Shown here: positions 1 through 51,204 of the stretch, piece after piece | How positions within the stretch are numbered: the stretch's first letter is position 1 | How the letters are laid out: each line of letters begins with the position of its first letter | DNA from: an uncultured Erysipelotrichaceae bacterium | GTDB taxonomy: Bacteria > Bacillota_I > Bacilli_A > RF39 > UBA660 | Length of the DNA stretch: 51,204 nt | Assembly (NCBI GenBank): GCA_902795215.1 | Contig: CADBKG010000007.1 | Location: forward strand, 1-51,204 | Direction of reading: 5' to 3' | Made by a program: the position numbers and the translations under genes | Notes under the pieces: generated by a model | The model's input: the letters and a program-made list of their open reading frames with translations, nothing else | What the model was told of the DNA's origin: nothing | Database searches by the model: none

Positions 1-1
1 A

Positions 2-295
2 TCTGGTTATTTTAAATGTAAGGATTGTGGCGAGTCAATGTATATAAAGAAAGGGAAAAATAAAGATTACTATTATTGTAAAAGTTATATAACAAATGGT
101 ATTTGTACAAATCATTCTATAGAAAAAAATAAATTATACGATGAGATATTAAAACAAATGAATTTAAAAGGAATAGAAAATAAAGATATAAAAAAAATAA
201 CAAGAAATAGAATTATAAAATATATTGAAAATATTTTTATTCATGAAGATAAAAGTATTGAGATTAATTTTAAGGAAGATATAAATTCTATTTAA
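2..295 (+). CDS. Serine site-specific recombinase, C-terminal fragment (5' end outside window)
   Basis: The frame is open from base 2, so the protein starts before the window. The visible residues carry a zinc beta-ribbon pattern: CKDC, then about 20 residues later YYYCKSY, then C..H, followed by a short helical tail. This is the layout of the recombinase zinc-ribbon domain of large serine recombinases, which integrate or excise phages and mobile elements. The catalytic domain is not in view, so it could be intact or a remnant. It lies just upstream of rbgA, with no attachment site that I can recognise between them. Confidence 0.7.
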   Translation, partial: SGYFKCKDCGESMYIKKGKNKDYYYCKSYITNGICTNHSIEKNKLYDEILKQMNLKGIENKDIKKITRNRIIKYIENIFIHEDKSIEINFKEDINSI

Positions 296-301
296 TAATT
301 A

Positions 302-310
302 TGTTATAAT
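302..310 (+). promoter_or_regulatory. Extended -10 promoter for rbgA
   Basis: TGT followed by TATAAT (305-310) forms an extended -10 about 28 bases before the rbgA start. No good -35 is seen. A Shine-Dalgarno AAGGAAGTG precedes the ATG. Confidence 0.5.
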
Positions 311-337
311 GTTATAGAAAAAAGGAAGTGATTTCTA

Positions 338-1216
338 ATGAGTAATCAAGATAATGAAAAGGTGTTTCAAAAGAGTAATATCAATTGGTATCCAGGGCAT
401 ATGAAGAAAACAACAAAGGAGATTAGAGAATTAATGCCTGTCATTGATTTTGTTATTGAAGTATTAGATGGTAGAGTACCATATTCTTCTAAAATTAATA
501 ATGCTGCAGATATTATAAGAAATAAACCTTGTTTGATGGTTTTAACAAAAAAGGATTTATGTGATGAAGTTGAAACTAAAAAATGGGTGGATTACTATGA
601 AAAGCAAGGAAATAAAGTCGTATTTGTAGATTTAAAAAGTCATAGTGATTATAAAATATTGCTTAATAAGTTAGATGAGATAGTAAAGATAGTTAATCAA
701 AAAAGACTAGATAAAGGTCTTAAAATAAAGGAACCTAGAGGACTTGTAATGGGGGTACCAAATAGCGGCAAGAGTACTTTGATAAATGTGCTAGCTAAAA
801 AGAAAATAGCAAACACTGGAAATGTACCTGGATTTACAAAAAGTCTTTCATGGCTTAAAGCTGGAAATTTTATGCTTCTTGATAGTCCGGGAATACTTTG
901 GCCTAAATTCGATAGTGAAACTCTTGCTCTTAATTTAGCAAGTACTAGTGCAATTAGAGAAGAAGTTGTTCCTATAGGAGATGTATCATACCATATATTG
1001 AAATTACTCAATAAATATTATCCTGATAAACTATATGATAGATATGGACTTAAAAATTTAAGTGATGATACTTTAAAAGATTATGAAACAATTGCTAAAA
1101 AACTTAATATAATATCTGTAGGGAATACTTTTGATCTAAACAAAGTATATAAATTTATCCTAAATGATGTTAGAGTTGGGAATATAAAAGGAATTACTTT
1201 TGATAGGAGAGACTAA
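338..1216 (+). CDS. rbgA: Ribosome biogenesis GTPase RbgA (YlqF)
   Basis: Circularly permuted GTPase needed for late assembly of the 50S ribosomal subunit in Bacilli. The N-terminus has the family motif WYPGHM (residues 17-22). The GTPase motifs come in permuted order: G4 TKKD near residue 70, G1 GVPNSGKST at 139-147, then G3 DSPG near 182. The length of 292 is normal for the family. The start is supported by AAGGAAGTG upstream. The stop overlaps the rnhB start by one base (TAATG), giving a coupled rbgA-rnhB pair as in Bacillus. Confidence is high. Confidence 0.96.
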
Positions 1217-1887
1217 TGGAAGTAGACTTATTAAAATTCGAAAAAGAATTATATAATGAAGGAATTGATCTTATCGCTGGAGTAGATGAAGTAGGAAGGG
1301 GGCCATTATATGGCCCTGTTGTTACGGCTGCAGTAATATTAAAAAAAGGATATTTTTTAGAAGGAATTAACGATTCTAAAAAATTAACCCCTAGGCAAAG
1401 AGATAAATTCTATGATATAATAATGCGCGATGCAATAGCTATTGGTATAGGAGAAGTATCAAGTAAGCGAATTGATGAAATAAATATTTATGAAGCAACA
1501 AAAGAAGCTATGAAAGAAGCAATAAATAATCTTAGTATTAAACCTGAGCATGTGCTTATAGATGCCATGAAATTAGAACTTGATGTGCCATCTACAAGTA
1601 TTATTAAAGGTGATGCTAAGAGTGAATCTATCGCTGCAGCGAGCATAATAGCTAAAGTTACTAGAGATAGAATGATGAAAAAAGAAGGTGAGCTTCATCC
1701 AGGGTATGGTTTTGAAAAACACATGGGGTATCCAACTAAGGCACATATAGAAAATGTTCTTAAACTTGGTGTCCTTCCAAACCATAGAAAAACTTTTGAG
1801 CCAATTAAAAGTATAGTAAATGGAAGTGATATAAATGAAAGAAGAAACAAAAGAAAAAGAAAAATCAAAAAAGAAATCAAAGAGTAG
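1216..1887 (+). CDS. rnhB: Ribonuclease HII
   Basis: Removes RNA from RNA-DNA hybrids and single ribonucleotides from DNA. The active-site block GVDEVGRGP gives D24 and E25. A third acidic residue is D116 in LIDAM. The [16 protein letters not shown] block is the usual family signature before the last acidic ligand. The 223-residue length is normal. The last ~17 codons (from 1835) are very Lys/Arg/Glu-rich and overlap the next gene in another frame. Translation is coupled to rbgA by TAATG. Confidence 0.96.
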
Positions 1888-4192
1888 TTCAACATCTCCT
1901 AAAAAGGGAACTGCAAAAAAAACTACTCAAACTAAATCTAATAATAAAAGTAATTCAGCCAAGAATAATACCAAAACAAAAGCTAAAAATTCAAAGCAGA
2001 AAAAAACAAGTAATTCTGCTTCTAAAAGTAAAAAAATAAACGAAAGTAAAAGCGCAAAAACAAGAGGAACTTCTAATAAAACAAAAAACACTAAAAAAAC
2101 ATCAAATAAAAAGAGTAAAAATGAAAAGAAGTTATCTTTTTTTGGAAAATTTAAAAATAAGCTTGTAGATTTTTTAAAAAAAGATAAAAACAAACATATA
2201 TGGATGCTTGTTATAGAAACGCTTTATATTTTTGCTGTTGAAATGGTAACTAAAGTATTACTTAATACATTTAGTATTTCTTATCCAGCACTTAGAATCT
2301 TTATATCAAGTATAATTTTATCTATTATTATTACATTAATAACTAGCAATATTAATTTAAAAGTAAGAAAAGTAATTTACATAATACTTAATTTCTTTAT
2401 TGCTTTTTATGCTTGGTTACAAATAGGATTTATGAACTTCCTTGGAGCATTTATGAGTATGGGAAATGCTGAACAGGGAACTAAAATTACTGATTATATA
2501 GTTGATTTTGTTAAGGCATATAAACTTAGCGTATATACTATTTTTATTCCTTTTGTTTTAGTTTTGTTATATTTAATATTTGAAAAAAAATTTACCAATA
2601 ATGGATATTTAAATAAAATAAGATATACTAAAAAGAAAGTGTTAATTATTCTTGGAAGCATTGTGTTTTTATGTGGTACATTTTATGCAACGGTTATAAT
2701 TCCATTTATGCAAAACAAGTTTCAAACTGTATCAAATAAAGATTTACTTAAATATCCATCTAATCCTTCTATTGCAATTAAAAATTATGGAACAACAATG
2801 TATTTCTTACTAGATTTAAAAGGATTAGTGTTTGGTGGTGCGGATGAAATATATAGTGCATCTGGTACAAGCAAGAGAGCTTTTCAATCTGCGACTAGAG
2901 AAATAGATGATACAAAATATAATGAATTAATTAAAACAGAAGAAGATGAAACTTTAAATAAACTTAATAAATATTTTATTAATAGAGAAATACCTGATAC
3001 AAATGAGTATACAGGCAAATTCAAAGATAAAAACCTTATTATGATTATGATGGAAACAGTATCATTTGCAGTTTTTGATGATGCATATAAAGAGTATTTT
3101 CCAACATTAAATAAGCTATATCATGAAGGAATAAGCAGTACTAATAACTATAGTCCAAAGAATAATTGCGCAACAGGTGAGTCTGAAATGACTAGCGAAA
3201 TAAGTCTTTATTCAATTGAAACAACATGTACTGTTAATACTTATAGAAATAATGTTTATAAAGAAGCTTTGCTTTATATGATGAGAAATAATGGATATTA
3301 TGCAAGTGCTTATCATAATTATAGTGATCACTATTATTATAGAAATACAATAGAATATAATTTTGGTGCAGAAAAATTTTATGATGTTGATGCACTTGGA
3401 ATTGACTATGTACCTGTATATAAAGAATGGCCTAGCGATGTTGAACTTATGGAAAAAGCTTTACCAAACTTTATAAATAAAGATAAATTTGCAAGTTATA
3501 TGGTAACGGTTACTAGTCATACACCATATATTCAATCTAGTGAATATGGTGATATGTATGTTGATATGTTTAATGATTTAGACATAGATTTACCTGCCAA
3601 AAGATATTTAAGTAAGATTAAAGTTGTAGATCTTGCTATGGAGTATTTGCTTAAAGAGCTTGAAGAAGAAGGTAAACTTGAAGATACAGTACTTGTATTA
3701 TTTGGAGATCATTATCCATATGCTTTAAGTAGAGATGAATTCCAATCAATTGCTAAGTATGATATTAATACTAACCAAGAAATGGATAGAACTCCTTTTA
3801 TAATATATAATAAAGGAACTGAACCAGAAAAAATTAATAAAGTAACAACACCAATGGATTATGCACCAACTATTCTTAATCTATTTGGAATAAATTATGA
3901 TCCGAGGTATTATATGGGACATGATATATTCAGTAAATATGAAGATTATGCAGTGTTCCCAGATAATAGTTGGCAATCTCCTGAAGGTTTTTATAGTGCT
4001 TCCAAAGGAGTATTTATTCCAAAAGAAAGTGGATATGATTTAGATGACGAAAAAATAATATCTAGAAACGAAGAAATAACACAGATGCGTAATATGAGTG
4101 CACTTGCTATTAGAAATAACTATTTTAACTATTTATTTGACTATTTTGAAAATTATGGTAATAATAATGTAGTAGTGGAAAGGACTGATTAA
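1835..4192 (+). CDS. LTA synthase family sulfatase/phosphoglycerol transferase with Lys/Ser-rich N-terminal tail
   Basis: Polytopic membrane enzyme of the LtaS/sulfatase superfamily, which transfers glycerol phosphate from phosphatidylglycerol to build lipoteichoic acid or a related polymer outside the membrane. Residues 1 to about 105 are a low-complexity Lys/Ser/Asn/Thr region predicted to be cytoplasmic. About five membrane segments follow, then the extracellular catalytic domain. The likely metal site and nucleophile are E407 (METVS), T447 (CATGESE), H562 (TSHTP) and D625/H626 (GDHYP), matching the LtaS arrangement. The start at 1835 has GGAAGTGA upstream and overlaps the rnhB end by 53 bases. 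The long basic tail is unusual for LtaS. The exact polymer made cannot be told from sequence. Confidence 0.9.
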
Positions 4193-6202
4193 ATGAAAAA
4201 CGTTATCATCGTCGAATCTCCAAGCAAAACAAAAACAATATCTAAATATCTTGGAAACGACTATAAAGTAGTATCATCAAAAGGACATATTAGAGATTTA
4301 GCAACTACGGGGAAATTTGGCCTTGGAATTGACGTTGAGAATGATTTTGAACCTACATACATTCCAATAAAAGATAAGAAAAAACTAATTAGTGATTTAG
4401 AAAAAGAAACAAAAAATGCTAAAGTTTATTTAGCATCCGATCCTGATAGAGAAGGAGAAGCTATAAGCTGGCATTTAAAAGATACTTTGAATTTACATAA
4501 TTATGAAAGAATAGTTTTTAATGAAATAACAAAACCAGCAGTACTAGAAGCACTTAAAAATCCAAGAGATATCGATATGGATTTAGTTAAGTCTCAAGAA
4601 ACTAGAAGAATGCTTGATAGAATTATTGGTTTTAGATTATCTAAACTTATGCAATCTAAAACAGATGGAACAAGTGCGGGTAGAGTTCAATCAGTAGCGT
4701 TAAAACTAATCGTTGATAGAGAAAGAGAAATCGCTGCTTTTAAAGAAGAAGAATATTGGACAATTAAAGCTTTATTTGAAGGCTTTGAAGCAACATTAAT
4801 TAAATATTTAAAAGAAGATATTGAAATAAAAAGTGAAGAAGAAGCAGATAAGATAATAGATTCTTTATCTAAATGTTTTAATATTGATTCGGTTGAAACA
4901 AAACTAAAAAATAAAAAAGGTGTAATGCCATTTACAACAAGCACCCTTCAGCAAGCAGCTATAAATATGCTTAACTTTAATTCAAGTAAGACAATGCGTA
5001 TAGCTCAAAAATTATATGAAGGTATAGACATAGGCTCTGAAACAACAGGTATCATTACATACATGCGTACAGATTCAACAAGACTTTCAGGTGTATTTAC
5101 ATATCCAGCGATGGAATATATCGAAAAAACATATGGTAAAGAATATGTTGGAAACGTAAAAGTAGCTAAGAAAAATGATAACGTACAAGACGCGCATGAA
5201 GCTATTCGTCCAACAGATATAACAAGAACACCTGATTCAATTAAAGAATATTTATCAAATGAAGAATATAAATTATATAGTTTAATATATTATAGAACTC
5301 TTGCATCATTAATGAAAGATGCTAAAGCACAAAGTACAATTATAACTTTAGAAAACAATGGTTATATTTTTAAGGCTACTGGAAGTGTAATTGTTTTTGA
5401 TGGATATTTAAAAGTATATGGTAAATATTCTAAACAAGAAGACGTTATTTTACCAGATTTAACTAATCTTAAAACTAAAATTGTAATTGCAGAAGACATA
5501 GAAAAAGAACAACATTTCACTAAACCATCACCTAGATATACAGAAGCAAGTTTGATTAAAGAAATGGAGTCACTTGGAATTGGTAGACCTAGTACATATG
5601 CAAAAACAATGGATACTTTAAAATTTCGTAATTATGTGTATATAGAAGATAAAAAGTTTATTCCAACTGAAATTGGTTTTGAAATAACTGATAAATTACA
5701 GGAAGCATTTAGTGATATTATAAATGTTAAATATACTGCTAAGATGGAATCTGATTTAGATAAAGTCGCTGAAAATAAATATGATAATATAAAACTGTTA
5801 AAAGACTTTTTCAATAAATTTGAACCTTTGGTAGAATCTGCCTTTAAAACAATGGAGAAAAAAGCCCCAACAAAAACTGGTGAAATTTGTCCAGAGTGTG
5901 GTGGAGATTTAGTTGTTAGAAAAGGGAAATTTGGTGAATTTGTGGCATGCTCAAATTATCCAGAATGTAAATATATCAAAAAAGAAGAAAAGAAAATATA
6001 TGCAGAGTGTCCTAAGTGTCATGAAGGAAATATAGTCGCTAAAAAAACAAAAAAAGGTAAAACTTTCTATGGATGTGACAACTTTCCTAAATGTGATTAT
6101 GCATTATGGGATGAACCAACTGGAGATTTTTGTCCAAATTGTAATATGCTTCTTGTTAAAAAAGGGAAAAAAGTTTATTGCCCTGAGTGCGATAAAAAGT
6201 AA
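4193..6202 (+). CDS. topA: DNA topoisomerase I
   Basis: Type IA topoisomerase that relaxes negative supercoils by single-strand passage. It opens with the Toprim signature (VIIVESPSKTKTI) and has the SDPDREGE acidic block. The catalytic tyrosine is Y290 in ITYMRTDSTR. Three C-terminal Cys-rich zinc ribbons follow: CPEC...CSNYPEC, CPKC...CDNFPKC and CPNC...CPEC. The length of 669 is close to the Bacillus enzyme. The ATG follows the previous stop directly, so it is co-transcribed with the LTA-synthase-like gene. A strong terminator ends the unit. Confidence 0.97.
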   Translation: MKNVIIVESPSKTKTISKYLGNDYKVVSSKGHIRDLATTGKFGLGIDVENDFEPTYIPIKDKKKLISDLEKETKNAKVYLASDPDREGEAISWHLKDTLNLHNYERIVFNEITKPAVLEALKNPRDIDMDLVKSQETRRMLDRIIGFRLSKLMQSKTDGTSAGRVQSVALKLIVDREREIAAFKEEEYWTIKALFEGFEATLIKYLKEDIEIKSEEEADKIIDSLSKCFNIDSVETKLKNKKGVMPFTTSTLQQAAINMLNFNSSKTMRIAQKLYEGIDIGSETTGIITYMRTDSTRLSGVFTYPAMEYIEKTYGKEYVGNVKVAKKNDNVQDAHEAIRPTDITRTPDSIKEYLSNEEYKLYSLIYYRTLASLMKDAKAQSTIITLENNGYIFKATGSVIVFDGYLKVYGKYSKQEDVILPDLTNLKTKIVIAEDIEKEQHFTKPSPRYTEASLIKEMESLGIGRPSTYAKTMDTLKFRNYVYIEDKKFIPTEIGFEITDKLQEAFSDIINVKYTAKMESDLDKVAENKYDNIKLLKDFFNKFEPLVESAFKTMEKKAPTKTGEICPECGGDLVVRKGKFGEFVACSNYPECKYIKKEEKKIYAECPKCHEGNIVAKKTKKGKTFYGCDNFPKCDYALWDEPTGDFCPNCNMLLVKKGKKVYCPECDKK

Positions 6203-6241
6203 CAATTAAAAGTTTTAAACATATAATATTATAGAATATTA

Positions 6242-6269
6242 AGAAAGGCGTTTTTCCGCCTTTCTTTTT
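6242..6269 (+). terminator. Rho-independent terminator after topA
   Basis: A perfect 9-bp stem, AGAAAGGCG (6242-6250) with CGCCTTTCT (6257-6265), a 6-base loop, then a T run. Confidence 0.9.
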
Positions 6270-6283
6270 GTGAAAGGAATTAT

Positions 6284-6604
6284 ATGAGTTTTTTAATTGA
6301 ATATGGTAATACTATTTTATATACAGTAATAATGGCAATGATAAGCTATATTGGATTAGCGGTAAAAAATAGAATTACCAAATGGTATAAGCTTTTAGAA
6401 GAGAAGGAAGTTGCAAAAACTTGTGTAAATGCAGTGAATAAAATATATAAAAACAAAACTGATAAAGAAAGATATAATCTTGCCCTTAAAAACATAAATA
6501 TATTATTAAAAGAAAGAAATATTAAAATATCAGAATTAGAAGCTAAACTACTAATAAGTGAAGTGTGTAAAACCATGGATTGCGAAGGTATTGAAAATGT
6601 ATAA
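6284..6604 (+). CDS. Phage holin, LLH family-like small membrane protein
   Basis: A 106-residue protein with one N-terminal hydrophobic segment (about residues 8-28). A helical tail follows with an IYKN..D.ERYN.AL....LLKERNI pattern and an ELEAKLLISEVC end. This matches my memory of the LLH phage holin family, small proteins that make membrane pores for endolysin release. AAAGGAAT precedes the ATG. No complete endolysin or phage structural gene lies nearby, so it is either a domesticated holin or a prophage remnant. Only a tiny ORF with a peptidoglycan-binding-like end follows it. Confidence 0.7.
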   Translation: MSFLIEYGNTILYTVIMAMISYIGLAVKNRITKWYKLLEEKEVAKTCVNAVNKIYKNKTDKERYNLALKNINILLKERNIKISELEAKLLISEVCKTMDCEGIENV

Positions 6605-6686
6605 ACTTTTAAATGTTAAAAATAATAACAATTTAAAAATAGATGGAATTGTAGGTATAAACACAGTTTTAAAGATAAATGAATAA
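6597..6686 (+). pseudogene. 29-codon ORF, possible remnant of an endolysin wall-binding domain
   Basis: The ATG overlaps the holin stop region. The encoded peptide ends LKIDGIVGINTVLKINE, which resembles the DGxxGxxT core of the PG_binding_1 domain found at endolysin C-termini. A holin followed by an endolysin is the expected phage order, so I read this as a decayed lysin tail. It could also be a chance short ORF. Confidence 0.35.
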
Positions 6687-6941
6687 TACTTCACATAAAT
6701 TTCACATAACTAACATTTAAATTACAAAGAAAAAAAGTATATTTAAATCACAAGAAATGAAGGTGATATGAAGAAAATAAAAAGTAGTCACAAATATAAA
6801 TAAAATATGCAAAATATTCACGTATGTGATAAAAATATAAAACTTATCCTTCTCAAATAAACTTATAAACTTTAAAAAGGCGCCATTGGCGCTTTTTGTA
6901 TTATTAAAGATAATTTTATCATAAAATATAATGGTGATTAT
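6687..6941 (+). other. Gene-poor intergenic stretch with repeated TCACAT boxes
   Basis: No convincing gene is seen between the holin tail and the SpoVIF-like gene. The stretch contains TTCACATAA twice (6690-6698, 6701-6709) and a small palindrome, TCAC-GTAT-GTGA (6818-6829). A terminator-like hairpin with no obvious gene in front of it lies at 6874-6897. These could be operator sites or part of a small RNA gene; nothing more can be supported. Confidence 0.4.
6874..6897 (+). terminator. Orphan Rho-independent terminator
   Basis: The stem GCGCC (6880-6884) pairs with GGCGC (6888-6892). An A-tract before it pairs with the T run after it, apart from one bulged G. No protein gene ends just upstream. 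Confidence 0.7.
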
Positions 6942-7178
6942 ATGAATGAAGAAATTCTAAATAAAGTTTCAAAAAAAACAAATGTTGATAAGGATTTAAT
7001 AATAAACCTTGCCCAAAAATTATCAAACGGAAATATGAAAGATGAAAGTGCAATTGATGAAGTAATTGAATCATTGTCAAAAGCAACAGGAAAGAATGTT
7101 TCGCCAGAACTAAAAACAAAAATAAAAGATACAATTAAAGAAGACAAAGTTCCTAAAAACTTAGATAAAATGTTTTAA
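6942..7178 (+). CDS. SpoVIF-like small sporulation protein
   Basis: A 78-residue, charged, all-helical protein without membrane segments. The pattern (NKVSKKTNVDKDLIINLA, a central NMKDE, then a C-terminal VPKNLDKMF) resembles the stage VI sporulation protein F family, a late coat-assembly protein in Bacillus. GGTGATT precedes the ATG. It stands alone between two terminators. With spoIVA further along it suggests a sporulation gene set, but the family call rests on short similarity judged by eye. Confidence 0.6.
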   Translation: MNEEILNKVSKKTNVDKDLIINLAQKLSNGNMKDESAIDEVIESLSKATGKNVSPELKTKIKDTIKEDKVPKNLDKMF

Positions 7179-7202
7179 AGTGTGAAATTCACACTTTTTT
7201 TT
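7177..7202 (+). terminator. Rho-independent terminator after the SpoVIF-like gene
   Basis: AAAGTGTG (7177-7184) pairs perfectly with CACACTTT (7190-7197), followed by a T run; it overlaps the stop codon. Confidence 0.9.
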
Positions 7203-7238
7203 CATAACAAACTATGATATAATCATGGAAGAATAGGG

Positions 7239-8996
7239 ATGGTAAGTGTGTTTCAAAAGATAGAAAAAATTACTGATAATATTGCTACAGTTGGAATTAA
7301 TAAAACTGGTACAGTTATGCCTGACTTAATGAATATGCACGTTGTATTTGTTAATGGTAACCAAAGAATACTTGGTGAAGTAAAAGATATAACTGAAACA
7401 ACAGTAGATATAAAGTTTTTAGGTGAATTTACAGATCGTGGTTTTGTAACAGGTATACTTAGAAAACCAAGTCTTGATTCAAAACTTAGAATGATTAATG
7501 AACAAGAATTACAAGATTTGATTGGAACTAAAAGCCCTGATAATTTCTTACTTGGATATAGTCCTATGTATAATAATTATCCAATATATGTTGGAATTAA
7601 TGAACTATTTTCAAATCACTTTGCTATCCTAGGAGCGTCTGGTTCTGGAAAATCATGTGGTACATCTAGAATTATTCAAAATATATTTTCTAATCCTGAA
7701 ATGCCAGTTAATAATGCGAATCTAATATTTTTTGATGCATATGGTGAATATAAAAATGCATTTAGAAACATTAATCAGTTAAATGCAAATTATCATTATA
7801 AATTTATTACAACTAATAAACAAGAACCAACGGATGAAGATTTAAAGATGCCAATATACTTATTAACACTTGATGACATAGCGCTTATGCTTAATGCTAC
7901 CGAGCATAGTCAAATAACGTTACTTGAAAGAGCTATGAAATTGGTTAGAGTTTTTGCTAGAAAAGACGAAGAAAGTTTAAGTTTAAAAAATCACTTAATA
8001 GCTAAAGCGCTAGTTGCAATTCTTTTTTCAAGTTTAACAAACGCTGGAAAGAAAAATGAAATATTTAAACTTATTCATGATACAAATACACCACAGTTTA
8101 GTTTTAATACACAATTACAGGGTGTAGGTTTTACAAGAAGTTTCTCTGATTGTTTTGAATTAGATTCAAATGGGCAATTCTCTGAATCAGTATTAATTAA
8201 TGAATATGTACTCAGTTTTATTGATGAATCACTAGAAGCAAATATGCCAGAGGATAATCAATATTTTACAATTGAAGATTTCGAGACTGCTTTAACATTT
8301 ACAATGATTAGTGAAGGAATTCAAGAAAACAGTGATTTTCAAAATGCAGCAACTATGCTTCAAGTTAGACTTCATACTATAGTTAATTCTTCAAATAAAA
8401 ATTTATTTAATTATCCTGATTTTATATCACTTGAACAATATATTACAAGGCTTGTAGTTCAAGATAATCATCGTTGCCAAATCGTTAATATTAACCTTGA
8501 AGGATTGGATGATTCACTTGCAAAAGTTATGGTTAAAATATATTCAAGAATGTTCTTTGATTTTGCAAAAGGAAGACCAGAAAGAGCAGCAACTCCATTC
8601 CATTTATTCTTAGAAGAAGCACATAGATATGTACAAAAAGATAGTGATACATTCTTAATTGGATATAACATATTTGATAGAATTGCTAAGGAAGGACGTA
8701 AATATGGAGTTCTTCTTGATATAATTTCACAAAGACCAGTAGAACTTTCTGATACAGTTATTTCGCAGATTTCAAACTTCTTAATATTTAAAATGACACA
8801 CCCTGCGGATGTGGCATATATCGAAAAAATGCTTCCTGGTATGAGCACGGATATAATCGAAAAATTATCTAGCTTACAACCAGGTACTAATGTAGCTTTT
8901 GGTAGTGCATTTAAAATACCATTTATTACTAGAATGCAAATGCCAAATCCAAGTCCATATTCATCAAATGCGGATGTTAAAAAAGCTTGGCAATAA
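7239..8996 (+). CDS. HerA/DUF87-type ATPase
   Basis: A 585-residue ATP-binding protein of the HerA/FtsK superfamily. The N-terminal ~110 residues form a beta-rich domain like the HerA barrel. Walker A is GASGSGKSC (132-140). Walker B is LFLEEAHRYV with E459/E460, and an SQRPVEL sensor follows. HerA proteins are hexameric DNA translocases that usually pair with the NurA nuclease; no nurA is seen here. The ATG at 7239 has GGAAG 7 bases upstream; a GTG at 7248 is an alternative. The gene is monocistronic, flanked by terminators, with a TATAAT box at 7218-7223. Its exact role is unknown. Confidence 0.85.
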   Translation: MVSVFQKIEKITDNIATVGINKTGTVMPDLMNMHVVFVNGNQRILGEVKDITETTVDIKFLGEFTDRGFVTGILRKPSLDSKLRMINEQELQDLIGTKSPDNFLLGYSPMYNNYPIYVGINELFSNHFAILGASGSGKSCGTSRIIQNIFSNPEMPVNNANLIFFDAYGEYKNAFRNINQLNANYHYKFITTNKQEPTDEDLKMPIYLLTLDDIALMLNATEHSQITLLERAMKLVRVFARKDEESLSLKNHLIAKALVAILFSSLTNAGKKNEIFKLIHDTNTPQFSFNTQLQGVGFTRSFSDCFELDSNGQFSESVLINEYVLSFIDESLEANMPEDNQYFTIEDFETALTFTMISEGIQENSDFQNAATMLQVRLHTIVNSSNKNLFNYPDFISLEQYITRLVVQDNHRCQIVNINLEGLDDSLAKVMVKIYSRMFFDFAKGRPERAATPFHLFLEEAHRYVQKDSDTFLIGYNIFDRIAKEGRKYGVLLDIISQRPVELSDTVISQISNFLIFKMTHPADVAYIEKMLPGMSTDIIEKLSSLQPGTNVAFGSAFKIPFITRMQMPNPSPYSSNADVKKAWQ

Positions 8997-9020
8997 GGTT
9001 AGTTTTCTAACCTTTTTTTT
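8995..9020 (+). terminator. Rho-independent terminator after the HerA-like gene
   Basis: AAGGTTAG (8995-9002) pairs with CTAACCTT (9007-9014) around a TTTT loop, followed by a T run. Confidence 0.92.
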
Positions 9021-9021
9021 G

Positions 9022-9050
9022 TTGACGTATATACTAATTTTTGTTAAAAT
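9022..9050 (+). promoter_or_regulatory. SigA-type promoter for the SipW-cassette secreted protein
   Basis: TTGACG (9022-9027), a 17-base spacer and TAAAAT (9045-9050). The gene starts 26 bases downstream behind AGGAGGA, so strong expression is likely. Confidence 0.82.
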
Positions 9051-9075
9051 ATTATATATGATAGGAGGAATAAAA

Positions 9076-9624
9076 ATGAATAAAGAGAAGGGATTACAAA
9101 CACTTATAATTGCTGTACTTGCTATTGCAATACTTATTATGTCTGTAGGTTTCGCTGCCTATTCACAAACATTAAATATTAATGGTACAGCTACAGTTAA
9201 GAGTGCAAATTGGAAGGTGCATTTTGTAGATACTACTTATGCAGAAAGTACTGGTAGTGTACAGGCTACATCAAAAACAATTACTGATACTGATGTTACA
9301 TATACAGTTACACTAAACAAACCAGGTGATTTTTATGAATTTTCAATTAACGTAAAAAACTCTGGTACAATTGATGCTAAATTACAAAGCATAACTATGT
9401 CTGCATTAACTGCTGCACAAGCTAAATATTTAACTTATAAGTTAACTTATGATGGAACAGATTATAATGCTACAACAACTGGACTATCTAATGCATTAAA
9501 TGCAAGTGCAACAAAGACTGTTAAAGTAAGAGTAGACTATGTTCAACCAGAATCAAGTGAAGACTTACCTGCCTCTGATGCAACTGTAACATTAACTGCA
9601 TCACTTGATTACGTTCAAGCATAA
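9076..9624 (+). CDS. SipW-type secreted protein (TasA/camelysin-like signal region)
   Basis: A 182-residue protein. The signal segment (about residues 8-28) ends VGFAAYSQTLNINGTATV, the typical form of substrates cut by SipW-type signal peptidases, such as TasA and many archaeal and Firmicute surface proteins. The mature part is Thr/Ala/Ser-rich, likely all-beta, and lacks Cys. The start at 9076 is chosen for its AGGAGGA Shine-Dalgarno and promoter; the open frame extends upstream into the HerA-like gene without support. The signal peptidase gene lies just downstream past a terminator. I infer an abundant surface or fibre subunit; similarity to TasA outside the signal region is not evident. 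Confidence 0.75.
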   Translation: MNKEKGLQTLIIAVLAIAILIMSVGFAAYSQTLNINGTATVKSANWKVHFVDTTYAESTGSVQATSKTITDTDVTYTVTLNKPGDFYEFSINVKNSGTIDAKLQSITMSALTAAQAKYLTYKLTYDGTDYNATTTGLSNALNASATKTVKVRVDYVQPESSEDLPASDATVTLTASLDYVQA

Positions 9625-9629
9625 TTTAT

Positions 9630-9653
9630 ACTAACCAAAAGGTTAGTCTTTTT
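9630..9653 (+). terminator. Terminator between the secreted protein and sipW
   Basis: ACTAACC (9630-9636) pairs with GGTTAGT (9641-9647) around an AAAA loop, with a CTTTTT tail. No promoter is seen between it and sipW, so the downstream genes probably depend on read-through at a lower level. Confidence 0.85.
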
Positions 9654-9673
9654 GCATCCTAAGGAGAAAGCCT

Positions 9674-10801
9674 ATGAAAAAGAATACTAGAGGGATAAAC
9701 TATTTACTTATAGAATTGTTAATATCAGTCCTTGTTTTTACTTTTATGTTTAAAGGTCAAGTAAGAATGTATACAATAACAGCATTAATGGTTATATATG
9801 CAGTATGCATGATTAAAAGATTTGGCTTAATGAAGGATAATAACTATTTAAAATCATACGTAAATAGGATAGTAATTGCCACTTTGATGGCATTCCTTCT
9901 AGTAATATATTTTGTAGGATTATTTTTAGGATTTAAAGAAAATATTATTGAAATAAAATCATTAAATATTTTAAAAATAGTATTACCATTAATTATATTA
10001 ATAGTATCTCAAGAACTAATTAGATATATAATTGCAAGAAATAATCAAAAAGAGAAAAAACCACTTATTGTATATGCATTTATAATGATAATTGTAGATA
10101 TAATAATGCATTCATTTATGTATAATTTCCATAGTAGAGAAGAAGTATTTATATTTATTAGTTTAATAATTCTTCCAAGTATTGCTAAAGAAATGTTATC
10201 AAGTTTTCTTGTATATAAATGTAGCTATGTACCAAGTCTTATATATAGACTTGCTATAGGTTTATATGCATATGTATTTCCAATAATACCGAATTTGGGA
10301 AATTATCTAACTGCAGTAGTGGATATATTTTTACCATTTACAATATATTACTTTTCAGCTAGGACAATAAGAAAGCATGAAAAGGAAGGATTGTATTACA
10401 AAAAAATTATTAAAAGGATTGTATACGTTCCTCTTCTTGTAATGGTATTAATAATAACAAGTTTAATAACTGGAATATTTAAATATAAACTAATTGCAAT
10501 AGGATCTAATTCTATGAACCCAACATATGTTCGTGGGGATGCAATCATATATGAAAAAGAAAAACCTAAAGATATCGATGTGGGAGATATTTTGGTGTTT
10601 AAAAAAGATGGAAGATTAATAACTCATAGGGTTGTTAAAAAAACCAAAGTAAATGAAAAAGTATATTTTTATACTAAAGGGGACGCTAATAAAAGCGTTG
10701 ACAATTTTAAAATAAATGAGGAAGAAGTTGTTGGAAAAGTTGATCTAGTAGTTAAATATGTAGGTTATCCAACACTTTGGATTAGAGAAGTAACAGAATA
10801 A
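9674..10801 (+). CDS. sipW: SipW-type (ER-type) signal peptidase I
   Basis: Membrane signal peptidase using a Ser-His dyad instead of the usual Ser-Lys. The catalytic serine is S280 in SNSMNPTYVRGD and the histidine is H318 in LITHRVV. The N-terminal 270 residues hold several membrane segments, far more than Bacillus SipW, making the protein 375 residues long. AAGGAGAAAG precedes the ATG. Its neighbours are exactly the expected partners: two proteins with SipW-type signal regions (9076 and 11905) and a DUF5305-like protein. It should cut these at the membrane outer face. Confidence 0.9.
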   Translation: MKKNTRGINYLLIELLISVLVFTFMFKGQVRMYTITALMVIYAVCMIKRFGLMKDNNYLKSYVNRIVIATLMAFLLVIYFVGLFLGFKENIIEIKSLNILKIVLPLIILIVSQELIRYIIARNNQKEKKPLIVYAFIMIIVDIIMHSFMYNFHSREEVFIFISLIILPSIAKEMLSSFLVYKCSYVPSLIYRLAIGLYAYVFPIIPNLGNYLTAVVDIFLPFTIYYFSARTIRKHEKEGLYYKKIIKRIVYVPLLVMVLIITSLITGIFKYKLIAIGSNSMNPTYVRGDAIIYEKEKPKDIDVGDILVFKKDGRLITHRVVKKTKVNEKVYFYTKGDANKSVDNFKINEEEVVGKVDLVVKYVGYPTLWIREVTE

Positions 10802-10813
10802 AAAGGAGGACTT

Positions 10814-11902
10814 ATGAGTGCAAAAAGAAAAATAATCACAACTAATATTATACTTATTATACTTGTAATTCTTTTTGTGCTTGCAGGGGGATATTTCCTA
10901 AATAAAGGCTTCAAAAATTACAAAACAGTAAGTATTACATATGATGAAAATAATGAAGTTCATTATAAGGTATATTTAAAAGAAAACAATTTCTTTGATG
11001 AGCCATATCTTAATGAAAATAGAACATATATAACAAATTTAATAAATTATATAAATGTTGATTATAAGTATGATATTAACTTTAATAAGAAAGTAAGTGG
11101 TAATTACTCATACTATATAAGCGCTACTATTGAAGCAGATAAATCCGGGAATGAAGAAGGAATATATTGGACAAAAGAATATATTTTAACGGATGAAAAA
11201 CAACTAGAAGTAACAAATGTTGATTCATATACTATAATCGAAAATTTAAATATTGATTATCAGAAATATAATGAAATACTAAATGATTTTAAGAAAAGTG
11301 TTGGAATAACATTGGATGGAAAACTAATATTAAGTTTAGTTGTTAAAAATAATCTAACAAACAAAAGCTTTTCAGGTGAAAAAATAGATTTACCTGATAA
11401 GTCAAATATTTCACTTTCTATTCCACTTTCACAGCTTGCAGTAGAAGCGAGTGTTGATACTAATGCGGATAATTCTCATAAAACAATAACAAAAACTATT
11501 AAAGAAAAAGATGTTAAATATATAATATATAAAATTTCTGGTTTCTTGCTTATAATCAGCGGTATATATGGAATATTATATATAAGAAGAAAAAATAATG
11601 AATATAGAGTTAAGTATAATTACGAAATAGTTAAAAATAAGATATTGAATACTTATGATAGTATAATTGTTAATGTAAAATCTTCTCCAAATGTATCTAA
11701 ACTTAATTGTATGAAAGTAGAAAGTTTTGAAGAATTAATAGATGCACATAGTGAAGTAAGAATGCCAATTAATTTTTATGAATCCAAGACTAAAAAAGAA
11801 TGTATATTTACACTTATACATGAAAATAAAGCATGGCAATATATATTAAAATCTAATAACGAACAAGATAATAAAAAAAATAAGAAAACTAATACGAGGT
11901 AA
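10814..11902 (+). CDS. DUF5305-like membrane protein of the SipW cassette
   Basis: A 362-residue protein with one membrane segment near the N-terminus (about residues 9-30). A long, likely beta-rich extracytoplasmic part follows, then a second membrane segment (about 236-257) and a cytoplasmic C-terminal domain of about 100 residues. Both layout and neighbourhood fit the DUF5305 family, which commonly sits beside SipW-type signal peptidases. AAGGAGGAC precedes the ATG, 12 bases after sipW, so it is co-transcribed. Its function is unknown; a role as partner or chaperone of surface-protein maturation is only inference. Confidence 0.65.
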   Translation: MSAKRKIITTNIILIILVILFVLAGGYFLNKGFKNYKTVSITYDENNEVHYKVYLKENNFFDEPYLNENRTYITNLINYINVDYKYDINFNKKVSGNYSYYISATIEADKSGNEEGIYWTKEYILTDEKQLEVTNVDSYTIIENLNIDYQKYNEILNDFKKSVGITLDGKLILSLVVKNNLTNKSFSGEKIDLPDKSNISLSIPLSQLAVEASVDTNADNSHKTITKTIKEKDVKYIIYKISGFLLIISGIYGILYIRRKNNEYRVKYNYEIVKNKILNTYDSIIVNVKSSPNVSKLNCMKVESFEELIDAHSEVRMPINFYESKTKKECIFTLIHENKAWQYILKSNNEQDNKKNKKTNTR

Positions 11903-11904
11903 AA

Positions 11905-14250
11905 ATGAAAAAGAAAATATCATATTTAATTTTGTTTTTACTTTTATTTGTTTTCTCTTTTTTAACAGTTGGTTATGCTTTATATTCTAAAAACTTAGGA
12001 ATAAGTGGGAATGTTAGACTAAAGTCACAAGGCGATGTTTATATTGCAAATGTTATTTTATCAGATAGCTCTAATCTAACAAATGCTAGCAATCCAGAAT
12101 TCACAGATACGAGTATTGATTTTAATTTTGAATTCAATGGTGAAGGAATGAACGATACTTACTTTGCAGAGTATGATATTACCATTGTAAATGATACTTT
12201 TTATGATTATGAATTTGGTTCTAGTAAATTCACACCCGATATAAGTTTTGGTGAGACAAATAATGCAACAATAGACTTTACTTTTGAGGATATAACAGAA
12301 GGAGAAATTATTCCATCTGGAGGAAGTAAAACATTTAAACTTATTGCAACTTTAACGCCACTTGATGATAGTGGATCATATTCGGGTTCTGGTTCAGTTG
12401 AAGCTGATTTAAATGAAAATCCAAAAGGAAATATGCTTGGAAGTGTAACAAGTACAAACTCTGGTGATTTAACAGGTTCTACTATTACAGGACCATTCAC
12501 AGCAGAAATAGTAAGTACATTTGAAAATTCTAAAACATTTACCCTTAAAACTAATAACGAAAATTTTGAAATAGTACTTGCAGATGGAACGCCTGCCACA
12601 TATTCAATAGATGCTAATAGCACGAGTAGTTATAATTTTTATATTAAACAAACAAATAACAAACTATTTGCAACTTCACCACAAAATATATCTGTAAACT
12701 TAGAAACTAGTGGTCTAATGAATAGATATATTGGATCAGTTGATGTTGATGTAAATATAGATACTACTGTAAATGATACAGATCCACCTGTTATAAGTAA
12801 CGTTTCAGTAACTCAAAGTTCTACTAATGGAGAAGTCACACTTTCTTGGACAGGAACTGATGAAAATTCTATTGATTACTATAGCGTTTTAATATATGAA
12901 GTCGCAGGAACTACTGAAACATATAAAAGAAAAGTTGATACTAATGGTGATGAAACAAATATAACGATCACAGGACTAGAAGAAAAAACATATGTATTTA
13001 AGGTTTATGGTACTGATGAAATACCAAATACAGCGAGTGAAGATCAAATTGCAAAGGCTACTACTAGTTCAGGTGTATGCGTAAAAACTACATCAAAAAC
13101 ATTTAAATGGATTTATAATCTTACAATAGATAATTCCTTAACATCAGCCAATTATACCGCGGCTAATGCAACAACTCCATCATATATGCAAACTTTTTCA
13201 ACAACACTTAGAGGAACAGGATGGAATGGAAGCAACTCCCATCCAAACGAGGACAGATTATCTATTTCTATGGGAGGCAGTACTTTATCTTCAAGCAAAT
13301 ATAGTTATAATGAAAGCACAGGATTACTTCAAATACCAAATGTAACAGGAGACATAACAATTGGATATAATTCCGCAACTTGTTTAATAGAAGGAACTAA
13401 AATAAGACTTGCAAATGGAAAATATAAAAACATAGAAGATATAGATTATGACGATTTAGTAGCATCTTGGAATTATGAAACAGGAAAACTATCAAGTGCA
13501 TATCCAATATGGATAGAAAAAACAAGAGATTCTAAAAGCTATATTAAAGTTACTTTTGATGATAAAACAACGCTTGGAATAGTAAATAATCACGGACTAT
13601 TTGATATAGATAAAAATGAATTTATAGATTTAAATGATTTAAAAGTAGGTACAAATATAGCTAAAATAAATGAAGATGGAACTATTAATAAAGTAAGAGT
13701 AACAAAAATAGAAACTATAAAAAAACAAGTTAATTACTATCATGTAGTTACAACATATAATTATAATTTAATTGCTAACGATATTTTAACTACAGATGAT
13801 ATGGTTATGCTATCTAATTTATATGGCTTTGATAAAAACATTAAATGGCCAAGTATAAGAAAAGAAGCTTTAAAAACAAATGATTATACTTATAAAGACT
13901 TTAAAGGCGTAGTGCCAAAATATATGTATGAAGGTTTAAGAGTAAAAGAAGTTAAAATACTAGTTGATAATAAATATCTAACGCTTGATGAATTTAAATA
14001 TTATTTAAAGACAAATCAAAACAATAAAGATATGGTTAAAAAACCAATAAGAAAACTTGGTAAGAACTACTGGCCAGTATCTATTGATAATAAAAAATAC
14101 AAACTAGTAAAAGAAGGATCATACTATACTTTACCAAACAGCAAAAACACAGTATTCATAGATTCATCAAATAATAAAAAATATAAACCGGGTGAAAAAG
14201 TAAAAGTATGGCATGGTATACATTTTATTGAAGTAACAAAAAGATTATAG
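11905..14250 (+). CDS. SipW-type surface protein with Fn3 and Hint domains
   Basis: A 781-residue secreted protein. The signal region (residues 6-30) ends in TVGYALYSKNLGISG, the SipW-substrate form. A beta-rich TasA-like part follows, then a fibronectin type III-like domain (about 293-390) and another beta region. A Hint (Hedgehog/intein-like) domain starts at C493 (ATCLIEGTKI). H563 in VNNHGLF and the closing YNLIANDIL near 620-628 fit Hint blocks, although the canonical terminal HN pair is absent. The C-terminal ~55 residues resemble short InlB-type wall-repeat modules. It starts 2 bases after the previous stop. Hint domains cleave or rearrange peptide bonds, so self-processing or crosslinking at the surface is possible. 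Confidence 0.8.
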   Translation: MKKKISYLILFLLLFVFSFLTVGYALYSKNLGISGNVRLKSQGDVYIANVILSDSSNLTNASNPEFTDTSIDFNFEFNGEGMNDTYFAEYDITIVNDTFYDYEFGSSKFTPDISFGETNNATIDFTFEDITEGEIIPSGGSKTFKLIATLTPLDDSGSYSGSGSVEADLNENPKGNMLGSVTSTNSGDLTGSTITGPFTAEIVSTFENSKTFTLKTNNENFEIVLADGTPATYSIDANSTSSYNFYIKQTNNKLFATSPQNISVNLETSGLMNRYIGSVDVDVNIDTTVNDTDPPVISNVSVTQSSTNGEVTLSWTGTDENSIDYYSVLIYEVAGTTETYKRKVDTNGDETNITITGLEEKTYVFKVYGTDEIPNTASEDQIAKATTSSGVCVKTTSKTFKWIYNLTIDNSLTSANYTAANATTPSYMQTFSTTLRGTGWNGSNSHPNEDRLSISMGGSTLSSSKYSYNESTGLLQIPNVTGDITIGYNSATCLIEGTKIRLANGKYKNIEDIDYDDLVASWNYETGKLSSAYPIWIEKTRDSKSYIKVTFDDKTTLGIVNNHGLFDIDKNEFIDLNDLKVGTNIAKINEDGTINKVRVTKIETIKKQVNYYHVVTTYNYNLIANDILTTDDMVMLSNLYGFDKNIKWPSIRKEALKTNDYTYKDFKGVVPKYMYEGLRVKEVKILVDNKYLTLDEFKYYLKTNQNNKDMVKKPIRKLGKNYWPVSIDNKKYKLVKEGSYYTLPNSKNTVFIDSSNNKKYKPGEKVKVWHGIHFIEVTKRL

Positions 14251-14320
14251 GATTCTTTTCCAAAAATAGTTTTTCAAACATTGTAATTAAAAAAAAATTA
14301 TATAAAAATGCGGTTTTATG

Positions 14321-14329
14321 TGTTATGAT
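14321..14329 (+). promoter_or_regulatory. Extended -10 promoter for the pyrophosphatase-like gene
   Basis: TGT followed by TATGAT (14324-14329); no clear -35. It lies in the 133-base gap after the Hint-protein gene, where I see no convincing terminator. Confidence 0.5.
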
Positions 14330-14383
14330 ACTTACAGATATGCACTTTGCATTATAATAAAGAGTTAGATGGAGGAAACTGAC

Positions 14384-14728
14384 ATGAAAAAAACAAATGT
14401 GAAAGATTTCTTAGGAAAAGAAGTGTCTGTTAAAATTGATAGAAAGTTAGGTTCTAGGCATCCAAAACACGGATTTATGTATATGTTAAATTATGGTTTT
14501 ATCCCTAATACTATGAGTGGAGATGGAGAAGAATTAGATGCTTATCTAATAGGAGAATTTGAACCAGTTGAAGAAGGCAGCGGAAAAGTTATTGCTGTGA
14601 TACATAGAACAAATGATGACGATGATAAATTAATCGTATCAAAGGATGGAAAAGAATATTCTGATGATGCAATAAGAGCACTAACAGAATTTCAGGAAAA
14701 ATATTTTGAATCAGTTATAATTAAATAA
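14384..14728 (+). CDS. Short inorganic pyrophosphatase-like protein
   Basis: A 114-residue protein resembling the core of soluble family I inorganic pyrophosphatases, which split diphosphate into phosphate. The landmark is NYGFIPNTMSGDGEELDAY: it matches YGFIPxT and the metal-site signature, but the usual D-x-D-P-x-D reads D-G-E-E-L-D. The family is normally about 165-180 residues, so this is a short form. I choose the ATG at 14384 because GGAGG (14371-14375) lies at the right distance; an in-frame ATG at 14369 would overlap that site. Activity is uncertain because of the altered metal motif. Confidence 0.75.
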   Translation: MKKTNVKDFLGKEVSVKIDRKLGSRHPKHGFMYMLNYGFIPNTMSGDGEELDAYLIGEFEPVEEGSGKVIAVIHRTNDDDDKLIVSKDGKEYSDDAIRALTEFQEKYFESVIIK

Positions 14729-14732
14729 AATT

Positions 14733-14763
14733 GTCATAAAGTTCCTTTTATTTAACTAAAATT
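14733..14763 (+). promoter_or_regulatory. Possible SigE-like promoter of spoIVA
   Basis: GTCATAAA (14733-14740), 15 bases, then CTAAAATT (14756-14763), 20 bases before the ATG. The spacing suits a mother-cell SigE promoter and the boxes match loosely. A weak call. Confidence 0.3.
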
Positions 14764-14782
14764 AAATGAAAGGAATTTTATT

Positions 14783-16261
14783 ATGGATAAAAATGATATT
14801 ATAAAATCTATCTCAAAAAAGGGTAATGGAGAAATATATTTAGGTGTTGTAGGCGCAGTTAGAACTGGTAAATCAACTTTTATAAAAAGATTTATAGAAA
14901 ACTTAGTTGTTCCTAATATCGAAGATGAATATGAAAAGAAAAGATGTTTAGATGAAGTGCCACAAGTTGCAAATGGGAAAACTATAATGACTACTGAACC
15001 TAAATTTGTTCCATCAAATGGTGCAAATATTAAAATAGATGAATTTACAACAAATATTAAACTAATCGACTGTGTTGGGTATGTTATAGAAGGCGCAAGT
15101 GGCTATGAAGATGAAAATGGTAATCCAAGAATGGTTAAAACGCCTTGGACACCAGAAGAAATACCTTTTATAGAAGCGGCTGAAATAGGAACAGAAAAAG
15201 TTATTAGAGATCATGCAACCATAGGAATAGTTGTTACAACTGATGGATCCTTTGGAGAGATTAAACGTGAAGAATATGTTGGTGTTGAAAATAGAGTAAT
15301 TGGAGAACTTAAAGAACTAGGTAAACCTTTTATAGTACTTATGAACTCTTCTAAACCAGATAGTGATAATGCTAAAAATCTTGCAAGAGACTTAGAAGAA
15401 AAATGGGATGTACCTGTAATGCCAGTAAGTGCCGATAAATTAAATGAAAAAGATATATATGAGATACTTAAAAATGCATTAATGGAGTTTCCAGTTTTAG
15501 ATGTTTGTGTAAGTATTCCTGAGTGGATTGATGTGCTTCCAAATACCAATAATATTAAAAAAGAATATTTAACAAAGATTAAAGAATCTGTTATATCTGT
15601 AGAAAAACTAAAAGATGTTGATACAATAGTTAGTCATTTTGAAAACTCAGAGTATATAAAAAAAGCTTATATAAGTTCTCTTGATACTTCTGAAGGAGTA
15701 GTTACTTTAACTTTAGAATCTAGTGATGAATTATATGAAAATACTTTAAAAGAATTTATGGGAACTGAATCTATGAGTAAGGCTGGAATACTTAAGATGT
15801 TTATCGATTCTAACTTTAATAAAGATGAAAACAAAGCTATAAAAGATGCTCTTAAAATGGCAAAGACTACCGGATATGGAATAATATATCCAACATTAAA
15901 AGATATGAAATTAGAAACTCCTGAAGTTGTTAAACAAGGATCTAGATATGGAGTTAAATTAAAAGCTGTTGCGAGTTCTGTTCATTTAGTTAAAGTTGAT
16001 GTAGAAAATACGTTTGAACCAATTATTGGGAGTGAAAAAGAAAGTAAGGATTTAATAGATTATCTAATGAAAGATTCAAAAGAGAACCCAGAAGAAGTAT
16101 GGAAAAGTGAAATTTTTGGAAGAAGTCTTGACTCTATAGTAAAAGAAGGAATAGAAGCTAAACTTGCTATGATGCCAGAGAATACTAGATATAAACTATC
16201 AAACACTATTACCAAGATAGTAAATAAAGGTTCAAATAATCTAATAGCAATAGTTATATAG
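14783..16261 (+). CDS. spoIVA: Stage IV sporulation protein A (spore coat morphogenetic ATPase)
   Basis: SpoIVA binds the forespore membrane through SpoVM and polymerises, using ATP, into the base layer of the spore coat. The length of 492 equals that of the Bacillus subtilis protein. Walker A is GAVRTGKST with the lysine at position 30, as in Bacillus. The following region (GKTIMTTEPKFVP, then LIDCVGYV) is the conserved GTPase-like core. The C-terminus NNLIAIVI matches the membrane-targeting end of the family. AAAGGAAT precedes the ATG. This is strong evidence that the lineage makes, or recently made, endospores. Confidence 0.95.
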   Translation: MDKNDIIKSISKKGNGEIYLGVVGAVRTGKSTFIKRFIENLVVPNIEDEYEKKRCLDEVPQVANGKTIMTTEPKFVPSNGANIKIDEFTTNIKLIDCVGYVIEGASGYEDENGNPRMVKTPWTPEEIPFIEAAEIGTEKVIRDHATIGIVVTTDGSFGEIKREEYVGVENRVIGELKELGKPFIVLMNSSKPDSDNAKNLARDLEEKWDVPVMPVSADKLNEKDIYEILKNALMEFPVLDVCVSIPEWIDVLPNTNNIKKEYLTKIKESVISVEKLKDVDTIVSHFENSEYIKKAYISSLDTSEGVVTLTLESSDELYENTLKEFMGTESMSKAGILKMFIDSNFNKDENKAIKDALKMAKTTGYGIIYPTLKDMKLETPEVVKQGSRYGVKLKAVASSVHLVKVDVENTFEPIIGSEKESKDLIDYLMKDSKENPEEVWKSEIFGRSLDSIVKEGIEAKLAMMPENTRYKLSNTITKIVNKGSNNLIAIVI

Positions 16262-16284
16262 GGGGATTAATCCTTCTTTTTTTT
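16261..16284 (+). terminator. Terminator after spoIVA
   Basis: GGGGGA (16261-16266) pairs with TCCTTC (16271-16276), including two G-T pairs, followed by eight T. Confidence 0.7.
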
Positions 16285-16418
16285 GAAATAAGTTATTTAT
16301 TACTAAAATTTTGAAAAAAATAGTATTTTTTTAAGAAAAATGAAATCTACCTTGTATAATAATAATAGAGGGTGTTTTTTAATAGGGTGTATTACAACAA
16401 AGGAAAGGAGAATATTAA

Positions 16419-17462
16419 TTGCAAAAAGTAATAGAAAAAAATAAAACAAATAAAGAGATTATTGATAATATGTATAATCAAATATCAAATATTATTGTAA
16501 ACAACAAGAACAAAATAATTTATCAGATAAATAATGCATTAGTTGAAAATAATTTTATGATAGGTAAGATTATTGTTGAAAATGAACAAAATGGTAATAT
16601 TCGGGCAGAATATGGAAAGGATATATTAAACAAACTTTCTAAAAAATTAACAAATAGATTTGGTAATGGATATAGCGTATCTGGATTATATAATATGAGA
16701 TTATTTTATACCAGATATAAAAATTTCCAACCACTGGCTGGAAATTTGAGTTGGAGTCACTATTGTTATTTAATCTATATAGAGGATGATGATGAAAGGA
16801 AGTTTTATGAAACAGAGTGTATCAATGAAAAGTGGTCTAAAAGAGAATTAAAAAGACAAATTGATTCTTCTTTATTTCAAAGATTACTTTTATCAAATGG
16901 AAAAGCTAATAAAAAAAAGGTACTTGAACTATCTAAAAAAGGACAAACGATTAATAATCCTAGTGATATATTAAAGGAACCATATGTTTTTGAATTTCTT
17001 GGGATAAAGGAAAATAAGCCTTCGCTAGAAAGTGATTTAGAAACCAATCTAATAAATCATTTGTCTTTATTTTTAATGGAACTTGGAAAAGGATTTATGT
17101 ATGTTCAAAATCAAGCAAGAATTACTTTAGATAATAATACTCATTATTATGTTGATTTAGTTTTTTATAATAAGATTTTAAGATCCTATGTTTTAATTGA
17201 TTTAAAAATGGATGATATGAAGCCTGAATATGTGGGTCAAATGAATATGTATATTAATTATTATAATAAAGAAATTAGGGATGAATATGATAACGAAACT
17301 ATAGGCATTATTCTTTGCAGAGGGAAAAAAGGTGTAACTATGGAATATGCATTAGGAGGACTATCAAACAAAATATTTGCTTCTACCTATACTTACTATA
17401 TTCCTAATAAAAATGAATTAATTAATGAGGTAGAAAAAGTACTTGAAAATACGGAAAAATAA
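16419..17462 (+). CDS. DUF1016/YhcG-type PDDEXK nuclease
   Basis: A 347-residue protein with the two-part DUF1016 architecture. The N-terminal ~170 residues are helical with the YGKDILNKLSKKLT...G.S..GLYNMR..Y block. The C-terminal half is a PD-(D/E)xK nuclease fold with D246 (YVDLVFYN), D261-x-K263 (VLIDLKM) and Q in GQMNMY. The start is TTG, chosen because AAAGGAG lies 8 bases upstream and no better ATG exists. It stands alone between spoIVA and hup. YhcG relatives are scattered and often found with restriction or mobile DNA genes, so horizontal acquisition is plausible; the biological role is not established here. Confidence 0.88.
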   Translation: MQKVIEKNKTNKEIIDNMYNQISNIIVNNKNKIIYQINNALVENNFMIGKIIVENEQNGNIRAEYGKDILNKLSKKLTNRFGNGYSVSGLYNMRLFYTRYKNFQPLAGNLSWSHYCYLIYIEDDDERKFYETECINEKWSKRELKRQIDSSLFQRLLLSNGKANKKKVLELSKKGQTINNPSDILKEPYVFEFLGIKENKPSLESDLETNLINHLSLFLMELGKGFMYVQNQARITLDNNTHYYVDLVFYNKILRSYVLIDLKMDDMKPEYVGQMNMYINYYNKEIRDEYDNETIGIILCRGKKGVTMEYALGGLSNKIFASTYTYYIPNKNELINEVEKVLENTEK

Positions 17463-17475
17463 AAAATAATTATTT

Positions 17476-17511
17476 AAAAAACGTATAATTCAGTGAAATT
17501 TAACGTTTTTT
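17476..17511 (+). terminator. Weak terminator after the DUF1016 gene
   Basis: AAAAAACG (17476-17483) pairs with CGTTTTTT (17504-17511) around a long loop; the T run is part of the stem. Confidence 0.45.
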
Positions 17512-17533
17512 TAGGAAAAATTAGCAAATATAC

Positions 17534-17561
17534 TTGATTTTTACCTTGAAAGTGTGATAAT
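17534..17561 (+). promoter_or_regulatory. Promoter of the HU gene
   Basis: TTGATT (17534-17539), 16 bases, then GATAAT (17556-17561) with an extended TGT just before it. The gene begins 66 bases downstream behind GGGAGGT. Confidence 0.7.
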
Positions 17562-17626
17562 TTATTGAATGTAAGGAGTAGATAGAGACAACTTCTTATA
17601 AATATATTATTGGGAGGTAATTTAAA

Positions 17627-17899
17627 ATGTCTAAAACTGAATTAGTAGAATACGTAGCAGCTAATGCTGGCGTATCTAAAGCTGAAGCTGGTCGTGTAGT
17701 TGACGCAACTTTTGCTGGAATCCAAGAAGGTCTTAAAAAGAAAGGTAAAGTTTCAATTATTGGATTTGGAACATTCTCTGCTAAAAAAAGAGCAGCTAGA
17801 GATGGTATCAACCCTCTAACTAAAGAACCTTTACATATTGCTGCAAAAGTAGTTGCTTCATTCAAAGCTGGAAGCAAATTAAAAGACGCTTTAAATTAG
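17627..17899 (+). CDS. hup: DNA-binding protein HU
   Basis: A 90-residue histone-like dimer that bends and compacts DNA. It shows the full family pattern: SKTELVEYVA at the start, a helical dimer region, the VSIIGFGTFSAKKRAAR strand block, the NPLTKEPL arm tip, and FKAGSKLKDALN at the end. Codon use is more C- and G-containing than in its neighbours, as expected for a highly expressed gene. GGGAGGT precedes the ATG; promoter and terminator make it monocistronic. Confidence 0.97.
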   Translation: MSKTELVEYVAANAGVSKAEAGRVVDATFAGIQEGLKKKGKVSIIGFGTFSAKKRAARDGINPLTKEPLHIAAKVVASFKAGSKLKDALN

Positions 17900-17902
17900 A
17901 AA

Positions 17903-17926
17903 AGAACCCGTAAGGGTCTTTTTTTT
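17903..17926 (+). terminator. Terminator after hup
   Basis: AGAACCC pairs with GGGTCT around a GTAA loop with one bulged base, followed by eight T. Confidence 0.85.
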
Positions 17927-17938
17927 GGTTTTATTTTG

Positions 17939-17947
17939 TGGTAAAAT
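17939..17947 (+). promoter_or_regulatory. Extended -10 promoter of the unknown gene-scpAB unit
   Basis: TGG followed by TAAAAT (17942-17947); no convincing -35. The gene begins 22 bases downstream. Confidence 0.4.
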
Positions 17948-17968
17948 GTTCATGATGGTGGAGGGCCT

Positions 17969-18838
17969 ATGAAAAAAGAAAAAAGTAAAGAAGAACCTAA
18001 GAAAGCAAATGGTATAGTATTATTAATTGGTTTTATATTAATAATATTATTTATAGTATTCTTACCTAAAATAGAAAAAATATTCAATGATGAAGTGAAA
18101 CCTATAATAAATGATAAAATGAATAATGATGCAGTTGAAAGCACTGAAGAAATAGAGGCAATAAGTGATTATTATTTAATTAGTGAAAATGGAAGTTTTA
18201 CTTATAATGAATTGAGTGTAACAATAAAGTCATTTGAAAATAATTTATTAACGCTTAGTATAACTTCAAGTGAAGATGAAAATCTTTCTGATAAAGATTA
18301 CTATGTTGGGTTTTATGAAGATAAAAGCAAATTTATAGGTAGAAGAACTTTAAAAGGGAATGTAACTAATAAAGAAAAAGATATTATAATAGATACAACT
18401 GGTTTAAATATAAATAGTGGCAATTATATTGCAATTAGTCATATAAGTGATGATAATTTACCAAAAGTTACTTTACCGACCGATGAAAGTGGTATAAGCG
18501 AATTGAAATGTGAAAAAACAAATTATTCTTATAAATATTTATTTGATTTAGATGGATTATATAGTGTTACATCTAGAATAACATTTCCATATACAAATGC
18601 CGATGAAATGGCTAATAAAAAAATAGAGCTTCAAAAACTTGTTAAAAGTTACAGTGAAACAGAAGGTATAACTGCTGATACTGTTGAAGGTGATAATAAA
18701 GAAGTAATTTATATAGAAGAAGTAGATTATAACGCATTTTCAGGAGAATTAAAAGAGGAGAATATTTATTCAAAAGGAGTAAAGGCTAGTGTAGTTAAAT
18801 TTAAAAACGAGTCGGAAGGATTTACATGTAATGGATAA
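17969..18838 (+). CDS. Membrane-anchored protein of unknown function upstream of scpA
   Basis: A 289-residue protein with a basic N-terminus and one membrane segment (about residues 15-33); the rest is predicted outside the cell. The middle (about 68-165) looks beta-rich, like an Ig/Fn3-type domain. The C-terminal part (from about 180) has YSVTSRITFPYTN...ADEMANKK..., loosely recalling the YehR/DUF1307 lipoprotein family, but there is no lipobox. Its stop overlaps the scpA start by 8 bases, so the three genes form one unit. I do not recognise it with confidence. Confidence 0.7.
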   Translation: MKKEKSKEEPKKANGIVLLIGFILIILFIVFLPKIEKIFNDEVKPIINDKMNNDAVESTEEIEAISDYYLISENGSFTYNELSVTIKSFENNLLTLSITSSEDENLSDKDYYVGFYEDKSKFIGRRTLKGNVTNKEKDIIIDTTGLNINSGNYIAISHISDDNLPKVTLPTDESGISELKCEKTNYSYKYLFDLDGLYSVTSRITFPYTNADEMANKKIELQKLVKSYSETEGITADTVEGDNKEVIYIEEVDYNAFSGELKEENIYSKGVKASVVKFKNESEGFTCNG

Positions 18839-19550
18839 TTTTACTCTTACAATAAACGATTTTAGTGGACCACTTGATCTTCTTTTGCATCTTATAAAAG
18901 AGTCTAAGATGGATATATATTCACTTAAAATAGAAGAGATTACAAAACAATATATTGACTATATAGATAGTATGAAAAAACTAAACATAGATATTGCTAG
19001 TGAATATTTAGTAATGGCATCTAGCTTGGTACATATTAAAAGTAAAATGCTTGTTAATGAAAAAGATAATGAAGAAGAGCCAGAGGATGAAGGCATTCAA
19101 ACAGAAGAAGAATTAAAAAGAAGATTGCTTGAATATGAAGAATATAAAAAGGTGTGCGACGATTTTAAAGACTTAGAATCAAAAAGACAAGAAGTTCATA
19201 CTAAAATACCAGAAAGTTTGTATGAATATAGAGAAGATGTTAAGCTTAATACTGATACAACTTTAGATGATTTAGTTAAAGCATTTGAAGAGTTTTTGAA
19301 AAGGAAAAAATTCGAAAAACCACTTGATACAAAAATAACACACAGAGAATTAAGTATTACTAAAAGAACAGGTGAAATAAGAAATATACTAAAAACTAGA
19401 AAGCGCGTAGATTTCTTTGAATTATTTGAAGTAATCAATAAACCTTATGTTGTAGTAACTTTCTTATCTATACTTGAAATGACAAAAAATAATGAAATAA
19501 ATATAAAACAAAGTAAAAATTTTGATAAAATAACAATAGAAATGAAGTGA
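18831..19550 (+). CDS. scpA: Segregation and condensation protein A
   Basis: Kleisin subunit of the Smc-ScpAB condensin that organises and segregates the chromosome. The N-terminal signature FSGPLDLLLHLIKESKMDIY and the following IEEITKQYIDYI helix are clear. A variable acidic linker lies in the middle, and a winged-helix C-terminus (about 190-239) binds Smc. The start overlaps the previous gene by 8 bases and scpB begins 4 bases after the stop. Confidence 0.96.
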   Translation: MDNFTLTINDFSGPLDLLLHLIKESKMDIYSLKIEEITKQYIDYIDSMKKLNIDIASEYLVMASSLVHIKSKMLVNEKDNEEEPEDEGIQTEEELKRRLLEYEEYKKVCDDFKDLESKRQEVHTKIPESLYEYREDVKLNTDTTLDDLVKAFEEFLKRKKFEKPLDTKITHRELSITKRTGEIRNILKTRKRVDFFELFEVINKPYVVVTFLSILEMTKNNEINIKQSKNFDKITIEMK

Positions 19551-19554
19551 CATA

Positions 19555-20133
19555 ATGAATAAACTAGGAGTTTTGGAAGGAATATTGTTTGCAATTGGTG
19601 ATGAAGGAGTAACTTTAAAATCAATTTGTGAAATTTTAGATACAACAGAGGAAGAAGCTAAGAATCTACTCAAAAACTTACAAAAAAGATATGAAAGCGA
19701 TGCTTATGGTATAAGAATAAGTTTTTTAGGCAATACTTTTAAATTAACGACTAAAAAAGAACATAAGGATTACTATCAAAAATTACTTGGAACTAGTGAA
19801 GCACAAAGTTTATCACCATCTAATTTAGAGGTGTTAGCAATAGTTGCATATAATGAGCCAATTACTAGACTTGAGATAGATAATTTAAGAGGAGTTGCAA
19901 GTGGATATATCGTTAGAAAACTATGTGCTAGAGGGCTTATTAAAACTGTAGGTAAATCAGAGATGCCAGGAAGACCAAATCTATATGGAATTACAAGTGA
20001 GTTTTTAGATTATTTTGGTCTTGCAACTAGAGATGATTTACCTAAAATAGAGCATCCAGAAGAGGAAACTAAAGAAGAAACAGAGTTATTTACTTCAATA
20101 TATAAAGATAAAGAAATGCTTAATGAAAATTAA
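19555..20133 (+). CDS. scpB: Segregation and condensation protein B
   Basis: Partner of ScpA in the condensin complex. Two winged-helix domains make up most of the 192 residues. The conserved central block SNLEVLAIVAYNEPITR and the VRKLCARGLIKTVGKSE segment with PGRPNLYG are diagnostic. The acidic C-terminal tail is usual. It is translationally close to scpA. The stop codon lies inside the terminator hairpin that closes the unit. Confidence 0.96.
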   Translation: MNKLGVLEGILFAIGDEGVTLKSICEILDTTEEEAKNLLKNLQKRYESDAYGIRISFLGNTFKLTTKKEHKDYYQKLLGTSEAQSLSPSNLEVLAIVAYNEPITRLEIDNLRGVASGYIVRKLCARGLIKTVGKSEMPGRPNLYGITSEFLDYFGLATRDDLPKIEHPEEETKEETELFTSIYKDKEMLNEN

Positions 20134-20142
20134 GCTTTTTTT
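20118..20142 (+). terminator. Terminator overlapping the end of scpB
   Basis: GCTTAAT (20118-20124) pairs with ATTAAGC (20129-20135) around a GAAA tetraloop, then a T run. Confidence 0.88.
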
Positions 20143-20177
20143 ATTAAAAAAACTTTATAAAAATAAGGTATAATTCG

Positions 20178-20206
20178 TTGACTATTCGCCCTAAATTAAG
20201 TATAAT
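20178..20206 (+). promoter_or_regulatory. SigA-type promoter opening the T4SS-like block
   Basis: TTGACT (20178-20183), exactly 17 bases, then TATAAT (20201-20206); the giant surface gene starts 29 bases later. Confidence 0.88.
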
Positions 20207-20234
20207 TGTTGTATAAGGTAAAGTAGGCGAGATT

Positions 20235-23200
20235 ATGAATAAAACATATAAAGAAAAAGGAAATTTTATATTTATAATTGGAATTAGTATTTTATTTATT
20301 ATGGTTATTTCTTTTGCGGCTGTTGCCCTTACAAAAAAGAGTACAACTAATTTCCCAGAGGATGGTTATGTACTAAGTTCTAATAAAAAAATAGATTTTA
20401 ATAGTGGGACTAGCTATAGATTAAATCTTAATAAAGAAATAGTCTTTACTTCTAAAGAAGGCAAAGAAAAGGCTGTTGATTTAGATTCATTTATTCATTA
20501 TAAGAATGGTGATATAAGCTTACTTAAAACAGGTGCATTCGTTGATCTTGGCGGATTAACTGGAGATATCGTGCCTTATTATAATATTACTAATAAATCT
20601 ATACTTAAATATAAGAATGGTGGTTATACTACTAAAAATGGTAGCGATGATTTATATTTTGATAATATTCTTTTAAGGGTTAGTGAAAATAAATATTTAG
20701 TAGCCGGTAAAGATGTTACTGCAAAGTTACCTGGACTTGATAAAGAATTGACTGGTGAATATTTTGAAATAACTTATGTTGCAGATGGTATAGTTCTTAT
20801 TGAAAATGAAGATGTATCATATCAAGTTACTGCAGCAGGAGCTAGCATTAAAGTTAAAAATATTAAACTTGATTTAAATACTAAGAATGTTCTTGATGGT
20901 GATGTTGTTAAATTAAATATGACTCAAATAACAATAGATGGTGATGAGAATATAGATATAACTCCTCAAGAAGAAAGTACTGGAAAAGGCTCTGGTGGAT
21001 CTGGTGAAAGCACAGAATCTAGAGGTAATGCTCAAAGTTCATCTAGTTCTAATTCTAGTGCAAATTCAAATTCAAATACTCAAAGTACCTCAAGTAGTGA
21101 TGAGAGTGCAAATAGTGAATCAAATGCACGCGAAAGTTCATCTGGTAATACTGAACCTTCAATAACAAATGATACAGATGTAAGTGTTGAACTTGTAGAT
21201 TTAAGTGTTGGAAACAAAGATGTTACAGCTGTATTCCAAGTTAATAATCAAGATAAAATACTTGGTGATTTAAATGTGACTATAACTAACGTTAAAACAA
21301 AGGAAACAATAACTCCTGTGTTTAATATGTCAAGTACAGGGCATTTAAGTGTATATACAGATGCTCTTGCAACAAATTCGGATTATACAATATCTGTTAA
21401 AGGGACTACAAGTAAAGGTATAGAAGCTGAATATTTTCAGAGAACTTTTTCAACAGACGATTATGGAATATCTCTTAAAAAAGTTTTAGTTACAGATTCA
21501 GATATAGATTATAAAGTTATATTTGATGATAAATCAAAAGTTACAGAGGCATCTGTATACTTGTATGGTCCAAACAATAATACAATTGGTGAAGAAAAAA
21601 TTGTAACCAAAAATAATAATGAAGTTACTTTTACTGGTTTAAATAGTAATACAAATTATACTTTGAAAGTTACAAACTTTAAGATAGGTAATACTAAATA
21701 TGCTGGAGAAAGTGTTGATAAAAAAGTATTAACATTAAAAGCTAAACCTTCTGTTGGAATGGCTAAAGTTTCTGCAAATGATGATAATTCCAAATTTGTT
21801 TTAACTATAGACAATGTAAAAGATGATGACGGAGCAATAACTAAATATAATTATTATGTTTATGAATTTGGAAAAACAGATGAAGATCCTATATATGAAA
21901 CTAGTGCATATAGTCCAAGTTTAACATTAAAACTTGGTGAAAATGGTATTACTGGTAAAAGCAATTATCAATATAAAGCAGTAATTGAATATAACGATAA
22001 TGAAAAAATAAGAGAAATTGAAACAGGAATAAGTGAAAAATTCTATAGAAGAGGAGCATCAGTAACATTTGATTTTGATTCAGATGCATCATCATTTGAT
22101 ACTATAGTTGGAACAATCAAGTTAACTGATCCTGACTGCAATGTACCTATAAAAGGAAGAGAAGAATGCGAAGATATATACGCTGATGATGAAAATAACA
22201 TGTTTAGGGTTAGATATGAGGTTGATGGTGTAACTAAATATCAAACTGTTACATTTAGGGAAACAAATGAAGGTGTATATGAATCAGTTGATTTTAAAAT
22301 TACTGGTCTTCGTGCTAACAAAGAGTATGTTTTAGAACTACTTGGTGATACATATGATAATGGAACTTTATATCAAGGCGTATTAATTGGTCAAAGATTT
22401 ACAGCGACTACTAAAAGCCAACCTGGTTTGATAATTACAAGTAAGGCTGGAATACCTAGTTCATATGAAGTGCCTATAAGTAAAACGATTACTTTAGATT
22501 CTACAAGCGGTGAAAGTGACTTTATAGATAAAGTTGGAACTATGAAAGTAACACTTTATGCTTTAGATGCCGCAGGTAATAAAAAACAAATAGGAGAAGA
22601 AGGAAAGAGTAAAATCCTTTCAAGAACTGATATTAAAGCACTATATAAAAATGAATTTTTAATGGGTAATAATACTTTTGATATTGCTAATATAGATGCA
22701 TTAGAGGATTTAATAACCGATGGAGCAGGATGGTTATATTCAAATTATGTTTTAGTGTTTAGTGATGCTTATTATCTTGATGGAGAAGGAAATGTTGTAG
22801 GGGATGCATTTAAAATTGAAAATCCTGAAGTAAGATTATCTATAGATAAGTCTTACTTACTTGCATATTATGCTGAAGATAGAGAAGCCACTAATGTAAC
22901 ATTAAATGAGATTAAGAATAGTGCACTTGGAGATAATATAATAGATGGACTTGATAATAATACTATCGTTGCATATACAATAAATGCAGATTTATATGTA
23001 GGCGATATATTAGATCAATACTATGGAAAAATAGAAGGTGCTAATAACTGGAATTATTTATATTATATTTATGATTATAGTGGTGAAAATGTTTTATATA
23101 CGTCTGAACCTCAGAAAAAGGTTTCACATACATTCTATTTAGATGATGAAAATATGCCTAACTTTAGAAGAGGAAACTCATATCAATTTGGTTTCCAAAT

Positions 23201-25694
23201 AGAACTTGAAGATGGTAAAAAATATCCAGAGACACCAATAAAGGCTAAATATAATGATAGTGAATATCCATATACAGTTAATCCAATTAAACAGATACCG
23301 ATTATTTCATATGTTGAATGGGATAGTACAGAAGATTCCATGACATTTAAATATAAAGTAATTAAAGATGTTGATGATGCATATGCTGAGAATAAAATAT
23401 ATGCTTTTGATGGAAGCGAAATGATAAGCGATGCAGAAATTGAAAAAAGTGATGATTATAAAACATTTACACTTGGAAATTTGACAAAAAATAAACAATA
23501 TAACTTTAGATATAAAATTAAAAATATTGGTAAAGATGGAAGTGAAAATTCTAATTTTGGTCAAAAAGGATTATTTAATTTCTTTGGTGATACAAACCCT
23601 GATGCACAATTTGTATTAAATTATTCTGATATTGGAAATAAATTAGAGATAGAAATAAGCGATGAAGATATGCTAAAAATGGGCGCAGCATATGAAGTTA
23701 CTATTAAAAAGACAGATGGCGACACTTCGAAGAAATTCTTGTTTGCAAAAACAGATTTAACTACTTGCTCAAATAGTGCAAATAAATGTTTATCAATCGA
23801 TTATGCAGATATTGAAGATTTCCAAGGTTCTAACAATAAAATAAGTGTAAAAGCTTATTATGAGAATGGTGTTCAAGGTTTAAATTCACAAAGTGACTAC
23901 CATGTAATACATGTAAATCCTCAAAAAATACAAAACCCTAGAAAATATTTGAAAATAAGAAATAATAATGGAACATGTAGTGGGATTTTTAATCAAGCTG
24001 CAGATATTCCAACCATCTTTGTATATAAATTGTTAGAAGATAGTCAAAAAATAAGTGTTAAAGAAGCAATTGCAGATGGAAAAATAAACAAAAATAACGA
24101 TAATTGTGAAGTAGAAATACCATATAAGATGAGTAGCAGTGTATCTTTACTTAATGAAACAATAGCAGTTAAAACAATAAAAGAAAAAAGTCTTACATCT
24201 AACGATAACAACTTTATCTTTAGTGGTATTATTCCTTCAGTTACAGTTGTATCTACATCTAGAAATATTAACTCAATAGGAACAACTATAAAACTTAATG
24301 GTTTATCAGAAACAATTGTCAACAACGAATTTAAGAGTAATGATAAAAAGATAACAGTTGAAATATATGATGATAATACATTTAGTAATATGATTGATTC
24401 TGTATCAAAAGATATAGATTTAAATGGAAATATGGTATTTAATTTTACTGAGTTATTGCCAGATCATACATATTATTATAAAGTTTATGGAAACATTAAG
24501 GATAAAAACAATAATTATACAAAAACAGAATTATATGATAAAAATGATGGAACTTATGTAGTTAAGTCTATTTCAACATATAATAAAGATGATATTCTTG
24601 ATTCAACAAACGGTATTGTGACTAACTTTGTATCTGGTGGAAATGATTCTGAAAGTTATGATACAAGAAGAGGTGTTATTACTACTAATATAAAACAATC
24701 GTGTGATATTAGTAATTTAAAAATAAGATATGAACTTATAAAAACAAGTAATAACACTAAATTACCTATAAATGGTTTAGATAATGAAATGGTAACAGTT
24801 ACTGAAAAAACTTATAGTTTAAATGCTACTTTACCAAATGATTTCTTGTTTGGTGGTAACCAGTATACTTTAAAAGTAACTGCTGTTTCTAGTAGTGGAA
24901 CTTTAGAACTTTATAATTCAAACTTTAAACCAATAAATAATACTACTGGTTCTAAAGGAGCGGGAAGTGAGTTTGTTGGTGAACCTGGTTTTGAAATTAC
25001 AGATGTAATTTTAGGAGAAGAAGACAACAAATATACTTTAACATTTACAGTTAATGCAATAGATTATGATAGAGTAATGACTAATAAAAATTTCTATGTA
25101 ACACTAAGCGGATTTGGTAGTACAACATTTATTCCTACTGATTCAGGAACAATAGAAAATGATAAATTAAAAGTTAATATGGGATCAAATGGAATGGTAT
25201 CAAAACAAATTACATATAAAAATCTTAATCCAAACGATACATTAACTATCAATATTGAAACGGATGTTAAATTAAATAATAGTAATCTTACTGAAAAAGA
25301 ATATACATATATTCCAGAACTTGAAGGAAATGTTATAGATACAGGAAATGAATATAATATGGATGTTGGTTCTGGTGGAACACTTAGTATTAGTGGTAAT
25401 AAGTTAATTATTACTTATAATAATGCAGTTAATTTAGATAAAGTAACAAAAATTGATTATTCAATAAATATCAATAATGTGGCTGATGGATCTGGAACAA
25501 TTGATACAACAAGTAATAATATATTTACATATAATAGTTCTACTAAAAAATGGACTATGACACTTGATACTCATAATACATTTAATTCAGGAGATAAAGT
25601 TATATTATATGTTAAGTATTCAGCTAAAAATATGGATACTGGAGCTGTTAATGTTGTTAATAACAGACCTATAGCATACTCAAATAATAATTAA
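20235..25694 (+). CDS. Giant membrane-anchored multi-domain (Ig/Fn3-like) surface protein
   Basis: 1819 residues. The N-terminus has one membrane segment (about 11-33) with positive residues before it, so the rest faces outward. Residues about 40-240 form a beta-rich domain related to those of the next two genes. Residues about 245-308 are a Ser/Asn/Gly linker. From about 310 to the end there are many tandem beta modules of roughly 90-110 residues with Fn3-like LNSNTNYTLKV-type turns. There is no LPxTG motif and no catalytic motif that I recognise. It has its own strong promoter and heads the T4SS-like block, so I infer an adhesin or external fibre. Confidence 0.8.
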   Translation: MNKTYKEKGNFIFIIGISILFIMVISFAAVALTKKSTTNFPEDGYVLSSNKKIDFNSGTSYRLNLNKEIVFTSKEGKEKAVDLDSFIHYKNGDISLLKTGAFVDLGGLTGDIVPYYNITNKSILKYKNGGYTTKNGSDDLYFDNILLRVSENKYLVAGKDVTAKLPGLDKELTGEYFEITYVADGIVLIENEDVSYQVTAAGASIKVKNIKLDLNTKNVLDGDVVKLNMTQITIDGDENIDITPQEESTGKGSGGSGESTESRGNAQSSSSSNSSANSNSNTQSTSSSDESANSESNARESSSGNTEPSITNDTDVSVELVDLSVGNKDVTAVFQVNNQDKILGDLNVTITNVKTKETITPVFNMSSTGHLSVYTDALATNSDYTISVKGTTSKGIEAEYFQRTFSTDDYGISLKKVLVTDSDIDYKVIFDDKSKVTEASVYLYGPNNNTIGEEKIVTKNNNEVTFTGLNSNTNYTLKVTNFKIGNTKYAGESVDKKVLTLKAKPSVGMAKVSANDDNSKFVLTIDNVKDDDGAITKYNYYVYEFGKTDEDPIYETSAYSPSLTLKLGENGITGKSNYQYKAVIEYNDNEKIREIETGISEKFYRRGASVTFDFDSDASSFDTIVGTIKLTDPDCNVPIKGREECEDIYADDENNMFRVRYEVDGVTKYQTVTFRETNEGVYESVDFKITGLRANKEYVLELLGDTYDNGTLYQGVLIGQRFTATTKSQPGLIITSKAGIPSSYEVPISKTITLDSTSGESDFIDKVGTMKVTLYALDAAGNKKQIGEEGKSKILSRTDIKALYKNEFLMGNNTFDIANIDALEDLITDGAGWLYSNYVLVFSDAYYLDGEGNVVGDAFKIENPEVRLSIDKSYLLAYYAEDREATNVTLNEIKNSALGDNIIDGLDNNTIVAYTINADLYVGDILDQYYGKIEGANNWNYLYYIYDYSGENVLYTSEPQKKVSHTFYLDDENMPNFRRGNSYQFGFQIELEDGKKYPETPIKAKYNDSEYPYTVNPIKQIPIISYVEWDSTEDSMTFKYKVIKDVDDAYAENKIYAFDGSEMISDAEIEKSDDYKTFTLGNLTKNKQYNFRYKIKNIGKDGSENSNFGQKGLFNFFGDTNPDAQFVLNYSDIGNKLEIEISDEDMLKMGAAYEVTIKKTDGDTSKKFLFAKTDLTTCSNSANKCLSIDYADIEDFQGSNNKISVKAYYENGVQGLNSQSDYHVIHVNPQKIQNPRKYLKIRNNNGTCSGIFNQAADIPTIFVYKLLEDSQKISVKEAIADGKINKNNDNCEVEIPYKMSSSVSLLNETIAVKTIKEKSLTSNDNNFIFSGIIPSVTVVSTSRNINSIGTTIKLNGLSETIVNNEFKSNDKKITVEIYDDNTFSNMIDSVSKDIDLNGNMVFNFTELLPDHTYYYKVYGNIKDKNNNYTKTELYDKNDGTYVVKSISTYNKDDILDSTNGIVTNFVSGGNDSESYDTRRGVITTNIKQSCDISNLKIRYELIKTSNNTKLPINGLDNEMVTVTEKTYSLNATLPNDFLFGGNQYTLKVTAVSSSGTLELYNSNFKPINNTTGSKGAGSEFVGEPGFEITDVILGEEDNKYTLTFTVNAIDYDRVMTNKNFYVTLSGFGSTTFIPTDSGTIENDKLKVNMGSNGMVSKQITYKNLNPNDTLTINIETDVKLNNSNLTEKEYTYIPELEGNVIDTGNEYNMDVGSGGTLSISGNKLIITYNNAVNLDKVTKIDYSININNVADGSGTIDTTSNNIFTYNSSTKKWTMTLDTHNTFNSGDKVILYVKYSAKNMDTGAVNVVNNRPIAYSNNN

Positions 25695-25712
25695 AACGGA
25701 GGTGAGAAGTAA

Positions 25713-27158
25713 ATGAGAAAATACGATAAAAAGAATAAGACTAATTTTGCAATAGTTTCAGCAGTATGTATTCTTATACTTCTTGCCTTTGGTTTCTTTA
25801 TAAAAAGGGTATATGATACAGGCAAAAAAGAATATGTGATTAATTCAAATTCAGTTCTATATGATAAAGAAATGAATAAACTTCTTTTAGATGATACTGG
25901 ATTAATTAAAATTAAATGGAGTGGCGCATATTATTTAAAGTATAAAGATAAAGATATAGCGCTTGATAAACAAGTAGTTGTATTTAATAATGCAACTAAA
26001 AATATTAATTTATATGGAACAATATATAAAATAAATATGGATGAAACTATCGATACACTTAGAGATGAGACAATAATAGAAGAAACAATTATCCCAAAAT
26101 TTTATAAACTTGCAGATAGAAAATATCTTTTAGTTGCTCCTACGATTAGAAATGAAAAAGGAGATTTTAGAGCGGATAATTATCTTATTGTTCATTTAGA
26201 CAAAATGGGTAATGCAGAGCTATATAATAATAAAATCAATATGAAAACTCTTACCCCAACTAAATTAGTAACACCAACTTATACATTTGATATAGCAAAT
26301 GAAAAATTAGATTATAGTGGAACTATTATTGATTTAAGAAAAATAATTGGAAGTACTAATCTATATAAAGAAGCAAAAGAGAGTGTTGAGAGTACAGAAT
26401 CTGGAAGTGGATCTGGATCTGGTTCTGGAGGTTCATCAAGTTCGAGTAATTCACAGAATACTACTAATAATTCATCTAGTTCTAATTCAAGCAGGAATTC
26501 TAGTTCTAATAGAAACTCTAATTCTTCAAGTAGTTCTGCAAGTACTGATAATAATTCTTCCGTAGTTGATAATAAAGTTTATCAAGATAAAAACTTTAGT
26601 GTTGTAAAAAATACTATAGGTACTGACACATTAAGTGTTGATTATTCAATATATGATCCTAAAAATGAATATAAATCTGTATATATGGAAATTACGGACG
26701 TAAATAGTGGTAATAAAGAAAGTTATTACTTGGCTAAAAATTCTAATAATATATTGGTTAGAGGATTAAAACCATTAACAAAATATAACGTCGTATATAA
26801 TTATTCTTACTTAGATGATAATAGAGGACTAGTATATGACACATTTAATACTTCATATACGATTACTACATTACTTCCAAATACGACTATTATTGTATCA
26901 AAGCTTACAAATAAGGAAGTAATATATTCTATTAAAGAAGATCAAGCATTAATGCAGGGTGCTAAAGTAGAATTGTATTTGGATGATGAATATAAAGAAT
27001 CATATACATTTACATCTAATTCGCTTGAATCAGCATTTACGGGAAGATTTAATCTATCTAATTATGACAATTTTAGTTATTTAACATTAAAATGTACCGA
27101 AATTAGATATGCAAGTGGTACTGTAAATATTGATTTATCTATTAAAGAAAAGAATTGA
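25713..27158 (+). CDS. Membrane-anchored surface protein with Ser-rich linker (short relative of the giant protein)
   Basis: 481 residues with the same plan as the 1819-residue neighbour. One membrane segment (about 12-31) is followed by a beta-rich domain (about 40-215). A Gly/Ser/Asn-only linker (about 222-284) leads to a C-terminal pair of Fn3-like modules. GGAGGTGAG precedes the ATG, 18 bases after the previous stop, so it is co-transcribed. The linker resembles that of the larger protein in composition and position, suggesting duplication. I do not recognise a named family; a structural surface role near the secretion machine is inference. Confidence 0.75.
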   Translation: MRKYDKKNKTNFAIVSAVCILILLAFGFFIKRVYDTGKKEYVINSNSVLYDKEMNKLLLDDTGLIKIKWSGAYYLKYKDKDIALDKQVVVFNNATKNINLYGTIYKINMDETIDTLRDETIIEETIIPKFYKLADRKYLLVAPTIRNEKGDFRADNYLIVHLDKMGNAELYNNKINMKTLTPTKLVTPTYTFDIANEKLDYSGTIIDLRKIIGSTNLYKEAKESVESTESGSGSGSGSGGSSSSSNSQNTTNNSSSSNSSRNSSSNRNSNSSSSSASTDNNSSVVDNKVYQDKNFSVVKNTIGTDTLSVDYSIYDPKNEYKSVYMEITDVNSGNKESYYLAKNSNNILVRGLKPLTKYNVVYNYSYLDDNRGLVYDTFNTSYTITTLLPNTTIIVSKLTNKEVIYSIKEDQALMQGAKVELYLDDEYKESYTFTSNSLESAFTGRFNLSNYDNFSYLTLKCTEIRYASGTVNIDLSIKEKN

Positions 27159-27166
27159 GGGTTAAT

Positions 27167-27883
27167 ATGAAAAAAAAGCTAGAAAAAATTAAAAGTATGA
27201 TGAATAATGAACCTAAATTATTTGTTTTATTATTAATTCTCATATTGTTTATAATCATATTTATAATATATCGCATTGCAGATAAGTATATGAATTATGA
27301 AAAGAAAGATACAATAAATGCTTATACACACGTGATAAGTCAACAAACTACTTTTAATGCTGATATAACTATTAATAGAAGAGAAGAAATACTCAGTTTA
27401 AAAGCACCAGAAAATATCAATTTAAACAATAGTATAGTGTATTCAAAAGATAAGATTATTTTCCCAGAGAAAGAAATACTTGTTTTAACGAGTGATGTTA
27501 ATAAATTTTATAAAATATCAAAGTATTCATATATTAAAGATAATAATCTTGTTACAAATAAGTTTAAAAAAGATTTAGGTGAGTATTTTATATATAATGG
27601 TAATAATTTATACTTCTTTATTAATGGTGGAACCTTAAAAACTGATTTAGATTCTATTGAATTAAATGATTTGGTTGAAGTTAATGTTCAAAAAGGATAT
27701 ATAGAATATTATCAATATAAAGAAAATAAGATAGGAAGAATAAAATATAAGAACAATATAGAATTTAAAAATCATTATTATAAAGTAGATTTATTAAATA
27801 ATACTCTTGGTAATGAAAAAACAATGCTTCCTGGTTCAACAGAATATTTAGATAATATTACATCACTTGACAAAAAGAAGTAA
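27167..27883 (+). CDS. Third membrane-anchored protein of the set, linker-less
   Basis: 238 residues: a basic N-terminus, one membrane segment (about 18-38) and a beta-rich outer domain, apparently the same type as the N-terminal domains of the two preceding proteins but without Ser-rich linker or Fn3 modules. I choose the ATG at 27167, with GAGGG at the right distance, over an in-frame TTG at 27155 inside the previous gene. It closes the first operon of the block; a strong promoter for the next gene begins just after it. Function unknown. Confidence 0.7.
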   Translation: MKKKLEKIKSMMNNEPKLFVLLLILILFIIIFIIYRIADKYMNYEKKDTINAYTHVISQQTTFNADITINRREEILSLKAPENINLNNSIVYSKDKIIFPEKEILVLTSDVNKFYKISKYSYIKDNNLVTNKFKKDLGEYFIYNGNNLYFFINGGTLKTDLDSIELNDLVEVNVQKGYIEYYQYKENKIGRIKYKNNIEFKNHYYKVDLLNNTLGNEKTMLPGSTEYLDNITSLDKKK

Positions 27884-27890
27884 AATAAAA

Positions 27891-27919
27891 TTGACAAGCA
27901 CTATAATTTAAGATAAAAT
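27891..27919 (+). promoter_or_regulatory. Consensus promoter of pilin-like gene 1
   Basis: TTGACA (27891-27896), 17 bases, TAAAAT (27914-27919). Confidence 0.88.
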
Positions 27920-27955
27920 TAATATAGATTAAGTTAGAAAGAGAGAGATTTAAAG

Positions 27956-28339
27956 ATGATTAATTTATTAACAATTAATTTTTGTTCAAACGCAAAAGAC
28001 ATTTTATCACTAGTAGGTATTATTTTAACTGTATTCAAAATAGGAATACCAATTATCATTATTGCAATTGGTATGGTTGACTTAGGTAAAGCAGCTTTAT
28101 CTTCTAAACCAGAAGAAATCAAAAAACAAGCGACAAGTCTGCTTTGGAGATTCGTTGGAGGAGTATTTATATTCTTCTTACCATCACTAGTTATGCTTTT
28201 ATTTAAGCTTATTGGTCCTTGGGGTGGAGTAAAGGCAAATACAGATTATGATATATGTTATTCTTGCGTAGTCCATCCATGGAGGGGTTGCGATGCATCA
28301 CAAGGAACGGAAGATAAAGGAAATTATCCAAACGATTAA
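27956..28339 (+). CDS. VirB2/T4SS pilin-like double-TM protein 1
   Basis: 127 residues without a cleavable signal. Two hydrophobic segments (about 16-42 and 58-83) flank a basic loop, SSKPEEIKKQ. The second ends in the IFFLPSL pattern. A cysteine sits just before the first segment (NFCSNA) and a CxxC pair after the second (YDICYSC). This hairpin plan with both ends outside fits VirB2-like pilins and the T4SS-pilin family of other phyla. Three relatives follow. Its own consensus promoter and terminator suggest high-level monocistronic expression, as expected for a major subunit. The family assignment rests on topology and context. Confidence 0.7.
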   Translation: MINLLTINFCSNAKDILSLVGIILTVFKIGIPIIIIAIGMVDLGKAALSSKPEEIKKQATSLLWRFVGGVFIFFLPSLVMLLFKLIGPWGGVKANTDYDICYSCVVHPWRGCDASQGTEDKGNYPND

Positions 28340-28354
28340 TAAATCGTTTTTTTT
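28331..28354 (+). terminator. Terminator after pilin-like gene 1
   Basis: AACGATT (28331-28337) pairs with AATCGTT (28342-28348) around an AATA loop, then a T run; it overlaps the stop codon. Confidence 0.9.
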
Positions 28355-28363
28355 CTGCATAGA

Positions 28364-28392
28364 TTGACAAATTAATACAAAAGTCGTATAAT
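28364..28392 (+). promoter_or_regulatory. Perfect consensus promoter of pilin-like gene 2
   Basis: TTGACA (28364-28369), 17 bases, TATAAT (28387-28392): both boxes and the spacing are consensus, the best promoter in the window. Confidence 0.93.
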
Positions 28393-28420
28393 CTAGCTAT
28401 ATTGGAAGGGGGAAAACTAT

Positions 28421-28804
28421 ATGAATGAAGCTAGTTTGAGTAGTTTTTGTCATGGAATATCTCCATTGTTACAATTAGTGGGAGAACTGCTTTTAGTTTT
28501 TAAATTAGTTGTTCCTATACTTTTAATTGTAATATGTATACTAGATGTAGCTAAAGCAATACTTTCTAGTAAATCAGATGAAAATAAAAATAGGTTAAAA
28601 AACTTCTTTTATAGAGTTTTATTTGCTGTACTATTGTTTTTTATCCCTGCATTATTTATGTTATTTTTCAGTTTTAATCCAGAATTTACAGCGGCTAGGG
28701 ATAATAGTGGCCTTGATTATGATGTGTGTTATGACTGTTTATTTTATCCATATAAGGACGAATGTAAGACAGCAGTTGAGATTGCACATTACGAATATGA
28801 ATAA
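28421..28804 (+). CDS. VirB2/T4SS pilin-like double-TM protein 2
   Basis: 127 residues, the same length and plan as pilin-like protein 1. SFCHGI stands before the first membrane segment, the charged loop SSKSDENKNR comes between, LLFFIPAL lies in the second segment, and DYDVCYDC follows it. GGAAGGGGG gives a strong ribosome binding site. It is monocistronic with a consensus promoter and a terminator. The two proteins align along their whole length apart from the last ~20 residues, pointing to tandem duplication and divergence. A role as an alternative or co-assembled pilus or channel subunit is inference. Confidence 0.7.
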   Translation: MNEASLSSFCHGISPLLQLVGELLLVFKLVVPILLIVICILDVAKAILSSKSDENKNRLKNFFYRVLFAVLLFFIPALFMLFFSFNPEFTAARDNSGLDYDVCYDCLFYPYKDECKTAVEIAHYEYE

Positions 28805-28831
28805 AATAAGCTTAAAAAGCTTATTTTTTTT
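28804..28831 (+). terminator. Terminator after pilin-like gene 2
   Basis: A 10-bp perfect stem, AAATAAGCTT (28804-28813) with AAGCTTATTT (28817-28826), and a T run. Confidence 0.9.
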
Positions 28832-28842
28832 GACTTTAATTA

Positions 28843-28871
28843 TTGTTTTTACTCTATTTAAATGTTATAAT
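28843..28871 (+). promoter_or_regulatory. Promoter of the main T4SS-like operon
   Basis: TTGTTT (28843-28848), 17 bases, TATAAT (28866-28871) with an extended TGT. Confidence 0.75.
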
Positions 28872-28890
28872 TACCATAGTGGTGATTCAT

Positions 28891-30111
28891 ATGAAAAAGT
28901 ACTTTAAATATATAATGATTTTAATAATAGGATTATTTGTTTTTAATGGAATAAATGTAAAAGCGGATGATAGTGATTTGTGTGGGAATGCTAAATTTAA
29001 ACTTACTGGCAATCATAAAGCTACTATATGTTCTTTAAGAGGTTATGTAGCTCCACAAGATTTTCAGACAAAGTCAGTAGATTCCCCAAGCTTGTATACT
29101 ATCAACATCTATTATACGCCTACTACAGGTATATGGGAATTGGAAGTTAAAGGTGATAAAAAATTTTCAGAAATTAAGGAAATGTCTATGAAGACAATAA
29201 CAAAGACTTACTCAAATGGAGATTACTCGTTTAATGCTTCAAATTTTGAATGTCCAAAATCTTTTAATCAAATACTGTATAAAACTCATAAAAATTTACT
29301 TTATAAGAGTTATACCATTTCCAAAATTGGTTTTAGCAAAACTGCAACAAAAGTTAATAGCAATCTACAAGTAAAAGGTTTTAAACAAACCGAAAATGGT
29401 TCTACTCTTTTAGTTGATTACCCAAATGATGTCAAAAAATATGCCAAAGAAAAAATAAATGCAATTAATAAATATGAGTGTAGCGACAAAAAACTTAATA
29501 AACTAAAAACTAGTATTAATAGTGAATGTTATTTTGCCGAATTATGTTGGGATGCTAGAACAGAAAAAAAAGACGAGTGTCATTCAGGAGCTAGTCCACT
29601 AACAGATTTGATGACTGCTCAACAAAAGAAAATAAATAACGCAATTAAAGAAAAAATAGATTCTTGTGATTGTAGCGATTATGAGAAGGCTAAAGATAAG
29701 AAAAATTGTGAAAATAACGTGTTAGATATAGAGAGAAAAGTTGAAATAGATAATGCCACGACTGAAAATATTGAAGAAAAAGTAGAAGAAGCAGTAGAAA
29801 ACTTTAATTTTCAACGAGTTGTAATAGACGAAGAAGAATCAACATGTGAAGGAATTCTTTCAAAAGATGGAACAGAGTTTTTACAAAAAGTATTAAAGTT
29901 TGTTCAATATGGTGGAGTTATAGTAGCGTTGTTATCTTCTACACTTGATTTTATAAAATCTGTTTCAAGCGGATCTCAAGACGATTTGAAAAAAGCATCT
30001 AGTAGATTCCTAAAAAGAATGATATTTGCAGCATTATTATTCTTTGTTGTTATATTAACAAATATATTACTTGGTATTTTCAATATAACCGTTCCAAGCG
30101 ATTGTGTGTAA
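28891..30111 (+). CDS. Secreted/membrane protein with Cys-rich ectodomain and C-terminal pilin-like hairpin
   Basis: 406 residues. A signal peptide (about 1-24, ending NVKA before DD) leads to an ectodomain of roughly 300 residues with many cysteines. These include CNxKL-type pairs, DCSDYEK and KNCENN. The last ~78 residues repeat the pilin-like plan: STCEG before the first hydrophobic segment, the loop SGSQDDLKKAS, an LLFFVVIL second segment, and a final DC. The start at 28891 is chosen for GGTGATT and the promoter; the upstream in-frame TTG lies inside the promoter. It looks like a pilin-like subunit carrying an extra outer domain, perhaps a tip or base component. Confidence 0.7.
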   Translation: MKKYFKYIMILIIGLFVFNGINVKADDSDLCGNAKFKLTGNHKATICSLRGYVAPQDFQTKSVDSPSLYTINIYYTPTTGIWELEVKGDKKFSEIKEMSMKTITKTYSNGDYSFNASNFECPKSFNQILYKTHKNLLYKSYTISKIGFSKTATKVNSNLQVKGFKQTENGSTLLVDYPNDVKKYAKEKINAINKYECSDKKLNKLKTSINSECYFAELCWDARTEKKDECHSGASPLTDLMTAQQKKINNAIKEKIDSCDCSDYEKAKDKKNCENNVLDIERKVEIDNATTENIEEKVEEAVENFNFQRVVIDEEESTCEGILSKDGTEFLQKVLKFVQYGGVIVALLSSTLDFIKSVSSGSQDDLKKASSRFLKRMIFAALLFFVVILTNILLGIFNITVPSDCV

Positions 30112-30126
30112 GGAGGATAAAGCATA

Positions 30127-30642
30127 ATGAAAAAAATATTCATTTTACTATTAATGTTGACACTTGTGTTTTATTCTTATGACACTGTTAATGTACAAGC
30201 ATTTAATGAAACTAGGCATGTATTAGCTGTAGATGATTATTCTTCAGAAACAAATGAATGTGGTATAGATAGAGATAATTTTTGTGCAAATTTCTCTAAT
30301 GCAATAGTAATAGTAGGCTACCTTATAATTATTTTAAAAATAGCATTACCACTCGTTATAATAGTTAAAACTACTATTAATTTATTGCCACTTATTACAT
30401 CAGGTAATCCAGATAATTTTAAGAAAGCAATGACATCTATATTAATATCTTTTGTTGGCGCTGTTTTAATATTCTTTTTACCAACTATAATTAATATTTT
30501 CTTAGGATTTACTAATAAATATAATGAAAGTTGGGAAACGGAAGCAACATGTCATGAATGTATATTAAATGCAACGGGAGAAAACTGTCAAAAATATGTA
30601 GATTTAGTTAATAAATGTAAAAATATAAAAAAGGAGGGATAG
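30127..30642 (+). CDS. VirB2/T4SS pilin-like protein 4 with signal peptide
   Basis: 171 residues. A clear signal peptide (about 1-25, NVQA before FN) is followed by DNFCANF, a first membrane segment, the loop TSGNPDNFKKA, a second segment with LIFFLPTI, and ATCHEC with further cysteines. It thus shares the FC...CxxC pattern of the other pilin-like proteins; the signal peptide fixes the N-terminus outside. AAGGAGGA lies just upstream, 15 bases after the previous stop, and the VirB6-like gene follows immediately. The signal-peptide form is the closest of the four to classic VirB2 precursors. Confidence 0.72.
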   Translation: MKKIFILLLMLTLVFYSYDTVNVQAFNETRHVLAVDDYSSETNECGIDRDNFCANFSNAIVIVGYLIIILKIALPLVIIVKTTINLLPLITSGNPDNFKKAMTSILISFVGAVLIFFLPTIINIFLGFTNKYNESWETEATCHECILNATGENCQKYVDLVNKCKNIKKEG

Positions 30643-30643
30643 T

Positions 30644-32596
30644 GTGGTAAAACTATTAACAGGAGTATTCTTTGTTATAGATGAAATGGTTTACAGCATA
30701 GTTAAATCACTTTATACCATTTTTATGTTTATGGGTGAAGTTAGACTATCTGCTGATGAAACTACAGGTGCAATTCTATCAAGAATCTATGTTTTAATAT
30801 TTTTTATAATGGTATTTGTGCTAGCCTATGCACTACTTAATTACATTATCAATCCTGATAAGGTTAATGATAATAATATAGGTGCAACCTCACTATTAAA
30901 AAAGATATTGATATCACTAGGTGTAGTAATTATTTCTCCTATGTTGTTTAGCGAGTTATACTATTTACAACATCTTGTAATAAAATCGCATGTAATAGAA
31001 AATGTAATACTTGGAGGTCATACTTTTAAGTATGAGGATGGTACTGAGGTTGAAGATGATTCTGTAAATGTTAATTATGTTATAGCTGCAGTTTATTCAT
31101 CATTCTTGTATCCAGAGGATGGATCAGCTTGGGATTGCTTGCAGGATGGTATAAAAGGTACTGAATTAGAAGATGATGGTGATTTTGCGGGATATTGTAA
31201 TGCTTATTATCAAGCCGTTTCTACTGGATCGATTTCAGGATTTTCTAGATATTATGCCAAAGATGGTTTTAAATATTTATGGTTTATATCACCAATAGCT
31301 GGTATAGCATTAATATTCTTTATATTATCGTTTTGTATTAATCTTGGCATGAGGGTATTTAAACTTTTAGTATTAGAAATATTAGCCCCAATACCGGCAT
31401 TGTTAGATTTAATACCTGGAAAAAGTGGAACGTTAAAAAAATATTTTGAAACAACTCTAGGAGTATTCGCTGAGTTATTTATATATCAAGCCGTAGTACT
31501 TGGCGGTATGTGGTTAATAACAATGGTGCCAGTGGTTATTCCTGATTTATTCACAAATCTTCCAGGAAATATTGGAATATTTGCATATATGATTTTAATA
31601 TTTGCGATGTTAAAAGTTGCAAAAGACTTACCAAAATTAATATCAGATGTTTTAGGAATAAAAGGCGATGGTGTGATAAAGGCAACAGGCTTAAGAGCAC
31701 TTGGTATGGCAGGAACTGCAGCTGGTATTGGATTTGGTTTAAAACACGCATTTACTGATAAAGGTAATGGAAACTTTGGAAACAGATTACTTGCAGCAGG
31801 TCAAGCTGTTGGACACGGTTTATATGCTAATAGAAATTCAGAATCAATAAGAGATAGTTTTAAAAACTTTAAATCATATAATGAAAAAGTTCAACAAGAT
31901 GCAGCATATAGACAAACAAGAATGTATGATAGAAAAATGGATAGAGATGCATACAAAGACTTTAAGAAAAATAATCCTGGCTTGAATTTTATTGAAGCTC
32001 GTCGTGAATTTAAGAATTTAAATCCAACACTTAGTAATGCTGAATATAAAGATTACACTAGAAAAATCGAACTCAATAAACGTATTACTGATGCAGGAAA
32101 AGCTTTAGAAGATGCGACTTATGGTAAAAATGAAGCTTATAAGCAAATGAAATCAGCAGTTGATTTACAAAAAAACTTATTAGGCAAAGAAAAATTAAAT
32201 GATGGCGACATGGTTACATTAGCTAATGGTCAAACCATGGAATATTCTAAAGTTAAGAACGCTATGGATAAAATTAAAGAAGACGAAATTAATAAAAATC
32301 CTACTGCAGTACATGAATATTTTTCTACAATCAAAAGTATTCAAGCTGCTAATGGAGAGGATGTAGAGCTTCCAGCAGGAGTATCAATAGATGCTAGAAC
32401 TTATAGAGATTCTAGTGGTAATTTTAAAGCTGCAGAATTTATAACCAGTCAAGAGGCAATTAACAATGCTGCAAAAGATAAACAGAAAGCTCTTAAAACA
32501 GATGCATATTTAAATAAGCAAATGGAAGAAATGCAAAAAGAAAAGAATAAAAGTGCAGCAGCTGAAGCTGCCAAGGCAAATAAAGATAATAAATAG
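30644..32596 (+). CDS. VirB6/TrbL-like polytopic channel protein
   Basis: 650 residues starting with GTG behind AAGGAGGG. The first ~360 residues contain about seven membrane segments, including a long amphipathic stretch (SFCINLGMRVFKLLVLEILAP type) typical of VirB6/TrbL. The remaining ~290 residues are a cytoplasmic, Lys/Glu/Ala-rich, coiled-coil-prone tail. VirB6 proteins form the inner-membrane channel of type IV secretion systems; long C-terminal extensions are common in Gram-positive versions. Its place between the pilin-like genes and the VirB3- and VirB4-like genes supports the assignment, although primary-sequence similarity is hard to judge by eye. Confidence 0.75.
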   Translation: MVKLLTGVFFVIDEMVYSIVKSLYTIFMFMGEVRLSADETTGAILSRIYVLIFFIMVFVLAYALLNYIINPDKVNDNNIGATSLLKKILISLGVVIISPMLFSELYYLQHLVIKSHVIENVILGGHTFKYEDGTEVEDDSVNVNYVIAAVYSSFLYPEDGSAWDCLQDGIKGTELEDDGDFAGYCNAYYQAVSTGSISGFSRYYAKDGFKYLWFISPIAGIALIFFILSFCINLGMRVFKLLVLEILAPIPALLDLIPGKSGTLKKYFETTLGVFAELFIYQAVVLGGMWLITMVPVVIPDLFTNLPGNIGIFAYMILIFAMLKVAKDLPKLISDVLGIKGDGVIKATGLRALGMAGTAAGIGFGLKHAFTDKGNGNFGNRLLAAGQAVGHGLYANRNSESIRDSFKNFKSYNEKVQQDAAYRQTRMYDRKMDRDAYKDFKKNNPGLNFIEARREFKNLNPTLSNAEYKDYTRKIELNKRITDAGKALEDATYGKNEAYKQMKSAVDLQKNLLGKEKLNDGDMVTLANGQTMEYSKVKNAMDKIKEDEINKNPTAVHEYFSTIKSIQAANGEDVELPAGVSIDARTYRDSSGNFKAAEFITSQEAINNAAKDKQKALKTDAYLNKQMEEMQKEKNKSAAAEAAKANKDNK

Positions 32597-32609
32597 AAAG
32601 GGGTAAAAT

Positions 32610-32930
32610 ATGAGAGATAGTTATCTAATACCAGCAAATTCAAAAAAAAGTGAATTGATACTGGGTTTGTTTACAACGGTGGATTTGATACTATTTGGTA
32701 CAGGATTGGTAATAACTACCGTACTTATAATAGTATTTCAGGGTGATTTGCAGAGTTTATGGACAGCATTGCTTGTTATGGCTCCTGCACTGATTACAGG
32801 ATTTCTTGTATTCCCTGTACCTAATTATCATAATGTTTTACAGTTGATAATTAATATGTATACATTTTACTTTGTAAGACAAAGAATATATAAATGGAGA
32901 GGTTGGTGTTTTAAAGATGACAGGAAATAA
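32610..32930 (+). CDS. PrgI/VirB3-like protein
   Basis: 106 residues with the compact PrgI-family layout: a short polar start ending in a basic segment (IPANSKKSE), two membrane segments (about 17-41 and 48-68), and an arm ending FYFVRQRIYKWRGW. PrgI/VirB3 proteins tie the VirB4 ATPase to the membrane and almost always precede the VirB4 gene, as here. AAAGGGGT precedes the ATG. Its end overlaps the next gene by 14 bases. Confidence 0.85.
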   Translation: MRDSYLIPANSKKSELILGLFTTVDLILFGTGLVITTVLIIVFQGDLQSLWTALLVMAPALITGFLVFPVPNYHNVLQLIINMYTFYFVRQRIYKWRGWCFKDDRK

Positions 32931-33459
32931 GCCTGCAGAAGAGTGGGTACCAGTAAGAAATATTACAAATGGTATTATTACACTTGATAACGGATATATG
33001 GTAGCTGGAGTAAAAGTAGAACCAAAAAACATATTTATTCTTGATCAACAACAAAGATACAATATTATTAATGCACTAAGAACATTTTATAATAATATTG
33101 ATTATGAATTTTGGTTAATTTGTGCGGGTAGACCAGTTGATATTAATGTTTATTTGGCTACTTTGCAAGTACAATATAATAATTCTAATAATGCTGAGAT
33201 TAGAAAATTATTAATACAAGACATTAATAAAGCTAATATGTTTATGAGTACACAAACTAATGCAGTTGATACTGAATACTATATATTATTTAAAGAAAAG
33301 AGACCAGAAATTATTCAAAAGAGATTACAAAATCTTATTTCTGGACTTGCAAATTGCACTTTGAATGGAAAACAAGCATCAAATGATGATTTAAGAATGC
33401 TTATCGATAATTTCTTTAATGGTGCGCAAAAAACTGAGTTTGGGACGGTGGCATCATGA
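32917..33459 (+). CDS. VirB4/TraC N-terminal part as a separate protein
   Basis: 180 residues without membrane segments or a P-loop. The opening PVRNITNGIITLDNGYMVAGVKVEPKN-like region and the next helical part match the N-terminal domain that precedes the ATPase in VirB4/TraC/PrgJ-type proteins. It overlaps the PrgI-like gene by 14 bases and the ATPase gene by 4 (ATGA). The overlap suggests translational coupling and a two-chain VirB4 rather than a broken gene. Confidence 0.78.
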   Translation: MTGNKPAEEWVPVRNITNGIITLDNGYMVAGVKVEPKNIFILDQQQRYNIINALRTFYNNIDYEFWLICAGRPVDINVYLATLQVQYNNSNNAEIRKLLIQDINKANMFMSTQTNAVDTEYYILFKEKRPEIIQKRLQNLISGLANCTLNGKQASNDDLRMLIDNFFNGAQKTEFGTVAS

Positions 33460-35246
33460 ATCTAAAAAGTGAATTAGCGCCTAAAGGAATAGAATTTAAA
33501 CCTACTGAATTTTCTTTAGGAGAGAAAAAATGTACAATTTTAACGGTTATTAGTTATGCTAAATGGATTCCAATTGGAGAAATGGCGGATATAACTAATA
33601 TTCCTGGAGTAAAAGTTGCAATTAAGCATATTCCAATCGATTTTGCATTAATGCGTAAAATGATTGATAAAGAAATTGCAGATTTAAGGGATAGATTCCA
33701 AAAGGAATATGATAATACTTTAAAAGAAAAGATAAGACAAGATTATGAATCTCTCGAGGGATTTGTTCAACAACTTGCAGCATCTAATTCTAGAATATTT
33801 GATTTCCAAATGCACATTATGCTTTCAGCAGATTCTGATACAGAACTTGAACAAAAGAAAACCGAAGTCAAAACATATCTTACTGGAAAAGAAATGCGTG
33901 CAATTCCATTAATGTTTGAACAAGAAAAGGTTCTAAAATCAATGCTTCCAATATTCCCTAAACAAGATATTGAGGATAGAGTAGGAACACCAATTCCTTC
34001 TGATACTATTGCAGCAATGTATCCATTTATTTTCGATAGTATTAAAGATCCTGGACTTTCTGCATTGCTTGGAGTTGATTTCTCTGGAGGAGTAATACTA
34101 TTTAATCAATTCTTATATCAAATAAAGAAAGAAAATAATAGAAATAATGCCAACATTTTAATTCTTGGACAATCTGGTTCAGGAAAGAGTACTGCAGCTA
34201 AGTTACTTCTTAGAAGTCATTTTAGAAGTGGATATAAAATTATTGCAATAGACCCTGAAGGCGAACTTGAAGAAATGACAAATAGATTTAAGGGAGACTT
34301 TATTAATCTTGGTAAAGGTGGACAATTTGGGATGATTAATCCGCTTGAAATTGTTGTAGATGGTGATGAAGATGAAACAACGCCAGGGCAAGGCGCAAGT
34401 TATACTATATTAACTAGAACAATTTCCACTTTGAAAGCATTTATGGTTTATTATAGCCCTGATATTGAAGATGATGTTTTAACTTTATTTAGTGATGTTG
34501 TACAAGATACATATAAGAGATTTAATATAGATTATGACACTGATTTTAGTAAAATGACTAGTAAAGACTATCCAACTTTTGATGACGTTTATGCCACAAT
34601 TCGTGGTAGACTTCTATCAATGAATGAAAAAACTCATGAAAGAGATATAATGGAACGTCTAGAGCTTAAGATTAGACCATTTACTAAAGAATTAAGATAT
34701 TACTTTAATGGACATACAACTATTACTCCTGAAAGTAATTTTGTGGTATTTAATATAAGAGAATTAATGAATAGTGAATCTTCTATTAGAAATGCATTAT
34801 TCTTTAATATATTAAAATATGCTTGGAGTATGTGCTTAGATAGAAATACTATTACAGTTTTATCTGTAGATGAAGCGCATGTACTTCTTGGAGATAGAAA
34901 TGAGCTTGGTGCAGAATTCCTTGCCCAAATTCAAAGAAGAAGTCGTAAATATAATACAGGTACTATCATTATTACTCAGCAACCAACTGATTTTGCTGCA
35001 CCAAATATAATAATGCATGGTAAAGCAATATTTGACAATGCTAGTTATTATTTAATTATGGGGCTTAAAAAACAAGCAGTTGAAGATTTAGGACAATTGA
35101 TTGATTTAAATGAAAGTGAAATGAATACAATTAAATCCTATACACAGGGTGATGGATTATTTGTATGTGGAAATAGGCGAATGCAAATTAGTGTTATTGT
35201 AACGCCAGATGAACTCGATTCGTTTGGAATGGGTGGAGGTCTATAA
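33456..35246 (+). CDS. VirB4/TraC-type secretion ATPase
   Basis: 596 residues: the rest of a VirB4, comprising a middle region and a C-terminal RecA-like ATPase. Walker A is GQSGSGKST (238-246); Walker B is VLSVDEAHVLL with D472/E473; then RRSRKYNTG and the ITQQPTDF sensor. VirB4 ATPases power pilus biogenesis and substrate passage. The start ATG overlaps the stop of the N-terminal partner. In the ATPase frame a TGA lies a few codons before this ATG, so there is no longer in-frame version. No slippery site was found that would fuse the two. Confidence 0.92.
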   Translation: MNLKSELAPKGIEFKPTEFSLGEKKCTILTVISYAKWIPIGEMADITNIPGVKVAIKHIPIDFALMRKMIDKEIADLRDRFQKEYDNTLKEKIRQDYESLEGFVQQLAASNSRIFDFQMHIMLSADSDTELEQKKTEVKTYLTGKEMRAIPLMFEQEKVLKSMLPIFPKQDIEDRVGTPIPSDTIAAMYPFIFDSIKDPGLSALLGVDFSGGVILFNQFLYQIKKENNRNNANILILGQSGSGKSTAAKLLLRSHFRSGYKIIAIDPEGELEEMTNRFKGDFINLGKGGQFGMINPLEIVVDGDEDETTPGQGASYTILTRTISTLKAFMVYYSPDIEDDVLTLFSDVVQDTYKRFNIDYDTDFSKMTSKDYPTFDDVYATIRGRLLSMNEKTHERDIMERLELKIRPFTKELRYYFNGHTTITPESNFVVFNIRELMNSESSIRNALFFNILKYAWSMCLDRNTITVLSVDEAHVLLGDRNELGAEFLAQIQRRSRKYNTGTIIITQQPTDFAAPNIIMHGKAIFDNASYYLIMGLKKQAVEDLGQLIDLNESEMNTIKSYTQGDGLFVCGNRRMQISVIVTPDELDSFGMGGGL

Positions 35247-35275
35247 TATAAACGGTTAGGTGGTGATTTTATTCC

Positions 35276-37231
35276 GTGGATGATGATAACAAAGAATTAA
35301 ATAATATTGATGAAACCGAAGTTAATAGCATTGATGAAAAAGCTTTTTCAAAAGCTATTACCCCAATAAAAAAAGCTATCAATATTAAGGGAAATATTAA
35401 AGTTTTATGGAATAAAAATCCCATCTTACTTTTAACAATTGCTGGTGGAGCAGCAATGTTTATATTTATAATATTTGGTATTGTTTTAATTAACAACTAT
35501 ACACCATTTAACCATTTAGAGTTTAGCGAAGAAGTAGAAAATGTTACTGAAGATGATCAATACAAAGATGAATTTGAAAGCTTTTGGTATGATTTGTGTA
35601 CAGATGAAACAGATCCAAGTTGTACAAGTTCACAAAAAAGTGATAATAAACAACTAATAAAAGATCAAAAATCTTTTTATAAAAAGTTAAATAAAAAAAA
35701 TTTGACAGAACAACAAAAAAGAATAGTACTTGCTACTATTTTTTATGGGTATAGTATGGATCAATTTATGCCAGGTGGAGCATATAGTGAAACTGATGCT
35801 ACAGAGCTTCCTGATGAGGCTGAAGAAGTTGATGTTGATGTTGAAGAAAACTTTGACTTTGATGAACAAAAAGGGCATATTAAAGAACTTTCAAAGGCAG
35901 TAAAGAAAGATTCTACTGGAGATTATTTTTTTGAAACATACTTGTTATCTAGTGATTATCTTGATTCTAAACCAGATGCATATAAATATAGAAAACAATA
36001 TGCTGAGGCGCATGGATTAAATATATCTGATTGGGAAAACTGGGATGAAGAAGAAATAGCTGGATATAGAAAACAAATGGCTGATGATATTAAAGCAATT
36101 GTTGATGCTTACACTGAGAATAATCCTAATGGAAGTGCACTTAGTGCATGTGGAAGCGGAGAATATTGGTGGCCAATAGGTTCAAGTGAAACAACAACTG
36201 AAAATGGTGTTACTTTTGCAAGTGGTACACCTTCTACTACTGTAGTAACTAGTTCTTATGGATGGAGAGTACATCCAATAAGCCATGTTTGGAAAAACCA
36301 TAGAGGTGAAGATATCGATGGTCAAGAAAATGTTACCAACGTTATTGCTTCTATGGGTGGAACCGTTTCTGAAGTTGTAACGGGATGTACAAATGGTAAT
36401 TATAGTTGCGGTGGTGGCTGGGGTAATCAAGTTGTTATCACCGATACTAAGGGAAACCAACAAAGATATGGTCATTTAGTTGGTAGTTCTATAACTGTTA
36501 AACAAGGTGATACTGTTGCTCAAGGTCAGGTTATTGCAAAAGTTGGTACTACTGGTAGTTCAACAGGACCACATTTGCATTTTGAAATGATTGTTAATGG
36601 TGAACAAGTGCCACCAGGAAAAAAATATAAACCAACACAAGGGTCTACTCAGGAAGTAGATAATCCAAATTTCTATATTGATCCAGATAATCCAAGGCCT
36701 TCAGGAAATGGAACTGCAGGTTGTACAAATGGGGCAGTCGATGGAGAAAGTAATATACAAACAGTATGTTTATCATTTAAAAATGAAGGCTATAGTGATG
36801 TGGCTACAGCAGCAGTACTTGTTAATATGCATTATGAATCGAATTTTGATAACCAATGTGTTAATAGTATTGGTGCATCAGGACTTGCTCAGTGGTTAGA
36901 TCGTTTCCCAAATCTATATAAGGCATATCAAGAAAATTGGATTGATCCAAAGAATCAAGTTGAATTTATGTTTAATGAACTGAACACATCAGAATCTGCA
37001 TCTAAGAGAGTATTAGAAAATGGAACAGAAGTAACATCGCTAGCAAGAAATTTCTGTAATAGTTTTGAAAGACCTGGAGCATCAGAATGTGCAAAAAGAT
37101 CAGAATCAACAACAGCTAATAAATATTTGAATTATGTAAAAAATGGCTGTCAAGGTACTGTTGAAAGAATAGCACCAAATCCTGTTGATTGTGTTAGAAG
37201 AGTTGGAACCTTCCAGGAGGTATTAAAATGA
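35276..37231 (+). CDS. Bifunctional wall hydrolase: M23 peptidase plus phage-tail-lysozyme-like domain
   Basis: 651 residues. The start is GTG behind TAGGTGGTGA. After a cytoplasmic region of about 58 residues comes one membrane segment (about 58-80) and a helical stalk. An M23/LytM peptidase follows with H342-x3-D346 (HRGED) and the H433-x-H435 pair (PHLHFE), all zinc ligands present. The C-terminal part (about 495-640) resembles phage-tail lysozyme domains, with E521 (MHYESNF) as likely catalytic acid and GASGLAQWLDR after it. Two-domain hydrolases of this kind are the VirB1-equivalents of Gram-positive T4SS and open the peptidoglycan for the channel. Confidence 0.9.
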   Translation: MDDDNKELNNIDETEVNSIDEKAFSKAITPIKKAINIKGNIKVLWNKNPILLLTIAGGAAMFIFIIFGIVLINNYTPFNHLEFSEEVENVTEDDQYKDEFESFWYDLCTDETDPSCTSSQKSDNKQLIKDQKSFYKKLNKKNLTEQQKRIVLATIFYGYSMDQFMPGGAYSETDATELPDEAEEVDVDVEENFDFDEQKGHIKELSKAVKKDSTGDYFFETYLLSSDYLDSKPDAYKYRKQYAEAHGLNISDWENWDEEEIAGYRKQMADDIKAIVDAYTENNPNGSALSACGSGEYWWPIGSSETTTENGVTFASGTPSTTVVTSSYGWRVHPISHVWKNHRGEDIDGQENVTNVIASMGGTVSEVVTGCTNGNYSCGGGWGNQVVITDTKGNQQRYGHLVGSSITVKQGDTVAQGQVIAKVGTTGSSTGPHLHFEMIVNGEQVPPGKKYKPTQGSTQEVDNPNFYIDPDNPRPSGNGTAGCTNGAVDGESNIQTVCLSFKNEGYSDVATAAVLVNMHYESNFDNQCVNSIGASGLAQWLDRFPNLYKAYQENWIDPKNQVEFMFNELNTSESASKRVLENGTEVTSLARNFCNSFERPGASECAKRSESTTANKYLNYVKNGCQGTVERIAPNPVDCVRRVGTFQEVLK

Positions 37232-38082
37232 AACGTGAAAAAACAGAAGGTAATAACAATAAAGTATATATTATAATTATTATATTACTAGTTTTGTTTG
37301 GCCTTATGCTTTCGTCAGTACTGATGAAAGAAAAAAATGATAGTGAGAATAAAATAGATATCGAAAAAAGTTCAACTAGAAACGTAGCAGATTATATATC
37401 ATTCTTTTCTATTCAAAACATAATAAATAAATTCATTTTTTCAAATAATGCTGAAGAAGTATATTCTATGTTAGATGGAGAATATATAAATGAAGAAGGA
37501 ATAACACAAGATAATGTAATCGAGCTAGCCAAAAAGGGACTCATTGGTATGAATTACAAGTGTCAAAAAGTTCAAGAAAACAAAGCAAATAATAGATTTA
37601 AAGACGTATATATTACTAATGGTATAATAATTGAAAATGGTTTAGAAGATATCACTGTCGTTGATAATGATTTTAAAGCAATTGTATTATTGGATTATGA
37701 TAATTTAACTTTTAGCATAATTCCAAATACTGATAATCTAAAAGAAGCTTTAAAAAATAAAAAGAAAGTTTTGATAGAAAAAAACAAATATAATGTTCTT
37801 CCATCTACTGGAGTTAAAGATTATTATGATATATGTTTAACTTATTATAATGATTTTGTGTTTAAAATTAATTATTTACCTGATGAAGCATATAATTTGC
37901 TTGATTCTGATAGTAAAGAAAAAGTATCTAAAACCGATTTATATAATCTGTACGGTTTTACTTCTTTAAATTCTTGTAAATATGATTCTGAAGGCGCAAC
38001 TTATATTGCAACGGCAACAAATGAAAAGATAATTCAATTTAAAGAAAAGAGTATAATGGACTATAGTGTTTATTTAGAATAG
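37228..38082 (+). CDS. VirB8/TcpC-like bitopic protein
   Basis: 284 residues. A short basic cytoplasmic end and one membrane segment (about 13-32) are followed by an outer region that appears to contain two related domains. INKFIFSNNAEEVYSMLD (first) and YNDFVFKINYLPDEAYNLLD (second) occupy similar places. Paired NTF2-like domains behind one TM are the hallmark of TcpC/VirB8 scaffold proteins. It overlaps the hydrolase stop by 4 bases (ATGA) with AGGAGGT upstream. The assignment is by architecture and context, not by strong sequence match. Confidence 0.65.
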   Translation: MKREKTEGNNNKVYIIIIILLVLFGLMLSSVLMKEKNDSENKIDIEKSSTRNVADYISFFSIQNIINKFIFSNNAEEVYSMLDGEYINEEGITQDNVIELAKKGLIGMNYKCQKVQENKANNRFKDVYITNGIIIENGLEDITVVDNDFKAIVLLDYDNLTFSIIPNTDNLKEALKNKKKVLIEKNKYNVLPSTGVKDYYDICLTYYNDFVFKINYLPDEAYNLLDSDSKEKVSKTDLYNLYGFTSLNSCKYDSEGATYIATATNEKIIQFKEKSIMDYSVYLE

Positions 38083-38133
38083 CTTTTTTAAAAAGTTTGT
38101 TATATAATATGGAATCGAAAAGGGTGACTTTAT

Positions 38134-40467
38134 ATGAAATTAAAAATTAGAGTAAAAAAAGAAGATTTTATGCTTTTCTTATTAGTATGTGTAATTTTAT
38201 TTATAGGATGTTTAATTTTAGCTGCTAATTTTGTTTCGTTTGGAGCAAATGAACAGTTTGTAGGATTAAATATTTTTAAGAATTTTAGTATGAGCACATT
38301 AGGAGTAGCTATTGTCTTATTTATTATTTCACTTGTAATAATATTTATGAATGTATCAAGTACCATATTTGATCTAGAAAAAGGTGGACTTGGTATAATC
38401 TTTGGTGAAAAAGAGGAAAAAGGTTATAACTCATGGATGACTGATAAAGAGATGAAAAATGCCCGTAATATTGTTAAAGTTCCATTAACCGCTGAACATG
38501 CTGAAGGTGGAGGCTTACCACTTATTAATGATGGTAAAAACATGTGGGTAGATAATGGTGAAAATCATACTCTTATTATTGGACAATCTGGTTCAGGTAA
38601 AACAACTGCTCTTGTTGATCCACAAGTTAGAAGTTTAATGAAACATGATGAAAGTATGGTTATTGCCGACCTTAAAGGTGAAATATATAGAGACCATGGA
38701 GCTGAGTTAAAAGAACGTGGTTATAATGTAATTATAGTTAATTTCCGTTATCCAAGAGAAGGTAATGCATGGAATCCTCTTACAATTCCATATAGAATGT
38801 ATAAACAAGGAAAAAGGGATAAAGCAAAAGAATTACTTGAGGATATTAGTTCTAATATCGTAAAAGGTGATGGAAAGAATGATGATCCATTCTGGACTGA
38901 TTCTGGATCAGATTACTTTTCTGCTTTAGCACTAGCTTTATTTAAAGATGGTTCTGAAAATGAAGTTAATATAACTTCTATTAGTAATATGGCTTCTGCA
39001 GGAGAAACTAAAAATAAAACTAGTAGAAGAACATATGCTCAAGAATACTTTTCATTAAAAGGTGAAGAATCAGATGTATATCAATATGCTAAAGGTACTG
39101 TAAATGCTCCTGAAGATACTAAAAAGAGTATTTTATCGGTGTTCCTTAGTAAAATTAGAATATTCTCAACTCGTGAAGAGTTATCAGAAATGCTATCATA
39201 TACAGATTTCAATATGGAGAATATTGGAAAAGAAAAAACTGCTGTATTTATGATAGTTCATGATGAGAAAACAACTTACCATTCTCTTGCAACTATTTTT
39301 ATTAAACAATTATACGAAGTATTAATAGATGTAGCACATCAAAATAAAGATGGTAGATTAAAATTTAGAACTAATTTTATATTAGACGAGTTTGCTAACA
39401 TGCCAGAATTAAGAGATGTTGATTCAATGGTTACAGCAGCGCGTTCAAGAAATATTAGATTTACATTTATTATCCAGAACTTCTCACAACTAGATGATGT
39501 ATATGGTGAGAAAAAAGCAGAAACAATACGTAGTAACTGTGCTAATATGATTTATCTATTAACTAATGAACTTCGTTCTCTTGAAGAAATTAGTAAATTA
39601 TGTGGTGAAGTTAAATCAAAAGAAAAAGAAAAAACGGTTTCAACACCACTTGTTACAGTTACAGACCTTCAAAAGATGAAACCAAATGAAATTATAGCAA
39701 TTCGTATGCGTCAAAAACCATTTAGAACAACATTAAAACAAGGATTTAATACTAATTGGGGTAAAGAATATCCTAAGGTTTTCCCTGAAGAAAGAGAAAT
39801 GTTCCCTGTTAAATCATTTAATATGAAAGAATATGTAGATAGAGAACAAAGGAAAGCGACTGTAGAAAAAATTAATGGAGCAAGACTTGGTGAATCAAAC
39901 GAAATGGATAGAATACCAAGAGCTAATAGAGATTATAATTTTGACCCTCTTGCAGGTTTTAATCCAATGAATCCAATGTCAAACCCTAGTAGCAGACCAA
40001 CTGGGGTTGGTCCTATGGGAGGAACAAATGATTTATTTGGTGGTATGAATAGTAGTCGTCCTGGTCCAAATGCAGGATTTAGTCCAGGTATTGATATTGA
40101 TGCATTGATTAAAGAAATTGATGAACAAATAGCAAAAGAAGAAGCAAAAGAAAAAGCAAAAAGAGAAGAATACGAAAAAGAAAAAGCAGCAGCGCTTGAA
40201 AAAGAAACTAAAGCTGAGACTAAAGAAGTTGTTCCAGTAGAAAAAGAAGTTCCAAAGGCAACAGAAACCACAAAAGAATTAATAACAACTCCTCAAAATG
40301 ATACATATAAAGTTACATCTGAAAAAGATACTTTTGAAAATAAACCATCAGGTAAGACAGAACCTATACCAAAAGTACCAGTTGATAACTCAAGTGTAGT
40401 TATAGATAATAACGTAGTAACGGATGATCAATTCTTTGATGACTTCTTTGGTGATGATGATTTTTAA
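38134..40467 (+). CDS. VirD4/TraG-type coupling ATPase
   Basis: 777 residues. Two membrane segments lie at the N-terminus (about 12-35 and 50-72). Walker A is GQSGSGKTT (150-158), followed by MVIADLKGEIYRDHG. Walker B is FILDEFANMPE with D418/E419, then ARSRNIRFTFIIQN. This is the VirD4/TraG/TcpA type that selects substrates and hands them to the T4SS. After about residue 600 the protein becomes a Pro/Gly/Asn-rich and then Glu/Lys/Thr-rich tail ending in an acidic DDQFFDDFFGDDDF. AGGGTGAC precedes the ATG. No relaxase gene is adjacent, so the substrate may be protein. Confidence 0.93.
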   Translation: MKLKIRVKKEDFMLFLLVCVILFIGCLILAANFVSFGANEQFVGLNIFKNFSMSTLGVAIVLFIISLVIIFMNVSSTIFDLEKGGLGIIFGEKEEKGYNSWMTDKEMKNARNIVKVPLTAEHAEGGGLPLINDGKNMWVDNGENHTLIIGQSGSGKTTALVDPQVRSLMKHDESMVIADLKGEIYRDHGAELKERGYNVIIVNFRYPREGNAWNPLTIPYRMYKQGKRDKAKELLEDISSNIVKGDGKNDDPFWTDSGSDYFSALALALFKDGSENEVNITSISNMASAGETKNKTSRRTYAQEYFSLKGEESDVYQYAKGTVNAPEDTKKSILSVFLSKIRIFSTREELSEMLSYTDFNMENIGKEKTAVFMIVHDEKTTYHSLATIFIKQLYEVLIDVAHQNKDGRLKFRTNFILDEFANMPELRDVDSMVTAARSRNIRFTFIIQNFSQLDDVYGEKKAETIRSNCANMIYLLTNELRSLEEISKLCGEVKSKEKEKTVSTPLVTVTDLQKMKPNEIIAIRMRQKPFRTTLKQGFNTNWGKEYPKVFPEEREMFPVKSFNMKEYVDREQRKATVEKINGARLGESNEMDRIPRANRDYNFDPLAGFNPMNPMSNPSSRPTGVGPMGGTNDLFGGMNSSRPGPNAGFSPGIDIDALIKEIDEQIAKEEAKEKAKREEYEKEKAAALEKETKAETKEVVPVEKEVPKATETTKELITTPQNDTYKVTSEKDTFENKPSGKTEPIPKVPVDNSSVVIDNNVVTDDQFFDDFFGDDDF

Positions 40468-40473
40468 AAAAAT

Positions 40474-40502
40474 TTGTATTTTTCATATTTGTGTGTTATA
40501 AT
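40474..40502 (+). promoter_or_regulatory. Promoter of the rimP-nusA-infB operon
   Basis: TTGTAT (40474-40479), 17 bases, TATAAT (40497-40502) with an extended TGT. Confidence 0.78.
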
Positions 40503-40519
40503 CAAATAGCTAGGAAAGG

Positions 40520-40548
40520 AGTGGGCAACGAGATGTTACCCACTTTTG
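40520..40548 (+). promoter_or_regulatory. 5' leader hairpin of the rimP-nusA operon
   Basis: AGTGGGCAAC (40520-40529) pairs with GTTACCCACT (40535-40544) with one C-A mismatch, followed by TTTT. It lies about 12 bases after the expected transcript start. A GTGGG/CCCAC hairpin at this place is a frequent feature of rimP-nusA operons; its action here (attenuation or RNA stability) is inferred. Confidence 0.6.
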
Positions 40549-40565
40549 TTATGAATGGAGTAGGT

Positions 40566-40820
40566 ATGGAAGAAAAATTAGAAAAAATTAAAGAAGCTAT
40601 TTCTAAAGAAATGGAAAAAGAAAATATTATTGTAGATAGCGTAGAATATGTTAGAGAGAATAACTATAATTTTTTGAAAGTTATTCTAGACAAGGTTAAT
40701 GGTATCGATTTAGATACTATTGTAGAAGCAACTAATATCATCAATCCAATAATTGATAAACTAAATCTTATTGATGATGAATATATATTAGATATATCAA
40801 GTAAAGAAAGAGGAGAATAA
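40566..40820 (+). CDS. rimP: RimP, short form (N-terminal domain only)
   Basis: Ribosome maturation factor that helps assemble the 30S subunit. Only 84 residues remain: the N-terminal alpha/beta domain with DSVEYVRENN...LKVILDK...GIDLDTIVEATNIINPIID and the closing YILDISSKERGE. The family is about 150 residues; the SH3-like C-terminal domain is missing. The ATG at 40566 has GGAGTAGG just upstream; upstream in-frame codons fall in the leader hairpin. The stop is 1 base before nusA. The truncation looks genuine because the gene ends cleanly before nusA. Confidence 0.85.
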   Translation: MEEKLEKIKEAISKEMEKENIIVDSVEYVRENNYNFLKVILDKVNGIDLDTIVEATNIINPIIDKLNLIDDEYILDISSKERGE

Positions 40821-40821
40821 A

Positions 40822-41955
40822 ATGAGCGCAGAGAAAAAAATAAATGGAAAAGAATTTATAAAAAATGTTCATAAAGTTGCAGAAGAAAAAAATATAGATG
40901 AAGAAATTATATTTGATGCAATGACACAAGCTTTAACAACAGCTTATAAAAGAAATTACAATTCTAAAACAAATGTTAAACCAAAAATCGATAGAAAAAC
41001 AGGAGATATAAAGATTTATTCATACTATGTAGTTGTAAGTGATTATATTGATCCTGAAGTAGAAATTGATGAAGAAGGAAAAGAAATTGTTAAAGAACCT
41101 GAAATTCCAGTAGATGCACAAATTCTACTTGAAGATGCAAGAAAGAAAATTCCTGATATTGAAGTTGGAGAAGAATTTGAAGAAGAAGTTACACCAGATG
41201 ATTTTGGTAGAGTTGCAGTACAAACTGCTAAACAAGTACTTATTCAAAAAATAAGAACAGCTGAAAGAGAAAGCATTATGAAAGATTTCGCTGATAAACA
41301 AGGTGAAATGATGCTTGGAACTCTTGCAATGGAAGATGAAAAAAATTACTATGTAGACCTTGGAAAAGCAAGGGGAGTTCTTCCAAAAAGAGAAATGATA
41401 CCTGGTGAAAAGGTAGTTATGGGTAATTCTATTAGAGTATATTTACAAAAAATAGAAGAAACTCCTAAAGGACCACTAATTTTATGTTCAAGAAAACATC
41501 CTAATTTTATTAGAAGATTATTTGAAAATGAAATACCAGAAATGATAGATGGAACAGTACTTTTATACATGGTTGCAAGAGAACCGGGCGTAAGAAGTAA
41601 AGTTGCTATTTATTCTGAAAATGAAAAAGTAGATGCTATAGGAGCGTGTATAGGTGAACATGGTTCTAGAATTGGCAATATTTTAAAAGAACTTAATGGT
41701 GAAAAAATAGATTTAGTATTATATTCTGAAAATATAGAAGAATATATAAAGAATGCATTAAGTCCTGCTAAAAACGTATTTGTTTCTATTGATGAAGAAG
41801 CTGAAGGAAATGAAGCTTTAGTAATAGTTAGTGATGAAGATTTAAGTTTAGCAATTGGTAAGGGCGGAGTTAATATTCGTCTTGCGAGCAAATTAACAAA
41901 ATATCACTTAACTATTAAGTCTATGACTCAAATTAATGAGGAAGGAAATAAATAA
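40822..41955 (+). CDS. nusA: Transcription termination/antitermination factor NusA
   Basis: Binds RNA polymerase and nascent RNA to control pausing, termination and antitermination. It has the NusA N-terminal domain (about 1-130, with ITYAYKRNY-like TTAYKRNYNS), an S1 domain, and two KH domains (GACIGEHGSRIGNI and LAIGKGGVNIRLASKLT). The length of 377 matches Firmicute NusA without the acidic repeats. AGAGGAG lies upstream. The stop overlaps the next start (TAATG). Confidence 0.96.
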   Translation: MSAEKKINGKEFIKNVHKVAEEKNIDEEIIFDAMTQALTTAYKRNYNSKTNVKPKIDRKTGDIKIYSYYVVVSDYIDPEVEIDEEGKEIVKEPEIPVDAQILLEDARKKIPDIEVGEEFEEEVTPDDFGRVAVQTAKQVLIQKIRTAERESIMKDFADKQGEMMLGTLAMEDEKNYYVDLGKARGVLPKREMIPGEKVVMGNSIRVYLQKIEETPKGPLILCSRKHPNFIRRLFENEIPEMIDGTVLLYMVAREPGVRSKVAIYSENEKVDAIGACIGEHGSRIGNILKELNGEKIDLVLYSENIEEYIKNALSPAKNVFVSIDEEAEGNEALVIVSDEDLSLAIGKGGVNIRLASKLTKYHLTIKSMTQINEEGNK

Positions 41956-42203
41956 TGAAAAAAGTGCCAATGCGTACATGCGTTGTAACAAAAGAAAAAC
42001 TTCCAAAAAAGGATTTGCTTAGAATTGTAAAATTTGAAGACAAAATAACAGTTGATCCCAGTGGTAAATTAAATGGTAAGGGATGCTATTTAAAAAAAGA
42101 TGAAGCAGTTGTTATGGAAGCTAAAAATAAAAAAATCTTAAATAGAGTATTTGAAATGGATATAGATGATAGTATCTATGAGGAGATTTTAAAGAATATT
42201 TAA
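41955..42203 (+). CDS. rnpM: YlxR/RnpM RNA-binding protein
   Basis: 82 residues of the YlxR family, recently named RnpM in Bacillus for its effect on RNase P. The signature is PMRTCVVTKEKLPKKDLLRIVKF, then DPSGKLNGKGCYLKKDE. It sits between nusA and infB as in most Firmicutes, overlapping nusA by one base. The L7Ae-like ylxQ gene normally found next is absent; infB follows directly. Confidence 0.92.
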   Translation: MKKVPMRTCVVTKEKLPKKDLLRIVKFEDKITVDPSGKLNGKGCYLKKDEAVVMEAKNKKILNRVFEMDIDDSIYEEILKNI

Positions 42204-42225
42204 AAAAGAGAGGAGACGTGAATAT

Positions 42226-44328
42226 ATGTTTACTGTCAAAGAATATGCTGAAGAAATGGGCATAACAGTACAAGAAGTATTAAAAAAATGTGCATTTTTA
42301 AAAATTAGTGTAAGTGAGGCAAGCGATGAATTATCAGAAGACGATGTAATTATGCTTGATAACGCAATAGATATTGAAGAATCTGTTGAAGCTGATGAAG
42401 ATGTTTATGAAGATATAGATGAAGTTGATGAAAAAGAAACAAAAAGAGAAGAATCTACAAAATCAATTTCTAAGATTAAAAAGCAACAACCTAAAAATGA
42501 TTTTAACAAAAAGACATATGCATCTAAACGTAAAGAAATGTATAAGAATAAAAGTAAATTACAATCTGTAAGTAATGAAGTAAGTGATGATGTTGTTTTA
42601 TATAAAGAAGGAATGACTGTTAAAGATCTTGCAGATGGATTAAAAATTGGTGGCAATGATATTATAGTTAAACTTATGAATATGGGATTAATGATATCAC
42701 TTAATCAAGCTATAGATTTTGAAAATGCTGAAATTATAGCACTTGAATATGGAAAAACTCTAAAAAAAGAAGAAACTCAAGATATTTCCAATTTTGAAGA
42801 GTTTGAAATAGTAGATGATGAAAAAGATTTAGTTAAAAGACCACCAGTTGTAACTATTATGGGGCATGTTGACCATGGTAAGACAACACTTCTTGATTAT
42901 ATAAGAAATTCAAATGTAGTTGATAAAGAATTTGGTGGAATTACACAAGCAATAGGTGCATATCAAATAGAGCATAACGGAAGTAAAATAACATTTATAG
43001 ATACTCCAGGGCATGCTGCCTTTACAGAAATGCGTGCTAGGGGAGCAAGTATAACAGATATAGTTATTATTATAGTCGCTGCAGATGATGGTGTTATGCC
43101 ACAAACCGAAGAAGCTATTGATCATGCTCTTGCTTCAAATGTACCAATAATTGTTGCAGTTAATAAAATAGATAAACCAGGAGTAGATCCTGAAAAAATA
43201 TATACTGAAATGGCTGCACATAATATAACTCCTGAAAAATGGGGTGGAAATATTCCATTTGTTAATATTTCTGCTAAAACAGGTGAGAATGTTGACGAAC
43301 TACTTGAAACAATTCTTGCAATTGCAGAAGTTAATGAATATAAAGCAAATCCTAACAGATATGCAACTGGTACTGTAATTGAATCAAGACTTGATAAAAA
43401 CGTTGGAGATGTTACAAGCTTACTTATTGAAAATGGAACTCTTAGAATAGGGGATCCACTAGTAGTTGGTAACGTGCTAGGTAAAGTTAGAACAATAAAG
43501 AATGATCTTGGTAAACCTATCGTTGAAGCAGGTCCATCAACTCCTGTAGAAGTAACTGGTTTATCAGGTAATCCAAGCGCTGGTGATAAATTCATGGCAT
43601 TTGAAAGTGAAAAACAAGCTAAAGAAGTTGCAAATAAAAGAGCAGCTAATGCTAAAACAACAAAATATAGAGAAAACGTTGTAACTCTTGAAGACTTATT
43701 TAGTCAAATTGAATCCGGTGTTAAAGAAATAAACGTTGTACTTAAATGTGATGTACGAGGTAGTGAGGAAGCTGTTAAAAATGCCCTTTTAAAAATTGAC
43801 ATCGAAGGCGTAAAAGTAAAAGTTATTAGAAGTGGTATAGGTGCAATTACTGATAGTGATGTGGTTCTTGCCAATGCATCTAATGCTATCATTATTGGAT
43901 TTAACGTAGTAAGTAATTCTCATATTAAAGATCTTGCAAAAGAATATGGTGTTGATATTAGACTTTATACAATAATTTATAAACTTGTAGAAGATATGGA
44001 AAGCGCCATGAAAGGTATGCTTGATCCAGAATTTGAAGAAAAGGTAATTGGAACAGCTGAAATAAGAGCGTTATTTAAATTTTCTAAAGTTGGAACTATC
44101 GCTGGTACTAAGGTAACTAAGGGAATTATAAAAAATGGTTCAAAAGTAAGAGTAATTAGAGATAGTGCAATTATTTACGATGGTATAATTGGAAGCGTTC
44201 AAAGAGAAAAAGATACTGTTAAAGAAGTAAAAGAAGGCTTTGAATGCGGTATTACTGTTGATGGATATAATGATCTTAAAGTTGGAGATATACTAGAAAC
44301 TTATGAAAATGTTGAGGTAAAAAGATGA
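42226..44328 (+). CDS. infB: Translation initiation factor IF-2
   Basis: GTPase that brings initiator tRNA to the 30S subunit. The 700 residues comprise a short acidic/basic N-terminal region, the IF-2 N domain near residues 125-180, and the G domain with GHVDHGKTT (213-221), DTPGH and NKID. The beta-barrel domains II, III and IV follow. The length is at the short end of the family. AGAGGAGACG precedes the ATG. The stop overlaps the rbfA start by 4 bases. Confidence 0.97.
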
Positions 44329-44672
44329 GTAGTTTTAAATTAAAAAGAATAACTTCTATGATTATTCAAGAATTAAATAGAATTTTAACTGAAGAAGTAA
44401 GAGATGATATGCTTAAAAATGTAAGTGTAACAGATGTTACGGTTGATAATGATCTTACTTTTGCAACAGTTTATTTTATGACAAGACTTGAAGATACTAA
44501 AACAGTAGAAGAAAAACTAAACAATGCAGCATCATTTATAAGATATAATCTTGCTAATAGTTTAGATTTAAGAAGTACTCCAGAACTAAGATTTGTTTAT
44601 GATGATTCTATTGATAAAGGTGAAAGAATAGATGAAATCTTAGAAAAAGTAGAGACAAAAGAAGAAGAGTAA
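44325..44672 (+). CDS. rbfA: Ribosome-binding factor A
   Basis: A single KH-type domain of 115 residues that helps mature the 16S rRNA 5' end in the 30S subunit. The pattern is KRITSMIIQELNRIL at the start, VTDVTVDNDLTFATVYF in the middle, and RSTPELRFVYDDSIDKG near the end. It is coupled to infB by ATGA, and truB starts 2 bases after its stop. Confidence 0.95.
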   Translation: MSSFKLKRITSMIIQELNRILTEEVRDDMLKNVSVTDVTVDNDLTFATVYFMTRLEDTKTVEEKLNNAASFIRYNLANSLDLRSTPELRFVYDDSIDKGERIDEILEKVETKEEE

Positions 44673-44674
44673 TT

Positions 44675-45493
44675 ATGGATGGAATATTAATTGTAAACAA
44701 GCCAAAAGGTTTAACGAGTAGGGATGTAGTTAATATTCTAAACAAAAAGTTTCATACAAAAAAAATAGGACATACAGGGACTCTAGATCCAATGGCGACA
44801 GGAGTCCTTGTTTGTTTAATAGGAAAATATACTAAATTATCAAATGTTATAACAAGTGACAAAAAAGAATATGAAGCTTCTTTTGATTTAGGATATTTAA
44901 CTGATACCCTTGATAACGAAGGCATAAAAACAAATACGAATGACAAAGAATGCTCTGAGGAAGAAATAAAAAGAGCAGTTGACTCTTTTAAGAAATCTTA
45001 CATGCAAGAAGTTCCTAAATATTCAGCAGTTAAAATTAATGGAAAAAAACTTTACGAGTATGCAAGAAACAACGAAGATATTAACTTGCCAAAAAGAGAA
45101 GTTACTATATATGACATAGAGTATTTAGGTAATAATTCTTTTAAATGTTTAGTATCTAAAGGAACATATATTAGAAGTTTGATTAGAGACATTGGATTGA
45201 CTCTTAATACATATGCTACTATGACTAGTCTTAAAAGAACAAAACAAGGTACATTTGATATAAAAGATTCATATACTTTAGAAGAAATAGAGAATGATAA
45301 ATATAAACTTATTAATGCCGAGGATATATTTAATACTATTACACTTAATAAAGATGAATATATTAGAGCAAGTAATGGTGTAAAGCTTAAATTTGATATT
45401 AAAGATGATATTGTTTGTCTTAAGTATAAAGAAAATAATGTATGTTTATACAAAAAAGATGGAGACTATTATAAAATGTTATTAAAATTTTAG
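44675..45493 (+). CDS. truB: tRNA pseudouridine(55) synthase
   Basis: Makes pseudouridine 55 in the T-loop of tRNAs. The catalytic aspartate is D38 in GHTGTLDPMATGVL. Further family blocks are QEVPKYSAVKINGKKLYEYAR and SKGTYIRSLIRDIG. The length of 272 is normal. It ends the rimP-to-truB operon; the ribF gene that often follows is not here. Confidence 0.95.
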   Translation: MDGILIVNKPKGLTSRDVVNILNKKFHTKKIGHTGTLDPMATGVLVCLIGKYTKLSNVITSDKKEYEASFDLGYLTDTLDNEGIKTNTNDKECSEEEIKRAVDSFKKSYMQEVPKYSAVKINGKKLYEYARNNEDINLPKREVTIYDIEYLGNNSFKCLVSKGTYIRSLIRDIGLTLNTYATMTSLKRTKQGTFDIKDSYTLEEIENDKYKLINAEDIFNTITLNKDEYIRASNGVKLKFDIKDDIVCLKYKENNVCLYKKDGDYYKMLLKF

Positions 45494-45569
45494 TTTACAG
45501 TCAAGAAAAAAAATATATAGCAAAAAAAATCAACATATGTTAGAATTAGCATAGTCCGAGGTGAACAAA

Positions 45570-46100
45570 GTGACCAAAAAAGAAATATTAAAAGATAAAG
45601 AATATTATAAAATTATAAAAGATTTATATGAAAGAAAAGAAGTTCAAACACTAGATAGTATTCCACATCATGATACAGGGACAAGACTTGAACATTCATT
45701 AAACGTATCATATAAAGCTTATAAAATTGCTAAAAAACATAATTTAGATTATAAAAGTACTGCAAAGGCAGGATTATTACATGATTTATATTTTAATAGG
45801 ATAGCTGAATGTAAAACTAAAATAGATAAGATTAAATTACTTACTAATGGTCATCCAGTTGATGCAATAGAAAATGCCAGCAAGTTTTATGAGTTAAACA
45901 AATTAGAAAAAGATATTATTAAAACACATATGTGGCCAATATCTATATATATGCCTAAATATAAAGAAAGTTTTATAGTAGGATATGCTGATAAGTATTG
46001 TTCTTTCTTTGATGCTAAAAAGAAAGTAAAATATAAAAAAGATAAATTAGTATATAGATTTGGTGTATATGTAATTATGTTTATGCTTACAATATTTTAA
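45570..46100 (+). CDS. HD-domain phosphohydrolase-like protein
   Basis: 176 residues. The HD motif is H42 (RLEHSLNVS) with H71-D72 (GLLHDLYF), giving a metal-dependent phosphohydrolase site; a further histidine occurs in KTHMWP. The layout resembles small HD proteins of Firmicutes. The GTG at 45570 is chosen because GAGGTG lies 6 bases upstream; the in-frame GTG at 45561 overlaps that site. Its substrate is unknown; nucleotides or cyclic nucleotides are typical for the fold. Confidence 0.78.
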   Translation: MTKKEILKDKEYYKIIKDLYERKEVQTLDSIPHHDTGTRLEHSLNVSYKAYKIAKKHNLDYKSTAKAGLLHDLYFNRIAECKTKIDKIKLLTNGHPVDAIENASKFYELNKLEKDIIKTHMWPISIYMPKYKESFIVGYADKYCSFFDAKKKVKYKKDKLVYRFGVYVIMFMLTIF

Positions 46101-46122
46101 AACAAATTTCTTAATAACAATT

Positions 46123-46150
46123 AATGTCAAATCAAAGCCGATTTGACATT
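46123..46150 (+). terminator. Hairpin after the HD gene
   Basis: An 11-bp perfect stem, AATGTCAAATC (46123-46133) with GATTTGACATT (46140-46150). The T run is weak, so termination efficiency is uncertain. Confidence 0.65.
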
Positions 46151-46155
46151 TATTA

Positions 46156-46184
46156 TTGCAAAAAAAAAATAGTATAGATATAAT
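46156..46184 (+). promoter_or_regulatory. Promoter of the 646-residue protein gene
   Basis: TTGCAA (46156-46161), 17 bases largely of A, TATAAT (46179-46184). Confidence 0.7.
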
Positions 46185-46201
46185 TAAACTGGTGAAGGTA
46201 A

Positions 46202-48142
46202 ATGTTGTTAGATCCTAAATTAAGAAAAATTAAGAAACACTTACAAAAAGATTATAATATCCCAGATTTTGTTTTCACTAAAAAACTTAGTAAAACAATT
46301 TCATCATATGAAGAAGGAATAGCTTTTATTCAACTGTTTTGTATTCAAAATAATTTTTCGTGTAAAAAAGAAGACTTTGAATATATGGTTGATTTATATG
46401 GCAGAAATAAAGAATTATTTAAGGAGTTATGTAATTATACAAGATACTCAAAAAATTACTGCGAACAATTGATAGAAGTATATGGCGAAGATTTTTTATA
46501 TGCAAATTTAAATATAATTCCTGATTTAGATAAATATAAAAATATAAAAAAAGAGTATATAGATATTCTAAAACAAAATGTGGATAAGATAGATGTTTTT
46601 GATAAAATTATATCCTTAGGTGATAATAAAGCAGAATTTTTACTAAAATATATTAATTTATCTAATATTGGTGAAATAATAGAAGTAACAAAAAATATTA
46701 ATTCGGATATGATAATGAACTTTCTATTTGATAATATTGAAGATAAAGAAGTTGTTTTATTTGTGAAAAATTTGATAAACAATAATGTAGATATAGAATT
46801 AAGTTATAACTTTGGCTACAAAAAATATCTAAAAATGTTAAACCAATGTACAGAAAAAACAGAGATTATTAAAAAATTTAATATATATTTAGTGCAGAAT
46901 CTAAAAAAAGAGAATTCTAAAAAATTAATGTTAAGTGCTTTAACAACCCTTATTAGACCAGATGATTATATATATAGTATAAATGATTTATTAGAACAAG
47001 GGATTAAAATTGATAATAACGGTGAAAAAGCATTAATTGCTAACGAAATAGTAGAAAACTATGATAATAGTTTTAATGATTTTATAGATCATTATATGAA
47101 GGAAGATTTGTATGTCGATTATCATGAAGCATATAAATATATTTCAGAAATAAATGAACAATTAATTAATAATCATTTATCTGACATTGATTCCTTTGCT
47201 AGTGTCTCACCAATTGACTATAGTTATTTAGATGCTGAAGGAAACAAGATAGAAAAAAAAATAAATGTTAAAATCATTGATGATCTAAATTTTGATATAT
47301 TAATTCATTCTATTACAGATAAAACAAAAGATCCTATAGGACTCCAAAATGGTACAAATTATTCATTAGCACCTAAGTTAATACAATCTCCAGAATTATG
47401 GACAAAAATTGCTCCAAGTGAGGCAAACGATGAATTATCAACTAGTTATTTTCACGGTTATTATAGACCTTTTGGAGTGCCTTTGGTATGTCTAGGATTT
47501 AAAAGTATACCGAAAGATTCTTTGGAATTAATGAAAGTTAATGATGCAGGAACATCTATGAAAAGAAACCACCTAAAAACCCAAGTATATCCTTATGAAT
47601 TTTTTCCTTTTGTTAGTTTTAATAGAATAACTAATCCCCGCGGAAATAATAGCTTAACACGAATTGATTATAACGAAGTATTGCTTACAAGGTATCCAAA
47701 TGGTGAGTGTATAACTCCTGATTATATAATAATTTCAAAAGATGAATTAACTACTAAACAAATGGAATATTCAAAAAAATGGGCGGCATATTACGATATT
47801 CCAATAGTAATTATTGATTTAGAAAAAATAATAGAGAAAAGAAAAGCCAATATTATAAAAATAGTTAATGATATAATTAATAAGCAGGATATTGACTATG
47901 ATGATGTAAACGACATAGTACATGAAATTTATATGGCAAGTTGCAATTATAATTATAAAATTGATTTAAAATATATAATTAATATTATAAAACAAATATA
48001 CGATAATTTGTCTCTTAATGCTGAAACCGCTGATTTAATGATAGATTTAATGACTGGATTAATTCCAAAACAGGATTTAAAAAATGAAGAACTTGCTTAT
48101 ATTTATGAAGCCTGCAAATCAAAATCAAATCATACAAAATAA
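46202..48142 (+). CDS. 646-residue protein of unknown function
   Basis: I do not recognise it. There is no signal peptide or membrane segment. The N-terminal ~340 residues are helical and Asn/Lys/Ile-rich, suggesting a repeat-like scaffold. The region 380-570 is different, with better-defined motifs: YFHGYYRPFGVPLVCLGF, then RIDYNEVLLTRYPNG, then CITPDYIIISKDE and IPIVIIDLEKI. This segment looks like a compact alpha/beta or beta domain with a strongly conserved feel, and I have seen similar end motifs in uncharacterised proteins of gut Firmicutes. GGTGAAGG precedes the ATG and it has its own promoter and terminator. An enzymatic or effector role is possible but unproven. Confidence 0.75.
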   Translation: MLLDPKLRKIKKHLQKDYNIPDFVFTKKLSKTISSYEEGIAFIQLFCIQNNFSCKKEDFEYMVDLYGRNKELFKELCNYTRYSKNYCEQLIEVYGEDFLYANLNIIPDLDKYKNIKKEYIDILKQNVDKIDVFDKIISLGDNKAEFLLKYINLSNIGEIIEVTKNINSDMIMNFLFDNIEDKEVVLFVKNLINNNVDIELSYNFGYKKYLKMLNQCTEKTEIIKKFNIYLVQNLKKENSKKLMLSALTTLIRPDDYIYSINDLLEQGIKIDNNGEKALIANEIVENYDNSFNDFIDHYMKEDLYVDYHEAYKYISEINEQLINNHLSDIDSFASVSPIDYSYLDAEGNKIEKKINVKIIDDLNFDILIHSITDKTKDPIGLQNGTNYSLAPKLIQSPELWTKIAPSEANDELSTSYFHGYYRPFGVPLVCLGFKSIPKDSLELMKVNDAGTSMKRNHLKTQVYPYEFFPFVSFNRITNPRGNNSLTRIDYNEVLLTRYPNGECITPDYIIISKDELTTKQMEYSKKWAAYYDIPIVIIDLEKIIEKRKANIIKIVNDIINKQDIDYDDVNDIVHEIYMASCNYNYKIDLKYIINIIKQIYDNLSLNAETADLMIDLMTGLIPKQDLKNEELAYIYEACKSKSNHTK

Positions 48143-48176
48143 AAACTTAAGTTATAGAAACTTAAGTTTTATTTTT
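48142..48176 (+). terminator. Bidirectional terminator between the 646-residue protein gene and tRNA-Arg
   Basis: AAAACTTAAG (48142-48151) pairs with CTTAAGTTTT (48161-48170). T-rich tracts lie on both outer sides when read from either strand, so it can serve the protein gene and the converging tRNA. Confidence 0.8.
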
Positions 48177-48182
48177 ATATGG

Positions 48183-48256
48183 CGTTCCCGGCGAGAATCG
48201 AACTCACGACCTATTGCTTAGGAGGCAATTGCTCTATCCTACTGAGCTACGAGAAC
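48183..48256 (-). tRNA. tRNA-Arg (anticodon CCU)
   Basis: On the minus strand a full cloverleaf forms. The acceptor stem is GTTCTCG with CGGGAAC, the D-stem GCTC/GAGC, and the anticodon stem ATTGC/GCAAT around the 7-base loop CTCCTAA. The T-arm is GTGAG-TTCGATT-CTCGC. The loop places CCT at positions 34-36, reading AGG codons. The CCA end is not encoded. Confidence 0.95.
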
Positions 48257-48272
48257 AAAAAAGCACAAATAA

Positions 48273-48281
48273 ATTATATCA
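48273..48281 (-). promoter_or_regulatory. Extended -10 promoter of tRNA-Arg
   Basis: On the minus strand TGA-TATAAT, about 17 bases before the tRNA 5' end; the -35 is weak. Confidence 0.6.
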
Positions 48282-48306
48282 CAAAATGATTAATATTCAT
48301 AATTAT

Positions 48307-48335
48307 TTGTTAATTAGCATAAATATTGATATAAT
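48307..48335 (+). promoter_or_regulatory. Promoter of the PF06541-type membrane protein gene
   Basis: TTGTTA (48307-48312), 17 bases, TATAAT (48330-48335) with an extended TGA. It diverges from the tRNA promoter. Confidence 0.75.
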
Positions 48336-48350
48336 GGTTAAGGTGAGACT

Positions 48351-49037
48351 ATGATAGCAATTGAAAAAGTATTCTTATATTTTTTGATATATTCTTTTAT
48401 AGGTTGGATTATGGAAGAAGTATATGTTGGTATAGAACTTAAAAAAATCGTTAATAGGGGATTTTTAATAGGACCAATATGTCCCATATATGGAATAGGC
48501 TTTTTACTTTTATATTTTCTTATTAAAACCAGTAATCCTATTTTAGTATTTTTAGAATCAATAGTTATATGTTCTATACTTGAATATTCAACGTCTTATA
48601 TACTTGAAAAAGTGTTTAATGCAAGATGGTGGGATTACTCGAAAGAAAAATTAAATTTAAATGGTAGAATATGCGCTAAAACAATGATTCCATTTGGTAT
48701 AATAGGTACTATATTTTTATGCATAGTTCAACCAAGAGTTCAAGTAATAATTAATTATTTTAATCCGATGATTTTATCTATAACAAGTCTAGGCATATTA
48801 TTTATATCTGATGTAATTTTATCATTTAAAATAATGCATAATATAGGAAAGAAAATTAAATTTGCTAAAATAGATAATACTGAAGAAATAAAAGATGAAG
48901 TATCAAAATGGTTACTTAGCAAATCATTTATATATAGAAGAATTAAAAAAGCTTATCCTAATTATAGAATTAGAATGAAAAAAATGCGTAATAACATAAA
49001 AGAAGCCCTTAGTGAATATATAGAAGAAGCTAAGTAG
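48351..49037 (+). CDS. PF06541-type membrane protein (putative ABC-transporter permease family)
   Basis: 228 residues with about five membrane segments. The family landmarks are the start YSFIGWIMEEVYVGI, then NRGFLIGPICPIYGIG, EYSTSYILEKVFNARWWDYS and the NLNGRICAKTMIPFG block. The C-terminal ~60 residues are cytoplasmic and basic. The family is common in Firmicutes and is annotated as a putative ABC permease, but its function is not shown and no ABC ATPase gene is nearby. AAGGTGAG precedes the ATG. Confidence 0.85.
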   Translation: MIAIEKVFLYFLIYSFIGWIMEEVYVGIELKKIVNRGFLIGPICPIYGIGFLLLYFLIKTSNPILVFLESIVICSILEYSTSYILEKVFNARWWDYSKEKLNLNGRICAKTMIPFGIIGTIFLCIVQPRVQVIINYFNPMILSITSLGILFISDVILSFKIMHNIGKKIKFAKIDNTEEIKDEVSKWLLSKSFIYRRIKKAYPNYRIRMKKMRNNIKEALSEYIEEAK

Positions 49038-49051
49038 GCTTTTTTAATTTA

Positions 49052-49080
49052 TTTACAAAATCTTTAATTTTTATTATAAT
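49052..49080 (+). promoter_or_regulatory. Promoter of the glmS ribozyme-glmS unit
   Basis: TTTACA (49052-49057), 17 bases, TATAAT (49075-49080). Confidence 0.78.
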
Positions 49081-49109
49081 TATATTAAATATAGATGATA
49101 AGAAAGGAG

Positions 49110-49260
49110 TAACATTTATATAGCGCCTGGAGGTTTAACCTTGACGAGGACGAGAATTAATCGAATTTCGGCGGATATTCTCGCGGATTTGTAGTTCGTT
49201 AGATATATTACAAAAAATAAAATTAAGATTATAACAAAAGATATATCAATACTAAAGCAG
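49110..49260 (+). ncRNA. glmS ribozyme
   Basis: A self-cleaving riboswitch in the glmS leader. The conserved core is visible: AGCGCC at 49122-49127, AACCTTGACGAGGACGAG at about 49137-49154, ATCGAATTTCGGCGGAT at about 49160-49176, and the following CTCGCGGAT pairing strand. Cleavage is expected between A49122 and G49123 when glucosamine-6-phosphate binds, which leads to mRNA decay and lowers GlmS. The 3' boundary is approximate because the P3/P4 side is AT-rich. Confidence 0.93.
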
Positions 49261-49272
49261 AAAGGAAAAATT

Positions 49273-51036
49273 ATGTGCGGAATTGTTGGTTATGTAGGTA
49301 AAAAAGATTCAAAAGAAGTATTACTTACAGGACTTTATAATTTAGAATATAGGGGTTATGATTCTGCAGGTATTGCAGTAAAAGATAAAGATAAAATTGA
49401 AATAATTAAAAGTGTTGGAAAGATTTCTAACTTAGAAAACAAAATTAAAAAAGAGAAAGTATTAAAAACAAATATCGGTATTGGACATACTAGATGGGCC
49501 ACTCATGGTGAGCCTAATGAAACAAACGCTCATCCACATAGATGCGGAGATATTGTGCTTGTTCATAATGGGATAATTGAAAATGCAAAAGAATTAAAGG
49601 AAAAATTAGAAAAAGCAGGAGAAGTATTTAAAAGTGAAACTGATACTGAAGTTGCATGTGCTTTAATTAGTCATTATTATAAAAAAGAAAAAAATATGAA
49701 AAAAGCTATTTCTCTTGCTATAAAAGAGCTTACTGGTAGTTATGCATTTGCAATATTAAATGTTAATGAAGATAAAATATACGCGACTAGAAAAGATTCA
49801 CCATTAATTATTGGAGTTAAAGGTAAAGAAAGTTTTATTGCAAGCGATATTGCCGCAATACTAGAATATACAAATCAGTATATACTTTTGGAACCTGGTG
49901 AAATAGCAGAAGTAGATAGTAATGGCTTAATAGTTACAAAAAATAATAAAAAAATAGATAAAGAAATTGTTAAAACTTCTTTATCTGCATCATCTAATGA
50001 TAAAAATGGTTACGAACATTATATGATTAAAGAAATAATGGAAGAACCTGTATTACTTGAAAAAATGTTTGAAAATAATATAAATAATATTCCAGATATA
50101 AGCAGATTTTCAGAAGTACATATAGTCGCTTGTGGATCAGCTTTGTATGCTGGAATGATTGGCAAATTCTTATTAGAAAAATATTCACACGTAAATGTAT
50201 TATGTGAATGTGCAAGTGAATATAGGTATTCAAATGTAGCTTATCCTAAAAAAACTCTTGTTATTGTAATATCACAAAGTGGTGAAACTGCTGATACAAT
50301 AGCAGCCCTTAGAAAAGCAAAAAAAGAAGGAGCTTATACACTAGCTATAGTAAATGTTGAAACTTCAACAATTGCCAGGGAATCAGATGAACAATTCTTT
50401 ATTTCAGCTGGCCCAGAAATAGCAGTTGCAACTACTAAAGCTTATATGCTTCAAGTCGCTGCACTTGCGCTAATTAGTTATAACTCTGCAAAACAAAAAA
50501 AGTTAATCGATTTTGATATAAAAGAAGATATAAGATTAATACCTAAACTAGTAAAAGATATTATAGATAAAAGAGAAGAATATAAAGAAATTGCAAAAGA
50601 AATATATGAAAAAGATAATATCTTCTTTATTGGAAGACTTATCGATCATGCTATATGTTTAGAAGGAAGTTTAAAACTAAAAGAAGTATCATATATACAT
50701 AGTGAAGCTTATGCTGCAGGAGAATTAAAACACGGTACAATTTCACTAATAAATAAGGGAATGCCTGTTTTTGCAATAGTTACAGATGATGATATAAGAG
50801 ATAAAACAATTTCTAATATAGAGGAAGTTGATGCTAGGGGAGCTAAAAGTTATATTATTACTACAAGAGAAACAAAATTAAAAGATACAACTATAGTAGT
50901 TCCAAAAATAAATCCATTTATGCAACCTTTGCTTGTAGTTCCAATTTTACAACTTATTGCATATGAAACAGCATACCTGCGAGGTTGTGATATAGATAAA
51001 CCTAAAAATCTTGCCAAAAGTGTAACGGTTGAATAA
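49273..51036 (+). CDS. glmS: Glutamine-fructose-6-phosphate aminotransferase
   Basis: Makes glucosamine-6-phosphate from fructose-6-phosphate and glutamine, the first step of cell-wall amino sugar synthesis. The nucleophile is Cys2 (MCGIVGYVG). The glutaminase domain includes LEYRGYDSAGIA and GHTRWATHGEPN. Two SIS isomerase domains follow, with SQSGETADT and the last lysine region ending KNLAKSVTVE. The 587-residue length is usual. AAAGGA precedes the ATG. Control is by the ribozyme upstream. Confidence 0.97.
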   Translation: MCGIVGYVGKKDSKEVLLTGLYNLEYRGYDSAGIAVKDKDKIEIIKSVGKISNLENKIKKEKVLKTNIGIGHTRWATHGEPNETNAHPHRCGDIVLVHNGIIENAKELKEKLEKAGEVFKSETDTEVACALISHYYKKEKNMKKAISLAIKELTGSYAFAILNVNEDKIYATRKDSPLIIGVKGKESFIASDIAAILEYTNQYILLEPGEIAEVDSNGLIVTKNNKKIDKEIVKTSLSASSNDKNGYEHYMIKEIMEEPVLLEKMFENNINNIPDISRFSEVHIVACGSALYAGMIGKFLLEKYSHVNVLCECASEYRYSNVAYPKKTLVIVISQSGETADTIAALRKAKKEGAYTLAIVNVETSTIARESDEQFFISAGPEIAVATTKAYMLQVAALALISYNSAKQKKLIDFDIKEDIRLIPKLVKDIIDKREEYKEIAKEIYEKDNIFFIGRLIDHAICLEGSLKLKEVSYIHSEAYAAGELKHGTISLINKGMPVFAIVTDDDIRDKTISNIEEVDARGAKSYIITTRETKLKDTTIVVPKINPFMQPLLVVPILQLIAYETAYLRGCDIDKPKNLAKSVTVE

Positions 51037-51088
51037 AGATGCAGTTTGAACTAGTCAAGTAAAAATAGACAGTTTATAAAAAAGAGCA

Positions 51089-51204
51089 TTAAAACCCTGA
51101 TTCAGTTTTATACTGAATTGGGGTTTTATAATTTAATGAATATGATGGTCTTTCATTGTTATAATAATAGATGTATTCTTTTATAAGTTTAGGAACGTTA
51201 TTAC
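51089..51204 (-). CDS. IS3-family transposase OrfB, C-terminal fragment (5' end outside window)
   Basis: The minus-strand frame reads VPKLIKEYIYYYNNERP, then SLNYKTPIQYKTESGF and stop. The YNNERPxxSLNYKTPxxY pattern is the C-terminal end of the integrase core of IS3-group transposases. The visible part is 38 codons without the catalytic residues, so activity cannot be judged. Confidence 0.88.
   Translation of the reverse strand, partial: NNVPKLIKEYIYYYNNERPSYSLNYKTPIQYKTESGF
51091..51127. terminator. Hairpin inside the IS3 transposase end, terminator-like on the + strand
   Basis: A 15-bp stem, 51091-51105 with 51113-51127, with two G-T pairs and a 7-base loop. It lies within the transposase coding sequence and could stop glmS transcripts entering the element. 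Confidence 0.65.

Follow-up and report, generated by a model that had tools for sequence, protein, structure and literature searches.

A four-gene SipW unit and the protein that ends it

The stretch of DNA analyzed here (the window) comprises 51,204 nucleotides from an uncultured Erysipelotrichaceae bacterium (GenBank assembly GCA_902795215.1, contig CADBKG010000007.1). At 11,905-14,250 of its forward strand lies an intact open reading frame of 781 amino acids, exactly where the initial annotation had placed it, which encodes a Hint-bearing secreted protein as judged from the ORF, Pfam searches, and structural models. The gene is the fourth and last of a unit in a single orientation. The first gene (9,076-9,624, forward strand) encodes a small TasA-like protein with a SipW-type leader (SVGFAAYS) and no Pfam match over the cut-off, and is followed on the same strand by a SipW-type signal peptidase (9,674-10,801; TIGR02228, E 4.4e-25) and a DUF5305 protein (10,814-11,902; PF17231, E 8.9e-13). 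The order TasA-like, SipW, DUF5305, Hint is identical in all eight loci compared (L017-L024, which are eight of the nine loci in the set, L025 being left out), with homologs of each of the three upstream genes at 8/8 loci. In one of these loci a second TasA-like, SipW, and DUF5305 set directly follows the Hint unit (L020:7093-10675); its DUF5305 ORF is 566 amino acids long and it has no second Hint match. Eight matches to SipW-type peptidases and five to sortases were found in genome G000 (1.34 Mb).

The first 25 residues of the Hint protein (11,905-11,979, forward strand) form a SipW-type leader that ends in TVGYA-L-Y, with a predicted cut at A25|L26 that places Tyr27 at P2′. Leader residues G23 and A25 are invariant in the nine aligned homologs, and the aromatic residue at P2′, read from alignment A2, is retained in 9/9 proteins. 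A study of TasA describes a leader with an aromatic P2′ residue as a poor substrate for LepB that is cut by SipW (PMC10269814). Such a leader, together with a SipW gene nearby, makes SipW-dependent secretion the predicted route for the Hint protein, and the SipW-type signal region recognized by the initial annotation is thus borne out.

Residues 26-288 (11,980-12,768) are modeled as strands of two predicted beta-sandwich regions, the first of which appears to be TasA-like; many small SipW-leader proteins also match the first ∼170 positions of the Hint protein. An Fn3 module follows at residues 290-403 (12,772-13,113), with VIA Z scores of 11.7-12.2, or about 12, to Fn3 chains, which supports the Fn3 module previously noted ahead of the Hint domain. 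A small beta domain, recognized from the model and the alignment (residues 404-492; 13,114-13,380), ends in ...VTGDITIGYNSAT and leads directly into the Hint domain at residues 493-633 (13,381-13,803). The 148 residues between position 633 and the stop, which the initial annotation had put at about 150, are divided between a conserved helical extension (residues 634-705; 13,804-14,019), seen as helices in the model and as a profile match in distant relatives, and a beta tail (residues 715-781; 14,047-14,247) that is conserved in close homologs, has no Pfam match, and presumably resembles InlB B-repeats. All of these features lie on the forward strand. The AlphaFold model of the whole protein, built with nine sequences as input, places them in the same order, namely beta-sandwiches to residue ∼288, Fn3, small beta domain, Hint, helical stretch, and beta tail, but its pTM is only 0.42, so the packing of the domains against one another is unreliable.

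Fold and predicted active site of the Hint domain

Modeled alone, the Hint domain and its tail reached a pLDDT of 85.1 and a pTM of 0.84. Foldseek searches of the PDB with this model gave a best E of 9.5e-10 and 63 chains at E ≤ 0.001, and all 50 of the chains listed are inteins, bacterial intein-like (BIL) domains, or Hedgehog proteins. VIA comparisons agreed, with the best match to Tetrahymena BIL2 (Z 17.0, rmsd 1.8, 140 aligned residues), followed by the Hint domain of Drosophila Hedgehog, 1at0 (Z 15.5, rmsd 1.9, 138 aligned), and a BIL domain of C. thermocellum (Z 15.4, rmsd 1.7, 132 aligned), although many of the top-ranked chains differ by no more than 1-2 Z. These lists barely probe the parts outside the Hint domain, so no new fold is claimed for the extension. 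A profile match to BIL2 was also obtained (E 9.8e-5), whereas the single protein falls below the cut-off of Pfam Hint PF01079 (E 0.058, 13.4 bits against 29.7) and matches TIGR01445 weakly (E 0.11). The sequence evidence for Hint is therefore weak for any single protein, real with a profile, and clear by fold, and it is the fold that places the domain in the HINT superfamily; the structure prediction proposed as a check on the Hint-like domain returned a true Hint fold and not an unrelated one. A weak Pfam AXH match to Hint residues 495-554 (13,387-13,566; E 0.0004, below cut-off) was set aside as chance or distant beta similarity, since Ataxin-1 chains scored E 0.25-0.47 only.

Structural pairing equates residue 493 with intein residue 1 and Hedgehog residue 258, while residue 631 falls on residue 440 in the RecA intein of Mtu, which we take to be its terminal Asn. 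C493 thus occupies the nucleophile position and D631 that of the Asn. C493 opens the motif CLIEGTKI, H563 lies within VNNHGLF, and the domain closes with YNLIANDIL, all as first described; the canonical terminal HN is likewise absent, with TTD in its place.

Conservation was read from matches to the profile of alignment A1, which among the loci collected comprised 66 ORFs that reduce to 58 distinct rows, 29 close (>200 bits, some of them near duplicates) and 29 distant. Identity to the window protein over the Hint domain and tail is 41-51% in the nine rows of A1 itself. The predicted nucleophile C493 at Hint position 1 (13,381-13,383) and the block B histidine H563 (13,591-13,593) are each present in 29/29 close rows; loss of either in close homologs had been named beforehand as the result that would count against the annotation, and none was seen. 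The block F asparagine N621 (13,765-13,767) is equally invariant, as are W536 and D553, while the pair T630-D631 (13,792-13,797), which replaces the intein His-Asn, is somewhat less so (T in 27/29, D in 23/29). E538 (13,516-13,518) is retained in 28 of the 29 close rows. All of these codons are on the forward strand. The residue at -1 to C493 is unconserved. Among the 29 distant rows, position 493 is Cys in 23, Ser in 2, and unaligned in 4, and position 563 is His in 25, Gln in 1, and unaligned in 3. Position 538 is mixed in the same rows (V 5, D 4, E 4, K 4, and others). Viral copies of the domain have Lys or Met there, as read from the alignment, so E538 is not a general property of the Hint module.

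Two further elements of a Hint active site are missing. The Thr of the block B TxxH is absent at -3, where the window protein has V560; a Thr occurs at -4 in 19/29 close homologs, with Ile at that position in the window protein, and the block B turn may contain one extra residue. The block F Asp is replaced by His, Phe, or Tyr in most close rows, mainly His. An N-S shift might therefore proceed slowly or not at all.

The position of E538 was compared with Hedgehog in six MAFFT runs (three modes with two row sets), and in all six Hedgehog residues C1, D46, and H72 paired with C493, E538, and H563. An hhalign comparison of A1 with a single Hedgehog sequence returned a low-probability and wrong alignment, and MAFFT was used instead. 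In two reviews, Hedgehog Asp303, which is D46 in this numbering, is the general base, required for transesterification, dispensable for the N-S shift, and called specific to Hedgehog (PMC4695875, PMC9163320). Parts of a further study place the same residue in SHH, D243, in an active site shared with C198, T267, and H270, and describe this site as adjoining a two-helix sterol recognition region (PMC7906309). A conserved helical extension follows the Hint domain of the window protein, and in distant relatives it closes the protein in the way that the sterol or adduct recognition region (SRR/ARR) closes Hog proteins; no similarity to the SRR itself was shown. Also against a full match with Hedgehog are the absent Thr at -3 and the block F Asp, which is mostly His.

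Distribution and other carriers of the module

The distribution of the Hint module is patchy. Counting the window's own genome in each case, matches were found in 11/196 relatives, in 23/386 genomes drawn from the family, and in 18/392 genomes drawn from the phylum. A full-length N-terminal part was present in five of the 196 genomes, all five with the Hint domain, which indicates that Hint is an integral part of the protein and not a mobile insert. In relatives that belong to other families within the class, the match to the profile extends beyond Hint across the ∼75 residues of the extension, and among the distant relatives listed, the protein ends 2-32 residues after the extension in 15/15 cases.

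The proteins that carry the module vary in how they begin. Many of the distant relatives also have a SipW-type leader, which a simple pattern detected in 13/22, 10/14, and 0/2 ORFs with uncut starts in three sets; one of the 13 (L025) is doubtful, and pilin-type, ordinary, and cut leaders are among those missed. Two type IV pilin-like proteins, L189 (G449:C45) and L196 (G277:C11), open with the pilin N_methyl motif (PF07963, E 2.4e-8 and 8.4e-8) and have a C-terminal Hint domain and extension. A single-sequence search of viral contigs returned no close relatives of the Hint protein, and a search of the same contigs with alignment A1 returned 83 relatives, of which 80 were kept. Seven loci on IMG/VR viral contigs (L106-L112) encode long proteins with Hint and a related extension near the C-terminus; by eye, some of these proteins have starts resembling tail fibers. 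In BFVD the best match, at 30% over 200 columns, was a Hint protein from a Gaeavirus, and phage records gave only two weak partial matches.

In two further loci, L074 (G180:C15:47000-57300) and L076 (G604:C2:50000-67000), a serine recombinase gene lies between two divergent SipW-leader/Hint cassettes. The L074 enzyme (4588-5202) is of the resolvase type (PF00239, E 7.8e-26) and the L076 enzyme was judged by eye; the recombinase gene of L076 sits between inverted repeats of 54 nt (76%) at 4862-4915 and 5708-5761. A phase switch is possible at both loci.

Proposed reaction and comparison with known Hint systems

In the best reading, judged somewhat more probable than not, the window protein serves a TasA/SipW-type fiber as an accessory subunit and ends in an autoprocessing module, in which an N-S shift precedes release or transfer of the N-terminal part. 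The Hint domain of this gut bacterium's fiber-type protein, with its key reactive residues kept in relatives, would thus probably cut the protein and might join the front part to something else, as Hedgehog does in animals. The protein would be exported and its leader cleaved by SipW, after which C493, aided by H563, would attack the T492-C493 bond from within in an N-S acyl shift, leaving the N-terminal part as a thioester at T492|C493. Without HN, the C-terminal chemistry of inteins and hence splicing would not occur; E538 would instead activate a second nucleophile that accepts the N-terminal part, either water, giving simple release, or a group of the envelope or fiber, giving transfer. 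The helical extension may shape how the thioester is reached, in the manner of the sterol recognition region of Hedgehog. The initial annotation had proposed that the protein cuts itself or attaches its N-terminal part to a nucleophile at the surface as an uncommon form of anchoring. Self-cutting or attachment stands as the best reading and is strengthened because E538 sits at the position of the Hedgehog general base. The anchoring part is not supported, as every one of the 34 genomes searched has sortases, whether or not it has the Hint protein, which rules out a sortase-less genome as an argument for anchoring by Hint. Hydrolytic release fits equally well and nothing identifies an acceptor; pilin-like and viral proteins carry Hint as well, so anchoring at the surface is not what the carriers of the module share. 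Anchoring may occur, but no observation favors it specifically.

A plainer self-cleavage like that of type B BIL domains, in which hydrolysis of the thioester or an added thiol frees the N-terminal part and E538 and the extension are structural, is a plausible though distinctly less probable account. Type B BILs, as defined in part of PMC4031507, have no block G and cleave in an uncoupled manner; block G is missing here too, and distant members keep the Cys and His without E538. Such cleavage would nevertheless leave unexplained both the acid retained in 28/29 close rows at the general-base site of Hedgehog and the conserved extension.

Doubtful, by comparison, is a Hint without catalytic activity that is retained at the ends of fiber and tail proteins for binding, folding, or chaperoning. 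Pilin-like and viral proteins, on which this module also occurs, commonly end in folding domains, and the block B Thr, the block F Asp, and HN are all missing from the window domain. What speaks for catalysis is that the Cys and His, the two most chemically telling residues of the domain, are the ones held invariant, and that three complete ORFs (L014, L023, and L038) contain no Cys other than the one at this position. A degenerate intein surviving as a relic of a mobile element has the intein-like fold in its favor and is very improbable, given the full-length N-terminal part accompanied by Hint in 5/5 genomes, the invariant key residues, and a conserved extension after Hint in place of a resumed extein; a mobile intein was rejected, as these five genomes yielded no Hint-less full-length ortholog. 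Least credible is C493 as a disulfide cysteine, its conservation then being silent on catalysis: the window protein does have one other Cys, 101 residues upstream of C493, yet L005 lacks the Cys at the Fn3 end, and the lone Cys of L014, L023, and L038 excludes a disulfide role in those ORFs and leaves C493 unexplained by disulfide bonding.

The autoprocessing reading can be widened to a bacterial modification like that of Hedgehog, which is offered tentatively and is unlikely as it stands. Hint and a recognition module would end fiber subunits of both SipW/TasA and pilin types, with the thioester at the junction, and a general base of the Hedgehog type (E538) would pass the subunit to one specific acceptor, whether a small molecule, glycan, lipid, or neighboring subunit, giving a covalent linkage independent of sortases. 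To our knowledge, Hedgehog in animals is the only well-established case of covalent self-modification by Hint that includes an adduct step. A bacterial module that shares both catalytic residues, has an acid at the general-base site and an extension of its own, and is tied to a fiber operon would offer a small bacterial protein in which to test where the Hedgehog reaction came from; extracellular fibers would have a route of maturation or linkage besides sortases, and a new tool for protein ligation might result.

The open-license PMC literature yielded no paper that links Hint to SipW, to TasA, or to a bacterial module of the Hog type. The operon resembles the TasA-TapA-SipW and CalY-CapP systems in combining a SipW-type peptidase with fiber-like SipW-leader proteins in one unit; those systems, in the parts of the descriptions consulted, have TapA or CapP as the accessory protein and are described without Hint. 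Inteins differ in the pairing of a C-terminal His-Asn with a +1 nucleophile, and with Thr-Asp at that place in most homologs, normal splicing is not expected. Polymorphic PT-HINT toxins and MafB are also bacterial secreted proteins with Hint toward the C-terminus, but no toxin domain was recognized after the window Hint, which is followed instead by the helical extension and beta tail. BIL domains give the best fold and profile matches; under the definitions given in part of PMC4031507, type A is excluded by the absent His-Asn, while type B shares the missing block G and the N-terminal Cys, and the window Hint differs from BIL domains in its fixed helical extension, fixed partner operon, and E538. 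The Hog part of Hedgehog shares the Hint fold, Cys at position 1, the block B His, an acid at position 46, the absence of HN, and the order of secreted N-terminal part, Hint, and C-terminal extension; unlike it, the window protein is bacterial, lacks the Thr at -3 and a Pfam Hint match over the cut-off, belongs to a family with Glu and not Asp at the general-base position, and carries, with its close family, an added beta tail. Lacking HN, TxxH, and the Pfam match, it is not filed as an intein, a type A BIL, or a Hog domain; it is a member of the Hint superfamily that, if active, would work in the manner of Hedgehog or of a type B BIL.

What the first reader, a model, noticed from the sequence alone, without database searches (positions are those of the whole stretch)
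27891..40467. Chromosomal T4SS-like machine without a relaxase, set between housekeeping genes
Seen: in order, four double-TM pilin-like proteins, a VirB6-like protein, a PrgI/VirB3-like protein, a two-part VirB4 ATPase, a wall hydrolase, a VirB8-like protein and a VirD4-like ATPase. Known: this is close to a minimal Gram-positive T4SS. Odd: no relaxase, no integrase and no att-like repeat at the borders. scpB lies 5' and rimP-nusA-infB 3', with normal promoters. Inference: a vertically inherited secretion or contact system that delivers protein or builds an appendage, rather than a mobile conjugative element. I know of no description of this arrangement.
Basis: partly seen in the sequence, partly recalled or inferred. 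Interest (0 to 1): 0.82.

Follow-up and report, generated by a model that had tools for sequence, protein, structure and literature searches.

The report
Chromosomal secretion machine lacking conjugation enzyme
A whole order-level group of small-genome, uncultured gut Bacilli carries, fixed in the chromosome, a needle-like type IV secretion machine that has no DNA-transfer relaxase beside it and often sits next to pilus genes, so it probably contacts or feeds something into neighbouring cells rather than spreading itself.

Summary
Window 27956-40467 encodes an intact Gram-positive-type T4SS: four pilin-like proteins, VirB6, VirB3/PrgI, a VirB4 split into two ORFs, an M23+lysozyme hydrolase, a tandem-NTF2 VirB8/TcpC-like protein and VirD4. 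The conserved unit is longer than reported: three surface proteins upstream (20235-27883) travel with it in a congener. It is no single-strain oddity: close VirB4s occur in 215/241 sampled genomes of the window's order, in none of the other families sampled in the class, and on no PLSDB plasmid above about 30% identity. VirB4 and NusA+InfB divergence agree (Mantel 0.78), and 28/30 relatives keep one fixed site (rhodanese-DedA-RmuC). So inheritance is mainly vertical. The scpB-rimP address is a later relocation within the genus. No PF03432 relaxase was seen near any VirB4 whose coordinates were listed; unlinked MOB genes exist in the genome. Additions: Tad pilus genes lie directly upstream in about half of relatives; every complete VirD4 ends in an invariant [FY][FY]DDFF acidic tail. 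The closest described system is the relaxase-less Patescibacteria T4SS. I read it as a new variant of that kind; delivery to neighbouring cells is inferred, not shown.

The parts
20235..25694 (+). 1819-aa surface protein, one N-terminal TM, Ser-rich linker, FN3-like region; first gene of the unit
   Evidence: homologue 41% over 1845 columns in the same place in congener G560; weak fn3 hit below cut-off
25713..27158 (+). 481-aa membrane-anchored surface protein
   Evidence: 55% homologue in the same place in G560
27170..27883 (+). 237-aa membrane-anchored protein (alternative start 27155)
   Evidence: 37-38% homologue in the same place in G560
27891..27919 (+). sigma-70-like promoter, TTGACA-17-TAAAAT, shortly before the first pilin
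   Evidence: consensus scan only; promoter matches in the region are no commoner than in shuffles
27956..28339 (+). VirB2-like pilin 1 (two TM, Cys at both ends)
28421..28804 (+). VirB2-like pilin 2
   Evidence: same BLAST family as pilin 1
28888..30111 (+). 407-aa secreted protein with C-terminal pilin-like hairpin
   Evidence: same BLAST family
30127..30642 (+). VirB2-like pilin 4
   Evidence: PF18895 E 6.9e-4, below cut-off
30644..32596 (+). VirB6-like polytopic membrane protein
   Evidence: NF045890 and NF045848 matches; 7 predicted TM
32610..32930 (+). VirB3/PrgI
   Evidence: PF12666 E 0.002; aligns to residues 2-96 of NF045975
32917..33459 (+). VirB4 N-terminal ORF (VirB4N, TrsD-like)
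   Evidence: NF045975 107-282; present in 82/82 loci compared; aligns to N-terminus of an undivided VirB4
33456..35246 (+). VirB4 ATPase ORF (VirB4C), Walker A intact, overlaps VirB4N by ATGA
   Evidence: NF045975 294-890, E 1.6e-103
35276..37231 (+). wall hydrolase (VirB1-like): TM + M23 peptidase + phage-type lysozyme
   Evidence: PF01551 and PF18013 over cut-off
37228..38082 (+). VirB8/TcpC-like protein: TM + two NTF2-like domains (two separate ORFs in several relatives)
38134..40467 (+). VirD4 coupling ATPase
   Evidence: NF045973 over cut-off; PF02534, PF12696
40417..40464 (+). invariant acidic/aromatic C-terminal tail of VirD4 (VTDDQFFDDFFGDDDF)
   Evidence: [FY][FY]DDFF in the last 16 residues of 39/39 complete VirD4s; DNA pattern found only at VirD4 in the genomes searched

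Best explanation
A chromosomally fixed, mainly vertically inherited monoderm T4SS that lost (or never had) its relaxase and serves its own cell. Shown: complete VirB1/2/3/4/6/8/D4 set, split VirB4, order-wide presence, purifying selection, no relaxase near the VirB4 genes compared, a conserved ancestral site with Tad pilus genes upstream, and relocation of the block (with three surface proteins) to rimP in the window's genus. Inferred: VirB4/VirD4 drive a channel through VirB3-VirB6-VirB8, the hydrolase opens the wall, the Cys-bearing pilins and surface proteins form a short contact structure, and VirD4 hands over protein substrates, recruited or gated partly through its invariant C-terminal tail, to a neighbouring cell, probably working with the Tad pilus as the grappling device, much as proposed for Patescibacteria.
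For: Components. Prevalence: VirB4 in 166/193 family genomes and 215/241 genomes (82/92 genera) of the order sample; all 34 hits of a 296-genome class sample lie in the window's family. No plasmid relative above about 30% identity, none in IMG/VR. Vertical signal: Spearman 0.78 between VirB4 and NusA+InfB identities for 42 taxa, null maximum 0.32 of 2000 permutations. Fixed site: rhodanese next to VirD4 in 28/30 GTDB loci. Tad: TadZ-like gene within 10 kb upstream, same strand, in 23/48 loci with enough flank; TadA and RcpC/CpaB supported by Pfam; a similar neighbourhood beside a distant T4SS on plasmid CP074574.1. Relaxase PF03432 over cut-off in only 36/193 genomes, and never within 70 kb of a listed VirB4. 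Omega 0.016-0.04 for VirB4C in six close pairs. VirD4 tail 39/39.
Against: No substrate, partner or target cell is identified; transport of protein is not shown. VirD4 keeps all DNA-transfer-type domains, so DNA transport is not excluded. Relaxase classes other than PF03432 and (own genome only) PF01076 were not surveyed family-wide, and VirB4 coordinates of the weakest matches were not listed, so the proximity test is not exhaustive. In the window's genus the block changed address and its 5' neighbours differ between congeners, which is less than fully fixed. One congener (G083) lacks it, though that bin also lacks nusA. About half of loci show no Tad within 10 kb (long pilin arrays may push it out of view).
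Confidence: 0.55

Rival explanations
1. A conjugation machine for hire: the fixed T4SS exports DNA, mobilising unlinked MOB elements (such as the Mob_Pre/PF03432 element on contig C36) or chromosomal DNA.
For: VirD4 has PF02534, PF10412 and PF12696 domains. The same assembly has an unlinked Mob_Pre and a partial PF03432 gene. Mycoplasma ICEs move chromosomal DNA with a similarly minimal T4SS (PMC12857230).
Against: PF03432 relaxases are in only 36/193 genomes against VirB4 in 166/193, so most carriers of the machine lack a detected client of that class. The congener G083 carries a separate, canonical conjugative element with an undivided VirB4, its own VirD4 and an adjacent MobL relaxase.
Confidence: 0.2
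2. Chiefly an appendage: the pilins, surface proteins and T4SS core build an adhesive pilus, and little or nothing is translocated.
For: One to eight pilin-like genes detected per locus, with conserved Cys; surface proteins at the 5' end; Tad neighbours.
Against: VirD4 with intact Walker motif and an invariant tail is kept next to the core (39/40 Walker A; 39/39 tail); pilus building alone is not known to need a coupling ATPase (general knowledge).
Confidence: 0.2
3. A degenerate integrative conjugative element that recently lost its relaxase and integrase in this one strain.
For: The block lies at a different address in the window from that in most relatives.
Against: Order-wide presence, shared ancestral site, no relaxase near relatives' loci either, intact ORFs under purifying selection.
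Confidence: 0.05

Closest known systems
Patescibacteria (Saccharibacteria) chromosomal T4SS (PMC12102498; PMC12857230)
   Same: Monoderm type, chromosomal, mostly without relaxase, array of divergent VirB2-like pilins (PF18895), separate VirB4 N-terminal ORF (TrsD), peptidase/lysozyme near VirB4, small genomes that also keep type IV pili.
   Different: Here VirD4 is next to the core (in Patescibacteria mostly not), VirB8-like proteins are present, Tad pilus genes adjoin the locus in many relatives, VirD4 has the invariant tail, and the host is an order of Bacilli. Direct VirB4 phylogeny against Patescibacteria could not be made with the collections available.
Mycoplasma ICE T4SS (Mbov_0395/0396/0397; NCBIfam NF045849, NF045889, NF045975)
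   Same: Best-scoring named VirB4 family; pilin-like, VirB6-like, VirB3 and VirB4 components.
   Different: The NF045975 profile spans one polypeptide matching VirB3+VirB4N+VirB4C, which are three ORFs here; those are ICEs, and the score is far below cut-off (347 of 590 bits); no VirB1/VirB8 in Mycoplasma ICEs (PMC12857230).
Conjugative Gram-positive T4SS, CD1110/CD1115, pCF10/pIP501 types (MPF_FATA)
   Same: Component list; VirD4 over NF045973 (CD1115) cut-off; surface proteins at the 5' end resemble PrgA/B/C placement (from memory).
   Different: No linked relaxase or integrase; VirB4 split; fixed chromosomal inheritance.
Mycoplasmatota bacterium zrk4 plasmid CP074574.1
   Same: VirB4C 30%, separate upstream VirB4N-like ORF (weak match), PrgI, TrbL/VirB6, pilin domain, and CpaB/TadZ/CpaF/TadB/TadC-type genes immediately downstream.
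   Different: Plasmid-borne, VirD4 elsewhere on the plasmid and without the DDFF tail, Tad on the 3' side.
Streptococcus suis 89K T4SS (protein export; PMC12857230)
   Same: Gram-positive T4SS with six core components reported to export a protein.
   Different: On a pathogenicity island, not an order-wide chromosomal trait.

Membership tests
Monoderm (MPF_FATA-like) T4SS | VirB4 ATPase with P-loop | tested here: met
   NF045975 E 1.6e-103, PF19044 over cut-off, Walker A 82/82
Monoderm (MPF_FATA-like) T4SS | VirB3, VirB6, VirB8, VirB1-like and VirD4 beside VirB4 | tested here: met
   VirB3 and VirB6 are below curated cut-offs
Conjugative element (ICE/plasmid) | Relaxase linked to the T4SS | tested here: not met
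   None in the window; PF03432 never within 70 kb of a listed VirB4; unlinked Mob_Pre/PF03432 on C36
Conjugative element (ICE/plasmid) | Integrase, att repeats or tRNA border | tested here: inconclusive
   No integrase ORF recognised near the unit, no bordering repeat, only tRNA 7.7 kb away; no profile search for integrases was run over all flanking ORFs
Conjugative element (ICE/plasmid) | Patchy, horizontally moving distribution | tested here: not met
   215/241 order sample; Mantel 0.78; 28/30 fixed site
Patescibacteria-type T4SS | Chromosomal, lineage-wide, mostly without relaxase | tested here: met
Patescibacteria-type T4SS | Array of PF18895 pilins | tested here: met
   17/39 members hit PF18895; 181 pilin-like ORFs in 60 loci
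Patescibacteria-type T4SS | Separate TrsD-like VirB4 N-terminal ORF | tested here: met
   82/82 loci; homology to TrsD itself not tested
Patescibacteria-type T4SS | VirB4 inside the Patescibacteria clade | not testable with these tools
Patescibacteria-type T4SS | Required for growth on a host cell | not testable with these tools
   Uncultured, metagenome-derived relatives
VirB8/TcpC family (37228-38082) | TM followed by tandem NTF2-like domains | tested here: met
   pLDDT 87.6; TcpC 3ub1 Z 9.0 over 107 residues, rmsd 3.1; NTF2 Z 7.7 for the second domain
Tad pilus (relatives and own contig C1) | TadA ATPase and RcpC/CpaB | tested here: met
   PF00437 about 1e-27; PF16976 1e-5 to 2e-6, just below cut-off
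Tad pilus (relatives and own contig C1) | TadB, TadC, TadZ, Flp/TadE | tested here: inconclusive
   Assigned by order and topology; no Pfam support in these proteins

The most novel reading that the evidence does not exclude
Tad pilus and relaxase-less T4SS form one composite contact machine, with VirD4's invariant DDFF tail as a docking site for a shared, still unknown cargo adaptor, and this order of small-genome Bacilli are contact-dependent epibionts or parasites that arrived at the Patescibacteria lifestyle independently.
Probability: 0.2. Interest if true: 0.85.

Novelty: new variant of a known kind. Interest (0 to 1): 0.62.

Why it matters
A recent review states that nearly all known Gram-positive T4SS functions are limited to DNA transfer and that dedicated Gram-positive effector systems are a long-standing open question (PMC12857230). 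Here is an order-wide, vertically inherited one in uncultured, small-genome Bacilli. It offers a second lineage, besides Patescibacteria, in which to ask what a relaxase-less monoderm T4SS is for, plus two handles for that: the Tad neighbourhood and an invariant VirD4 tail.

Tried and rejected
Ancestral scpB-rimP synteny: rejected. Programmed frameshift joining the VirB4 halves: rejected, because the junction varies (-8, -4, -1, +1 nt) among loci. Second VirB4 on contig C35 as a true paralogue: unresolved; C35 also carries a second copy of RmuC, single-copy in most relatives checked, and its VirB4 runs against the species signal (-0.37), so it may be a foreign contig in the bin (4.6% contamination) or a recent transfer; tetranucleotides (0.837 against 0.857-0.929 for own contigs) do not settle it. 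Pilin fold search in PDB gave nothing usable (helical hairpins only). The DDFF tail as a signal on other proteins: no other copies in 15 genomes searched. The three 5' surface proteins as paralogues of each other: not clearly supported. IMG/VR search: no relatives. Papers on T4SS or Tad in RF39-like Bacilli: none found in the held library; subscription papers and preprints were not searchable.
Full report
Observation. The window is a whole 51.2-kb contig (C7) of a 1.34-Mb, 37-contig assembly. VirB3, VirB4N and VirB4C align in series to one NCBIfam model, NF045975, at 2-96, 107-282 and 294-890; VirD4 exceeds the NF045973 cut-off and carries PF02534 and PF12696; the hydrolase has M23 and lysozyme domains. 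Pilins are weak singly but belong to PF18895 as a family (17/39). The 284-aa protein, with no family match, folds confidently (87.6) as a TM helix plus two NTF2-like domains and has TcpC as its top structural row; several relatives encode the two halves as separate ORFs, which supports the reading.

True extent. In congener G560 the three genes corresponding to 20235-27883 precede the same T4SS genes (41, 55 and 37% identity), while the 5' neighbour there is not scpB. The unit is therefore 20235-40467. Two good promoter-like sites lie before pilins 1 and 2, but such matches are no more frequent than chance in this AT-rich region. No terminator-like site was found between virD4 and rimP; a TATAAT at 40497-40502 could serve rimP (sequence reading only).

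Split VirB4. All 82 loci compared have two ORFs, with junction offsets of -8, -4, -1 or +1 nt, so it is an ancestral division, not a sequencing error or frameshift signal. The congener G083 carries a different, canonical element with one 778-aa VirB4 (31% identical), a VirD4 and a MobL relaxase; the two profiles tile along that VirB4. This also shows that a linked relaxase is detectable in this group when present.

Distribution and inheritance. Close VirB4s occur in 166/193 family genomes and 215/241 in the order sample; in a class sample all 34 hits lie in the window's family. Plasmid relatives stop at about 30%; IMG/VR has none. At least one apparent absence is an assembly break: G059 lacks VirB4 but holds VirD4 near a contig end beside DedA-RmuC. 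VirB4 identities track NusA+InfB identities (0.78; null maximum 0.32; 42 taxa). In 28 of 30 GTDB loci with enough sequence a rhodanese gene follows VirD4, often with DedA and RmuC. In the window's genome and in three relatives of its clade or genus, DedA-RmuC stands without the T4SS, and the T4SS is at rimP in the window and in L053. I infer one relocation out of the ancestral site in this clade, with further movement on the 5' side. VirB4C omega is 0.016-0.04 in six close pairs; hydrolase and VirB6 evolve faster.

Relaxases. PF03432 is over cut-off in 36/193 genomes. By comparison of the listed coordinates (read by eye), shared contigs occur only in G008 (about 71 kb apart), G111 (about 114 kb) and G126 (about 84 kb, below cut-off). 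The window's assembly has one Mob_Pre and one partial PF03432 on contig C36, without T4SS genes.

Tad neighbourhood. In 23 of 48 loci with at least 9 kb upstream, a TadZ-like gene and often TadC, TadB and TadA lie just 5' on the same strand, with sortase and large secreted proteins beyond in the longer contigs read. The window's genome keeps such a set on contig C1, apart from the T4SS. A distant T4SS on plasmid CP074574.1 also has CpaB, TadZ, CpaF and F-family genes next to it. Recurrent adjacency suggests, but does not prove, joint work.

VirD4 tail. All 39 complete VirD4s end in a peptide containing [FY][FY]DDFF, after a fast-changing linker; in 15 genomes the DNA pattern occurs only once per T4SS, at VirD4 where the position could be compared, and the VirD4s of the G083 element and of CP074574.1 lack it. 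A short invariant end on a variable linker is typical of a docking motif (general knowledge); its partner is unknown.

Mechanism. Best reading: a host-serving contact machine; core and energy parts are shown, the translocation of protein to neighbours and coupling to Tad are inferred. Rivals: DNA mobilisation in trans, or an adhesive appendage.

Known relatives. The nearest described system is the Patescibacteria T4SS: relaxase-less, pilin-rich, with TrsD and wall hydrolases, essential for growth on host cells in one species (PMC12102498, PMC12857230). I could not place these VirB4s against it. No paper on such a system in these Bacilli was found in the held library. The lineage resembles GTDB order RF39 (small-genome, uncultured Bacilli), but that name is from memory and was not tested; public titles say uncultured Bacilli, Tenericutes or Erysipelotrichaceae.

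Noticed in passing
L032 (own contig C35, 14.5 kb): A second T4SS of the same family at the ancestral site, with a second RmuC; its VirB4 does not follow the species signal. Contaminant contig or recent transfer.
   Followed up: partly
window 11905-14250: 781-aa secreted protein with an apparent Hint/intein-like C-terminal half, beside a SipW-like peptidase and another secreted protein (8899-10801); a partial homologue lies next to rimP in L053.
   Followed up: no
window 49111-49257: glmS ribozyme (Rfam RF00234, 74 bits) upstream of the glmS gene.
   Followed up: no
L140 (G083 C17): Canonical conjugative element with undivided VirB4, VirD4, MobL relaxase and a DNA methyltransferase in a congener.
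   Followed up: partly
CP074574.1 13997-45207 (L244, L245): Plasmid of Mycoplasmatota strain zrk4 with T4SS and Tad-type genes side by side; MOB-suite calls it non-mobilizable.
   Followed up: partly
L141 1789-4698 (G194 C13): Acyltransferase and AMP-ligase genes inserted inside the pilin array of the congener locus.
   Followed up: no
window 14783-16261: spoIVA homologue kept in a 1.3-Mb genome.
   Followed up: no

Follow-up and report, generated by a model that had tools for sequence, protein, structure and literature searches.

Tandem membrane hairpins with a near-invariant outer cysteine pair as candidate VirB2-like subunits of a type IV secretion system in uncultured Bacilli

Four tandem pilin-like membrane hairpins (P1 to P4) lie beside the genes of a chromosomal machine, with DNA or protein as putative cargo, in a member of a poorly known gut bacterial group. 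They are best read, with a probability of about 0.6, as PF18895-type, VirB2-like subunits of the pilus or channel of a monoderm type IV secretion system (T4SS), stapled by cysteines and divided into short major and long minor forms, a reading that draws on computed homology, hairpin fold, cysteine pairing statistics, gene order and promoters. Such a layout, with hairpins closed by a probable disulfide, is not described for Gram-positive machines of this kind. According to a 2025 review, VirB2 is not found in Gram-positive T4SSs, with the exception of Patescibacteria (PMC12857230), in agreement with the first-pass annotation, which had called this pilin family unusual for a Gram-positive T4SS. 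The window, that is, the whole stretch of 51,204 nucleotides analysed (contig CADBKG010000007.1), carries the array as follows:

27891..27919, + strand: P1 promoter, near-consensus TTGACA-17-TAAAAT (11/12)
27956..28339, + strand: P1, short pilin-like hairpin of 127 aa; C10, helix 14-49, loop, helix 52-86, C101/C104/C112
28322..28352, + strand: terminator-like hairpin with T-run after P1, stem from 28330; RNA fold -5.8 kcal/mol, z -4.9
28364..28392, + strand: P2 promoter, consensus TTGACA-17-TATAAT (12/12)
28421..28804, + strand: P2, short pilin-like hairpin of 127 aa; Cys 10 versus 103, 106 and 115, with C39 inside helix 1
28798..28832, + strand: terminator-like hairpin with T-run after P2; RNA fold -9.6 kcal/mol, z -3.5
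28891..30111, + strand: P3; signal peptide, Cys-rich ectodomain, C-terminal hairpin (residues 325-396 of 406), end DCV
30127..30642, + strand: P4, 171 aa; signal peptide and hairpin; Cys 45 and 53 versus 142, 145, 154 and 164; adjoins the VirB6 gene

The P3 frame was taken from the ATG at 28891, the list of open reading frames having given the TTG at 28843 as its start. A shared cysteine layout had been claimed for the proteins at 27956, 28421, 28891 and 30127, and its motifs are indeed there: P1 (NFC ahead of helix 1, the loop SSKPEEIKK, IFFLP and CYSC), P2 (SFC, SSKSDENKN, LFFIP, CYDC) and P4 (NFC, SGNPDNFKK, IFFLP, CHEC) all have Phe-Cys before the first membrane segment and CxxC past the second. 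The C-terminus of P3 shows the expected TCEG, loop (SGSQDDLKK) and final DC(V), the IFF(L/I)P motif being lost there (LFFVV); that motif, ascribed to the other three, is exact in P1 and P4 but not in P2. The likeness amounts to homology above chance, as a P1 query retrieved P2 at E 2e-22 and P4 at 6e-15 from the same genome, whereas P3, which has diverged too far to be picked up with P1 as sole query (E 0.1), was recovered by the family HMM at 2.5e-19. Four homologous two-helix hairpins thus stand in the window, as proposed, but the genome, searched by family and by stretches, has five paralogues, the fifth being a hairpin with an NlpC/P60 domain outside the window (G000:C3:72390, 324 aa).

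In its AF2 model, P1 is a helical hairpin (helices 14-49 and 52-86, pLDDT 81), and the C-terminus of P3 is modelled as the same type (residues 325-396, pLDDT above 90 over most of them), so that the unrelated folds that would have spoken against a common family are not what the models predict; the P3 ectodomain is modelled as beta strands with pLDDT mostly between 50 and 80. Counted together, lysines and arginines come to 4.4 in the 20 residues of the loop and to 0.9 in the 15 residues flanking the hairpin on each side. This positive-inside pattern, together with the model, predicts that the basic loop faces the cytoplasm and that the two ends lie outside. This is the topology in which each subunit would insert. 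By far the commonest Pfam match of the family is PF18895, T4SS_pilin (49/83, 22/70 and 4/21 members); with 17.3 and 20.1 bits P1 and P4 fall below its cut-off of 26.6, which is passed by several members from the same family of genomes (for instance, 33.2 bits in G246 and 32.5 in G025), and the match to the pilin-like NF045849 (Mbov_0395 / MMCAP2_0565) is weak, at 13.6 bits. The predicted folds and sequence matches favour the pilin family that had been suggested. Nothing was matched with confidence when P1 and P3 were used in fold searches, and neither sequence nor fold led to any solved VirB2 pilus, a bare two-helix hairpin being a weak probe. The pilin profile found just receptor helices in the PDB (E at least 0.045), and Foldseek with VIA-align returned generic hairpins only, with Z up to 6.3. 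Weak Pfam matches to Frizzled, 7tm and others were set aside as membrane-helix noise.

Downstream of the array, the genes of the secretion machine follow:

30644..32596, + strand: VirB6-like polytopic protein; weak NCBIfam matches to the MMCAP2_0566 and pLS20_p028 conjugation families; order conserved
32610..32930, + strand: PrgI/VirB3-like protein; PF12666 at E 0.002 (below cut-off), positions 2-96 of the VirB4_plasma model
32917..33459, + strand: N-terminal part of VirB4 as its own gene; NF045975 positions 107-282, E 2e-15
33456..35246, + strand: ATPase part of VirB4; NF045975 positions 294-890, E 1.6e-103
35276..37231, + strand: VirB1-like wall hydrolase with a transmembrane segment, M23 peptidase and phage-type lysozyme; PF01551 at 5e-21, PF18013 at 2e-21
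37228..38082, + strand: single-TM protein without family match, conserved in the locus; order kept in close relatives
38134..40467, + strand: VirD4-type coupling ATPase; NF045973 at E 6.8e-91, above cut-off

By gene content (VirB4, VirD4, PrgI, VirB6 and a wall hydrolase), the locus qualifies as a predicted monoderm, MPF-FATA-like T4SS, in which PrgI and VirB6 are identified by weak matches and gene order. The split of VirB4 is conserved in all loci, and its ATPase part is 71-82% identical across 80 loci from metagenome-assembled genomes. The locus lacks the relaxase and the boundaries of a conjugative element: PF03432, the single relaxase family searched, occurs in few genomes of the family and, in the window's own genome, only as a 185-aa frame on another contig. 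The same scpAB...nusA-infB site holds the T4SS locus in another species, where VirB4 identity (77%) compares with 82% for NusA, 75% for InfB and 62% for ScpA. Judged from these sequences, the locus is a vertically inherited chromosomal fixture, and P1 to P4 would serve a machine of VirB4, PrgI, VirB6 and VirD4 fixed in the chromosome of this uncultured Bacilli family.

About 285 relatives of the window hairpins were gathered. With P1 as the query, members were found in 36/36 genomes of the same family and in 0/23 genomes of other families, and the arrays reach up to six members. A hairpin gene directly precedes VirB6 in 30/31 genomes, an order also seen in the 80 loci. P1/P2, short and with their own promoters, and P3/P4, long and with signal peptides, look like two tiers; a similar 11/12 site precedes most P1 orthologues, and promoters of at least 11/12 stand before 43/81 short, 3/48 mid-length and 3/102 long hairpin genes, compared with 0.5% in shuffles. 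A GC-demanding terminator scan found none in the array, and the AT-rich hairpins listed above were then folded directly. The short P1 and P2 would be the major subunits of a pilus or conduit, expressed from their near-consensus promoters, whereas the long P3 and P4 and the enzyme-fused members would be minor subunits showing ectodomains or wall-opening enzymes at its base or tip. This subunit reading comes from the genes of uncultured organisms, in which no pilus has been observed.

Alternatively, the hairpin could be a generic membrane anchor on which adhesins and wall enzymes are displayed around the secretion machine; it would not polymerise, and its cysteine pair would steady the outer ends. 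Many members are fused to hydrolases and other enzymes (NlpC/P60, Peptidase_C39_2, GDSL lipase, lysozyme, M23, YkuD, CHAP, Amidase_3 and M15), as such an anchor would have it, and several members are encoded well away from the T4SS genes, among them the NlpC fusion of the window's own genome. However, promoters are strongest and the layout is best conserved in the short members, which have next to nothing outside to show; gene order ties the array to VirB6 (30/31) and to TadZ (23/29), and PF18895 recurs as the family match. All of this makes a mere anchor unlikely. Large ectodomains or hydrolases, borne by many members, are in any case unlike typical pilins.

The tie to TadZ belongs to a wider linkage. 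In most genera, the hairpin array sits between Tad-pilus and T4SS genes, and in many of them the order runs CpaB-TadA-TadB-TadC-minor pilins-TadZ-hairpin(s)-VirB6-PrgI-VirB4-VirD4, with a hairpin, of which P1 is the orthologue, immediately 3′ of TadZ in 23/29 genomes. The Tad motor and the T4SS might form one composite appendage, namely a disulfide-stapled VirB2-type filament that TadA/B/C would build or retract, that would be coupled to VirB4/VirD4 export, and whose hydrolase-fusion tips would open the wall of a partner cell; this is an unlikely arrangement, which, if true, would be an export and attachment organelle of host- or partner-dependent Bacilli, parallel to that of Patescibacteria. 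The same collinearity would suit an array that belongs to a Tad-type pilus or a Tad/T4SS hybrid, with P1-type hairpins perhaps handled by the TadA/B/C motor. Nevertheless, the window's genus keeps its Tad genes apart and without a hairpin (in the window's own genome TadA/B/C/Z and pilins are on contig C1), the hairpins are PF18895-like and have no prepilin-like N-terminus, and their adjacency to VirB6 is the stronger one, which makes such an assignment improbable.

The cysteines, in turn, are kept far outside the genus, as a family of disulfide-stabilised pilins had led one to expect. Helix 1 is preceded and helix 2 is followed by a cysteine in 131/132 proteins (37 genomes) and in 148/152 proteins (the 80 independent loci); since background windows give chance levels of 18% and 24% for the two sides and the pair is found in 0/28 PF18895-type hairpins of other Bacilli families, the layout is not a chance one. 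When 83 short relatives are aligned, with a mean column identity of 22%, no column but C10, P32 and F73 is invariant, and C101 is kept in at least 90%. All 42 two-Cys members have one cysteine per side, 57/60 four-Cys members are split 1+3, and the number of external cysteines is even in 75/83 short, 49/52 mid-length and 79/104 other members. The one-per-side split and the mostly even counts are, at the level of sequence, strong evidence for an intramolecular bond, and this near-invariant pair probably forms a disulfide that closes each hairpin by stapling its outer ends; further pairs in the outer tails would provide additional bridges. That the cysteines instead join one subunit to the next in a covalent pilus seems quite improbable: a cysteine at each end would permit head-to-tail linkage, and inter-subunit VirB7-VirB7 and VirB7-VirB9 disulfides are known from Gram-negative T4SSs (references listed in PMC3556328), but the two-Cys members always flank their own hairpin with one cysteine at either end (42/42), and evenness holds per protein, including long and enzyme-fused members unlikely to be present in equal stoichiometry. 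A metal site (C10, C101, C104, C112) or a redox CxxC couple, suggested by CxxC past helix 2 in 54/132 members and by four external cysteines being the commonest number in short ones (47/83), is very improbable, given that CxxC is not the conserved core and that 21/83 short and 21/52 mid-length members have two external cysteines, too few for a Cys4 site.

The nearest parallel to these arrays is found in Patescibacteria, where VirB2-like pilin arrays of the T4SS are described (PMC12102498) and are essential in Ca. S. epibionticum (PMC12857230). As far as the available text of the former goes, both groups have tandem divergent PF18895/VirB2-like pilins near virB4, a monoderm T4SS (VirB4, PrgI, VirB6, VirD4-type), mostly no relaxase, and hosts with small genomes; Patescibacteria are another phylum, and that text mentions neither disulfides nor pilin cysteines and describes neither Tad linkage nor hydrolase fusions. 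Closer in taxonomy are PF18895 proteins from the same class, Bacilli, including the pilin-like Mbov_0395 / MMCAP2_0565 of mycoplasma ICEs (NF045849). These are also two-helix hairpins, and the mycoplasma VirB4 matches the same model (NF045975), but the cysteine pair is present in 0/28 of the outgroup PF18895 hairpins, and that model includes the PrgI part, whereas the window locus splits PrgI, VirB4-N and VirB4-C into three genes. The VirB2 expansions of Bartonella and Anaplasma likewise consist of tandem paralogues with variable ends, and Anaplasma alignments show an N-terminal cysteine (PMC3556328); these are Gram-negative intracellular bacteria, and a two-sided pair is not stated for them. 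Before assembly, VirB2 and TraA pilins are two-helix hairpins with a cytoplasmic loop and both ends outside. The window family resembles these Gram-negative pilins in standing beside a VirB6-type platform, and differs from them in its multiple paralogues, outer cysteine pair, ectodomain and enzyme fusions and monoderm host. Set against the absence stated in the review, a whole Bacilli family (36/36 genomes) would thus have VirB2-type hairpin arrays with an outer cysteine pair and wide peptidoglycan-enzyme fusions. Should the hairpins prove to form pili, then disulfide-stapled pili are within the reach of Gram-positive T4SSs, and the same organelle has undergone expansion in two unrelated lineages with small genomes.

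A further question concerns the enzymes that would serve these disulfides. The search for extracellular thiol oxidoreductases, proposed in the first-pass annotation, found no VKOR in 60 genomes, and DsbA-type PF13462 passed its cut-off in a single family genome and is absent from the window's own, so no standard oxidase is known for the hairpins; it did bring up, through PF00085, a secreted CPHC-thioredoxin/DsbD-like protein that is present in most genomes and was missed by the VKOR, PF13462 and DsbD (PF02683) searches. This fusion and a partner thioredoxin probably service the disulfides. A DsbD-type partner usually conveys reducing power outward. Within the Firmicutes, the family would offer a clear example of conserved disulfides, predicted outside the cell, in the absence of DsbA; that fusion is the candidate enzyme. 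Its gene is linked to hairpin genes in 4 of ~33 genomes, for a rough chance estimate of 1-2 cases, a linkage that is suggestive only.

The pilin-like two-helix hairpins encoded in the window share a pair of cysteines, one before helix 1 and one after helix 2, and a disulfide-stapled pilin is the best supported reading of them, a putative one with a probability of roughly 0.6; the readings weighed here are not all mutually exclusive.

The T4SS locus is bordered by scpAB on one side and rimP-nusA-infB on the other, in an assembly of 1.34 Mb in 37 contigs, of which the window is contig C7. Features of the window are:

7239-8996, gene judged by eye to encode a HerA-like hexameric ATPase, close to the window start and away from the T4SS
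8899-10801, signal-peptidase-like and TasA-like genes
11905-14250, secreted repeat protein adjoining these two, C-terminal part Hint-like (hedgehog/intein-type) by eye
20235-27158, directly 5′ of the pilin array, a 1819-aa and a 481-aa surface protein, both large and with linkers rich in Ser/Asn; in one further species (L039) homologues likewise stand 5′ of the array
27956, P1, short hairpin
28421, P2, short hairpin
28891, P3, long hairpin
30127, P4, long hairpin
32610-35246, three genes family-wide for PrgI, the N-part of VirB4 (180 aa) and its ATPase part (596 aa); in a single mycoplasma ICE VirB4 model they match positions 2-96, 107-282 and 294-890, respectively

The genes 3′ of the hairpins (VirB6-like, PrgI-like, VirB4 as two genes, an M23+lysozyme hydrolase and VirD4) keep their order across the family. 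In G008, another species of the genus, the T4SS occupies the same chromosomal place (L041), with identities to the window of 77% for VirB4, 82% for NusA, 75% for InfB and 62% for ScpA. Since the site is shared and VirB4 has diverged about as much as its chromosomal neighbours, the T4SS is a chromosomal machine passed on vertically, rather than a recent mobile element. Only a handful of family genomes have a PF03432-type relaxase above the cut-off, and the window's own genome has one only as a 185-aa frame on a different contig from the T4SS. The relatives picked up by VirB4 are MAGs named uncultured Bacilli, Tenericutes or Erysipelotrichaceae, with many isolate names hinting at a gut or rumen source.

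P1 to P4 are mutually homologous. With P1 as query, the own genome yielded, besides P2 (2e-22) and P4 (6e-15), a fifth paralogue, which lies on contig C3 (7e-12; 324 aa, hairpin plus NlpC/P60, in housekeeping surroundings); P3, marginal with this query, reached 2.5e-19 with the iterated family HMM. Among the sampled genomes, P1 found matches in 36/36 others of the same family versus 0/23 of other families. HMM searches of neighbourhoods of up to 20 kb gave 134 hairpin proteins from 37 genomes, and 80 independent named loci gave 157 more, 14 of them identical to earlier ones. PF18895 (T4SS_pilin) is their recurring Pfam match. In a hairpin-core tree of low resolution (71 columns), each of P1 to P4 clusters with its own genus orthologues, and P1 also with post-TadZ hairpins of other genera. 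The forms are short (96), mid (61), N-extended (107) and C-extended (21), the last bearing NlpC/P60, Peptidase_C39_2, GDSL lipase, phage lysozyme, M23, YkuD or CHAP domains, and a few N-extended ones Amidase_3, M15_4 or NlpC/P60. Beside such fusions, a hairpin serving as an anchor only may be considered, and is rather unlikely. Outside the T4SS operon there are very large hairpin fusions (464 to 812 aa) whose extracellular parts are C-terminal (L049 2539-4977, L057 8796-10190, L090 5888-7528).

P1 and P2 each have a separate near-perfect sigma-70 promoter (11/12 and 12/12) and their own terminator-like hairpin. Family-wide, promoters of at least 11/12 within 110 nt precede 43/81 short, 3/48 mid and 3/102 long genes, versus rates of 4.7% at other ORF starts and 0.5% in shuffles by the same criterion. 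By this enrichment, short hairpins look like major subunits, separately and strongly transcribed; the long ones are likely minor subunits.

In most genera, CpaB-TadA-TadB-TadC-minor pilins-TadZ precede the hairpin array (TadA named from its PF00437 match, the other Tad genes from order and appearance). Of the 29 genomes in which TadZ was seen, 23 have a hairpin gene immediately 3′ of it; immediately 5′ of VirB6 one lies in 30/31. A Tad or hybrid role for the hairpins is improbable. The genus of the window has its Tad genes on another contig, where a Cys-rich surface protein of 996 aa and a sortase-like gene are their neighbours; this complete Tad-like cluster (L161 1097-12345, contig C1 of the own genome) is apart from the T4SS, with which it is collinear in most other genera.

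Only the 71-residue hairpin core enters the final HMM, so the flanking cysteines were not selected for by the search. The cysteine layout that the first-pass annotation had seen in the window proved far more general and is kept in orthologues: of 132 complete cases, 131 carry a cysteine no more than 25 residues ahead of helix 1, and 131 carry one no more than 45 residues past helix 2 (background 18% and 24%), and in the independent loci both sides carry one in 148/152. The remaining four appear to belong to a single subgroup, ending TSGIG or similar where others read TCGIG. Across 83 aligned short members no column but C10, P32 and F73 is invariant, with C101 reaching 90%; in the alignment of 70 long ones C319 never varies, while C47, Y52 and C405 reach 90%. 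After removal of entries more than 75% identical, external cysteines are even in number in 75/83 short, 49/52 mid and 79/104 long members; where there are two, one stands on each side (42/42), and where there are four, one precedes and three follow (57/60), p-values being inflated by kinship. This per-protein evenness and fixed one-plus-one layout match the prediction of an intramolecular disulfide, which neither a metal site nor free thiols would make. Intermolecular bonds appear unlikely, and metal or redox sites very unlikely.

The P1 model (83 sequences, mean pLDDT 81) shows long helices at 14-49 and 52-86 and a short tail helix at 97-106 containing C101 and C104. In P3, the same hairpin is modelled with high confidence at 325-396; ahead of it come a signal helix and an N-terminal region rich in beta structure, the latter at low to moderate confidence. 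Sequence and fold searches against solved structures gave no confident match, a two-helix hairpin being a poor probe. Since the loop is richer in K/R than its flanks (4.4 per 20 residues versus 0.9 per 15), it is predicted inside and both cysteines outside.

According to a 2025 review (PMC12857230), VirB2 and VirB5 have not been found in T4SSs of Gram-positive bacteria, Patescibacteria excepted, which agrees with the earlier remark that such pilins are unusual there. For Patescibacteria, PMC12102498 describes 441 arrays of 2-11 VirB2-like genes with a mean identity of 25% and few relaxases. The present system works like these arrays; its hairpins are most likely VirB2-like, and the window proteins themselves putative PF18895 members. 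Relative to that description, the host family, two-sided cysteine pair, enzyme fusions, Tad linkage and candidate thiol enzyme are new. Within Bacilli, the nearest named relatives are mycoplasma ICE pilin-like proteins (NF045849). Unlike the hairpins here, 28 PF18895 hairpins of other Bacilli families that served as a control, mostly from mycoplasma-like genomes with TGA read through, have the cysteine pair in 0/28.

A proposed extracellular thiol oxidoreductase was found neither as VKOR nor, in the own genome, as DsbA-type PF13462, but a secreted candidate is present: an operon missed by the Pfam DsbD and DsbA models (L160 844-3445, contig C5) encodes a NifS-like protein, a small thioredoxin (86 aa) and a larger product (387 aa) that combines a signal peptide with a CPHC-thioredoxin domain and a DsbD-like membrane part (domains by eye; PF00085 match). 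Whole homologues, or homologues of just the secreted thioredoxin part, turn up in 33/37 family genomes versus 4/23 others. The association of this candidate enzyme with hairpin genes is suggestive: in two genomes (G016, G028) a hairpin gene lies directly 5′ of the NifS-(Trx)-Trx/DsbD operon, and in two more (G022, G034) the enzyme is near Tad/hairpin genes.
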